DNA from: Cornus controversa | Lineage: Eukaryota; Streptophyta; Magnoliopsida; Cornales; Cornaceae | Direction: 5' to 3' | DNA length: 64,000 nucleotides | Assembly: GCA_026545225.1 (NCBI GenBank) | Contig: CM048851.1 | Coordinates: forward strand, 37,535,956 to 37,599,955 | Shown here: in pieces, positions 1-64,000 of the stretch | Layout of the letters: the number at the start of each line of letters is the position of its first letter | Numbering within the stretch: position 1 is the stretch's first letter | Notes under the pieces: generated by a model | What the model saw: the letters and a program-made list of their open reading frames with translations, nothing else | Database searches by the model: none | What the model was told of the DNA's origin: nothing | Program-made: the position numbers and the translations under genes

Positions 1-418
1 AGAGGAAACCATATCTGTTAAACAACCATTAAAAGCAAACCATGAAGTGAAAAAACAAACTAAATAAGCCTCCATGGACTTTCTAGCAGAGGGACTAATG
101 AGGAAATAAATTCTCTATGCATATTACACATAAAAACTTAACGAGGAGTTCGATTAGCAGATACCAAAATTAACCACATGCAAGACTGTTGGCCGCGCCT
201 TATATATATGGAAGGCCATAATCCAACATTTAAAAAGTCCCACCCACATAATATACTGAAAATAAGGAAGAAAACACAAATCTTTTTGATATACCCAAAA
301 GATCTTTTAGTTATAAACCTTAGACATTTAAGTCCATATTAGCACATAAATAGATTACTCTTACTCAAGTTTAGTTTAATTTACGTTGGTTTGATCACAT
401 TATATAAATCTTACTTAC

Positions 419-3400
419 CCCGTTAAAATAATTTTTTTCAGAATAATCCTATCTGGGTCAACACTTCTCAATGAGCCAATAGCAGCAACAGCTGGCGAGG
501 CATTTTCTCCTTCATTCTTCAGAACAACCAAAGGAAGAGGAGGAAAAGAAATTGGAGCATATATTGAAGCTATGGAAAACCGCCCTGCATGAAGAAACCT
601 TTCCATCTTGTGTTTATCTGAATTAAAATTATCAGAAGAAAATATTGGTCTGCAATCAAACAAACAATTTCAGTACTTTCGGATAATAAATCACTGAAAT
701 TTTATATTATATATAACAAAAGCTATTATCAGTAATATAACAATATTACCTAGAGACAAATTGACGGAAACCAACGTGAAATATTAGTTCTTCTTTGGCT
801 TTAATAGGAGCAGTATATGTGTCATGCTTCTTTATGCTGCAAAAGAATAAGAATATAAATAAAATAAACAAAAAATTCCAAATCCTAAGAAAATAAAAAG
901 AAATCACAAAAAGGAAAAAAAATTGAAACACTAAAAGAAATGGTACCTAAAGTGAAGAACAGATATTTTGGATTCATGTTGCAGGAGACCACATGCAATT
1001 ACAGGCATCGTCTCTGCAAGCACGCATAATTTGGAAGCAACACCAATTGGCACTCCCTTGATATGAAGTCTTACATAGGAGCTTGCTGGTATGCAGTCAT
1101 CCGCACTCCCTTCCTCCATATCCAGAGCTTTTGCAAGGACATGTTTCTGAGTTTTTTTGAAATTATCAAAGGCAAAAATTCTTGCATAGTCTGGAGGTAG
1201 AGATTCCTGAAATTCATAAAAAGGATGTTCCATAGCTCCCAAGCTAAGAGGCAGAAGAAAATTTTTTACAGAGCACAAACAGTAATGATCATAAGAATTA
1301 CTTTAGGGTCCCACGATGAGGTCCTGAAGGACTTGAGGCCTCTATACTTGGCAAAACGTTTTCGAGCAGGAACATCTATCGGGGCATCCACTTCGTCCGG
1401 GAATTCTGAAATATAAAGAAGTACTATTAAAAACCATGAAACAATATACTGGCACAAGAATCAAGATTCTGACAAAAGTAGAATCTCAAAAGGAAACATA
1501 CAATAAACATCCAGCCACTCAACCATCTCAATTGAAAATCAAAAATTTAAGATAACATAAAATTCAAATATACAAAAGCAACCTTAAGAGTCTTCAAGTG
1601 AGAAAAAACTTACAAATGCACACCATTAAAAAAAAAAATACAACGTAACTTATTTCAAGAAATTTTGTTATCTTGTTTCTTGTCTGAGGACCTATGGGTA
1701 AAATATTACAGTGAGGTTTCAAATAGACAAAAATTCATAATGCAAAGGGGAGAGGGACATGGAAGATATCCATATGCAAAATTAAGCTGATGTCACGTAT
1801 TCCATGAGAAACAAATGTTCACCCAAGATGAACTACACAATAGGCCCGCTATAAACCCTGAACCGCTGGGTCTGATTAACAATGACAAGGTTAAAAATTG
1901 CAGTAAACCCCACAATGGAAGGAATGACGAAGAAAAGGAAAAAAGAAACAGACACACACACACACACTAGTCATTCAGTGCTGTTCATATAAAGAAAAGA
2001 GTAGAATCTTCAGGTATGATATGCAGGGCACTTCCGTCAACAGTTGTAAAGTAGACACTGGCTGCAATGAAAACCATGTCCAATCAAAGCCATCGTCTGT
2101 TTGGGCACTTAAAAAAGTACTCATTTTTATGAAGTCCAACATTGCACAAAGAACATGGGCATGATTATTTTTATCATGGATCTAGTCCACAAACATTCTT
2201 CACTATGTAACTTTTAGTGGTTTCACACACACACAAATCAACAGAAGTAATACTCAGCCAGAAACTTAACTGAAAGGATGCCAGACTTCAATATCAAGGA
2301 TTAAATTAAAACCAACATAAACTAAGTAAGCAGGGAAGTAAAAAAAAAAAGCAAGCTAATTAATTGAAGACCTTGTACTTCAGCAACTGTACATTTTTTA
2401 CACTATAAATTGAACACTAACACTACTAACAGTTTCACACAAAAACAACAATTATTTATCTGGAACAAAGAGATGTACCCTCATCTTGAGCATGTGCAGC
2501 TTTGATTTTCCGAATCTCGTCTTCTATCTGCTCCTTTGTCAAGCTCTCACCTCCCTATAAGGGAAGGGAAATCAACTTAAACCTTTAGGATCCAAGAGAA
2601 AATTTATGGTGGCATACAAGGAAGAAGACATGTCTTTTGACAGTCTGGAAAAGTGAAAATGATTCTCAAGAATTTACCAGCAAAAATAACAATATGCATT
2701 AGCAAAAGTAATGAAACAACACTGTTAGAATATCAAAGGTCGTGATGAAATTAGAATGTTAAGTAACAATAATTTAGTTTTGGACTAGAGGTTGGACCTT
2801 GGTGCGATGGCAAGTGCTCTCGCCCAAAGCAATGTGTTGCGGGTTCGAGACTTGGGAGTAGCCTCTCCAGAAATGGGGGTAAGGCTTGCCTACATCCACC
2901 TCTCCCAAACCCCACTCAAGCGGGAGCCTTGTGCACTGGGTATGACCTTTTTTAATCTAGTTTTGGACTAATTACAAAGTTCAACAACTTATCATTTTCC
3001 CTCAACAAGATCTATATGCTTTTTCAGAAACAGTAAGAATCAGTTGACTACATGCATTTGAGCAACCATGGCCTACTCAAAACTTTTAAATTTGATAAAT
3101 GCAAGTTCCTAATCCAACCTCCACACCCCTTCTTTCTTTCTCTATGCCATGAAACTTATAAAGCACTAGATTAGATAAGCGCCACGCAATACTCAAAAAC
3201 CATCCTCATGACAAGAAGCCTACAAGGAGAGTATCGAGGCGATAACTGACAACAGTAACAGAACCACGTAACTTAATAATAGAAACTGAGGCTTTTTCTT
3301 TACTTATGCATCCCTTCATGATGGATACAATCTTTGACTTCTTGATGCTTGATGGAAGGCCAAGAAAGGATTTGAGCTCAACCCTGAATTTTCAATTCAG

Positions 3401-6400
3401 AAAACCTCAGGGGTTATAGAGTGCGAGTGATCTAGGTTTCAGTTTTAACAATGACTTGAGAGTCTCGTATGTATGGATTTCAAACAATAAGGTGGAAGGA
3501 GTTAAATAAAATCCATGTCTTAAGGATTTTTACCACACGATGATTGCAATAAAAGATGTCTCTCATACTTTATTCTAATATCCCCTTGAGTGTTAGAATT
3601 CAACTTCAATAGACAATATTTTGTTTGAACTCAAATCTATTCATTTATCAAAATGTAGCCTTATGTTGAAAGTCCAAAAGAATAAAAGTAGGCCGAATGG
3701 TTGTCTCAATCATACAAGTTGCAAATCATCAAGGACTTGAAGGTTTTTCCATTGCATTTAAATCGTACATTTGAAAATCCCATAGAACAATAGATATTCC
3801 TATTCTCCTGCGATCACAATGGTAACTGATATTGCAGTTCCCTCTTAGCTCTTAGAACATTGAACTGCCCAACATCTTTGTTGAGTTGAAATTTGTTCAT
3901 CCAGAAAGAGAAGAATTGCTGTGTTGATTACAATTACGGTTGACTTGTCATACACCTACTAACATTTCCAATTATGATTTATCATGATATCAACGATCTA
4001 ATAATAAATATTCTTGATAAACAGAGTTGCACATTAACACTGAAGCACATAACATTTAAAATACGAGTAAAGTGTATCCCTTATAATACTCACCATAATC
4101 ACAGAATCAACTTCGGTTTCTTCATCTGAGTCTCTGAAATTAAGTGAAAGTGAAGCCTGGTCATCATCAATGTCCAATTTGTCATTACCCTCTTGGCCAG
4201 GGAAACCACTATCTCTTTCATCCAACACCATGCCATCATCTGCATCATCGGCATCATCATCGCTATTTGAATCGTCTACATCTGACTCATCGACAATCCA
4301 AGCAGCCTGCAAATTTAAAGTTCTACATAAATTACATCAACCCAACCTTCTAGCCATATCAAGAAACATATACGAGACCTTGTCAAAGACAACAAATATA
4401 AAGAAGCACAGACCTGGTATTCAGAGGTGCCCCGAGGAAGAATCCTCCTTCTCACTCTCTTCTCCTTTTGATTTCTATCAGCTTCAGCCATTTCCTCCTC
4501 TGTTGGCCATGTCTGATTAAAAAGAACAACATTGTAAATAGCAAACAGCTCCAAAAGCACAATAAACACACACACACACACCCCTCAAAAAAAAAACAAT
4601 GATATATTATGATAACAAAGTAGGTCCGGAGAAACTAAATGAGGTGAATAAAAGTCTCGAATAAATCAACTGCGTACAAACTCTTCACAACTGAAATCCA
4701 AAGTATAAGTTAAAAAAAAGGTAGATTAATTTGCATAGAAGATAAGAAACAAAGAGGCTGACCAAAACTCACCTGGGATGAAGTAATTAGAAATGATTTT
4801 AAAAAATTAGATATAATAGGGGATATGACTTGTAATTGAAAAGAATGAAAAAGGATAATTCATTTGATCGACCCCATTCATATGGGATAAAGGCATGATT
4901 GCACCAGAAAATTTTCTGGTAAGACAGACAAGATTACACCCCTAGGAAGCCAAATAATTTAAATATATATTTTTTAAAGCTACCTGTTCTCCTGCAAGGG
5001 GATCGGGAACATTTTCAACAAGTAAAGGCTCTTGCTTCAAAGGATCAGGGTCTACGGAACTGATGACCTGCATCATTTAAGCAGTAGGATGAATACATGC
5101 TGAAACGCAAAATTGAATTGCTACATAAACAGAGAATTAAAGAAAACAATATCCTGGCTTTGTAGCCCAAGTGGTATCCAAAACGTCACTTTTTTATTAT
5201 AAAAAAAAAAATAAAGTAATTTTTATTTTTATTTTTATAAGTAGTCATTGAAGAGCGCCCAAAAAGGGGGATGCTGCCCAGAACAACTGGTATGTTTTTT
5301 TTATATATAAGTAGAAAAAAAGTATGAAGTTGATGGTACCCAAAGGAAAATGACAATACCTCAAGAGAAATGCATTAATATTTTTTTTCTTAAAAAAAAA
5401 AAGTAAAGATAAGCAATGTGTATCATCCCATTTTCAATTGAATGACCAAGACACGTTTAGTACCATTGAGCTCAATTTTTTTTTCTTTTTGGTAAGCAAA
5501 TCATACTTAACATTTCAATATGAAACACTATCACAAGCATATCAATGATCAATCAGGCTCAAATATTACATACACTTTAACTAATTAAACCTTTCAAAAC
5601 ATACTCAGATAAGAGTTCAATATAAATTGTAATTACAAGCAAGATATTTTAATTGAAGATTCATTGGGACTCTGTTCAGTTGCGTTACAGCGAAAAACAC
5701 CTTAATATTGAATATTTGGTGCTTCGAAACTGAATATGAGTCAGTGTTGGGGGCAGTAGATTTTCAACAGAGGTGCATATGAGTCGGTCCAATTCAGGTC
5801 AATTGAGAACCCAGAACCAAACCAGCCTAGGTTAAACTTCCAAGTCAAACGCTATACTGAGGAGTTCCAGGAGTTGGAATTCACCAACCCACCACCGAGG
5901 CCGACTTATAGGGTGAGGACCCGTCTTTCACATAAAACTATAAAAGAGGTGAAAGCGGAATTTTCTCTTCCAGTATGTGGGATGAACCTCCCAGTCTTTT
6001 ACATGTGCAGGAGTCAATGAACCCACATCAGATACCACTTATAGGGTAAGGACCTGTGTGTCACATAAAACTATAAAAGAGGTGAAAGGGGAATTTTCTC
6101 TCCCAGTATCTGGAATGAACTTCCCAGTCTTTTACATGTCCAGAAGTCAATGAACCCCACATCAGATATATAGACAAGCTTAGCACATCCGTTTTCTTGC
6201 TCATTACTGCTTTAAAAATATTGCAGGGCCTTTACACCTTACTAATGAGATATAAAGGACTTTTCTCGCTTGTCCAAAGCTACATAAGACTTTCTTCAAT
6301 CAGTAAACAAGGGATGAATCAGAAGTCTGATAGGGACACCAGTAGTAAGAAAGAGTCACTCAGTGAATCGCTCGATCAAATACCTGGGAGATAGAGATAG

Positions 6401-9400
6401 AGGTATGTTGGACTATTTAGAAAGCATATAAGTGTTTGGATGTTCGGAAACATGGTAAATGTGACGAATGAGACCTTCAAAGCTACTTGCCCTTAAGTTC
6501 ATGAGAACATGCCGAACACCTACCTTTCCAACTAAGTGTAACATGATGACCCATTAATTGACTGTGTGCTTCCCTGTCAACAAGCACCTATGAGGCCCTT
6601 TTCTCTAAATATCTTGGGAAGCAAAGAGGACAGGTCTGTAACCTGTTTGGTAAAATTATCCCAAAACTAGGCATTTCCCCGAGGAATTAATACCCTAAGT
6701 CACTCTATTATTCGATAAGATCCTCATTACATATAACTTGCAATGATTAATCAATCATGAGCAGAGGGAGACGCGTGGATAATCAGTTGGTAGTTCCATT
6801 GAGCTAATATTGTATATGCACCATTGGGGTCATTTCTTGCATGCGGATAAGCTCACCTCCAGACCGAGAATCTAATCAATCTCATTGGTTCTTTAAAATT
6901 TGGATTGCAGCACTAGACCAACTTAATGGAGAACCCAATGAAAACAAACCATGAAGATCAGATTAATTCCATTCGCAGGTTAATCGGTCCAAATGTGCAC
7001 CCCTTATTTGAATGAAACTTAATGACAAAAAATGGTCCTAGGATTGACTACTTCACATACGAATTTTAGATATTAAAAACTTAAATTACTACCTCCCTTT
7101 ATTCTCTTGCGCGTTCCATGTCTTAGCCCAAAATTTCTCCTATATTCTTCTGCCTTTTTGAAAACCAACATTTTCTTTAGAAAAGATGCATAAAAATTGA
7201 TACAGGAGGACCAAAAGCATAGCTTCAACCGTCATAGTAACAAGCAAATAATTACACTAAGAAGTGACTCTGTTAAAGTTCAAGGTGCTACAAGCATGAG
7301 AATGACCAAAACACCACCGATCTGACTTGTCACAAGGATATGTTGACCTACAATTTGTAAGAAAATAGTCATAATTGGAGTAACATGGCAAAAGCAAACC
7401 TGTAGTCAACTCCATGTTCTTTGAATAACAAGGTTCTGACCTGTAAAAAGTAAATCCCCTAAACGCAATTTGTATCCTTCGTTTCTGATTCTTTAAAAAA
7501 CATTAAATATCATTCTCCAGAATTTTTCTTAATAAGCACGTCTTCTACAACCTTTTTAACAACCAGAATAATCAATCTAGGGATAACTTCTTAGGGTTCT
7601 GAGAGATTTTCAGCTTTGACTCCCACATAAATTGAAAAATGCTTCTTTTTGCAGGGGTTTTTTCACAGAAGAGTACTAGAGCCTTGAACACTGCACCTCC
7701 TCCTTAGTCATGGCAAGAAATACCACAAAAGCTAACAACAGCAGATAGTACCCCAAGTCTGTATCTGTTGTTTTGATTTTTGTCAACATCATAGGACTGA
7801 ATGAAAATTGAACGGATTCTCAGAGTCCATTCTATTTCGCCTCTTCAAGAGGGTATCTCGGTTTTGTGTCGTGGCTTTGATTTTTACTCTGCTTCTTTGA
7901 AATAATAGAGAAATAAAAAATAAAAAAGTTGGCCATTTTACATGTCAATCGAAAATATCCTATTGGGGATCAACAATTTTACCATGAATTTAATTTTTTT
8001 TCTCTTGTTTCTTTGGGAGGACAGAGGAATTAATGATCTTACATGAAATATAAAATCCCACTGGAGATAAACGGTTCAAGCTAAATGCAATTGTATATAA
8101 ATTGTGTATGAACAGTAGAATCGGGACTGGAAAGCACGTGTCTTACAAAAGGAGGGGTTTGATCCATCTGAGACAATGCATGTCATTGAAATGTTTTATT
8201 AATATTTTACAGCATTAATATTTCTTGTTTTTATAACATTCTACTTGTTTTAATGAACCCCAAGTTACATTAAACTATAACCCAGGTAAAAATGAAAAAA
8301 AGTAAACAACAGTGCAATACTCGAGCTTACAGCAAGTACAAGGCTTTGCTCAGCCGTGTCAAAATTAGTATGTAATTCCTTGTAAGCTTTTTTTCTTAGG
8401 AATTTACTAAAAGCTAAAACATAACTCAACATTAGAAAAAAAGAATGAGCATTGTATATAGAGAACATAAGTGATGATCAACAATATAGTTTCTTCATAT
8501 ACAGCACATGTAAGGAATAAACTAATACCTGCAGATATTGTACTTCATCTGAATCCATAAAATCCCCTTCTTTCCTCACACTTAAAGAACATGGATCTCT
8601 GAGAATTTCGACCTTGCATAACTGAAAATCCCCGGCACCTGAAACATGAACCTGATCCAAAAAAAGATTAAAACAGAAAACGCAATACTTAACCATAAAA
8701 TGCATGTCAAAGGCTGAATAATTTACCAACTGATTTACTGAGAGACAGCGAGCACGTAGATAACCAATGAGACGGAGGGTACATTTCCCTTGATTGCAAT
8801 CATCAGCTATCAAATCAACCTGTAATGTATTAATGAATTAATTAAACTGATAAAATGGCCTACTGTAGGGCTCAGATAGCAACCATTTAATAAATTGGGA
8901 GTTCAACTTCTAAAGCTTTAAGAGGACATGCGACATGTTAGGGCCACAATGATTGTAACAAGTATTGGACCTATTGGCAAAACACACACACAGCCACAAC
9001 CCCCCACAAAAAAAAAAAAAAATTATACAGGGAAAAAAAAAACACAACCACAAAATTGCCGTATGCAAGGTTCGACAAGAACAGCAAAACGCTAAAACAA
9101 TGTGACTGGATACCATCAAGAAAACATAATGGTCAATGACCAACAAAAGATATTTCCTTGGATAGGGCACATAACCAGCCTCATGTATATGAGTAGACGA
9201 CTTCTTAGAGCTGTTGAGTTATTTTGTCTCCCCAGCTTTGTGAAATTGCCATATATCAACCCCGAATTTCTTTTGCAGCCCCCCCACACAACAAACTCCA
9301 GAGCATACCCACCCACATCCTTTTCTCCCTTCCCAATTAACAATAAATTTATACATTTTCCACAAAAATCATTAATAGTAGTAAAACGAGGACAGTATAT

Positions 9401-12400
9401 AAAACAAATGAAGTAATATCTACAGCATGTACATCATTTCCCAAAATTTAGATGAAAAATAAATTATTATTTTTTTACAAGTATAGATGATACATAAATA
9501 TCAAGAAACATGTTGAACAGAAGTGTGAAATTGTCATGTCAAGGGTACAATGTATTTATCATCCTAACCATCCTAGCACCAAGACATTGACATGGTAAAG
9601 GTGAGAAGCAGAAATTGAAAATGAGAGATATTTTCATTTGAAAGGATGCGTTAAAAAATTTAACCAAGTAGCCTGAAGTCTTCATAACCATTCATCTTAT
9701 ATTAGAACTTGAAAGGAATGGAAATAGAACCTCTTGAGCCATGAGGTAGGGACGCTGGTTTCGCCAATGAGGAACGGTGAGCCTTTGCTCCTTAAACAGC
9801 CACATGAACTTCAAACAACAAACAAAATAATAAAAAATTAAAATTGTATAACAATGTGAATCCAGGATGGTACTCATGGAAAGAAAGAAAAGTATTGTGC
9901 AGATTTATCACCTTATAATATCAATTCCTTAATGCTAAAATTTGTAAACCAAACTTTATGTATAAGTTTGGAGACAATTACCTTATGTAAGTCATCCTTT
10001 GTGTCCGCAGGATAAAACCTACTACCCTCAGGAAATTCAGCAGTGAGGCTAGAAATACACATTTTCTTCAACTCATTTCTTCCTTTCAGATCATTAGGGA
10101 GATCCTAAAAGCATAGAAGGTGTGTTTATGAACTCTTAAATTTTACTAAAAAAAAATCTCCATTGAAAATTCCAAATGCATACAAAGCACATCAACATAG
10201 AACTTACACGAATCAATACAGCAGTGCTTGGTAAACCAAGAGCTCTAAAAACAGAAAGACACTGAGATCCAAATGCATCGATATAGTAGTTGGAACTGTC
10301 TTCTTCACATGAAGAGTTTGCAGATGCTACAAAAGCAATCAAATCTGCAACCTACATTTTCAAAGTCTAAAATTTAGAAAGGAAAAAAAATCATAAAATA
10401 CACTTCAATATAAAAATTCGCAAGCCAATAAAACTAGCAAATATAGCACAAGTACCAGACAGAAAAGGTACCTTGGCCATTTCCATACATGAAGACAGAT
10501 CACCGTAAGGTGCTTTTAGTACCTATTGCACACAATAGTGATTAGATAGTTGTAAAGTTTCACATTAAGGATAAAAGATTCTCTATAAACCATATAACAG
10601 TTTAAAACATGACAAACAAAAGATGTGCATATAACAACCTAGACAGATATCGCAGTTCCAAGAAAACAAATTACAAATTTATATAAGAAACCAACAGTAA
10701 GCAGGAAATGGATACAACAAGTTCAAGCAAAATGTATGCTTTTAGAAATCATTCTCAATACTCAATGATAACACATATTCTGTTCCTGTCATATCTAAAC
10801 TAGTCAGGCAAGAAGAATCTCAAAGATTACTTTTTTCCTTGCCTTCACCTTTTCCCATCTTACTACAATTGATAGAATCCAACTAAAAAATATAACAGAT
10901 TCTTGTGACTGAAATATCATGTATTCATATGATTGAAATGTTCAAGGAATAATTGAAATATGAGCTAGAAAGTCTTTTGACTTTCATCTGGGCCATGGCG
11001 ACCAGTGCTCCAAAGATCATAGAATCAACTTGACTACAAAATTAATAAAATTCATTAATCCCCTGTTTCCAGAAAACAAAATGCATTCTAAAATGAGAGA
11101 CACCTGAATAGAATGCTGTGAAAAATATCATCTTCCAGATTAACATACACAGAACACTCCCATTTAACATGTCTATAGTTACAAAATAATAAAGCAACAA
11201 AGGATGATTAAATTACATCAAACCACGAAAGGGGAAAAGAAAATTCCTTCCACCATATTCATAACAATTTCAAAGGAAAAATACTGTATTTTAATACTAT
11301 GAATATGCAATTATGGAGTTTACCGTTGCTCTCAACCTATACTTGGAAGAAGCGACTGTTGGAAACATAGCTTCAGTTCCTTTTGTAGATAATAATGCCA
11401 AAAGATCATCCGCAAGTGAAATTAGGTTCACGGAAGCAGAAAGGCCGAAAAGAACCTATTATAAACAGAAGTTAGAACAATAGAAGCCCGTGAAAAAGAA
11501 GAAAAAAAATTATAAGCTTCAAACATAAAACCATATGCAGGAGGGGGTCATCAAATACAGATATATAGCACTTTCTCCAGGTGAATCGTTCGTTGAATGA
11601 TACTTCTGCACAAGGTTGTCAGAATCGGGATTCTACGTTGGATCGTTTTGGATTCCGTAGAATCGGAATCGTAGAATCGGATCGTGAATCGTAAGATTCT
11701 ACCAAACTAGTAGAAAAACAATTCAAACTAACTTTTTAAATAATGATACCTCTAAAATATAGCAACAATAAGCTCAAAACACAAAAATATATAAAAGAAA
11801 ATACCACTCCAAACATATACTAGGAGAATATAGCTCAAAAGGTAGAGCTCTCATGCCAACTATGCTAACTTCTAAAATTTTGAAGTTATAAACTATAAAG
11901 TATAAACTATAAACAAATTAATTTATTTAATATGTAGAATTGCAGAAAATACTCAAATAGAAATACATATAGTATATACAGAATACTAGAATAGAATAGA
12001 TTCTAGAACCAGAATTGCATAACCAATTAATTTAATTTATTTATTTAATATGCATATACAGAATTGCAAAATGCATATAGCCATATACCATCAATGATCG
12101 AAGTTCAAACTTCAAACAATATACAGACAGGAAATTTCCAAGATCTTACTTTTTGGTCTTGCCGAAGTGAACAGGGGACCTGTCGGAGCTGTAAGAGGTC
12201 GACAATCATAGGTCTTCAAGAGTCCAAGACTTCCAAAAGAGAAAAAAGAGAAGTGGAGAAGTTGAAACACACCGATCCGTAAAAAGAGAACAAAAGAGAG
12301 AAGTGGGTCTCATGACTCTCGTCGAATCGAACTGTCGAAGAAAGAAGTGGAGTCGCCGCCTCGCCGGAACTGCTGGAGAGTGGAGACAGGAGGCTTCGAC

Positions 12401-14501
12401 ACTCGACAGTCGACACTCACACTTCGCGAAAGACTGAGATTTTGAGAGTTGGAGTCGTTCGTCTTCTAGGGCTTCTTCAATCTTCAGACTTCAGTTCTTC
12501 GACTTCTAACTTTTGAGTAGATGATTGTATAATGTATACAGTATAAGTTTATAAGTTATAATAAATAGAGTGGGCTAGCTTGGGCTTTCTTTACCATTTC
12601 ACTCTCTTTATCACTCTTTGGGCTTTCTATTGAATTAGCCCAATGGCCCCAGTATGCTTTCAAAAAGCCAAGGCATGTAGAATAAGGCCCAAACAGTGAA
12701 TATATGTAGAATCGGTTCAATCGCATAGAATCGTGCGATTCTACGATTCTACAAAACGATTCTACGATTCTACTACGATTCTACATTATTAACGATTTAT
12801 ATGCGATCCGACTCGTTTTTGATATTTTAGATCGTAGAATCGTACGATTCTACGACCCGAATCGCGATTTTGACAACCATGCTTCTGCACATCATGTTGC
12901 ATAGTTTTTGACATCTAGAAACATGTACTATCACTCTTCTTATAAACAGAGGGCAATTTGGTATCAATTACAGTTAAACTGAAGCCCGTATAGAAGTACA
13001 ATCTAGCACTCCTGAAACAGTTCCAGTTTCAAATCTATACCAATATTTCTACATTTAATCGTGTAAAATAACTCATTTACAGGTTTATACACATTGAGAG
13101 CTACCAGTAGCTAATTTCATGGAACCCTGTATGTATTGGATCTCAGACTACTGCCAAAGATGTGATAGCTGGGCTACAAGCATCCAACATTTCGAATTTT
13201 GATACTATATTTCGGATTTATTCCTCAGTTATATGAACTAAACGATGCCAATAATCTCAAAAGTTCAGGTTCTTGAGCATTACTTTGCGCTTGTTCACTT
13301 GATTTTAACACTTATACTTCCATATTCTCTACTTGTTGTACTTCCTCTTAATATGATTCCTGTCATGCATATTTCCTCTTTCCAAATAATATTCATTTTA
13401 AACGAAGTTAATTGGCATCGGATGGTTGAAGTATCGGCAGATTTGAAGACTTTAGAGGATAACTTCAATAACAGTTTAAAGTTAACTGCCCAAATTTATA
13501 ATATTCCAAGTGCAAATATTAGGTAGGGAACTGACATGTTTATAGGCCCGTCATCAGATGAGACCGAGTGGGAATATTTCATCCCTAATAGTAATTTTAA
13601 TTAATTTCAATAATTAAATCTGTCATAGCAATGCCATCATCCAACATTTTTGGAAGGCATCCAAAATTTTATATAGCCCGATCATATATAATATTTCAGC
13701 CACATAAGCATCGCCGCCTCACCGGTGAGACCTGTTTATTGTGGAATTTGGGTTACTGTATTTTGTTTCCATTACACATATACATGATAGTCAACGTTTC
13801 TCCCAAATTTGTATCATATGCATGTCATTCGTTTAACATATTAAGCATTTAACTCTTAAATAATCATAACTATGTCAGTAAACTAATTGATTTCAGATTT
13901 ACCCACACCGACTCTGAGTTTGAACTTAAACGGAAGTAAAAATTCATTAAAAGCCCAATATAACAGGTTATTCGAATACCAAAATACTCACAATAACACG
14001 AGGAGGACTCGTTGATCCACCTGAAGCCCTTTTCTCTTTCAAAATAGCTGCCCGTTTCTGCTCCCTTATCTACATAAATGCAACCGTAAAGGAAATTTCT
14101 TTTCCCATAAATAATTCCATGAATAAAATTCCATTCGGGTAAGAACTACAAATTATACGCATGATGTGTATATATATATATATATATATATAGATAGATT
14201 AAAAACAAATATTACCATCTTATTACGCTGCATTCGAGCTGCACGAGCTCCCTTGCCAACATTGCGTTCTGATTTCACGCTCTTGCTCTTGTCTAAGTCA
14301 CCAATATACATATAAAAATAGAGAAGAAAATTAAATCAAAGCGTCCCAAAATACAAAAGAAATTGAAGATTTAATAGTGAATTGAAAGTATGACTGAGTG
14401 AAGTTTTAACCTTTCAGAGAAGTTTTGTGAATGTTGCGAGATGATTTTGAAGCGAAGCGAGTTTTATGGGCCTTGTTGACTTGATCTCGAGAACCAGCCA
14501 T
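419..14501 (-). CDS. TSR1: TSR1, pre-rRNA-processing GTPase-like protein of 40S maturation (C-terminus off window)
   Basis: Homolog of plant TSR1, a catalytically inactive GTPase-fold factor that binds late pre-40S particles in nucleolus and cytoplasm. Exons, in transcript order: 14501-14411, 14292-14216, 14069-13992, 11455-11324, 10522-10472, 10351-10208, 10104-9982, 9808-9731, 8819-8727, 8651-8529, 5067-4984, 4512-4414, 4306-4094, 2554-2479, 1405-1302, 1206-947, 836-750, 649-419. Every junction has GT/AG and keeps frame, giving about 714 codons; the family is near 790 residues, so about 80 C-terminal residues lie left of the window. The start is the ATG of [20 protein letters not shown], a conserved N-terminus. 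Other landmarks are the basic block [12 protein letters not shown], an acidic Asp/Glu region in exon 13, and the stretch [14 protein letters not shown] in exon 15. Introns are large (intron 3 is 2.5 kb and intron 10 is 3.5 kb) and carry transposons. Exon calls are by eye. Confidence 0.93.
2788..2957 (+). mobile_element. Au-type tRNA-derived SINE in TSR1 intron 13
   Basis: A 170-bp element flanked by perfect 13-bp target-site duplications TAGTTTTGGACTA (2775-2787 and 2958-2970). It has RNA polymerase III promoter boxes: an A-box-like TGGTGCGATGG at 2800-2810 and a B box GGTTCGAGACT at 2842-2852. The body ends with GTGCACTGGGTATGACC and a short T-rich tail, the layout known for the plant Au SINE family. 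The duplicated locus has the unoccupied site at 42626-42638, so this copy inserted after the duplication. Confidence 0.88.
5905..6170. repeat. Two-copy tandem repeat in TSR1 intron 10
   Basis: Two units of about 133 bp share CATAAAACTATAAAAGAGGT (5931 and 6064), a run ending in CCCAGTCTTTTACATGT, and AGTCAATGAACCC. The same tandem pair exists in the paralogous intron near 46.76-46.97 kb, so it predates the segmental duplication. It is non-coding. Confidence 0.7.
11611..12881. mobile_element. Non-autonomous hAT-like element in TSR1 intron 3
   Basis: A 1,271-bp insertion bounded by perfect 8-bp direct repeats CTTCTGCA (11603-11610 and 12882-12889), the target-duplication size of hAT elements. 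Termini are inverted: CAAGGTTGTCAGAATCG on the left and, on the opposite strand, CATGGTTGTCAAAATCG on the right. Both subterminal regions are packed with repeats of GATTCTACG and its complement, as expected for clustered transposase-binding sites. No transposase reading frame is present. Both boundaries lie inside the intron between exons 3 and 4, so splicing could remove the element. Confidence 0.82.
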
Positions 14502-15460
14502 CGAAACGTCGAGAATCGAACGCAGATGGCTTTGCAGTAAACCCTAATAGAGCATGAGACGCAAATTCTTAGGTTCAAGCACTCGCATGCCTCTTTTCAA
14601 AACCCTCGTTAAGTACACAAGGACTGTGGAGAAGAAGGGTTTTACTATTATAAGGTCCTAAATACATCTTTCTATGCATAAAAAAAATCAACCCGTTTGA
14701 TGAACCCGACCCATTTAACCCATAAAATTTTCCCAAAAAACCTTTGTTTGTTTCCCGTGTCTCCCCAAAAACAAAGCCCCGTTAAAGAAATAAACAAATA
14801 ATTAGTATTTTTTTACTATACTTTCAAAAACAAAAAAAAACAAAATTGCCAAATAAATAGAGTAAAAGACCAATTTTTTTTATTATTTTCTATAAAATTC
14901 ATCTGAATATCCGATCCTGTCATTATTATTTTTTGGGTTTTTAGTATCTTTATATTTATATTGGGTTTTTAGAAGCATGTATCTTTATATTTATATATAT
15001 ACATGTACATAACATTGAGAAAAGAATGTTGATAAAAAAAAAAAAGAGAACAAATTAGTTCGAACCTAAAAGACGTTAGCTTCGGACAACAAAGATCAAA
15101 ATATCATGTTAGTTTTGTTTCTGGTCAAACCCATTGGTGGGTATGTTTATAATACATCCGGTATAAATATATTGAGTAAATTTATATTGTAAGTGTACAA
15201 CATGTGCAGTATTTTTATTGCGCATGTATAACAGGCACGACTTGTAGATCTTCTCTCCATTGGTTGATGTTTAATATTGTCTGCCTCACACTCAGAACCA
15301 GTTAAAGTGAATTCTTTAATAGTTATTAAATTTAATTCATAATTAGAATTTTGTAATATATAGAAGGGGTGAGTATTATATATTTGCTCTCATTAGTTTG
15401 AAAAAATAATTGGGAATGAAAAAATATCAATTTTGATACAACTCATTCTCCATGACTTTT

Positions 15461-15644
15461 GATGAGTACATATTTTGATCGAATTATATCTCTAAAATTA
15501 TGTTTTTCAACACTTTATTATATTTTACTTTAATCAATAAATGTGTTTTTATGATGAGTACACATTTTGATCGAATTATATCTCTAAAATTATGTTTTTC
15601 AACACTTTATTATATTTTACTTTAATCAATAAATGTGTCTTTAT
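15461..15644. repeat. 92-bp tandem duplication
   Basis: Two near-identical head-to-tail units starting GATGAGTACA at 15461 and 15553. They differ at only a few positions, for example TATTTTG versus CATTTTG after the shared start. Few differences imply a recent local duplication. It is non-coding. Confidence 0.85.
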
Positions 15645-16053
15645 GTATTCTTAAGTCATTGGATATTTTCACTCAAAAGAAGATTATTTTAGCAAATAAA
15701 TATTTGAAAGATCCATTTGTGCGTGATTCACTATTCAGGTCATAACTCTCCGCTCAATTCTCGGAATAATACAAGTCTAGACTTTTTGGAAAGATGATTC
15801 ATAGGGAACATTTATGTATTTCACGAGAAAGTCCAAACTCGAACATTTAAGGGGTCAAAATACCGTGACAAGTCAGTGGCAAAAAATTGGACGAATTCAA
15901 TGTTGTATATATTTTTTATACTTTCATCAACCTACATCAATGCCCACCTCAAATATGGAGTAATGGATCAAAGTAAATTGTATAGAGTCCAAGCCCACTT
16001 GAAATAGATCAAATGATAATTATAATAATTATTTTAATGATATATATGTACAT

Positions 16054-16225
16054 AAATGATTTATTGCTTACCAGTGAGCAAGAAATTCCTCCACACTATG
16101 GTAACAATTGGATATGATTAAAATGATTTTTGAAAGTTACATTTTTTATACTTAAATCATGTCCAACGATTACTATATTTGATGTGTAAAAAAATTCTTG
16201 CTCGCTGGTGAGCAAGAGATCATTA
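16054..16225. mobile_element. MITE-like inverted-repeat element
   Basis: About 172 bp with imperfect terminal inverted repeats of about 30 bp: the left end contains TTGCTTACCAGTGAGCAAGA and the right end, on the opposite strand, CTTGCTCACCAGCGAGCAAG. The interior is AT-rich and non-coding. The target-site duplication cannot be fixed by eye, so the superfamily stays open. Confidence 0.6.
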
Positions 16226-17332
16226 CTCTATATATGTATATATATATATTTTTTATTTTTTTTATTTAGATAATTATTATAAAATCAAGATAATTATCAT
16301 AAATATTAAATATATTAATTTGATAATTTGATAATTATCAAGATCAATTAAAATTACAATTCTATCCCTTCGGTAAGCTTATAAATAAAGGCCGAGGGGT
16401 GAAGATGAGGGAGGAAGAAACTAATAGAGGCCAAGGAAGAGAGATAATCTGGATTTTATTTCATTATGTTTTTTATATTTTTATTATATTCTTCTACCAT
16501 GTGTAACTAAACCCTTCAATTAAGGTTAAGGAGAAAATCTTCATTAATGAAATGAAGTTATTTTGTTCATTTATTGATTCCCAATGCGATTTAAATGCTT
16601 ATGATTTTTGCTTCTTGTGATTAATTATTTTAGATTTTTTTCACCATTTATATCATGTATTTATGATGGTTATAAATTATTATAATTAATCAAAGCTTGG
16701 GTATGTATTTCTTAAAAGTGAAAATCTTTTATCTTATATTTTTCATCAAATTGAATACATAAAGTGCCTAGAATTCATATTATTTGAGCAAAGGAAAATC
16801 TACCTTTTAATATATTTTTATAGTGCTTTATTGTTAAATCTTGAGTAAGCAATAGATTGATTTATTGATTGCTACTCTACATTTAAAAATTAGTAAATGA
16901 ATATTAGAAGCTTTATGAATTTAATAGTGGTGGAAGCTGACACCTTAGTAATTTACTCTATTTGATTTCAATCGTGTTATTTTAATTGCATGTTTTGTTT
17001 AATCTCTCAAATCAAACTTTGTTCAATTAAATTAGTTTTAAATTAATTTAAATTTATATTAGTTTTTCTTCTTAAAACATTCTCTTGGGTTTTGTTATGA
17101 TCAACTTAAAAGTATGGAATATAGATAAATCACTCATCATTAACGCCAAAATAAAACAAGTTGCTGATAATCCATATATCCCACTTAAGCAAAAGTAAAG
17201 AAGGAGAGATAACATATTGAGGCCTTATAGTGCTTTTCTGGTTTATTTTCAAGATCTGGGTCCAAAATCTCTGCGCCTTCAACATGAAACTAGGGTTTCA
17301 AAATTGCAAGAGGAATTCCTCGCCTTCATAAA

Positions 17333-17605
17333 GGAGAGAAAATCAATCGGCAACTGGGTTTCAGAATCATTACTTGTTGTACTTGAATCGAGTTGTACTC
17401 CTTCAACTCGAACAAATTAGGGTTTCAGAGTAGCGAATTGCCACAATCGCCACCACAGAGGAGAGAGAATGGATTAACGACTGGGTTTCAAAATCGTTAC
17501 TTGGCATACTTAGATCGAGTTATGCTCCTTCAACATGAACAAATTAGGGTTTCAAAGTAATGAATTACCACAATAGTTATGACAGAGGAGAGAGAATGAA
17601 TCGAC
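17333..17605. repeat. About 127-bp tandem repeat, two copies plus a partial third
   Basis: Units begin GGAGAGA at 17333, about 17460 and 17588. Each full unit contains ACTGGGTTTCA, ATCGAGTT, CTCCTTCAAC and AAATTAGGGTTTCA. A weaker partial copy of the unit lies just upstream at about 17278-17330. No gene is recognised. Confidence 0.72.
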
Positions 17606-19782
17606 TAAAAATGCCCTATACAACTATTGCAATTTTTGGGCCTTTTGTGTCATTCGCTACAATATTTGTGTTGGATCACTTCGTCCACTACAATGCTAAA
17701 ACACCACAAAATACCCTTGGGTTGTTTTGTATTTGGGCCCCTTTTTTTGAAATGTTATAGAACTATGTACAACAAAACAAACCTCACCAAACATGTATTG
17801 GGCCTAATTTTAGTTACTGTAGTGGGCCTACAACAAAAACACCTAACACAAAACACAAACCAAACAGGGCCCAAATAATCCCTACAGTTTTTTATTTTAT
17901 TTTATTTAGGGTGAATGTCTCTGACCTCTTTTTAGGTTTTTCAAAATACCTTAACTCAAACTCTTGGCTAAATTACTCTTAGGGGTGAAAGTACTATTTC
18001 ATTCTCACTAAATATCTTTTTTTATTGCTGATGTATTTTATGGTATAATCACATTAATGTTAAATTAGCTATATAACCTTCATTGAGTTGAAGGTTACTA
18101 AGACTATTTCAACGCATGTTTTCTTCAAATTCACCACAAATTTTCCAATATTAACACAATCAATCACCATTAATAATCCTTGAAATACTAAATCATCACA
18201 TAATAGAATGAAATACGAAATCTTCATCAATTACCCATGGTTTCACATGTTTAGTTTTTTCAACCATCAACTTAGATTTTATACCAAAATAAAAGTTTAC
18301 TAATGTTTCATTTGGTAGGAATGAAGGAAGAGGGGTGGAGGGAAGATAGGAAGGAAGGAACAGATTTTATTCGTATGATAAAGAGGAGGCAAGGAGGGAA
18401 GAGAAAAGAGAATGAATGAGTCATCTCTCATCTTTCATAAATTTTCATCCCTCTAAATATGAAAAGAAGATAGGAATAAAGAAAGATAAGACTATTAAAA
18501 AAGTTTTAGATTACAAAACTATCTTTATAATTATATGATAAACCCAAAATACTTTAAACATGGGTATAATGATAAAATTAAATTAAAATTCTCTTTTTTC
18601 TTCTTTTATAACAAACAAAGTAAGGCATCAAATCCTTTTCTTCTTCTCTATCTAACCAAACAAAAAAAAAAATATATATATACAATATTTTTACTAGGAA
18701 TGTCTTACCCATCCCTTCTTCTCTCCATCCCATTCAATTTTCTTCCGCATAAGTCTTTATGTCATTAACACTACCACCAACTATTGTATTATATATACAC
18801 ACACACGCATACATGCGCCCACTCCAGCACCTATTGATTTAATGTTTCTAATCTACATACCCATCCTATGAATATATGTGTGTATACAAACCCTAGAATG
18901 GGAATTCGGATTTGAATTGAATTGTTATGACTTGTGATAGGAAGGACATATTGTAATTGAGGATTTTGGAAAGTGATATATATATAAATATATGTGTTGC
19001 CGTAGTTGTATGATTTGATCGGTTTCGCTTTGTTGCAGCTTTTGTAGTCATCCTCTCACTCACTTGCATTACAGAATTAGCCTTCTCGTCATACTTCAAA
19101 ACTGTATATATTCAGATGAGAAATCAAAGGTGATTCGAGTTTGGCAAGACAAAAAGTGCAAGAAAATCCAAATAGAAATTATAGTAAAGATGTTTACTTG
19201 ACTACTAAAAGAGTGCAAGAGAGAGAAAAAAGCACATGACAAATCAAAGTTAGGATAAGGTTAGAATTGCGAGGAGAGAAAAAATGTCGAAGAAAATGGA
19301 AAACTAATAGAAAATTGAGGGGAAAAAAACAGCTAGAAATCTAGAATGGTTAAAATGTGAAAGAGGAAAAATAAACAGTTTGAATGCGAATCATGGAAAA
19401 TAAAATTTAGAATAGAGTAAAAACGCTCAAAAAAAATAAAAATTCAGTTAAAAAACCAAACCAAGATTAGCCAGTAATGTGTGAAACATATAAAGGTGCA
19501 TTTGTGCATTTATATTTGGTTAGAATGGTAATGTATAATACTATTAAGGTCATTTAAATCTTTTTACTTTAATTAAGAGTAGTTTTAAAAATATTTTGAA
19601 AATATACCAAGACGGACTTAATGGATAATATTCAGAGATATTTGGACAAAATAGTTGAGCACACATTTTGAACAAACCTTCATAGTAATTCATCCTTCTA
19701 TTGAATGTTTACAAAATTTTAGCAATAACTGGATATTACCAAATACTGCTTCTGCTTTTAAAAAAATCTGTTTACTAGTAGT

Positions 19783-20539
19783 CAAGGAAGTACGAATACG
19801 GATACGATACGATATGAATACGATAATACGAAAAATTTTAAAAAAATAGAATATAGACACGTGTGGTAGAATTATCCATAATATCATCGAGAACTATAAA
19901 ATATGCTTGAAGCTGAAAAGATTATTGTGGAGGAGGAAAAATACTCGGCATAGGATGATGCGTGGAAATAAGGAGTACACATGGCAGCCACGATAAATCA
20001 AATAAATAAACAAATAAAAATATAATATTATATATAAAATATTAAGTTTTATTCTTCAATCATACAATAAATATACTTAAAACAATTATAAAAAATATAA
20101 GAAGTTAAAATTTAAAAATTCTCTATCTTTTCTAATATTCTTTACAATGACTCACTTACTTGAGAATTTTAAAAATATTTTTATTTTATTATAAAATGAC
20201 TCTTATTTTCTAACCTATAAAGTTTTTAATATTACAATCTCAACTCTATATTCTAGAACAAAAAATTATAAATTTATTTTGAAAAATATTCTAAACGTAT
20301 TTCAGGCGTATTTTAAATGTATCCCGCGTATCTCAATCGTATTACTACGTATTTTAAGCGTATTCTAAATGTATCCATGCGTATCTCAACCTATCTGATA
20401 TTTAAAAAAGAATTTAAAAAATAAAATATTTTTTTAAAATATCAGACACATATTCGACTGTATCCTAGTCCAATCTATATTAAATACGTGTTTGATTCCA
20501 CACAATTTTTTTTTTCCCACAAGTATCATACTTCCTGTA
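19783..20539. mobile_element. Candidate terminal-inverted-repeat element rich in GTATCC/TACGAATACG motifs
   Basis: The left end CAAGGAAGTACGAATACG is roughly mirrored by the right end, which on the opposite strand reads CAGGAAGTATGATACTTG. Inside both ends are many short repeats of GATACG, GTATTC and TACGTATT. CA...TG termini and subterminal repeats resemble hAT-type elements, but I could not find a convincing target-site duplication. No coding capacity. Confidence 0.45.
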
Positions 20540-20737
20540 GCAAAACACAAACACCTAAACAGAAATAGTTAACGTTACCAAAATATCTCCATAATCTAAT
20601 ACTTTTTTGGAATCCATTATTCTTTTTTCTTTTCCTTTTTATTGCGTTATCAGTAACTTATAGCTCAGATAAAAGAAAAAGAAAATGGAAAATAACCGAT
20701 AAAATATCCTCCTCCGCGAATCTGTCACCCGAAGCCA

Positions 20738-20769
20738 CCTCTCTATCTCTCTCTCTCTCTCTCTCTCTC
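20738..20769 (+). repeat. CT microsatellite just upstream of CRP1
   Basis: A CT-dinucleotide run ends 21 bases before the CRP1 start codon, in the probable 5' untranslated leader. CT-rich leaders are common in plant genes; any regulatory role is not shown here. Confidence 0.8.
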
Positions 20770-20790
20770 CTCTGTAAGAAGAACACGAAC

Positions 20791-23700
20791 ATGCTTCTTC
20801 TGCCCCCACCCCTACCCACTCGCTTCCCATCATTTCACCTGAGTCATCCGATTCTCCGCCTCCACCACACCCTTCAAGCACCATCTTTCGCCGCCACAAC
20901 CTCCGCCGTTGCCATAACCTATTTCTCCTCCAAACAACCCAACGCGGACAACGAAAACCACCTCGCTACTATCCATAACCGCCGTTACGACTTCACTCCA
21001 CTTCTCCAATTCCTCTCCACCCACGACGCCACCACCATCTCCGGTTCCGACTCAGGTTCGCCGACCTCACTAGACCCCGCCGAGCTCCGACTCGCCGAGT
21101 CATACCGAGCCGTCCCAGCTCCTCTCTGGCACTCCCTCCTCAAATCTCTCGCTTCATCTTCGTCCTCAATCCCAGCGGCATACTCGCTCGTCGCATGGCT
21201 TCAGAAGCACAACCTCTGCTTCTCATACGAATTGCTCTATTCCATTCTCATTCACGCGCTCGGACGCTCCGAGAAGCTTTACGAAGCCTTCTTGTTCTCG
21301 CAGCGACAAACCCTAACCCCGTTGACTTACAATGCCTTAATTGGGGCTTGTGCCTGCAATGACGAGCTCGAAAAAGCCTTGAATTTGATGTCTCGGATGC
21401 GTAGCGACGGGTACCAATCGGATTTCGTGAATTATAGCTTAATTATTCAGTCGCTTATTCGTAACAACAAGATTGATTCGCCGATATTACAGAAACTTTA
21501 TGCAGAAATCGAAGCGGATAAAATTGAACTTGATGGGCAGTTATTGAATGATATAATTTTGGGTTTTGCAAAGGCTGGTGATGCAAACAGGGCTATGTCC
21601 TTCCTAGCTATGATTCAGGGTAATGGGTTGAGTCCTAAAACTGCAACTATGGTTGCAATTGTATCTGCATTGGGGAATTCGGGCAGGACAGAGGAGGCAG
21701 AGGCTGTTTTTGAGGAGTTAAAAGAAGTTGGATTGAAGCCGAGAACAAGGGCTTATAATGCACTTCTTAAGGGTTATGTAAAGACAGGGTCTTTGAGAAA
21801 TGCAGAGTCAATTGTGTCCCAAATGGAGAGAAGTGGGGTATCTCCAGATGAGCATACTTATAGCCTTCTTATTGATGCTTATGCGAATGCAGGCCGGTGG
21901 GAAAGTGCGAGAATTGTGTTGAAGGAGATGGAAGCCAACAATGTACAACCTAATTCATATGTTTTTAGTAGGATTTTAGCAAGTTATCGCGATAGAGGAG
22001 AGTGGCAAAGATCATTTCAAGTTCTCAAAGAAATGAAGAATTGTGGGGTGAGACCGGATAGACATTTTTACAATGTCATGATTGATACATTTGGGAAGTA
22101 TAATTGCCTTGATCATGCTATGACTACGTTTGAACGGATGAGATCAGAGGGGATTCAGCCCGATGAGGTTACATGGAATACGCTTATAGATTGTCATTGC
22201 AAGTTGGGTCACCATAACAAAGCAGAGGAGCTTTTTGATGCAATGCAGGAAAATGGGTGCTTGCCTTCCACAACAACATATAATATCATGATCAATTCTT
22301 TTGGAGAACAGGAGAGGTGGGAGGAAGTGAAGAACTTGTTGGGGAAGATGCGTAGTCTGGGTTTACTGCCTAATGTTGTTACATACACCACACTCGTTGA
22401 TATTTATGGGCAATCGGGGAGATTTAATGATGCAATTGAGTGCTTGGAGATCATGAAGTCTTCAGGTTTAAATCCATCTTCAACCATGTACAATGCCTTA
22501 ATCAATGCCTATGCACAAAGGGTATGTTGCTCGCCTAAAATTTATCTGCTATACATGATTGCCTAATAATATTATAAGAGAATCTTCATAAAATAGTGGT
22601 TGGTGATCAACCAAACCCTGTTGCTTTACTGGTTGCACTCTTTGCCAGGACACTTTTTTGTATCACTATATGAAGCAACCCCGTCTTTTTTTGGTTAGAC
22701 CTTAGAAGTAACTGAACAATTGTATGTTGGCATTTTAGTAGAGTTCATTACTGAAAATACATTTTGATTGCCCTTATTTGGATGATATTATTTTTTTTCT
22801 CTCTCCTGATTTGTCAATTACCACTTATCTGGTGGTAACACCCCCTTACATGTGTACTACAGATCACATACATGGCCAACTTATTAATCTTTATTTGTCA
22901 TATCTGCAAGTGTTGCTATAGTCACAGGCATGCCTTTTTGAGGGAAAAAAAGAAAAAGAAAAATGAAAGGCTTCCAATCTCCATCAAATGCCAAAAACTA
23001 CTGTTGTTGTACCTTAGGGGATGATGCAGTAGTGGGTGTTGCCATAGTCACATGTGAAAAAAGAAAAAGAAAAATAGAAGGCTTTCAGTTCCCATCAAAT
23101 GCCAAAAACTGTTGCTGTTGTACCTTATGGGATGATGCAGTAGTGGTTGACTCTATCATCATTTTTGCATAAAGTTTTAGTTTTATGTTGGTGATTTTGG
23201 ATTTCATCAAAATTGCCACTCACACCTAGCAAGAACAAAATCCACTTAGAAAGGTTAAGTAAAGGCTCTGTACATCACGGTCTTGCAAAATTTTAGAAAT
23301 CATAGACTCTCACCTTCTAAAAGTAATTTAGGCCACTTCACCCCCCCACCCTCAACACACACTCATCCACCCCAAAACTCAACTGTCATAGGTCCACTAT
23401 TGGTAATTGATTTCAGACAGTGACTGCTCATACTATGAAATGTCTAACAGCACTTAGATTTTGAGGATGGGGGCTATATAGGACATAGAAAAACATAAAT
23501 AAAATAATCTATCTACACACCCTGTGTCTCACTTTGATCCTGCAAGGCTTAACTTTAGTTCAACTGTTCAATTTCAGCCAGATTTCACATCTCATTATTA
23601 AGATTTGTTGTTGTGCATGAATTTAAAAACACTTATCTTCCATCTTTTACAGGGTTTGTCTGAGCAAGCAGTAAATGCATTTAGGGTCATGAGAGCAGAT

Positions 23701-25154
23701 GGTCTAAATCCCAGTATTTTGGCTCTCAATTCGTTGATTAATGCATTTGGTGAAGATAGGAGGGATGCTGAAGCCTTTGCTGTCTTGCAGTACATGAAGG
23801 AAACTGTAAGTCACTTCCTGTCATTGTTCTACCATCACCATTTCGTTCTATGTATGTATGTTTATATGTAGTATTATTTATTTTACCATCTTACTGCATG
23901 TTGATGTGATTTCCCATTACGGCAGGGCTTGAAGCCAGATGTGGTTAGCTATACCACACTTATGAAAGCTCTAATTCGTGTGGAGAAGTTTGATGAGGTA
24001 TAAATCCTTTATAGTGCTGTTCGTCTTTGTTACCAGAAGTGAGGACCCTCAGCTTCTTTTAATCATAAATAATCCTGTGTGCTTTCTTTATGCAGTCACC
24101 GACTCACCATTAGCCTATTCCTTTCATTGTCAACCATCTTTTTTTATTGCCATCTAAGCACCGGATGTTTTTTGTTCTTATTTCTTAAAATATCTTCTTT
24201 TAACTTACCAAAAAATAGAATTAGATGCTGCTGTTAATCATGTTTCTGGGTGCCTCATGTCATTATTTTTGTGCAATGACAGAGGTCTAGTTTTTTTGGT
24301 TCTTCAGTTAGAAATTTTATTTGATATTTTAAAATTTTTACTTACTCAACAGACTGTACATCCAACATCGGATAAGAAAAGTCTAGAATAGGGTGACAGG
24401 AAAGTTGTGCAGTAGAACTGAAAAACGTCTATTGCCACCTCGTGAATCTCATGTTAATGCCAGTCGTTGATACCATTGTACTTCAGCCCTGCTACTAAGC
24501 TGCTCGAGTATCATGTTACATGATAATAAATTCATGTTGAAATATATTCAGGGGAATTAGTATCTAGGGTGTTTTAAATAGTTTGTAAAACAGAATTGAA
24601 GAAGCAAAATGAACAAATCAGAGTAAAAACAAGATAAATACAAGAATGAAAACTAAGAACCAATTCTAAGGTGGTGGAATATATTATCTATGAGACTTTT
24701 GAGTATGCGTAAAAACAGTGGGCAGTTTATGTTCATACATCAACATTTTAGATGTTCCAGCTGTAGTAAACTAGATTTAAGTCTTTAAAGTGCAAGTAAT
24801 AGAGGAAATTATCAACAACAGAGATGAAAGACATTAGCAATGGCATGGTCTGACATAATCTACTCGGAGCAAGTACTTGCTTCTATTAGACAGCTGCAAA
24901 ATGCCCTGGTGAGATATTCATGAAAAGAAGAAGAAGATAAAATGGTGTTATTTCACTAACTTGTTGATTCGTCCTTTTTAATCTGATCTAATCGAGTATT
25001 AACATGTATTTGACTGAACAATACTATATTGTTTGGATTTCAGGTTCCAGCTGTTTATGAAGAAATGATCATGTCTGGGTGCACCCCAGACAGGAAAGCT
25101 AGGTCGATGCTGCGGTCTGCTCTGAGATACATGAAGCAGACACTGAAGTTATAG
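20791..25154 (+). CDS. CRP1: CRP1-like pentatricopeptide repeat protein, chloroplast
   Basis: P-class PPR protein matching CRP1 (Arabidopsis At5g42310), a stromal RNA-binding factor that in maize is needed for petA, petD and psaC expression. Exons: 20791-22521, 23653-23805, 23926-23997, 25044-25154, giving 688 residues (the Arabidopsis protein is about 700). Residues 1 to about 70 are Ser/Pro/His-rich and lack acidic clusters, as in a plastid transit peptide. From about residue 150 there are 14 or so 35-residue PPR units in an unbroken array, with typical repeat ends such as [20 protein letters not shown] and [14 protein letters not shown]. All four exons join in frame at PPR-unit positions, and the protein ends RYMKQTLKL. 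Intron 1 is 1.1 kb and contains a tandem duplication. The gene looks intact. Exon 1 alone ends with intron-read residues after NAYAQR, which are not part of the protein. Confidence 0.93.
22912..23145. repeat. Tandem duplication in CRP1 intron 1
   Basis: Two units of about 126 bp start GTTGCTATAGTCACA (22912) and GTTGCCATAGTCACA (23038). Both contain the AAAGAAAAAGAAAAAT tract and CATCAAATGCCAAAAACT. It is intronic and non-coding; the apparent reading frame across it follows from the repeat. Confidence 0.78.
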
Positions 25155-26324
25155 TTGACAGTATGAGTCATCCAGCCTGGGCTAAGTATTGGACTAACTA
25201 CCATGCTTAAGCTAGTTAATTACAGATTTGAGGTTAGTCGCTGCAATCCTTGATTAATGTAAGCTTACAATTGATTCCATGCCATGCAAGGTTTCAGACT
25301 TCAGCTTTAGCATCAATCAAAATCAATATATGAGTTATAAAAAGTTCAGGTTTTATCAGGAACAACATGAATTATAATGTGAATAAAGTTTTTAAAATTC
25401 CATTAAAACTTAAAACCTTGTCATCATTTTTAACATAAATTATGTCGTCATCATATCCTACACACAACAGTATTTTTACTGCAAATGCTTACTCTGCCCC
25501 TTTTCTCTAAATAAATATTTCTCTGGACTAAATTCTTTAAATTATTTGCTCCGAAGGGTTCATGCTACGTCACTCTCCTTTAACTATGGGATAGAGACAA
25601 CTGCAAGTGCAATGATGTTAAGAGCTTCAGAGTGAAGATGGAGAAAAGTATGTTTAGAGCTCCGAAGGATCAAAAGCATCAATGTTGCTCTTTTTCCTCA
25701 TCATCTTCTCTGCTCTATCTTTCGTGCTCTCGCAATTTATATAATTTCTTCCTCATCATCTTCTCTGCTCTATCTTCGTGCTCTCACAATTTATGTATAC
25801 AATTTCTTCTTCACACGCACCAGTGTACCTGTGTTTATATATTTTTTGCACAAATCATATTTTTCTTGTAATCTTGCAGAGGAGTTCAACAACAAACAAA
25901 TGACTTGACTTCATTAATTGTTTTGTATCATAGTAAGCCTTGTAACAGGGAGTGGATTATATATAAAAATGATGGCATTTTATGTTCTGGTGTACAGCCT
26001 AATAAGATGTTTTCTATTTCATTGATCAGATTCAGAGGGAAAACATTTCCTTCCTTTCTATTTTTTCCCCTCTTTTTGCAGATCTCATATAAATCTAGTT
26101 CCCTTGTCTTAATGTTTCCATTGCTGACTTCCATAAAAAAGAAAGTGTAGTGTGAATATTATCTTCTTATAAATTCATGTCCATCACAACTCGGTACTTT
26201 CACAATTACATAATGGTGAAAAAAATATACGAGAACAGAACAAAAAAAAAACATACACGCAAAATACTCTCTTTCTCCAGTTTTTTCACTGAACAAACAA
26301 TGAAAAAAATAGCAACTGTAAATG
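25155..26324. other. Convergent 3' spacer between CRP1 and the carboxypeptidase gene
   Basis: Holds the 3' untranslated regions of two tail-to-tail genes. A 55-bp tandem duplication begins CCTCATCATCTTCTCTGCTC at about 25696 and 25751. No additional gene seen. The last ~130 bases before the carboxypeptidase stop (from about 26195) are also present at the fusion point of the downstream duplication. Confidence 0.6.
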
Positions 26325-29300
26325 CTAGAGGGACATAGCGGAAACAATTGTTCTACTACTCTTTGATATTCTAGAACAAAACATGAACATCAACAGCACC
26401 GAAGATAACAAGAAGAGCCTGAAATATGTTCTTATCTCCTGCATTCCAACCTCAAGCACCTCCATCTTCTTCCCGTATCTACTTTTTCTCTCCATTAAAT
26501 ACCCGTTCAGATAGTCATCTATAGATAACAACTTGCCTGAATTGGACAGGGGCTCCTTTTGATGAATTTCATCGAGTTGTTGCGGACCCATATTGAACAT
26601 TGTGAAGAATGCAGCAGACCAGTCATTGAGTACTCTCTGGAATCCAAAATAAAGATGAAATTATCAAGTTTATACCATAGTTCTACCCCCTTAGAAGGGA
26701 TTTTTTTTTTTGGGAAACCCCAAAATGATGAAACGAAATAAAACTGAGCAAGGAGTACTATTTTAAAATATAGCATACATTGAAGGTAGTAAGGTCTACA
26801 GGATTGAACATTTTAAAGCAGTCTTTTGTGGAGGCTGTTCCATCTCCATAGATCTGCAGTCGATGCACATAAGTAGGGTCCTCTGCGTGTGAAATCTTAA
26901 CGGTAAGGAATGACTAGAAAAAGGGAGTGCATTTCACAAACCTCAAAAGTGAAAGACATGGGTACACTCGCAATGTCGTACATGTAATCTGTTGCTGTCC
27001 CATGTGCCAGATACCTACATTTATGCATGTTTTAAACTCGTGAATAAAATGACAAATTAATGAACACATCAAATTTTAAAACATTTTATTTCTGCAATCC
27101 AATAGCTAGCTCTAGGCTTGCTGAAGTTCAGCTCTCCCTTGAGTCCATTCATTTGTCAGCTAGAAGCTGCCACATGTTTTCCCAGTTTCCTACTTGTGTT
27201 TCTCTTTTTGTTACATGGTGAGTCTAATACAAAACAGAGGAATGAAGATAGGGGGTAATTTGGATGAAGAACAAAAGAAGAAATAAAAGTATCAAGGAAC
27301 CGCTGCAATTAAAGAGTGGGGTGGTAGAGGTAAGGAAAAAAATCCTTTCAGGGACTTCAGGTCATTAGATATCTTCTGAAAGATTATAAGATCAACACAA
27401 GAAAAAGCAAATGAGAAATAAAAAGGGAATACATAAGAATGCAAAGAAATGTAATGTTTGCCAGTTTCCTATACAGAAATGAGGTTCCGCTACCAAAAAA
27501 AAAGAAGAAAAGAAGAAAAAGAGGAAAAAATTCAGTAAAGACCTGTAACTTCTGTTTTGATGCTGCAACCCAAACAAATTGACACTGAGCCCATGTGTGT
27601 CTGTATTGGTTAAGGGTGGGTTATTAAGTGCTTGGATAACAGCAGTATAAAACTTCGTGGTTGAACAATATAAAACATGGTACGGCAAAATGGCAATACA
27701 CTTATAAAATTTATGAAAAACTGATCAAACTAAGAAGTATACAAGTTGGTTAAACCATCCCAAGGGAGGGGAATTCAGAAGAAAGTTGCCTGTAAATCTA
27801 AACTGGTGTTTGAGTTCCATTAGTATGTAGAACATTAAAAACAACGGTGAAATATGAAGCTTTAAGTTGAACAACCAAGAAGAAACACTTCAAAAGATTA
27901 CTACAAGAGTGTTGAGGCTTTTTGAGAGTGGATGGGTGCAAGGGCAAGTCCCGTAAGGTATAAAATTTTGGAGAATTATTGAGATCAGAAATTAAAAGGG
28001 ATAAAATGTTCATGCAACTGAAAAACTGTAACAACATCAATTTGAAGAAGCAATTGGAAAATTTAGAAGGCTTTATTTGAAGAGAGAGAGTGTGAAAAAG
28101 AAATTGACCGTAGTACTGAGAAAAACAAAGTATAAAGTGGGGAGTATAGTTTCAATGAAGTAAAACATTTGCAACAAGTTATGCAACATGGACGCTTTAA
28201 ATATATTTTTTGCCATGTCGGACAAACTGACAAGTATGCATGTCAAATCCTATATAGGCATCAACACTGCGTAGCAGTGCATGTTTTCATGAGTTCAGCA
28301 CTTCTGATTAGGGGTGACCCCGGTTCGGTTTGGTTCGGATTAGGAATTTAACCTAATCCGAACCAAACCAATCATAGCCCAATAATTGACAATTTAACCA
28401 TAGCCCAATAAATGAATCAGCCCAAAGTAAACATGAAAACCCAAAAGCCAAACACAAGAAATCTGCTGTAGCCAAAATGCACATGAACAGTACACACATC
28501 CCAAATAAACACTGCACTATTCACCACACAAAAGACAATTACAAAAAGACAATTTACAACTAAATACATGAGGAGTGAGGACTGAGGAGAGTTGCGGCTG
28601 AGTGTTGTGTTGTGTGCGAAGAAATGTGAGAAAGTGGGTAGGCTACATTTATTTTTGGTTAATATATATATATATATATATAATAGCAACGGTTTGTCAC
28701 GGTTCGGTTTGGTGGTTTGGTTCCGTTTTTTTTAGGACCAAATCCGTGAATTGAACTGTGGACAACGGATTTTTAATATTCAAATCCGTAAGCAAACCGT
28801 GGGAATAAAAAACCGAACTGAACCGTACGAATCGGATTGAATTGGTTCGGATTGGCAGATTGACGGATAAATTATGCACCCCTACTTCTGATGAAGCACC
28901 AGTGCCAATTCCATTGTCAAATTTGCCAAAGTAAGATCATATCAAACTCACAGTAACAAAGTGATGACAATAGTGACCTAGATGTAACTAAAATGCGAAT
29001 GCGTTAAGATAATGATCATTATAGAGGATTTGACGGGCTCGAATTTAACTTTGTTTCGTTCCCATTGCAAGCATGTTAAACTTGTGGAATATTGTTAATA
29101 GCTTTTACAGAGCATAAATTATCTAAAAAATGGGGATAATTCTGCACAGAAATCATTAGCTATAAGTAACACAAACCCGACAGAGCCTCCCCCTGATCCA
29201 ACCAAGCAACGGCCTTCACAGTGCAGATGGTTCAACTTTTCAAGCATCAATCTCATTCTATCAGAAAAAAATCCATTCGGAGTAGTGTTTTTATGATCAT

Positions 29301-32300
29301 ATGGCATGAATAGGGCCTGAATAAACAAGCATCAATAGAAAATGTTGTGGTCAGGCAACAGATATAAAGATACAAAAAATGATTAGTAGTAGTAAAGTTA
29401 CAAAACTTGGAGCGTCTGTGACTAGGTTATGAAAGAAGATAGATTTGAAATCAATTTCACCCTTTAGCAAACATCTTCATCCACACACACACACAAAAAA
29501 AAAATCCCCATCGTTTCTTCCTATCATTAGCTGATAAATTTATCAGCATGGATGACAGTTCCCTTTGTATTGATAACAAGCTTAATCATTCACACATCAA
29601 GGGGGCACAAAAATTTGACAACCAAACAAGAAGAAAGTTTGAAAAAAAAAAAACCTTTAAGCTCCTAGAGGGGTCCTACCTATGTGTGCCGAGTGTGCGT
29701 TGGGAGCCCTAGACAGGCATTGTGGATCAATATATAATGTCATTGAGTTTATTATGTCTACATGTACCTCTTTCAATGATTACAGGAAAATCAGAATGAA
29801 AATTACCACTACAAAATATTAAGAAAAGAAGAAGAGAAGAAGTACGGCTTACCTCCATTCCAGAATGCACGTTAACCCATAGGTGTGGTTCGAATGATAT
29901 AGCCAGTTTCCGCATTATTTGAGTCTCGGGTTCACTAAAAGGAGCAACTCCTGGATTTTCTTCATATGGGTCGTAATCCTGTAATTAAGTGACCAAAGAA
30001 AAATAAAAGAAAAGAAAGAATACAAAGCAAAACAAAGATAAGGTCTTACGTCATAGTTCTATAAAGTAACACAATGAACTAAAAGATGACATTCAACATA
30101 GAAAGGAAGAATAAAACATCAATAGCTGAACCCAAATTAAACTACTGAAACAATGTGAATCAACTTAAAGAGAAGACACAAGCAAACAAAGAACAGAATT
30201 GGCCATAAAGAAAACTTAAAAATTTCAAATTAGTGAAACCCAAAATGAATGAACAAAACGAACCTTCTCCTTTTTGCCCCAGTCTACACTCCAATTTCGA
30301 TTGAGATCAACTCCTCTTCCTGTCACAAAACAAAAACTTAAGTATTCTATATATTTCCAAGCAGTCATGTGATGTATTTAAAGTCATGAGAAGCCACAGC
30401 ACCATTTCTTCTCTCACAGAGGTCTCCTTCTTCGACAATTTTGCGGCCATTCAAGTTTTCCATTGGCACCACCTGAAAGATAAACATACATTAGCGTTCC
30501 AATAATACTCAAGACTAAAACAACAGACAGTTATAATCCACCTGGATTTTGAGACTCGTGGTTACAATGAAATAAAAAAAACGTTGTGTACCAATGTTTA
30601 GCAAGGAACGAATTTTAGTAAATTAGTATGAGAGCATGGAAGTAGAAACACTCTTCCCATCCAAAGTGTCGATATTGAAGTGCAAGATGGTATGATGAAG
30701 TAGAAGAAAGCATTCCCCGCCAAGTTGTAAATAGTCAAATTTAATGTTCAAATTATCATGGTGAAACAATTCAGAATAGGAGATAAAAATTAAACCTTTC
30801 TAACCAAGAGAGTACGAAAAATAAGAAGGTACTCCAATCAGTTTGAGTTTGTAGGGAAGCCTGATTTGATTCTTGCACGGGCAAACAGTAAACTGATAAA
30901 AAGTCATATATATTTATGTACATGCACATTTTATACAGATGCTTACACACAGACACACACACACACACCAATCTATAGTCACCTACTCAATCTTTATCTG
31001 TAAAGGGAAAACATTACCTTTATGAGAAGCTTATCAAGGGTGCTGTTTAATGAAATTGGATCCATGTTGTGTAGAAATTGCTCTTCACTTAAGATGGAAA
31101 GGATCCTTAATGCAAGCTCAGATGTAATGAGTTCCCTTCCGTGTTGGCCAAAAGTCTGGAAGACAAGTAATCATCTGTCAAAAACACCAGCAATTACCAA
31201 TCTGAGATATTCTAAACACTAAAACTCAAATTGCAAATGTCATCTGCAAGGTACACTACTATTTTTATTTAAACTTTAAAAGATTAAAACAATTCAAATG
31301 CAACACAATCACATTTATGCCTAGAAAGAAAACTTACAAGAAGGACCCGAAACTTTGACTTGTGATCACTCTCTTTCCTATTCCGGCAGTAAGTAACTAC
31401 AATCATCTCTGCTTTATAACCCTTATTTTTACCTCTAATTTTCTCCAGCTGTATAACATATGAATTATTAGGACTGTGATTCAAGCAAAATGACCAATGA
31501 AGACAAAAAGAATATAACACCTACAGAGAATTTGTCAGGGTGTCGATGGACCAAGGTTTTTATTTCTTCCATCAAAGCTCCACTGCAAAATCCCACAAAC
31601 CGAACTCATCAAAAGAAATAAACTAGCTAAAATATAAAATAATGTGAAGTAATTGTATGATAAAAGGAAAAACAAAATTGAGTTCTATGTTATCTGCTGT
31701 TTGATTCAGACAAGGAGAAACACAATTAATCCAAATAGTGTCGAGTATCAATTGAATGGAGGTCATAATTTTCTAAGATCCCAGTTAACAAAAATTTGAC
31801 TCTAAACAAAAAGTTCTTTCTTTTCCAAACTTTCTCAGCAACCAAACGAGCTTTAATTCTAATTTTAAATTATTTATTCTTCAATTAGGCGCAGATCGAT
31901 GCTACAAAACCCAGAATCAAACAAATTGAAGTGACAGGTCAACACGTGAAAATATTAATTCCTCATATCCAGCATAACAGTAATTAAAAGCATATTATGA
32001 TGTGGATTGAATATTGAGACTAGAGAACACCTCTTTTTTTATTGTTATGTGACTAATAGAATTTGGAAACATATTTGTAACAAAGGGGCTTTGAAATGGC
32101 CTGAATGAGCTTGGGATGGCTCGCTGAACTAGTGTAATCTGGTTTTAAAAACTAAATCTCTGATGTCCCTTATGAATATATGGTGCTTTGCTGCTACAAT
32201 GTATCTGATATGGGCTGAAATGAATAAGAGGATGTATGAGGGCAAGTATAAACAGGAATCTGAGATTCAACAGGAAATTATTCAAACTGTGAGATTTAAA

Positions 32301-33093
32301 GCCTTTTCATTATAGAAGGTCAAAATGACTAGGGTTAATAAATGGTTGAGTACTGAATGGGAGCTACCTGATACCATTTTTGGTGTGTAATGCTGAACTA
32401 TATTGTTGCTTTTCCTGGTGCAAGTGCTTGCCCAGTCCTGTTGATTGTTATGATGCTGCTCTCTGCTCTTGGGTGGGTTGTCTATTGGCTGCAGGCTAAC
32501 AGAGGTATTGCTGGTGCTGCTTTCTTTTTCCTTATGGCTATTTTGATGTCTATTTCTCTGTTTTTGTTAAAGAGATGCTGGTTTGTGTATTTGTTTTTTG
32601 TTTGGTTTGAAGATATGTTTTGTAAGAGGGGGAAAAAGTGAGTGTAATGGTTTTAATTGTAATGTTTGTATTGCTGTTGGGGAGATATGTTGAAATGTTG
32701 TAATAAGGCTTTATGCCTGATTTGTTGTTTCACCTGGGGATGCCCCTTGTATATGTGTAATTAGGCTTTATGCCTGATTTGTTGATTTAACATTCCTTAA
32801 TTCTCAAAAAAAAAAAAAAACAGTAATTAAAAGAAAAACACAATGATTAAAATTGACAAGCAAATAGACAAGATTCATATCATGATAGACGCAAAAAATC
32901 GATAGATGCATATACCCATTAAAGAATTTCTCGGGATTTACCTGGTATGATATAGATCAAGGTTGATGGGGCTGAGAGAAGGTTGGGTGAGATTATTTTT
33001 TCCATGAACGCATAATAAACAAGAAAAGACGAAGACAAGGATGAAGAGGAATGTCGGATTGGAGGAGAGAGAAAGTAGACTATGACGGCCCAT
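26325..33093 (-). CDS. M14-family zinc carboxypeptidase, membrane-anchored (At5g42320-like)
   Basis: Predicted metallocarboxypeptidase that removes C-terminal residues from peptides in the secretory pathway or at the cell surface. Exons in transcript order: 33093-32942, 31582-31525, 31448-31338, 31155-31018, 30472-30403, 30319-30264, 29978-29853, 29316-29177, 27014-26942, 26853-26779, 26636-26325; 436 residues, all in frame. Residues 1 to about 35 form a signal peptide with core FLFILVFVFSCLLCV. Zinc ligands fit H112 and E115 (GQHGRELITSE) and H233 (WVNVHSG). RGVDLNRNW supplies the substrate-binding Asn-Arg, and E308 (end of exon 9, MSFTFE) is the candidate catalytic glutamate. A hydrophobic segment near the C-terminus (FRLFLLSSVLLMFMFC) predicts type I membrane topology. 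It is the convergent neighbour of CRP1, as I recall for At5g42310/At5g42320 in Arabidopsis. Substrate unknown. Confidence 0.92.
28309..28884. mobile_element. Non-autonomous hAT element in carboxypeptidase intron 8
   Basis: A 576-bp element with perfect TAGGGGTG...CACCCCTA termini, the Ac/Ds-type signature, flanked by 8-bp target duplications CTTCTGAT (28301-28308 and 28885-28892). Subterminal regions repeat GGTTCGGTTTGGT and its complement many times. No transposase. The duplicated locus has an empty site near 52657. Confidence 0.9.
31991..32820 (+). mobile_element. 5'-truncated LINE in carboxypeptidase intron 1
   Basis: An 830-bp insertion ending in a poly-A run of 15 bases, bounded by 13-bp target duplications CAGTAATTAAAAG (31978-31990 and 32821-32833). 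Its first part translates with stops into the zinc-binding tail of plant L1-type ORF2, with matches such as HLFFYCYVTNRIWKHI and ATMYLIWAEMNKRMYEGK. The coding part is broken and the element is dead. It is antisense to the host gene. Confidence 0.88.
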
Positions 33094-33471
33094 CTCAAGG
33101 AATGTTGGAGAGCAAAAACACGCTTACTTTCTCTCTGTTTCGTTGCATTTCAAGCTCATATGGTCGTCTGTTTGGAGCAACCAAAGAAAATCAAAGTGGA
33201 AGACTTTGATGAGAGAGAGAGAGAGACTTTGTCAGCTAGTCTTTGATATTCCATCACCGACGGTTGAGATAATTCGGTAATCGATTCCAGTCCCATGCGT
33301 CTGTTATATTATTATGTAAAATAACTCTCATATTCGGTGTATCGGACGGCAAAGAAGTAAGCCAAAGCCAACTCTGAATGCGATGGCCTTATGGATTGGG
33401 CCCAATTAAAGCTCGTGTGCGGGTCTTTGTAGAAGGTTGCCTATCATCAATCAATTAAATTTCACTAGGAA

Positions 33472-36400
33472 GAGCATCTGCAGCCCAATAGCCCAATCCA
33501 AATTGGACGATTGGGCTGCCCCAATCTAGCGATTTGAACATTGGACTCATCTGAATTGTGGGCCTCAATGTGGGATAATCCAGTTTGTCGATCACGGGCA
33601 CTCTGTAGGCCCGTGATCTGTTCCTTTTAATTTTCTTTTTTATGTCACTAACTGAAATGGCGTCATGACTTTGAAAAAATAAAAAAGCAGTCAATAGCAG
33701 CTTACCGTGTGGCAATTTTTGACCATTGGGCAAGAAAATGGGATTTTTTGGACTTTTTGGTTTTTTCTTTTAAAAAAATGTATTTCAAACAGTGCCTAAA
33801 ACGGTTATATTTGTCAAAAAATGCAAAAAGTAATAACATATTTTTGTTTTTTCCCCTCTCTTTTCAACATAAAAAATGGCGCATAACTTAAGGATTCTTA
33901 AGGGTTTTCTTCACCAAAGTGATTCTACAAATTTTCTATCAAATCGTTCTTCAACTGAGTATTTATCTCTCTACTGTGAATGTGGAGTTGGCAAGAATAG
34001 ATGTGTGTTGCTAAAATCAATGGGTCTTGATTTAAAGTGGGAGTCGGTATTGTCGCCTTTGGTGGCAAAGTCCATATTCTAATATCGGTGTGATACTAAT
34101 CTTCAATGATCATGTTATAAAGGATGATGTACATTTTCACTATGAGGCACAAGTCCATCTTCTCCCAATAACGCAGTGGTCTTTCATTATTGTCCACTTG
34201 ATTTGCAAGACCATAAAAGCTCGTTCCACATCTTTCCCGCAGCTCTCTTGTCTTTGACCAAATAATTTATACAGGTAATATCTCATTCTATAGTGATGCC
34301 TATTTACTACAAAATTAACAGAAGGCAATTGGCCAGTGAGAATACTGTTGAATACCAAGGAATGATTCAACACATTCAGATCATTATGTGAACCCGATAT
34401 TCCAAATAATGCATGCCAGATCTACAAATTTTGTGAGGCTACCGCCTCCAATATGGGAGTAGCCTTATGAGAATGTCTCTTGTGTGCGCCATCCCACTCC
34501 ACTAGACAATTATTTCACTCCCAGTGCATACAGTTGATAGAACCAAGCATACTCGGGAATAATTTCTCCTCTATTTGTTAAAGCAGTTGTGCTATGTCGG
34601 CTTTGTTCGGTGGGTGCATGCACTCCTCCTCATACACAGTAATAACAACATTACAAAATGTCATCAAGATTTTAATGGTAGTGCTCTTGTCAATTATAAT
34701 ATACTTGTAAAGATCGTGACCATTTTTGACCGATTTCATTTTTTATTCATCATTTATTGTTTTAATTGATTATAAATGATGGTGTACATGTTTAAAATGT
34801 GAAATACATGTTTGAATACTTGTTTAGAGGTCCAGGAAAGTTTTGTAGTCGACTTAATTTGAGATTTTTAGGTCGGCGAGACCCGAGACACGAGTCGGGT
34901 GGGCCCAGGAAACCCCGAATGTTTTTTCAGGAAAGTTTATTTTTGGTTTTTGACCATTTGAAATGTTTAAGAGATAGGAAATTGACCGTAGAAGTTTTCG
35001 GAATAAAAAATGGAGGTCGAGGCATTTTGGTCATTTCGCAGGATAGGGCTTATAAATATCCATACATAGATATTTCAACCTCATTTTCTCTCTCAAATCA
35101 GTCGGCCACTCCTTCTCTCTTTCCTTTTCATCTCTCTTCTTTTTCTCTTGGATTTGAAGCACTTAGGGTTTGATTCAGAAGGTGCCGAAGAAGAACGAAG
35201 TGTTCTACATGGCAATGGCTTCCATTTGATCTGAACAAAATAGGTGATTTTCATTTTGGTGGAATAATGATTTTTATTTAGAATATCTTTTAAACCGAGG
35301 TAGGAATTTTTGGAGTTTTTATGAGTAGGTTGGGTGTCTATGGGAATCAATTAGGGCTTTATGCATATAAATATTATATTTTTGAATTTAAGCATAGATA
35401 TTTGAGAATTGTATGAATTACTATGATGCAATAGGTGATCACGTTCTTAGGAAGTTTATATGTGACATATATGGCACAACATGTGCAAATGTGAAAGCTT
35501 GAGTATACTTTATACATATATGTGGAAATGATGCGAGGTGTTTGTTAAAATGTCTCAACGAGCATGATTAGTGTTAAAACATGTCTTACATTGATAAATT
35601 TATGCTTTGTATGAGGAAATGTGGAAATGAGCATGATTTATGAGATGTTATGCATTGTACATACATAGCTTTGAGGGTGTATGTGAGGGTGATCAGGGAC
35701 ACTGGATGGACCAACAATATAATTTGAATGTAAAATCAAATGGACCGATAATGGAGTTTGGGTGTTCAATGAATGTGAAATAGGAGACCGGGTGGACCTT
35801 AATTGGAGCTCAAATCCTCAATTGCGTGTGACACAAGGGAGGTGCATGGCATGATGCATACAATATATATGATGCATGGCATGAGTGTTAACATGTGATT
35901 TTGTGTATATTATGATTATATGGTATGTGGTACTCACGGAACTTTAAGGAATATATTTTAGGGATTCCTATTGAGCATGCAGGAACTCATTCCACGATTA
36001 TATAAATCTTTTTAGGTCATGGCAAGGAGGTGGCAGAGTTTCCCCAACCATGAGTTGGTTTGGAGTATATATAGGTTTTTGAGGGTATTTCTTTTGTAAT
36101 TGTTTTTGTAATATATGTCCGGAATGTGGACTAATGCATTTTTGATCATGTATGTGACCCATTTGAATTCTTGAGGGTATGTTTGGTGTATACATACATA
36201 CCATGAACATATTGTTAGCTTGAAGTATGATTGAATGTAATGGAATTCATCCTTCTTATGTATATGTGAGAAATCCTTTATTTGTGTACATGTATAAGAT
36301 GATGAATGAGTATTTTAACTTTCAATTATGCTATGAAATTACCAATATGAACCAACGAGCATTAGGTTTGAAGAATGGATCCAAATAGGTCTTGAAGGTA

Positions 36401-37740
36401 ATTGAGGATTTCTGCAAGGAGTGCTACGATGGATCGTAAACAAGTTTACGATCAACCGTAATCCTATGATGGACCGTAACCTAGATTATGATAGATCGTA
36501 GAATTAGTCCAACATTGGTGCCAAACCAGTACATTTCGATACATGTTACGATACATGTGCGATGGATCATAGGGTTATGATCGATCGTAACATGCATTAT
36601 GATTGATCGTAAGTGCCTTAGTTCAAATATGAGTTTTGTTGAATGGATGGTTGTGATTAAAGAGGGGCCCACTGTTGGAATCTGATTATCGTATAACTTA
36701 ATATGATATAAAAAGAGTACGCTTTTATAAATTTTGAGACTAAGACTTAGATTGATTAGTCTTAGGTGATGTTCCGGTTTAGAAATTGGTGAAATGAGAA
36801 TGAAAGGCTTTCGTAATGAATGATGATCTCGGTGGTCCAGATTGGAGCTGAGGGTGTTGGATATGATTTGATATTGTCGCATTGGTCCTAGGTCATGGGG
36901 CATTAACCGATCTGGTGTGACACCTCACTCTTCGGAGTTCGGGCTCGTATCAGGGGTGTCCCGACGGCTCAGATTTTGGGGCATGACAATACTCGTTACA
37001 ATGATCGGTTGAACAACCATATGTGAGTATACGTATTGCAGTTGTAATATTCTGTATAAAAGATAATCCCAAACGACCTATTGCATCCTTTTTTTGGACG
37101 AAATAGTCGTCATAAGTTTTAACATCATTCAGGATACGAAGAAATATTTCTCATCGCATCCCGAATCGTCTGTAAAATAACTCGTGCATATATGCAATTC
37201 TTATCAAAGTAGTCATTCATTAGCTGACGATGGTTTCCTTCTCGGTTACGATGAATGTACCGCCTCTTAGGTGGTTGGAGGACTTACTCTACTATCTCCG
37301 ACGTCACGCAATTCAGAAGTGAATTGTAGGCATCTTGATTCTGTTGAATTAATTTGTCAATATTCGATAATGAGGAGAATGACAAAGAATATGAAGAATT
37401 AGAGTCTGACAAAAGAAAAGATTGTGACGACTAAGCTGATGGAATTTCAAAATTTAAGGAGATGACGAATGATATTATACTAGAATGAAAGAGATTAATA
37501 TAGTGATGATTTTATAAATGAGCAAATGAATGTTTATATAAGATGAAAATATATTTGTTGGGAAAAAGTTAAACAAAACTTAACAAAAATTAAATTTTAA
37601 TAAAATAAAAAATAAATTTTTTATTAAAATAATATTATTTTTGGCTAGCAAAAAATTTGGAGATTCCATTGTAGACCCTCCCTTAGCCAAAATTTGAAGA
37701 GTCCAAAGTGGTGGCGTGGATCTCCAAATCACTGACGTGG
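33472..37740 (-). mobile_element. Degenerate PIF/Harbinger DNA transposon, interrupted by a solo LTR
   Basis: On the minus strand, two blocks match a Harbinger-type DDE transposase (HARBI1-like). The N-terminal block (about 37.3-37.0 kb) has PPKRRYIHRNREGNH and MNDYFDKNC. The catalytic part (about 34.7-34.15 kb) has SINCMHWE, FGISGSHNDLNVLNHS, YKLFGQRQESCGKDVERAF and VLQIKWTIM. Several internal stops make it dead. Removing the LTR and one target duplication restores continuity between the blocks. The left end starts GAGCATCTGCAGCCC, a common PIF-type terminus; the right end is probably cut by the next LTR-like block at 37741. Exact ends are approximate. Confidence 0.82.
34706..36988. mobile_element. 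Solo LTR of a retrotransposon nested in the Harbinger element
   Basis: A 2,283-bp block starting TGTAAAGATC and ending GGGGCATGACA, flanked by perfect 5-bp target duplications ATACT (34701-34705 and 36989-36993). It lacks internal retrotransposon genes. A TATA-like CTTATAAATATCC lies at about 35.05 kb, followed by a pyrimidine-rich leader. Repeated GATCGTA motifs occur at 36.4-36.6 kb. TG...CA ends and 5-bp duplication indicate LTR integration followed by recombination between LTRs. The length and termini suggest Ty3/gypsy, which is an inference. Confidence 0.8.
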
Positions 37741-38945
37741 CTGTCACGCCTCGATTTCCAGTGCTTCCGAAATTTAAGGGAGAACAGTGTTATCACCTCG
37801 TCCTTGCACTTTAATCTCCTCTCTAATTATCAACTCAATGCGGAAGCTTAAATCACATGCATGTACTTACGATCGTGCATTGCAAACTCAACAAGTCCCA
37901 TTGGGGTTGATATATGACGCCCCGTGCTCATCCTAAGGTTTTTCAAAGTCTTAGCCTAACATGCATTTTAATACATCGAAATGCTTATTACGATGCATCG
38001 TAGTGACGATGCATTGCCCATGTATCGTAACATGGTGTGAAATTCTCGGTATTTTGTACGGACAATCCTTCCCCTAATTACAATGCATCATTTCATGGAT
38101 TTTGATACATCGCCAGAAAGATACATCGTAACATGGTTATGATGCATCGTAATCACTTAACTGTTTTGACATCAATTCATCAAGTGACTACAATGTCCAT
38201 TATACTTAACCAATTCTAAACCTAACATTCTCATGCATTCTCCATAAATTGGAAGGCATCAAAAGAATGCTTTAAAACCTTATTATCATAGTCCAAGCAT
38301 GCATACACATCTCCAACAATCATATATGGAATCAAAACCAACATTCTTCCATTCAAAAGCAAAAGGTCACATATGATCCATATAAGATCATTACATTTGA
38401 AACTAGAATGTGTCAACATAAATCAAATGCAATTACAACGCTTTCTACTTAGTCCACATGCCACAAGCCACCATGGACATTTATCTATATATAAAAAGTC
38501 CAAAAGAACTTTAAAAGGTCTATCAAGCTAATCATGCCTCATCCTCCATTGGTGCCTTATCTGAAAAGAGTTTAGAAATAGGGGGTGAGCACTACGGCGG
38601 CTCAGTAGGAATGATTCACCCAACTCTACTCTAATTTAGGCAGCCATGCATGAGTGCATATGAAATCACTACATATCTACATGACAATTATCTATACTTT
38701 TTACCCATAAAACAATCATGTTTTACAAATCATGCGTGATGTTTCGCATTTTAATATATATATATATATATAGGGGGTGAGCACCACGGTGGCTCACTAG
38801 GAATGATCCACCCAACTCTACTCTAATTTAGGCAGCCATGCATGAGTGCATATGAAATCACTACATGTCTACATGACAATTATCCATGTTTTTTTACCTA
38901 TAAAACAATCATATTTTACAAATCATGCGTTATATACACGTCCTA
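37741..38945. mobile_element. Second LTR-like block
   Basis: Begins TGTCACGCCTCGATTTCC at the edge of the Harbinger remnant and carries the same kind of repeated CGATGCATCGTA motifs (37.97-38.16 kb) as the solo LTR upstream, apparently in the opposite orientation. Its 3' limit is obscured by the LINE that follows. It contains a tandem duplication (next entry). No reading frame of note. Confidence 0.5.
38579..38935. repeat. About 165-bp direct duplication separated by a TA microsatellite
   Basis: Two copies start AGGGGGTGAGCAC near 38580 and 38773 and share CCCAACTCTACTCTAATTTA and GCCATGCATGAGTGCATATG. They are separated by a TATATA run at about 38.75 kb. It lies inside the LTR-like block and is non-coding. 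Confidence 0.82.
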
Positions 38946-38974
38946 TTTGGGTTTGCTCTTAGGGGTCCCCTCAA

Positions 38975-40190
38975 GAACGATAGGACAGATTCGAGAGAAG
39001 GGAAGCATTACCTGTCAAAGGGGGGAGGGTTATCTTAATGAATAACACATTATCGTTTCTTCCTACTTATTTCCTCTCCTTTTTCGGTGGCCAGAAGGAT
39101 TGAGAGACTTCAGCGCAACTTTTTATGAGGCGGCCTTGCAGATGAAGCAAAATATCATCTTGTTCGTTGGGATTAGATTTGTATGTCGATTCAGATGGGA
39201 GGAGTGGGGATTAGAATATTGGAGATTTTCTATAAGGCTTTGTTAGGGAAATAGTTGTGGAGATTTGGGGTGGAGCGACATAAACTTTGGCGGAGGGTCA
39301 TTTCCAGTATATTTGGGGAGGATCAGTGTTATCAAAGGCCCTAGGCGCACTAAAGCTCTCAATGTCTTTTGGAGCCTAGGCGCAAGGCGAAGTGCAAGCC
39401 TGAGTGAAGCGAGGCGCACAATTGAAAATTTAAATTAGTATAAATTAATTCACATCTCATAATCAATATTCTAAGGTGTCTTTCGAGTTGTTGTATTGCC
39501 AAGTGGTGGTCGGTGATGGAATTGATTCTCGAATCTTGGTTCCTTCCTCTAAGGAGAGGTTTGATGTGTGTTCCTTCTATAGATCCCTCTCAGAGGCTTC
39601 GGGGACTCTATTCCGTGGAAGGCGATTTGGCACTCGAAAGCTCCTCCTAAGGTGTCTTTATTCGCATGGACAACAATGTTGGGTCGGATTCTCACAATTG
39701 ATAATCTCCAAAAGAGGGGACACTTCCTCTCCAACTGTCGTATTATGTGCGAAAGGGATGAGGAGTCGGTTGATCATCTCCTTCTCCATTGCTCTCTGGC
39801 TAAGGATTGCTAGGATTTATTTCTCGGGATCTTTGGAGTTCAGTAGGTCATGCCTATCTCTACGAAGTGTGACTTGGCAGCTTGGAGGGGGTGTCCCACA
39901 AGCCCCCAAATCCGAGATGTCTGGCGTACGGTGACTCTGTGCATTTGGTGGTCTCTATAGAATGAAAGGAATAGAAGATCTTTCAAAAATAAGGAAAACC
40001 CCATTAGCGTGCTCAAGTCCTCTATCATCCAAACTTTATTTCTTTGGGCTCAGGGGCATTTTTGTTTATCTATAGAGGAATTTGTTGATTTTCTTGACTC
40101 GTTACGATCTTAAGGGGTCCTTTCCCCTTCTTGTTGTTTCAGGACACGCTCCCCTTTTGAACACTTTTTATAATATCATTACTTATCAGA
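38975..40190 (+). mobile_element. Degenerate LINE ORF2 3' fragment
   Basis: Frame-shifted pieces translate into the distal reverse-transcriptase region (ARRIERLQRNFL, ALLGK, RVISSIFG) and the zinc-binding tail of plant L1 ORF2 (EESVDHLLLHCSLAKDC, VWRTVTLCIWWSL, NERNRRSFKN). It ends with a short A-rich tail after CATTACTTATCAG, typical of plant LINEs. Multiple stops and frame changes make it dead. No target duplication was found. Confidence 0.82.
39328..39475. mobile_element. Truncated small element inserted in the LINE
   Basis: Splits the LINE. It starts CAGTGTTATCAAAGGC and continues with repeated AGGCGC-type motifs, closely resembling the left part of the element at 46967-47624. The right end is missing, so it is a truncated family member. 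Confidence 0.6.
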
Positions 40191-40551
40191 AAAAAAAGAC
40201 ACTATTTACACACCTTGAGAAGCTCTGTGTATGTTACTTCATTTTTCCCTGCCAATTTGCTCTCCATCAAATCCAAACAATCATTGGCATGATTTAAACT
40301 ATTCATTCGAGCACAAGCCCCCAAAACATTGTTGTACATGGGCAACGCAATTGCCTTGTTCAATTAACCAATCAAATTGCCAAAATGTTACCAGGTAATC
40401 TTATATTTGATCGATTCATGAGTAATTATGAAAGTACTAGTAAGACTATGCAGAACAAAACTATACCTCATCTAGGTACCCTTATGAAGAAGCTGTGGAA
40501 AACCACCTTGCATGAAGAAACCTCTCCATAATAAATCAAAGGAAATCTTAA

Positions 40552-40596
<45 letters not shown>

Positions 40597-41941
40597 CAAA
40601 AGCTATTATCAGTGTAACATATAAAAATATTACCTAGAGACAAAATGATGTAAATCAACATGAAATAATAGTTCTTTGGCTTTAATAGGAGCAGTATAAG
40701 TGTCATGCTTCCTCCATATCTAGAGCTTTTACAAGAACATGTTTCTGAGTTTTTTTTGAAATTATTGAAGGCAAAAATTCTTGCATAGTCTGGAGGTAGA
40801 GATTCCTGAAATTCATAAATAGGATGTTCCATAGCTTCCATGCTAAGAGGTAGAAGAATTTATTTTACAGAGCACAAACAGTAACGGTCATAAGAATTAC
40901 TTTAGGGTCCCATGATGAGGTCCTGAAGGACTTGAGGCCTCTATACCTGGCAAAACGTTTTCGAGCAGGAACATCTATCGGGGGTATCCACTTCGTCCGA
41001 GAATTCTCAAATATAACAAAGTACTATTAAAAACCATGAAACAATATACTCGCACAAGAATCAAGATTCTGACAAGAGTAGAATCTCTAAAGGATACATA
41101 CAATAAACATCCAGCCACTCAAACCATCTCAATTGGAAAATTCAAAAATGAAAGATAAAATTCAAATATACAAAAGCAACCTTCTTAGTCTTCAAGTGAG
41201 ATCAAACCTATAAATGCACACCATACAACAAAATAAAAAATAAAATAAAAATTAAAAAACTTGTTTCAAGCAATTTTGTCATCTTGTTTCTTGTTTAAGG
41301 ACCTAGGGGTAAAATATTACAGTAAGGTTTCAAATTGACTTAAGATTCCTAATGTAAAGGGGAGAGGGGCATGGAGGATATCCATATGCAAAATTAAGCG
41401 GATGTCACATGTTCCATGAGAAACAAATGCTCACCCAAGATGAACTACACAACAGGCCTGCTATAAATCCTGAACTTCTGGGTCTGATTAACAATGACAA
41501 GGTTAAAAACTGCACTAAACCCCACAATGGAAGGAGTGACGAAGAAAAGGAAAAAAAAACACCGACACACACACGCACACTAGACATTCAGTGCGGCTCA
41601 TATAAGAAATATAGTAGAATCTTCAGCTAAGATATGCAGGGCACTTCTGTGAACAATCGGAAGGTAGACGCTGGCAGCAATGAAAACCACAATCACAGCC
41701 ATCGTCTGTTTGGGCACTTAAAAAAAGTACTCATTTTTATGAAGTCCAACAATGCACAAAGAAAATGGGCATGATTATTTTTTTATCATGGATCTAGTCC
41801 ACAAACATTCTTCGCTATTTAACTTCTAGTGGTTTCAGATAAAACACAAATCAAGAGAAGTAATTAGTCAAATAGAAGCTTAACTGCTAGTATGCCAGAC
41901 TTTAATATCAAAGTTTGAACGAAAATCAACATAAGCAAAGT

Positions 41942-42222
41942 AAGCAACAACAACCAAGCCTTTTTCCAATTACTTGGGGTCGGTTACATGAATCCTATAT
42001 TTCCATTCCGCTCTATTTAAGGTCAATGCGTCGCTTAAGGGGAACGCCCTAGCATTTACTCGTGTATTCATACGATTCATGTTCATATTAGTCATGACAT
42101 AGTTTTACGTCGGCTGTCAAGCTAGCTGACACAACCCTCCTCCTTTATCCGGGCTTGGAACCAGCTGTGTAAGAAAATACAAGCGGAGTTCCGCCTATGT
42201 TTCTTAACACAGGCGGAGTTAA
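41942..42222. repeat. Dispersed repeat inserted in the TSR1 pseudogene
   Basis: About 280 bp absent from the parental intron at about 2333-2360. It begins AACAACAACCAAGCC and contains CTTGGGGTCGG, GTCAAGCTAGCTGACACAAC and ATCCGGGCTTGGAACCAGC, phrases I recognise from a widespread plant repeat of unsettled class. A duplicated CGGAGTT occurs near its right end. Boundaries are approximate. Confidence 0.6.
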
Positions 42223-42977
42223 TTAATTGAAGACCTTGTACTTCAGCAACTGTACATATTTTACGCTATAAATTGAACACTAACACTACTATCGGTTCCA
42301 CAAAAAAAATAATTATCTGGAACAAAGATAAGTACCCTCATCTTGAGCATGTGCAACTTTGATTTTCTGAATCTCATCTTCTATCTGCTCCTTCGTCAAA
42401 CTCTCACCTCCCTACAAGGGAAGGTAAACCTTTAGGATCCAAGAGAGAATTTATGGTGGCATACAAGGAAGAAGACATGTCTTTTGACAATCTGGAAAAG
42501 TGAAAATGACTCACTCGAGAATTTACCAGCAAAAATAAGAATATGCATTAGCAATGACAATGAAACAACAGTGTGCTAAAATATCAAATGCAGTGATGAA
42601 ATTAGAACATTAAGTAACAGTAACCTAGTTTTGGACTAATTACAAAGTTCAACAACTTATCATTTTCCATCAACAAGATCTATATGCTTTTTCAGAAACA
42701 ATAAGAATCAGTTGACTAAGTGCAATTGAGCAACCATGGCCTACTAAAACTTTTAAATTTGAAATGCAAGTTCTTAATCCAACCTCCCCATCCCTTCTTT
42801 CTTTCTTTATGCCATGAAACTTATAAAGCACTAGATTAGATAAGTGCCACAGTACACAAAAACCATCCTCATGACAAAAAGCCTACAAGAAGGTTATCGA
42901 GGCGATAACTGAACAGTAACAGAGCTATGCAACATACTAATAGAAACTGGGGCTAACTCTTTACTTATGCACCCCTT

Positions 42978-43405
42978 CATGGCGTTGATATCAGGATCTG
43001 TCTTTCTGGGCTAACTCCGCCAAGATTCAAGATTCAATCCTAAATGCCCTCCGGTTTCCTCTTAAAGTCAGGATGTCATCCCGATCTGCGGGCTTGCCAC
43101 TTTCAATCAAGATCATCTGATCCAGGAGCGGGCTATTCTATTGATATTATGTATTTTCATTTATTCGAATAATGATGCTTGATGGAAGGCCAAGAAAGGA
43201 TCTGTGCTCAACCCTGAATTTTCAATTCAGAAAACCTCAGGGGTTACAGAGAAGCAGATTAGAACTGAAAGTTTCAAATTTTTTATTTTTGGACTAGGAG
43301 ACAAGGGTGGAATTGAGACCCAAACAGTTGGAATCCATTTAGATTGAAGGATTTCAAATGAAGGAATATATATTTACTCATTCAAAAGAATTACAACATA
43401 AATTT
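42978..43405. repeat. Two tracts present only in the duplicated copy
   Basis: Relative to parental 3318-3435, the copy has about 190 extra bases at 42978-43170 (starting around TTGATATCAGGATCTG) and about 155 extra at 43250-43405. Without a third sequence I cannot say whether each is an insertion here or a deletion in the parent. Neither shows coding potential. Confidence 0.5.
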
Positions 43406-44335
43406 AAAGTGAGTGATCTGGGTTTCAGTTTTAACAGTGACTTGAGAGTCTCGTATGTATGGATTTCAAACAATAAGGTGGAAGGAGTTAAATAAAATCC
43501 ATGTCTTTAAGGATTTTTATTGCACAATGATTGCAATAAAAGATGTCTCTCAAACTTTATTCTAATATCCCCTTGAGTTTTAGAATCCAACTTCAATAAA
43601 CAATATTTTGTTTGAACTCAAAACTATTCATTTATCAAAATGTATCATTACGTTGAAAGTCCAAAAGAATAAAAGTAGGCCGAATGGTTATGTCTCGATC
43701 ATACAATTTGCAGATCAACAAGGGCTTGAAGGTTTTTCCATTGCGTTTAAATCCTTGATTTGAAAATCCCATAGAACAATAGGTATTAATATTTTCCTGC
43801 GATCACAATGGTAACTGATATTGTAGTTCCCTCTTAGCTCTTAGCTCTTAGAACATTGAACTGGACAACATATTTGTTGAGTTAAAATTTGTTCATCCTA
43901 GAAAAAGGAGGATCGCTGTGTTGATTATAATTACGATCTGACTTTTTCTGCACCTACTTACATCTACTAACATTTCCAATTATGATTTATCATGATATCA
44001 ACGATCTAATAATAAATATTCTTGATAAGAAGAATTGCACATTAACACTCAGGCATGTAACATTTACACTACTAGTAAAGTATATCCCCTATAACACTCA
44101 CCATAATCACAGAATAAACTTCGGTTTCTTCATCTGAGTCTCTGAAATTAAGTGAAACTGAAGCTTGGTCATCATGAATGTCCAATTTTTCATTAACCTC
44201 TTTGCCAAGGAAACCACTATATCTCTTTCATCCAACATCATGCCATCATCATCACTATTTGAATAGCTACATTTGAGTAAACGGCAATCCAAGCAGCCTA
44301 CGAAATTAAATTTTTACATATATTATATCAACCCA

Positions 44336-45296
44336 GTGACATATATATTTGTAATTGACAAATTTCGGTGTCAAAACTGAGTATGATCGAGTTTTAATTT
44401 TTCATTTAAATTCTTGTAATCAATCACGAAGTTGAAGACCAAGAGGATAAATCATAAAGCTGAAGGAACTTGATCATCTAAAGCATTCAAGTGGATTCTA
44501 ATGTTCATGGACATTGTTGAATCAAGTGTGAGTCACATAGTCTAAATAAGTGTGTGAGAACACATAGTATTTCATAGGATGAAGTCCGATTTTAAAAATT
44601 AGGGTTTTAAAGTTATTTTTCAGTAAGGAAACTTCTGTTTTGACTCTAAATTGATTTCTAAAATCCCTGAAACTTTGGGAAAAGTTTTAAAGGGTTTTTA
44701 ACTTGTTTTTCAAGTAATTCTAGGATTTCATCATCAATAAATACTCTCTTATGTTTTCTCTCAAATTATACTTTCAGAAAAATATTGTTTTAGAGAAAGC
44801 TTTGAAGTATTTCTAGGGCAAAAAATTCTTCATTAATTTTTTGTTTATCTTTCTTTGAGAGCACACACATATACACTGAGTGATTTAGGGTTGTGTCTCT
44901 CTCTGCTTGATCGATCATTCGAAGATCGCTTCACGAATTGCCTATTGATTAAGTCATTGGATTGTTTGGTTTGTTCTCAATTGTTTGCTGGTGAGGAAGG
45001 AGAAGACGATCGCGCTACGAAGGGAACAAAATATTCGCGGAGTATTCGTGTTCTTCCAGCAACCCTTCTGCAAGGATTGTGACGTTAGCCTGAAGTCTGC
45101 AGCAATTGGACGAGAAATCGCAAGAGTAAGTCTGAGGCGTTCAACATCAAATTCTTGCCCGTGGTTTTTTCCCCGTTCTGGGTTTTTTCACGTATATTTG
45201 GTGCCATCTCTACTTGCTTGCACTTTACTTGTGGTTGATTGATTAATTTTTTACACCCCACACCCCCCCCAGTAGCCACTTCTGCACCGTGCAACC
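44336..45296 (+). mobile_element. LTR-retrotransposon fragment, probably Copia-type LTR
   Basis: About 960 bp inserted between the pseudogene copies of exons 13 and 12, absent from the parental site at about 4340-4352. The 3' part contains the tract TTTTTTCCCCGTTCTGGGTT followed by TTTCACGT, typical of the R-U5 end of plant Copia LTRs. A candidate LTR runs from TGACATATAT to TTTTTTACA near 45.25 kb, followed by about 40 bases of C-rich DNA. The small reading frame at 44855-45242 lies in this LTR and is probably not a gene. No clear target duplication. Confidence 0.55.
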
Positions 45297-46966
45297 TTCT
45301 CACCATCAAGAAACATATACGAGGCCTTGTCCAAGACAACAAGTATAAAAAAGTACAAACCTGGTATTCAGAGGTGTCAAAGGTGCCCAGAGGAAGAATC
45401 CTTCTTCTCACTCTCTTCTCCTTTTGATATCTATCAACTTCAGCCATTTCCTCCTCTGTTGACTATGTCTGATTAAAAAGAATAACACTATAAACAACAA
45501 CTCCAAAAGCACAATAAACACACACACCCCTTAAAAAAAGATATATTATGGTAACAAAGTAAGTCTGGAGAAAAGTTTCGAATAAATCAACTGCCATACA
45601 AAAGTAACAGGTTAAGAAAAAGAAGAAGGGATGAAGTAATTAGAAATGATTTAAAAAAATTATATATAATAGGATATATGACTTGTAATTGAAAAGAATG
45701 GAAAAAGAGGATTCAGGCGATCGACCTCATTCATATAGGATGAAGGCATGATTACACCAGAAAATTATCTGGTAAGTTAGACAAGATTACATCCCTAGGA
45801 AGCCGAATAATTTAAATATATATATTTTTCCAAGCTACCTGTTCTGCTGCAAGAGGATCCAGAACATTTTCAACAAGTAAAGGCTATTGCTTCATAGGAT
45901 CGTGGTCTACGGAACTGATGACCTGCATCATTTAAGCCGTAAGATGAATTATGATGAAACACACAATTGAATTGCTACATAAACAGACTTAAAGAAGACA
46001 ATAGCCTGGCTTTGTAGCCCAAGTGGTATCCAAAACGTTGTAATTTTTTTTTTTTGACAAGTATTCATTGAAGAGCGCCCAAAAAGGGCGCGGTGGCCCA
46101 GAACTGGTATGTTTTCTTCTTCTTTTTTTTTTTTTTATATAAGCAGCAAAAAAGTATGAATTCGATGGTACCCAAAGAAAAATGACAGTATCTCAAGAGA
46201 AATGCATTATTATTTTTTTCTAAAAAAAAAAGAAGTAAAGATAAGCACACGTGCATCGCCCCATTTTAAATTGAATGGCCAAGACACGCTTAGTACCATA
46301 ACATAACTATTGCGATTGAGCTCATTTTTTCCCCCTTTTTGATAAGCTAAAATCATACTTAACATTTCAATATGAAACATTATCATAAACATATCAATGA
46401 TCAATCAGGCTCAAATATTACGTACACTTTAACTAATTACACCTTTCAAAACATGCTCAGATAAGAGTTCAATGTAAATTGTAATTACAAGCAAGATATT
46501 TGAATTGAAGACTCATCGGAACTTTGTTCAATTGCGTTATAGCGTAAAACACCTTAATGATTGAATATTTCGTGCTTTGAAACTGAATATGAGTCGCCGT
46601 TGGGGGTAGTAGATTTCACAGAGGTGCATATGAGTCGGTCCAATTCAGGTCAATTGTAAACCCAGAACCAAACCAGCCTAGGTTAAAATTGTAAGTCAAT
46701 CGCTATACTGAGGAGTTGGGATTCATCAACCCACCACAGGGTTACAGCCCATTCATAGGGTGTCTGTCACAAAAAACTATAAAAGAGGTGAAATCGGAAT
46801 TTTCTCTTCCAGTATCTGGGATGAACTTCCCGGTCTCTGCAGAAGTCAATGAATCCACATCAGATACCACTTATAGGATGAGGACTTGTTTGCCACATAA
46901 AACTATAAAAGACGTAAAAGGGGAATATTCTCTTCCAGTATCTGGAATGAACTTCCCAGTCTTTTA

Positions 46967-47624
46967 CATAGTTGTTAAAGGCTCAAGGCGCACTAAGGCG
47001 CTAAAGCCTCCTGGAGCCTGAGGCGCGGGCCTGACTGAAGTGAGGCGCAAGTTGAATTTTTTTTAAAAAATATAACATTTGTAGTGAGTGAGTGAAACAA
47101 TGTAGAACAACTACAATTGAGAGCAAATAAAAAGCATATTCATGGCAATTAACAACAAATGAAACAAAAAAAAAAAGAGATTCCGGAGTGAGTGAAAAGT
47201 GAGAACTGAGGAGATGCTTGCAAACTATTTACATGGCAACTCCCCATTATGAAACTAGAATACTAAGCGCCAAAAAAAGCTATTAATCAGTGAGGCTAGA
47301 TCACAACAGAACAGAGGATGTGGAGGAATTAAATTGAAGAATAAAAGAGAAAAATCATTGATTTTCTGATATGAAATTACTTCAAAGATTAAAAAAAATA
47401 GAACAAGAATAAGACAAGGTTTTGAAGAAAAACAGATTAAAAAAAACTAGGCATGCACAGGTTCTGCAGAAGTTTGAAGAAGAAGAAGAGAGGAAAAAAA
47501 AAATAGAGCATGCACTTGCTGCGCCTCGCACCTATTTGCTTGAGGCGCGCGCCTCTTTCAAAGCACCTCGCCTGGACATACCTTAGGCGCAGAAGTTGCG
47601 CCTCACGCGCCTTTGACAAGTATG
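46967..47624. mobile_element. Non-autonomous hAT-like element with GGCGC subterminal repeats
   Basis: A 658-bp insertion in the TSR1 pseudogene with 8-bp target duplications GTCTTTTA (46959-46966 and 47625-47632). Termini are inverted: CATAGTTGTTAAAGGC and, on the other strand, CATACTTGTCAAAGGCGC. AGGCGC repeats crowd both ends; the middle is A-rich. The parental intron has the empty site at 6127-6134. No transposase. Confidence 0.88.
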
Positions 47625-50600
47625 GTCTTTTACATGTGCAGAAGTCAATGAACCCACATCAGATATATAGACAATCATAGCACAGTCGTTTTCTTTCTCA
47701 TTACCGCTCTAAAAAGATTGCAGGGCCTATCTGCTTTACTAATGAGATATAAAGGACTTTTCTCGCTTGTCTAAAACTACATAAGACTTTCTTCAATTAG
47801 TAAACAAGGGATGGATCAGAAGTCTGATAAGGCTATAAGAGATAGGGACTCCAGTAGTAAGAAACAGTCACTCAGTGAATCGCTCCATCAAATACTTTGA
47901 GATAGGGATAGAGGCGTGTCGGACTATTTATGAAGCATAGAAGTGTTTGGATGTTCCGAAACAATGGTAAATGTAACGAATGAGACCTTCAAAGGTACTT
48001 GCCCTTAAGTTCACAAGGATATGCCCAACACCTACCTTTCCAACTAAGTGCAACGTGATGACCCTTTAATTGACAATGTGCTTCCTATGAGGCCCTTTTC
48101 CCTAAATATCTTGGGAAGCGAAGAGGACAGGTCTGTAACCTGTTTGGTAAAATTATCCCAAAACTAGTCATTTACCCGATGAATTAATATCCTGAATCGC
48201 TATATTATTCGATAAGATCCTCATTACATATAACTTGCAATAATTAATCAATCATGAGGAGAAGGAGATGCGTGGATTATCAGTTGGTAGTTCCACTGAG
48301 CTAATATAGGGTATATGCACCATCGGAGTCATTTCATGCATGCGGATTAGAATCTAACCAATCTCATTGGTTCTTTAAAATTTGGCTTGCAGCACTAGAC
48401 CAACTTAATGGAGAACCGAATGAAAACAAGCCATGAAGATCAGATTAATTCCATTCTCAGGTTAGTCAGTCCAAATGAGCACCCCTAGTTTGAATGAAAC
48501 TTGATGACAAAAAATGATACTTCACATAAGAATTTAGATATTAAAAACTTAAATTACTATCTCCCTTTATTCTCTTACGCATTCCATGTCTTATCCCAAA
48601 ATTTCTCCTATATTCTTCTGCGTTTTTTAAAACCAACATTTTCTTTAAAAAGATGTATAAAGATTGATACAGGACCACCAAAAGCATAGCTTCAGCCATC
48701 GTAGCAACAAGTAAATAACTACACTAAGAAGTGACTCAGTTAAAGTTCCAGGTGAATGGCCAAAACACCACTGATCTGACTGGCCACAAGAGTATGCTAG
48801 ACCTACAATTTGTTAGAAAATATAGTCATAATTGGAGTCAACTCCATGTTCTTTGAATAACAAGGTTCTAACCTATAAACAAATGTCCCCCCTAAACACA
48901 ATTTGTATCCTTCATTTCCGATTCTTTAAAAAACATTAAATGCCATTCTCCAGAAATTTTCTTAATAAGCAGGTCTTCTACAACCTTTTTAACAACCAGA
49001 ATAATCAATCAAGGGATATCTGCTTTAACTTCTTAGGGTTCCGAGAGATTTTCAGTTTTGACTCCCTCACATAAATTGAAAAATGCTTCTTTTTGCAGGC
49101 TACTTATTTTTTTTTTTTTTTTCCCCGGAAGAGTACTTCAGAACTCGTATTAGAGCTTAAACACTTCACCTCCTCTTTAGTCATGGCAGGAGATACCACG
49201 GAAGCTAACAGCAGCCGGTCGTACCCCAAGTCCGTATCTTTTTTGATTTTTGTCAACATCGTAGGACTGAATGAAACGTTGAAAAGATTCTCAGAGTCCA
49301 TTCTATTTTGCCTCTTCAAGATGATATCACGGTTTTGTGTCATTGCTTTGATTTGTACTCATTTCTTTGAGATAATAAAGAAACAAAGGAAAAAGTTGGC
49401 CACTTTACATGTAAAACAAAAATATCCTATTTGAGATGAACAATTTTACCGTGACTTCAATTTTTTCTCTTGTTTCTTTGGGAGGACAGAGGAATTAATG
49501 ATCTTATATGAAATATAAAATCCCACTGGAGATAAACGGTTCAAGCTAATGCAATTGTATATAGATTGTGTATGGAACAGTAGAATCAGGACTGGAAAGC
49601 ACCTAGCTTACAAAAGGAGGGTTTCATCCAAGACTGCATGTCATTGAAATGTTTTATTAATATTTTACAGCATTAATATTTCTTGCTTTTATAACATTAA
49701 ACACCAAACATTCTACTTGTTTTAATGAACCCCAAGATACATTAAACTACAACACATAAAAATGAAAAAAAGTAAACAGTGCAATACCAGGCTGACAGCA
49801 AGTACAAGGCTTTGCACAGCCATGTCAAAATGAGTATCTAATTTCTTGTAAGCTTTTTTGTTAGGAATTTAAAAAAGCTAAAACATAAATCAAGGTTAGA
49901 AAATTTAGAAAAAAATAATGAGTATCGTATATAGAGAACATAAGTGATGATTGACAATATAGTTTCTTCTTATACAGGACATGTAAGGAATAAACGAATA
50001 GCTGCAGGTCTTGTACTTCATCTGAATCCATAAAATCCCCTCCTTTCCTCACTTAAAGGACACAGATCTTTGAGAAGTCCGACCTTGAGGTTCGTGTTCC
50101 ACTTCCAAGGCACCTGAAACATGAACCTGATCCAAAAAAAGATTAAAACACAAAATGCGATACTTAAACACAAAACGCATGTCAAATGATGAATAATTTA
50201 CCAACTGATTTACTAAGAGACAGTGAGCACATAGATAACCAGTGAGATGGAGGGTATATTTCCCTTGATTGCAATCATCAGCTACCAAATCAACCTGTAA
50301 TGCATTGATGAATTAATTAAAATGATATATATGGCCTTACTGTAGGGCTCAGATAGTAACCATTTAATAAATTGGGAGTTCAACTTCTAAAGTTTTAAGA
50401 GGACATGCGACATTTTAGGGCCACAATGATTGTAACAAGCATTGGACCTACTGGCCAAACACACACACAGACCTCCAAAAAATAATGATACAGGGAAAAA
50501 ACACAATTACACAGATAAATGAAAAGAAAAAGTATAAGAAGAATGTAAAGCAAGGAATATTTAATAACAAACATACATGTCAGTATACTTTGAGTCATTT

Positions 50601-50936
50601 TTTTCTAGGAAAAAAGCATCCCTACTAAATTAGCATTATTGAAATGAAGATGCTGATGAGAAAAAAATATAGATGGTACAGAAACTAAAGGCAATCGTAG
50701 CAAGTAAAATGAAGAAACAATGAGAAAAAGCCATGATGATTCAGTAATGTGAGCATCAAATACATATTGTTCTACCAGGATGGCGCAATGTTTGAATTAT
50801 ATGCAAGCAGCAACATGAACAACAGAACCCTGAAACAATGTGATTGGAGACCATCAAGAAACATAATGGTCTATGACCAACAAAAGATATTGCCTTGGAT
50901 AGGGCACATAACCAGCCTCATGTATATGGAGTAAAC

Positions 50937-53849
50937 ACAATTACATTATGGTGGAAAAATCAGAACAAAAATCATACACACAAATCTCTCTCTCTTTCAC
51001 CATTTTTTTTCACTGAACAAACAAATAGCAACTGAGTATTAGAGGGACACAGCGGAAACAATTGTTCTACCACCCTTTGATATTCTAGAACAAAATATGA
51101 GCATCAACGGCTACAGAAGATAACAAGAGCCTAAAATATGTTCTTATCTCCTGCATTCCAACCTTAAGCACCTCCATCTTCTTACCGTATCTATTTTTTT
51201 CCTCCATTAGATACCCATTCAGATAGTCATCTATAGATAACAACTTGCCTGAATTGGACACGGGCTCCTTCTGATGAATTTCATTGAGTTGTTGCAGACC
51301 CATATTGAACATTGTGAAGAATGCAGCAGACCAGTCATTGAGTACTCTCTGGAATCCAAAATAGAGATGAAATTATCAAGTTTATACCATACCCCTCTTC
51401 CCCCTTACAAGGGATTCATTTTTTTGTGAAACCCCAAAATGATGAATGAAATAAAACCGAGTAAGGAGTACTACTTTAAAATCTAGCATACATTGAAGGT
51501 AGTAAGGTCTACAGGATTGAACATTTTAAAGCAGGCCTTTGTGGAGGCTGTTCCATCTCCATAGATCTGCCAGTCAATGCACACAAGTAAGGTCCTCTAT
51601 GTGTGAAATCTGAACAGTAGGGAATGACTAGAAAAAGGGAGTGCATTTCACAAACCTCAAAAATGAAAGCTGTGGGTATGCTCGCAATATCATACATGAA
51701 ATCTGTTGCTGTCCCGTGCGCCAGATACCTACATTTAAGCATGTTTTAAACTTGTGAATAAAATGACAAAAAAATGAACAAGTCAAATTTTAAAACATTT
51801 TATTTCTGCAATCCAATAGCTAGCTCTAGGCTTGCTGAAGTTTAGCTCTCCCTTGAGTCCATTCATTTGTCAGCTAGAAGCTGCTACATGTTTTCCCAGT
51901 TTCCTACATGTGTTTTTTTCAAAAATTTCATGTTTCTCTTTTTGTTACATGGTGAATCTAATACAAAACAAAGGAATGAAGATAGGGAGGACCTCATTTG
52001 GTAGTGGATCCTCATTTCTATATCGAAAATTTGTGTGTATGATTTTTCTTCCTTTTCATTTGTTTTGGTAGTGGATCCTCATTTCTATATCGGAAATTGA
52101 CACTGAGCATGACGTGTCTATTGGTGAAGGGTGGGTTATTAGGTGTTTGGATAACAGCAGTATAAAGCTTCGTGGTAGAACCATATAGAACAAGATATTT
52201 GATGCGGCAAAATGGAAATACGCTTCATAAATTTATGAAAACTGAAAAAACTAAGTATACAAGTTGGTTAAAGCATCCCAAGGGAGGGGAATTCAGAAGA
52301 AAGTTGCCTTTTACTAGAGAACATTAAAAACAACCGTGAAATATGAAGCTTTAAGTCAAACAACCAAGAAGGAACACTTTAAAAGATTATTGCAAGAGTG
52401 TGAAGCTTTTAGAGAGTGGGTGGGTGCAAGGGTAAGCCCCATAAGGTATAAAATTTTGGAGAACTATTGAGATCAGAAATTAAAAGGGATAATATGTTCA
52501 TGCAACTGAAAAACTATAACAGCATCAATGTGAAGATATGCAACACAGCGCTTTAAATATAATTTTTGCCATCTCCGACAAACTGACAAGTATGCAAGTC
52601 AAATCCTAACTAATCGTCAACACCTCATAGCAGTGCATGTTTTCATGAGTTCACCACTTTTGACGAAGCACTAGTGTCAATTACATTGCCAAATTTGCCA
52701 AAGTCAGATTATATTAAGCTCACAGTAACAAAGTGATGACAACCGTGACCTAAATGCAACTACAATGCGAACACGCTAAGATCATTATAGAGGATTTTAA
52801 TGGGCTCGAATTTAACTTTGTTTCGGCCCATTGCAAACATGTTAAACTCATGAAATATTGTTAATAGCTTTCACAGAGTAATAAATTATCTAAAAAATTG
52901 GGATGATTCCGCACAGAAATCATTAGATTCAAGTAACAGAAACCAACTGAGCCTCCCCCTGATCCAACCATGCAACGGCCTTCGCAGTGCAGATAGTTCA
53001 AATTTTCAAGCATTGATCTCATTTTATGAGAAAAAATTCACTCGGAGTAGTGTTTTTATGATCATATGGCATGAATCCTCAATAAAACAAGCAGCAATTG
53101 ACAATGTTGTGGTCAGGCAACATATATTTAGATACCGAAAAAATGATTAGTAGTAGTAAAGTACACAAAACTTGGAGCTTCTGTGACTAGGTTATGAAAG
53201 AAAATAAATTTGAAATCAATTTCACGCTTTAGAAAACATCTTCATTCACCAAAAAAAAAAAATGAAAAGAAGAAGAAAAAGCCCATTGTTCGTTCCTATC
53301 ATTAGCTGATCAATATATCAAGCATGGATGACAGTTCCCTTTGTACAATATTGACAACAAATTTAATTATTCACGCATCAAGGGGGCACAAAATTTTGAC
53401 AACCACACAAGAACAAAGTTTTTTTTTTTAAAAAAAAAAAAAATAATAACTTTAAGCTCCTAGAGGAAAAAAAGGGAGGTTGGCCCTACCTATGTGTGCC
53501 GAGTGCATGGAGTCCTAGACAGGCATTGTAGTTCAATATATAATGTCATCGAGTTTATTATGTCCGCATGTACCTCTTTCAATGAGTACAGAAAAAAATC
53601 AGACTGAGAATTACCACTACAGAATATTAGGAAAAGAACAAGTATGGCTTTCGATTCCACAATGCACATTAACCCATATGTGTGGTTCGAATGATATAGC
53701 CAGCTTCCGCATTATTTGAGTGCTCGCTAGAAGGAGCAACTCCAGGATTTCTTCGTATGGGTCATAATCCTGAAATTAAGTGAACCAAGAAGAAAAAAAT
53801 GAAAAGAAAGAAAGAGAATACAAAGCAAAACAAAGAAAAGGTCTTGCGT
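50937..53849 (-). pseudogene. Carboxypeptidase pseudogene (exons 7-11 only)
   Basis: Second half of the chimeric duplication. Copies of exons 7 to 11 of the M14 carboxypeptidase are present; exons 1-6 (signal peptide, first zinc ligands) are missing. Frameshifts break the exon 11 copy in its membrane segment (reading ends FRLLLSSVAVDAH), the exon 8 copy at its donor side, and the exon 7 copy at both ends near 53.65-53.73 kb. The exon 9 copy stays readable (YLAHGTATDFMYDIASIPTA). No hAT element at the site corresponding to 28309. Confidence 0.88.
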
Positions 53850-53875
53850 CTTACTTCATATAAAACCGACTGGAT

Positions 53876-53900
53876 AAATATATATATATATATATATATA
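53876..53900. repeat. TA microsatellite at duplication edge
   Basis: A TATATA run sits between the right limit of the segmental duplication and the Helitron-type terminus. Similar TA runs occur at about 14168-14192 (TSR1 intron 2), 28.66 kb and 40557-40595. Confidence 0.85.
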
Positions 53901-53931
53901 CTAGTAAAGAAACACGTGCAAATGCACGTGA
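53901..53931 (-). mobile_element. Helitron-type 3' terminus
   Basis: On the minus strand the sequence forms a hairpin, CACGTGCATTTGCACGTG (53930-53913), followed about 8 bases later by CTAG (53904-53901) and a host T. Hairpin plus CTAG next to T is the Helitron 3' end. The element would extend to higher coordinates; its 5' TC end was not found, and no Rep/helicase reading frame is visible. Confidence 0.6.
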
Positions 53932-53934
53932 TTT

Positions 53935-54684
53935 AAAACCTTATAATAAGTTAATCAAGTGGATAATTACAATGAACAGAATCAACATATAAAGAAGATA
54001 AGTGGAATGAGATCATAGTAGTTGATCTAAAATGCAAAGAAACAAACATATATACAAATAAGTAATGTAAGCTCCATCTTGATTCAGCAACAATAAAGGA
54101 AATGAAGAACCACATCAAATCTCATATTTTTCATTTCAATTAACAAAAACCCTATTCGTTCACCATTCAGTAAGTCTCCTTCCCATAATTTCAATGTTTC
54201 ATAATCTAATGCCTTTGGTTGTCTCAATCTCTACTGCAACTCCTTAATCAACATCCACCTTTCTACTACAATTCCTCTTCACTGGTGATTAAATACTGAA
54301 CCAACTACCAACCTCTGAGAATTCTCCCATTATATCTTCTGGGTGAAGGGGTGAGCATGACCACTGACTCATTTGGCTTTGCCTTAGGGAATTATATATC
54401 CCTCATCATATTTAAAGTACAATCCTTTAAAATCACTCATTTTTTGCTTGTGTAGCCTCAAGAGTGAACATTTGTAACTGAAAAAGCATGTGTCACAAAT
54501 TAATTTATGGGAGATGAATATAAATTATTAAATGAAGAAGTACAATGATTCAAAGCATTCGAAAGAAGAGATATAAACCAATAAGGAGCTAATACGCAAA
54601 GTAAGCTCTAACAACATCCTCATAAGGGTCTCTCCCAATGTATAGGAGAAAATAGAATGTTGACCTTTCTTTTTCTTTTCCTTT

Positions 54685-54715
<31 letters not shown>

Positions 54716-56685
54716 GGGGGGACAAGAGTCAACAAAATATAAATGTCAGTTCTTTAATAATAACATTCAAAGATAGATCCAATATTCATATATAGTTGAA
54801 ATACTTGCTAACTGAATATAATATTCCTACATATGTAATAAAAAACAAAATTACTACCTATATATTCTAACAAATGTAGGGACCATATCAATGGTGGACT
54901 GATAAAGGATCAAGTTGGCAAGTGTTCAAACACATTTCAAGTCTAATAGAACATTCAATGCAAAAATAGTGACAAATGTTGGGTCTGCAACCAATCTACA
55001 TGACTCGTCGCTGCACACAATCTAAACAAAACTGGGCAATTTCTTTCAAACAATAATGCATAAATGGGTAATGTCTGAAATAATTATTAACTGTGAGAGT
55101 GTTGGGAATTACTTCCCACTTTAATAAATCATTTCCTAAAGTGTAAATGTGATTTAATGTTTAATCTTGAAATGATTCTCATGGAAAGATCATACCACTC
55201 TTGTCATCAATAGATGGAACGACTACTCCATTCTGAAGAAGAATTATTTCATACTGATGCCTAACAACTAAAATGAATAGCTATAGTCCATAAGGACCAT
55301 AACTAATGAAAAAATATTAAAGAAAAGAAATACCATATATCTTACAAAAATCAGTAGAAAGCTAAGCACATTTTTTTTTTCCCTGAATGGGGTAAATTTT
55401 ATAAATATAAAAATAAAGTACAAGGCAAAAGCTGAGGGCATATTTAATTCTTGTAAAGTTTGGGCAACTTAAAAAGGCCAAGCCAAATATGGCCAACTGA
55501 GGAGGATAGGAGGCATTTATATAGAAGAGAAAAGTGGAAATTTTTCCTTCTCTAACAAACAAGGGACAAACTACAAGGGGAAGAAAGCTCTCTCTCTCTC
55601 TCACACACACACACACATTCATGGGAAGGTGCAAATAACCAACAAAGTTGATCCGTATGTAACCTTCCCCCCAACCACCCAAAAAAAAAAACACAATTTG
55701 ATCCCTGGGTGCACCCAAATTCTCATACTATCAAGCCATCTTAGCAAGAAAGTACTATATTCCATCACCACCTAGGGTACAATTTAGTAGACTGAAACCA
55801 CCAAATATATCAGTTCAATTAAATAATTCAGCATCTGGTTTAGAACTTTAGATGAAATCTTGTCAGGTCATATTGATTGAATGAAACCTATGAGAATATA
55901 GTTCAAGAAAGAATGATATCGTATATGACTAAAAGCCTAAAATCATCAAATTCAATGAGATTTTTCTACCAGGTGGCACACCATGTAGATATGGCATCTG
56001 AATCTAACAAACCTCCATAGATGGGACTGCATGTCATGCTCTTGCTCAAAATTCTCAACCAGCCTAATTTAGCAGTTGTAAAAGTGAAAATAGTTTTTTA
56101 AAAAATGAAGATGTATGTAGTAACTATTGTTAATCATCAAAATATAACTATTACAGAATTAAGTTTTCAAAGCATGCAAAAAAGACTCTTTTTTTCTTCA
56201 AATAGACATATACAGGACCACAATTTTTTAATCATAAAACTTTAGAAAGTGTCCATATAAAAAAAGCAATTATGCCAATAAATCAAATGGACATTTTGTT
56301 GTGAATGAACTTAATTGCACATCAAGGTGATGAAATTAACCAAAATCAACGAAAACGGTTGCCTCAATTTTATTTATTTTTAGTGGTGTTTGATAGAGTT
56401 TAAGCAATAGAATCTCGGGCTTAGGCAAATTCATTTATTCTACTAACACTAAAAAATTATGCATCCCAATTCTCAGAAGCAGATTATCTTTTAGATAATG
56501 ACTCTTCTACAGATAAATTTTAAAAGAAGACTCAACCCAGTAGATTGCACAATTTATGAACAAATATAGAAATTGTATATACACAGTGAATATGAAGAAT
56601 TAAACGTGTATTTCAAATATATACCAATATTCATATAAAGTCTCCATTTGCCACTAAAAATACTTCCCATAAAATAAAGGAATTT
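53935..56685. other. AT-rich stretch without recognised genes
   Basis: About 2.7 kb with no protein-like reading frame on either strand. It may be the body of a non-autonomous Helitron whose 3' end is at 53901. It includes a T/G homopolymer block (54680-54721) and a CT/CA microsatellite at about 55590-55617. Confidence 0.5.
54680..54721. repeat. Poly-T/poly-G homopolymer junction
   Basis: A T-rich run is followed by 27 consecutive G at 54695-54721. Reading frames across it (poly-proline, poly-lysine) are artefacts of composition. Long G runs are rare in plant DNA and error-prone in sequencing. Confidence 0.95.
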
Positions 56686-56841
56686 CTTGTTCTTAAAATT
56701 AGTTCTAATTGACTTCTTTCTAATGTACTATCATATTCTCATCTCTCTCATTCGTAGGAACATATAAACAGGTAAAAAGATCACATTCTTGAGACTGTGC
56801 TCAACACAAAATCTAAAAGAATGTAAAATTTGATCAATTAA

Positions 56842-57035
56842 GTATACATGTGTATAATGCATAAGTTAATAATGCAGGAAATTCTTAAAATTAGTTATAG
56901 GTGGCTTCTTTCAAATGCATTATCTTATTTTCATTTCTCTCATTGTTTTCTTGAACATATAAGAGGGTAAGAAGACTAACATTCTTGAGACATGCCCAAG
57001 ACAAAATCGAAAAAAACATGTGTGTAAAAGCAAAA
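56842..57035. repeat. About 190-bp direct repeat outside the left arm (second copy 58138-58315)
   Basis: Begins AGTATACATGTGTATAATGC and ends GTAAAAGCAAAACG in both copies; the first copy has small extra pieces. One copy ends exactly where the truncated RNase H-like gene begins (57036), and the other lies inside the left arm. A third, diverged copy lies at about 56690-56815. The right arm lacks this tract. Confidence 0.85.
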
Positions 57036-58745
57036 CGTGAAGAAAATTGCGTTATGAATGCCAGCTTTGAGAAGTTCCTCAACAGCCTTCTCTAAGGCTG
57101 TAAATTCGGCTTCAAAAGAATGAAATATCCCATTCAATTTACCAGAGAACTTCATTTGAACATCACCATTTTCCGATCTTCATACCACTGACCATCCACC
57201 CGCTTTACCTTGAAATGAGCCGTCAGTATTTATCTTAAGAAGTCCTCTGCAGGGTGGTCGCCAATAAATTATGTCTACTTCTGATTCTAACAGAGAATCG
57301 TCTTCTTGTTCAGAATGCTCTACTACATATATCTGACTTATTTCCAAAAAATGATTGATCTGCCTTCTGGATTTCTCACTTTTTGACTTGTTCATCCATC
57401 TCATGAAATCTGAAATGGATAGGTACTTTGCTCTTGCCCGACGCTTAATTAGTGAAAATTTTCCAAAGAGAAACTTTCCATTCCTAGTGAGATACTTGTG
57501 GTACCCTTGTCTGTAAAAGCATTCTCTTAAATGCACTTTTTCTTGATCCACTGTGGTACCAGTTGAATAACATCTCCGCTCTAATGGTTTGGAATTTAAT
57601 GCTGCAAAAATATTTGATAAAAATGAGCAAAATACTGCTGGTCTTGTCTTTAAGGATGAAAGAATAATTAAAACAAATGTAACAAAAGTAATCTACAATC
57701 TTTTCCAAGTGACTTACTCATTCCACGAGTGTGTCCCTCTTGGGAAACAAATAAAGTTGGCTTGACAATTTTTGTAGGGTCACGAGCCCTAGGAGCTCTC
57801 AAAGTGTAGATCTTACGTACAACTGGCAAATCAGACTTTTTGTTTGCCTTGTACATCGTGACAAGTGCCTACCCAATTCCAATAAGAAGCTGATTAGATA
57901 ATGAATGCATGGAATATACAAGTGAAAAAACTTTGATTAAGATTGTTTGAGTATTTGGTCCCCTTTTATTGTTTTCCTCTTAAAGAACGTTACAAGATGC
58001 TCCGTGTTTGGATTTAAGAATCAGTAGTAAGAGAGAGAGATTTGTTTTTTTGTGATTTGGAAAGAAGCTATTGCTTACTAAATACTTACAAGATAGGCGT
58101 CTTGGGCTCTACCTATAACATCCCATTGATTCCAATAAGTATACATGTGTATAATGCATAAGTTAATAATGCAGGAAATTCTTAAAATTAGTTATAGGTG
58201 GCTTCTTTCAAATGCATTATCTTATTTTCATTTCTCTCATTGTTTCCTTGAACATGAAGACTAACATTCTTGAGACATGCCCAAGACAAAATCGAAAAAA
58301 ACATGTAAAAGCAAAACGACTAGGGGCTTTTGCATCAAAAAGTGATAAAATCAGCAAATGGATAATGACATCAATTTCGATGCATTCTACAATTCTGCAT
58401 AATAACCAAAGCAAGCCAACACAAAATAAAAACATCCTTTTTGGTATTTTAACAATAATATGGAGCATCCTTTACTTTGCTAATGAGTATATGGGCATAA
58501 CTAAGTATAAAGATCCTTATAAACTTTTCCTCTTTGAATAGATAAATCATAGGTATTCCAGTTGATAGTCCAATCTAATAACCTGACATCAATAAGACAT
58601 GGATTTCATCTGTCATAAGCAAATCCAAATATAACACAAAGCATGTAAGCATCCCAATCGAAGTCTTACCTCTTGGACAGTTAATTTGCCGAGATACATT
58701 ATGGTAGACCTCATCACATTATTTCTAGAAAAGTTGGGTTTCAAT
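57036..58745 (-). pseudogene. RNase H-like gene, left-arm copy, truncated at 3' end
   Basis: Three exons read on the minus strand: the first ends at 58670 with a GTAAGA donor and includes MYLGKLTVQE; the second is 57868-57718 (ALVTMYKANKKSDLPVVRKI onward); the third starts at 57601 and runs to the arm boundary at 57036. The third exon covers the start of an RNase H fold (LKINTDGSF) but stops after NAIFFT, one residue before the third catalytic aspartate of the right-arm copy, where the direct repeat begins. The protein is otherwise almost identical to the right copy (GWSVV versus GWSLV). Without the end of the fold it is unlikely to be an active nuclease. The start codon is uncertain: ATG in MRSTIMYLGK or the later MYLGK. 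Confidence 0.78.
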
Positions 58746-59102
58746 CTAAAACGTCTAAGAGGAGATCTCGACACATAATAAGCACAAATTAGTAGTGTTG
58801 AAAAAGTGTAAAAATCATTAAAGAAAATAAAAAGTGTAAAAATCATTTTCATCAAACAAACAGTGTTTCAGGAACTTTAGTAGTTTTGAAAAAGCCCAAT
58901 CGGTAGCCCAATAAATCAATAGTCCAACTATCATTTTGCAAGTGTCTACCTACAAAAAGGCTCATTCAATTCGCATAGACCTAATCAATTCAAAACCGTA
59001 ACATATTTGGATACTTTCATTTCGCACTCTTAGACCTAATTGTCCTAATACACAGTTCACCTGTCCGACAATTAAGAACACAAGATCGATCTGGAATCGA
59101 AA

Positions 59103-59293
59103 ATGTCGAGTTTTCAAACTATTTCACCACATTTGAGACGTAGCAAAAGACCTGTAAGTAAATTCATTTTTAGAAATTGCTATAAAAATCTTATTAATTA
59201 TAATTTAATAATTTCAAAAACAAAATTTGATTAATTTCAACTTCTGTTTTGCACAGATTAATTGGGGACGAGAACAGTTTCTTAGTGGTCAAG
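59103..59293 (+). pseudogene. 5' exons of an unrecognised gene, left-arm copy
   Basis: Exon 59103-59153 encodes MSSFQTISPHLRRSKRP and is followed by a GTAAGT donor. A second exon, 59257-59293, after a TTGCACAG acceptor, encodes INWGREQFLSGQ and ends at GGTAAG. The right arm has the same two exons. They differ by a clean 6-base in-frame deletion and amino-acid changes, consistent with past coding constraint. Later exons would lie across the palindrome centre and are not found. Family not recognised. Confidence 0.5.
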
Positions 59294-59372
59294 GTAAGAG
59301 CTCACTGGACCCAAAATTTATCATTTATGTAATATTGAATGGGTGAAGTATGAATGAGGTGATCAAGATCGA

Positions 59373-59644
59373 ATATCTGTTGCATGTGATGGTTAAACTT
59401 AATCAGTGTTTTATGTTATGTTATTGTCTATTGATAAACAATAACATAATTTAACCAATCTGTGTGTCCCTCTTGGGAAACAAACAAAACTGATTAAGTT
59501 AATCTGTGCAAAGAGGATATCTGTTGCATGTAATGGTTAAACTTAATCAGTGTTTTACGTTATGTTATTGTTTATTGATAAACAATAACATAATTTAACC
59601 AATCTGTGTGTCCCTCTTGGGAAACAAACAAAACTGATTAAGTT
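59373..59644. repeat. 144-bp tandem pair with internal hairpins at the palindrome centre
   Basis: Two 128-bp units (59373-59500 and 59517-59644). Each contains a hairpin, TTATGTTATTG...CAATAACATAA with a TTGA loop and 15-bp stem (59416-59449 with one mismatch, and 59560-59593 perfect). Each also holds a 23-base match (59462-59484 and 59606-59628) to the coding exon at 57729-57751, sharing TGTGTCCCTCTTGGGAAACA. Confidence 0.85.
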
Positions 59645-61904
59645 TAACCCTATACGATTACATGCAATAGATATTCTCTTTGCACAGATTGGTTTCAAAT
59701 TTTACAAGTACTTTGGACGATCTTGATCGCCCCATTCATACTTCACCCATTCAATATTACATAAATGATAAATTTTGGGTCCAGTGAGCTCTTACCTTGA
59801 GCACTAAGAAACTGTTCTCGTCCCCAATTAATCTGTGCAAAACAGAGGTTGAAATTAATCAAATTTTGTTTTTGAAATTATTAAATTATTATTAGTAAAA
59901 TTTTTTATAGCAATTTCTAAAAATGAATTTACTTACAGGTCTTCGTCTCAAATGTGGTGAAATAGTTCGAAAACTCGACATTTTCGATTCCAGATCAATG
60001 TGTTCTTGATTGTCGGACAGGTGAACTGTGTATTAGGACAATTAGATCTAAGACTGCGAAATGAAAGTATTCAAATATGTTCCGGTTTTGAATTGATTAG
60101 GTCTATGCGAATTGAATGGGCCTTTGTAGGTACACACTTACGAAATGATAGTTGCACTATTTATTTATTGGGCTACCGATTGGGCTTTTTCAACACTACT
60201 AAAGTTTCTTCAATGATTTTTACACTTTTTCAACACTACTAATTTGTGCTTATTATGTGTCGAGATCTCCTCTTAGACGTTTTAGATTGAAACCCAACTT
60301 TTATCTCTCGGCAAATTAACAGTCCAAGAGGTAAGACTTCAATTGGGATGCTTACATGCTTTGTGTTATATTCGGATTTGCTTGTGACAGATGAAATTCA
60401 TGTCTTATTGATGTCAGGTTATTAGATTGGACTATCAAGTGGAATACCTATGATTTATCTATTCAAAGAGGAAAAGTTTATAAGGAGGGGAAGTCTTATA
60501 GGTCCTACCCAGTACATGCTTATACTAAGGTGTGCAACCTACCCCTTGGTGCTTTCTAATTTTCTGTGGACTTCTTTATTTCTTTTCTTTATACTTAGTT
60601 ATGCCCATATACTCATTAGCAAAGATAAAAGATGCTCCGTATTATTATTAAAATACCAAAAAGGATGTTCTTATTTTGTGTTGGCTTGCTTTGGTTATTA
60701 TGTAAAAAAATGCAAAATTGTAGAATGCATCGAAATTGATGTCATTATCCATTTGCTGATTTTATTACTTTTTGATGCAAATGCCACTAGTCGTTTTGCT
60801 TTTACATGTTATAGGCAGGGCCCAAGACGCCTATCTTGTAAGTATTTAGTAAGCAATAGCTTCTTTCCAAATCACAAAAAAACAAATCCCTCTCTCTCTT
60901 ACTACTAATCAAGTTCTGATTCTTAAATCCAAACACGGAGCATCTTGTAACGTTCTTTAAGAGGAAAACAATAAAAGGGGACCAAATACTCAAACAATCT
61001 TAATCAAAGTTTTTTCACTTGTATATTCCATGCATTCATTATCTAATCAGCTTCTTATTGGAATTGGGTAGGCACTTGTCACGATGTACAAGGCAAACAA
61101 AAAGTCTGATTTGCCAGTTGTACGTAAGATCTACACTTTGAGAGCTCCTAGGGCTCGTGACCCTACAAAAATTGTCAAGCCAACTTTATTTGTTTCCCAA
61201 GAGGGACACACTCGTGGAATGAGTAAGTCACTTGGAAAAGATTGTAGATTACTTTTGTTACATTTGTTTTAATTATTCTTTCATCCTTAAAGACAAGACC
61301 AGCAGTATTTTGCTCATTTTTATCAAATATTTTTGCAGCATTAAATTCCAAACCATTAGAGCGGAGATGTTATTCAACTGGTACCACAGTGGATCAAGAA
61401 AAAGTGCATTTAAGAGAATGCTTTTACAGACAAGGGTACCACAAGTATCTCACTAGGAATGGAAAGTTTCTCTTTGGAAAATTTTCACTAATTAAGCGTC
61501 GGGCAAGAGCAAAGTACCTATCCATTTCAGATTTCATGAGATGGATGAACAAGTCAAAAAGTGAGAAATCCAGAAGGCAGATCAATCATTTTTTGGAAAT
61601 AAGTCAGATATATGTAGTAGAGCATTCTGAACAAGAAGACGATTCTCTGTTAGAATCAGAAGTAGACATAATTTATTGGCGACCACCCTGCAGAGGACTT
61701 CTTAAGATAAATACTGACGGCTCATTTCAAGGTAAAGCGGGTGGATGGTCATTGGTAGGAAGATCGGAAAATGATGACGTTCAAATGAAGTTCTCTGGTA
61801 AATTGAATGGGATATTTCATTCTTTTGAAGCCGAATTTACAGCCCTAGAGAAGGCTGTTGAGGAACTTCTCAAAACTGGCATTCATAACGCAATTTTCTT
61901 CACG
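59630..61904. repeat. Right arm of the large inverted duplication
   Basis: Inverted copy of the left arm, ending at 61904 inside the RNase H coding exon (after TTCTTCACG). The gene continues beyond the arm to its natural stop, so the right side is more likely the source and the left the copy in this region. Closer to the axis the arms have diverged by small indels. Confidence 0.92.
59796..59981 (-). pseudogene. 5' exons of an unrecognised gene, right-arm copy
   Basis: Mirror of the left-arm pair. Exon 59981-59937 encodes MSSFRTISPHLRRRP and exon 59832-59796 encodes INWGREQFLSAQ. Splice sites are kept in both arms. The ATG faces away from the RNase H-like gene, suggesting a head-to-head gene pair with about 1.1 kb between the inner exons. 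The remainder of the gene is missing. Confidence 0.5.
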
Positions 61905-62285
61905 GATTGCGGCGACTTAGCGAATGCCATGAATGGCAAATATTCTATTTGGAATCAACAATATCAAATGCGCATCAGGTTTGTTTTTTTTATTTTACTT
62001 TACTTTCAGATTTTATTTTTTAAAGATTAACAATTTAATGTCTATTTTGGTAGGGAACTTAAGAAAAAAGCAAATCTATTTCAAAAGTTTCCGAACGTGT
62101 GGTGTAAATATTGCCCACGAGAGGCAAACATGCTTCCTGAATACTTGGCAAAAGCAGCCAGGAAGGAGGAGCATCAAAATAAAAAGACTGTTCAATCTAT
62201 TGTAGAGCAAGACATAAATGGCGAATGGTACAAAATTACTCAAAAAAGAACCTTGATTGCTGGTGAGAATATGGATCTTCTGTAG
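61084..62285 (+). CDS. RNase H-like domain protein (plant RVT_3 type), right-arm copy
   Basis: Exons 61072-61222, 61339-61978, 62054-62285, ending in TAG; 336 residues from the ATG at 61084. Residues 1-160 are basic and match no family I know. Residues about 165-300 form an RNase H fold of the plant RVT_3 group: D173 in LKINTDGSF, E212 in FEAEFTALEKAV, D236 in FFTDCGDLANAM. The last motif, PREANMLPEYLAKAA, has Glu289 where the family usually has Asp. The upstream first exon (near 60.26-60.33 kb) has lost its ATG and is shifted relative to the left-arm copy, so either this internal ATG is used or the gene is dead. The RNase H fold might descend from a retroelement or be a domesticated host gene; expression is unknown. 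Confidence 0.68.
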
Positions 62286-63560
62286 TTTTTATTTTCGTTT
62301 AGATCTTTTGTAGTTACATGGAAAAAAAAATTTTCTACACAACAAGCAACCACATATGAAAACCTACACGAAAGCAATGGACAACATATCCATGCCCTCG
62401 AAGAGTATTCACCAAAATACCCTTTTCTCAAATGAGGTCTAAAGGGTATTTTGGTATATTACATTGAAATGATGAATTGAATTTGTAATTTGAAAGGAAT
62501 GCCCATATTGCTGACTTAATATGAAAAGAGCCTTGAATTTCTGAATGAAAATATCATTTGACAAAATGTCTAGTTTTGAATACGTGAAAAGGGGACTTCC
62601 GGAAGGAAAAAAAAAGACTTAAATCGAATTCGCAAGATGTCTTTTGAAAAAATCATGTGGTTGATTTAATTTGTTTTGATAGATGATTTTTAAGAAATAG
62701 TGTACTGCACTTGGAATGCTCTGAAAAATAGAATTTGAATTTGAAAGAGACTTGTATTTGAGAACGGTCTTGAAAAAAAATTAATTTGAAAAGTGACTTT
62801 TAATAAAATCGTGGATTGAGAGTTGAAAATTGTGCTTTTAGGATGATTTTCATAACTTGAACAAATTTCTAAGGAAATTAAAGTAGAATATTCCATATTT
62901 GATGAGAAGGCTTTTGAAAATTTTAATTTTTAGGTGTTTATGAAACCTAAAGTTTTAATTTCAATTTTCATGGCCTAGACCTATCTTTTTATGTAAATTA
63001 ACATCTAGAATTGACATGTGCTTTGAAAAATGATTTTTATGGTTTTTGTGAAACCTCAAGTAAAAAAAGGTGACTTTAAGAAAACATGATTTTTTGGAAA
63101 CATGGCTTCAAAGGAACACATTACCATGAAACATTTGAAAATTAAATTTCTAAATCCTAGACCTAAAATTGGAAAATTTGGGGGGTTTCATTCACGTAAA
63201 AGATTTTGAGAGTTTAAAGATTCTTAAATTTATGTTACTTCAGGAATAGTCGAAAAATTGACTTTCCCTAAATTTCTGAGGAACCAATACCTAAAATAAG
63301 TGTAATTTAGGGTTTTGGAAAGTATTTTAATGAAGTGAAATATTCTAGGTATCTAATGAACCTACACCTTAAATATATGATTTATAGGGCTTCAGAATAT
63401 ACTTCAACGAACTATCTTTTTTTTATATACATAAGTAAAAATTTCATAGAAAGACACCCAAACAACTTCAACGAATTATCTTGTCCGAGCTATTTAATAA
63501 ACCTTGACCTAAAACATATGAATTTTAAGGTTTTAGAATGTATTTTAATGAAATAAATTA
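62286..63560. other. AT-rich stretch with diverged tandem units near its end
   Basis: No gene seen. At 63300-63560 two or three diverged units share TTTTAATGAA, TTCAACGAA(C/T)TATCTT and ACCT(A/T)..AAATATATGA-like phrases, suggesting an old tandem repeat with a period of about 130 bp. Apparent short reading frames follow the repeat. Confidence 0.45.
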
Positions 63561-63564
63561 TCCC

Positions 63565-64000
63565 ATCCAACATGCCATGACTCACCATACACCGTGTGTA
63601 GATATTGTCTGCTTTGCACAGTATCCTCTCGGTGCTCACGATATTCAAAACACGACTACACATTTAGGGGTATCTCCCCGATAGCGATGTGGGACGTCAC
63701 AATCACCCCTTTTGGGATATAGCATCTTCATTGGCCAAACTCTCATGGGGCTTGTCCTCGCTCTCCCATTTTCGACTAGGGATTGGCTCCGATACCATTT
63801 GTCACAACCTACACTTATTGTTCGCTTTGCACATACTCCTCTAGATGCTCACGGTTTTGCTCAAAACATCTACACAGTTAGAAGGCATCCACATGTTTCG
63901 TCCTCACCAACATAACCCTCGTGGACTTTTGCATGTTCCCCCATTCCAACTGAGAATTGACACTGATACCATTCATCACAACCCACCCTACTCTGTGTAG
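63565..64000. repeat. Dispersed plant repeat, two diverged copies
   Basis: Two units, about 63590-63815 and 63816-64000 (running off the window). Shared phrases include TGTCTGCTTTGCACA / TGTTCGCTTTGCACA, GATGCTCACG-like text and GATACCATT(T/C)(G/A)TCACAACC. The first also has GATGTGGGACGTCACAATCA. I recognise this wording from a common dispersed repeat of eudicot genomes but cannot name its class. Confidence 0.5.

Follow-up and report, generated by a model that had tools for sequence, protein, structure and literature searches.

The stretch from position 57036 to 61904 of the window, i.e., of the whole 64,000 nucleotides of DNA analyzed here, is a real inverted duplication, chimeric and fairly young, of a kind already known. 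With a probability of roughly three in four, we favor a history in which the host locus was duplicated in inverted orientation, its arms diverged by ~4%, and 836 bp were later rewritten by gene conversion. In the published literature, with the papers cited below represented by excerpts, parallels to this arrangement were found and none was recognized on this locus itself.

Structure and mosaic composition of the arms

The large imperfect palindrome proposed by the first-pass annotation is confirmed. Its left arm (57036..59370, minus strand) is an inverted copy of the right arm (59719..61904, plus strand), and the arms measure ~2.2 to 2.3 kb. The longest inverted block comprises 995 nt at 99% identity, which places the palindrome far beyond chance, while the arm-versus-arm alignment of 2062 columns contains 50 mismatches (97.6% identity) and 11 indel events. 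Identity is lower toward the center, as had been claimed, the inner 1078 columns being 95.9% identical. The near-complete identity ascribed to the outer coding part, instead, holds at 57189 to 58024 (100%) but not in the outermost 153 bp of the arms (57036 to 57188), which are coding and carry six mismatches (96.1%). At the junction at 57036, the arm homology ends within the RNase H-like gene and 2 bp (CG) fit both sides. The outer flanks of the two arms differ, and a paralogue on C1, itself degenerate, is collinear with the right one at 61905 to 62830 (78%). The right arm also displays a 183-column gap flanked by AACAT repeats; since the COBRA similarity there runs on in the left arm, it is the right arm that lost a segment.

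An outward-facing RNase H-like gene had been assigned to each arm, and both are present but unequal. The right one (61084..62285, plus strand) is predicted from sequence, with its model and start codon set by eye, to consist of three exons (61084-61222, 61339-61978, and 62054-62285) encoding 336 aa; its frame is open throughout, its introns have GT/AG borders, and it continues beyond the arm end to 62285. The predicted product matches the Pfam family RVT_3 (PF13456; E value of 1.3e-13 and 51.4 bits versus a gathering score of 21.6), and the gene may be functional today. The left copy (57036..57856, minus strand), which retains exon 1 but exon 2 only in part, contains one in-frame TGA, and lacks the C-terminal part, is, to judge from these features, a truncated pseudogene. 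Since the right gene is complete to 62285 while the left copy ends at 57036 and carries the TGA, we regard the right arm as the source side of the duplication and the left arm as the derived, shortened copy.

The inward-facing two-exon gene start described for each arm is also present. An open reading frame start (MSSFQ...) was read by eye in the left arm (59103..59293, plus strand; exons 59103-59153 and 59257-59293), and it is kept in the right arm (59796..59981, minus strand) with an in-frame 6-bp indel and the same splice borders, but it spans only ~29 residues before the axis. Among the matches listed for a DNA search with 58700 to 59720, the inward reading frame has no copy beyond the right arm. 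The two matches listed for a protein search with the same frame both lie in the left arm; as even the right-arm copy was missed, this search is weak evidence of uniqueness, and the DNA search is the better of the two. The axis itself (59371..59717, 347 bp) is not a simple palindrome, since it contains a 128-bp direct repeat with a spacing of 144 and a hairpin with 16-bp arms. It twice harbors a 23-nt exact copy of the COBRA-derived exon of the arm (59462-59484 and 59606-59628, matching 57729-57751) and shows small similarity to at least six places on C9 and at least one on C1.

By their similarities to other loci, the arms are mosaics of several gene sources. The COBRA-derived fragment of the right arm (60806..61304, plus strand), whose left counterpart is recognized by DNA similarity (57637..58127, minus strand), comprises an exon end, an intron, a shortened exon, and the start of the next intron. 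Exon 1 of the RNase H-like gene derives from it, the match spanning this exon and ~270 bp upstream. Its similarity to locus L009, one exon of which is identified as Pfam COBRA (E value of 2.3e-64), is patchy, with 74 to 88% DNA identity. A further fragment, consisting of an exon piece and an intron (58357..58711, minus strand; right counterpart 60306..60753, plus strand), is tied to the His_Phos_1 gene of L011 by DNA similarity and by a 16-residue match read by eye; we take the matched gene to be phosphoglycerate-mutase-like.

The left arm also carries a repeat, copy C (58138..58356, plus strand), which is mostly absent from the right arm, at the 183-column gap. Its family adjoins NB-ARC/LRR (resistance-like) genes on C2 as well, and C5 copies show the same joint of C2-type repeat to mutase fragment. 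The same repeat recurs as copy B (56830..57037, plus strand), which forms a direct repeat at the left breakpoint. Within limits drawn by eye (56842-57037 and 58138-58318), B and C differ by 1 substitution in 180 aligned bases, plus 12- and 4-bp indels, whereas a wider alignment gives 17 mismatches in 210, most of them in marginal stretches whose homology looks doubtful. The earlier suggestion of several rearrangement steps is thus supported by the deletion between short repeats, the direct repeat at the left breakpoint, and the templated insert at the axis.

Identical tract and proposed history

The two arms share a tract of 836 bp with zero mismatches (57189..58024 in the left arm and 60916..61751 in the right arm). 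When the 50 mismatches were placed at random 20000 times, the longest mismatch-free run did not exceed 487. Exons account for 552 of the 836 bp (139 and 413), and the other 284 bp are intron or upstream sequence. Given the 4.08% divergence outside, zero mismatches would have a P of ~8e-16 over the tract and of ~7e-6 over the 284 non-coding bp, under a model that assumes one divergence rate and ignores rate variation along the sequence. The tract is more identical than both its neighbors, as in palindromes with arm-to-arm gene conversion; on the inner side, 58020-58121 has six mismatches (6 in 97), half of which border a 13-bp gap (58025-58029). An identity of 836 bp between sides that diverged by ~4%, including 284 non-coding bp, points to inter-arm gene conversion having rewritten this one tract in the one genome analyzed. 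Conversion of the outer part, which the first-pass annotation had put forward, can accordingly be located to it.

In the history that we favor, the host locus, composed of the chimeric RNase H-like gene and the upstream mosaic, would have been duplicated in inverted orientation, most likely via a template switch while the DNA was being replicated or a break repaired. With the left copy truncated, the arms would have accumulated ~4% divergence and 11 indels, and later inter-arm conversion would have restored identity over 836 bp that stretch from the upstream sequence across exon 1 and intron 1 as far as exon 2. The complete right gene as opposed to the shortened, stop-bearing left copy, the differing outer flanks, the 23-nt arm-exon copy at the axis, and the collinearity of the right flank with the C1 paralogue fit such a course. 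The junctions of B and C look old, yet the two copies differ by 1 in 180 bases, which under this history would need further conversion or a later duplication. Template-switch inverted duplications (ODIRA and MMBIR) with short inverted repeats, microhomology junctions, and later erosion of one arm, all features also seen here, are described in human and yeast in the excerpts of PMC10766186, whereas our locus is from a plant.

Hairpin potential

Read-through RNA crossing the axis is predicted to form a long, near-complete hairpin, which would be a possible substrate for plant Dicer. Folding of the 4869 nt yielded -3666.3 kcal/mol for the plus strand and -3698.0 kcal/mol for the minus strand, far below the -1023.6 and -1067.3 kcal/mol of two dinucleotide shuffles, and 1298 of the 2316 21-mers of the left arm pair perfectly with the right arm. 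Silencing by the locus is possible, and its long near-perfect inverted repeat is a feature shared with endogenous hairpin siRNA loci. Plants have such loci, according to excerpts of PMC4687873, PMC6710647, and PMC9636151. In Arabidopsis, the endogenous inverted-repeat siRNA loci IR71 and IR2039 are a source of long stem-loop double-stranded RNA (PMC4687873), and in the Y region of Populus, partial duplicates of ARR17 form an inverted repeat that gives rise to a sex-linked hairpin with 24-nt siRNAs (PMC9636151, whose introduction mentions gene conversion between palindrome arms). Our locus resembles the former in its stem-loop-capable inverted repeat and the latter in its partial gene copy, but differs from IR71 and IR2039 in that one arm bears an apparently intact gene. 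The soybean I locus (CHS1-3-4/CHS4-3-1) contains two identical 10.91-kb inverted repeats producing siRNAs against CHS7/8 (PMC6710647); it shares with our locus an inverted gene duplication about a spacer, whereas the arms here are 2.2 to 2.3 kb long at 97.6% identity and no exonic trans target was found among the loci checked.

That fold-back RNA is actively diced here and silences the intact right gene, and possibly its relatives, is compatible with the duplication and conversion history but rather unlikely. No methylation-decay signature was found when the transition and CpG spectra of the inner arms were compared with those of eight direct-duplication blocks within the window: transitions to transversions were 29:15 versus 461:370 (Fisher p of 0.21), and CpG to other transitions were 7:22 versus 103:358 (p of 0.82). 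In the set of compared loci, from which those of the palindrome locus itself were excluded, exact 21-mers were shared at 14 positions of the COBRA gene L009, 3 of L018, 4 of L011, and none of L010, and a few were also common to L006, L007, L012-L014, L039, and L042. Those of L009 (starts 4636-4642 and 5120-5126) are intronic apart from four, which cross a splice border, read by eye, by 1 to 4 bases. We hold as improbable the more specific idea of a living self-silencing locus between birth and decay, in which the inverted truncated copy would give hairpin RNA against the chimeric gene, and conversion, by making the 836 bp closest to the gene start pair perfectly again, would keep the hairpin effective.

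The locus is of interest as a natural case in which an inverted gene duplication is still fairly young, one of the genes seems intact, and the identical tract is clean. Should small RNAs map there, one could test whether arm conversion prolongs hairpin silencing, which would be an intermediate stage on the way from inverted duplications to new small-RNA genes; the origin of miRNA genes is the subject of PMC3237417 and PMC1790633, as excerpted. If none map, it would be a further example of plant genome shuffling.

Other origins of the palindrome

Two duplication steps might account for the arms with no conversion, provided that the inner palindrome is older and the left arm received its outer block in a late copying event. 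The tract appears younger than the inner arms, and B and C, at the block edges, are nearly identical (1 in 180), but six mismatches lie in the 153 bp at the outer end of this block and another six (6 in 97) at its inner end, 58020-58121, where three border the gap. Because of these mismatches the outer block as a whole looks old, and we deem such a sequence of events unlikely. A uniform late duplication was also weighed and marked down.

Genic MULE chimeras, including Pack-MULEs, join gene fragments of several origins, according to the excerpts of PMC4858842. A transposable element bounded by long terminal inverted repeats, whether a Pack-MULE or a foldback element, would explain the mosaic of captured host gene fragments, here COBRA and mutase-like pieces, and the junction of C2-type repeat and mutase fragment common to the C5 copies. 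However, the gene in which the arm ends runs on into the right flank, the flanks at 57036/61904 do not match by eye, and a whole-arm second copy is absent among the matches listed. Unlike in Pack-MULEs, neither terminal inverted repeats nor target duplications of 8 to 11 bp were seen by eye at 57036/61904, and no transposon ends were seen at the arms, so that this origin was marked down as very improbable. An assembly artefact in the form of a false inverted join, for which uniform 100% identity would be typical, is more improbable still, because identity is non-uniform, with 50 mismatches and 11 indels, the outer flanks are unlike each other, and the window is without any N. Least credible is purifying selection holding the tract identical, to which the 552 exonic bp of the 836 would be suited, since the 284 intron or upstream bp are equally identical, the left copy is both shortened and interrupted by a stop, and the coding stretch at 57036-57188 has diverged.

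When the arm differences were polarized with the C5, C10, and C1 copies, 15 of the 24 columns were right-derived, 7 were left-derived, and 2 were unclear, with several of them lying at a ragged alignment end.

Arms and identical tract

The locus is a genuine inverted duplication, of a kind already known, in which a chimeric gene was copied and the arms share a clear identical tract. The inverted arms described in the first-pass annotation are present at 57036-59370 (minus) and 59719-61904 (plus), and in a self-comparison of the 64-kb window (E 1e-10) they are the sole inverted repeat of such size, the remaining long repeats being direct. Their alignment comprises 2062 columns with 50 mismatches and 11 indel events. 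In left-arm coordinates, 57036-57188 has 6 mismatches in 153, 57189-58024 none in 836, and 58020-59370 44 in 1078 columns; at 58020-58121 there are 6 in 97, where the first five columns are part of the tract and three of the mismatches border a 13-bp gap. Scattering the 50 mismatches at random 20,000 times never gave an identical run longer than 487. At the 4.08% divergence found outside the tract, its lack of mismatches has a probability of about 8e-16; counting just the 284 non-coding bases of the tract, the figure is about 7e-6. The model takes no account of rate variation. Since diverged sequence flanks the tract (57189-58024, equal to 60916-61751) on both sides, the most likely history is that inter-arm gene conversion overwrote it once the arms had already diverged with age. 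The conversion of the outer part proposed initially is supported for the 836-bp tract but not for the outermost 153 bp, which are diverged.

RNase H-like gene and the mosaic origin of the arms

The right-arm RNase H-like gene (61084-62285, plus) reads as 336 codons in three exons with GT/AG borders, matches Pfam RVT_3 (E 1.3e-13) and extends beyond the arm end, where 61905-62830 is collinear (78%) with a paralogue on C1 at 104.6 Mb (comparison locus L010, 4506-5039), which is degenerate and contains internal stops. The left counterpart (57036-57856, minus) stops at 57036, with an in-frame TGA directly outside the tract. Because the right gene reads complete and runs past the arm whereas the left one ends in this way, the gene structures identify the left as the derived, broken copy and the right as the source. 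With the locus itself and this paralogue excluded, protein search found further relatives at 23-35% identity in at least 10 places; of the 10 listed, 6 lie at 38.7-43.5 Mb on C7, the contig that carries the window (C7:37535956-37599955). Near one distant relative, on the opposite strand (locus L035, 98-430), open frames resemble a LINE-type reverse transcriptase.

Across the genome searched (772 Mb, 61 contigs), COBRA-type genes match exon 1, the start of the following intron and about 270 bp upstream, patchily. The patches are 74-88% identical to L009 on C1, whose exon matches Pfam COBRA (E 2.3e-64); L018 (C2) and L017 (C6), called COBRA-type from translations only, match too. The fragment retains the exon end, intron, shortened exon and next splice donor, the shortened exon being exon 1 of the RNase H-like gene (61084-61222). 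Among the matches listed, none at the L010 paralogue showed similarity to this exon. With this COBRA-derived first exon, the gene is a candidate new chimera.

The repeat adjoining the COBRA fragment occurs also beside NB-ARC/LRR genes on C2; this family and the COBRA genes suggest plant DNA. A further adjoining, mutase-like fragment resembles L011 (C10), near which lies a His_Phos_1 exon (E 2.2e-19) on the same strand. The link to the L011 gene is drawn from DNA similarity and by eye, because its 29-residue exon peptide has no Pfam match. C5 carries at least 11 related copies of this mutase-like fragment, and the junction between the C2-type repeat and the L011-like fragment recurs in C5 copies, so this chimera probably predates the palindrome. 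The 11 copies listed there (L006-L008, L013, L014 and L039-L042 among them) form two oppositely oriented clusters, at 12.03-12.53 Mb and 17.81-18.06 Mb (5 minus, 6 plus), which may represent a large segmental duplication in inverted orientation. Among the DNA matches listed for the inner two-exon start and the sequence around it, none lies outside the arms; protein search with the inner ORF, which missed the right-arm copy, is weak evidence on uniqueness.

Junctions and axis

A CG is compatible with both sides of the left outer junction, next to which stands copy B (56830-57037) of the C2-type repeat; copies A and B stand in tandem at 56690-57037. Copy B differs from copy C, inside the left arm (58138-58356), at 1 of 180 bases and by two indels within limits set by eye, and at 17 of 210 in a wider alignment, although arm sequence nearby is about 4% diverged. 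As 7.3 differences would be expected at arm divergence (Poisson P 0.005), B and C have been homogenised or are younger. A gap of 183 columns in the right arm, which takes in copy C, sits between two AACAT copies. Missing from the left arm are 99 bp found both in the right arm and in C5 and C10 copies. The axis (59371-59717) contains a 128-bp direct repeat at a spacing of 144, a hairpin with 16-bp arms and, twice, a 23-nt exact copy of the COBRA-derived exon of the arm; its hairpin-rich repeat has relatives at 6 places on C9 among the matches listed. Break repair with template switching, followed by erosion, would account for these features. Inverted duplications with such repair and later erosion are known from yeast and humans (PMC10766186), and the junctions here fit that course. 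MULEs are defined by terminal repeats and target duplications (PMC4858842), neither of which was seen at the locus.

Hairpin potential and other repeats

The two strands of 57036-61904 are predicted to fold at -3666.3 and -3698.0 kcal/mol, against -1023.6 and -1067.3 kcal/mol for two dinucleotide shuffles; 2024 of the 2243 predicted plus-strand pairs link the arms. Perfect pairing is available to 1298 of 2316 left-arm 21-mers and 1230 of 2313 24-mers. Long endogenous inverted repeats are known to give rise to siRNAs (PMC4687873), and so are inverted gene duplications, among them the soybean CHS locus (PMC6710647) and poplar ARR17 pieces (PMC9636151); the present locus resembles these in structure. 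Silencing by a putative hairpin RNA from the arms is possible. In this small sample, no extra mutational decay of the inner arms was found relative to eight direct-duplication blocks (transitions to transversions 29:15 vs 461:370, p 0.21; CpG to other transitions 7:22 vs 103:358, p 0.82), which counts against a long silencing history.

Elsewhere in the window, 703-9198 and 40582-50936 are copies of one another in direct orientation, a long duplication broken into pieces of 83-96% identity. One start within it looks Tsr1/BMS1-like, its Pfam RIBIOP_C score being just 11.7 bits, under the cut-off. A second direct duplication (26201-30065 and 50936-53864, 83-88%) abuts the first at 50936, so that the region 40-54 kb combines two segments from further upstream. 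At 63570-63990 lies a repeat of about 300 bp that is dispersed over several chromosomes, many copies being listed at about 67-77%.
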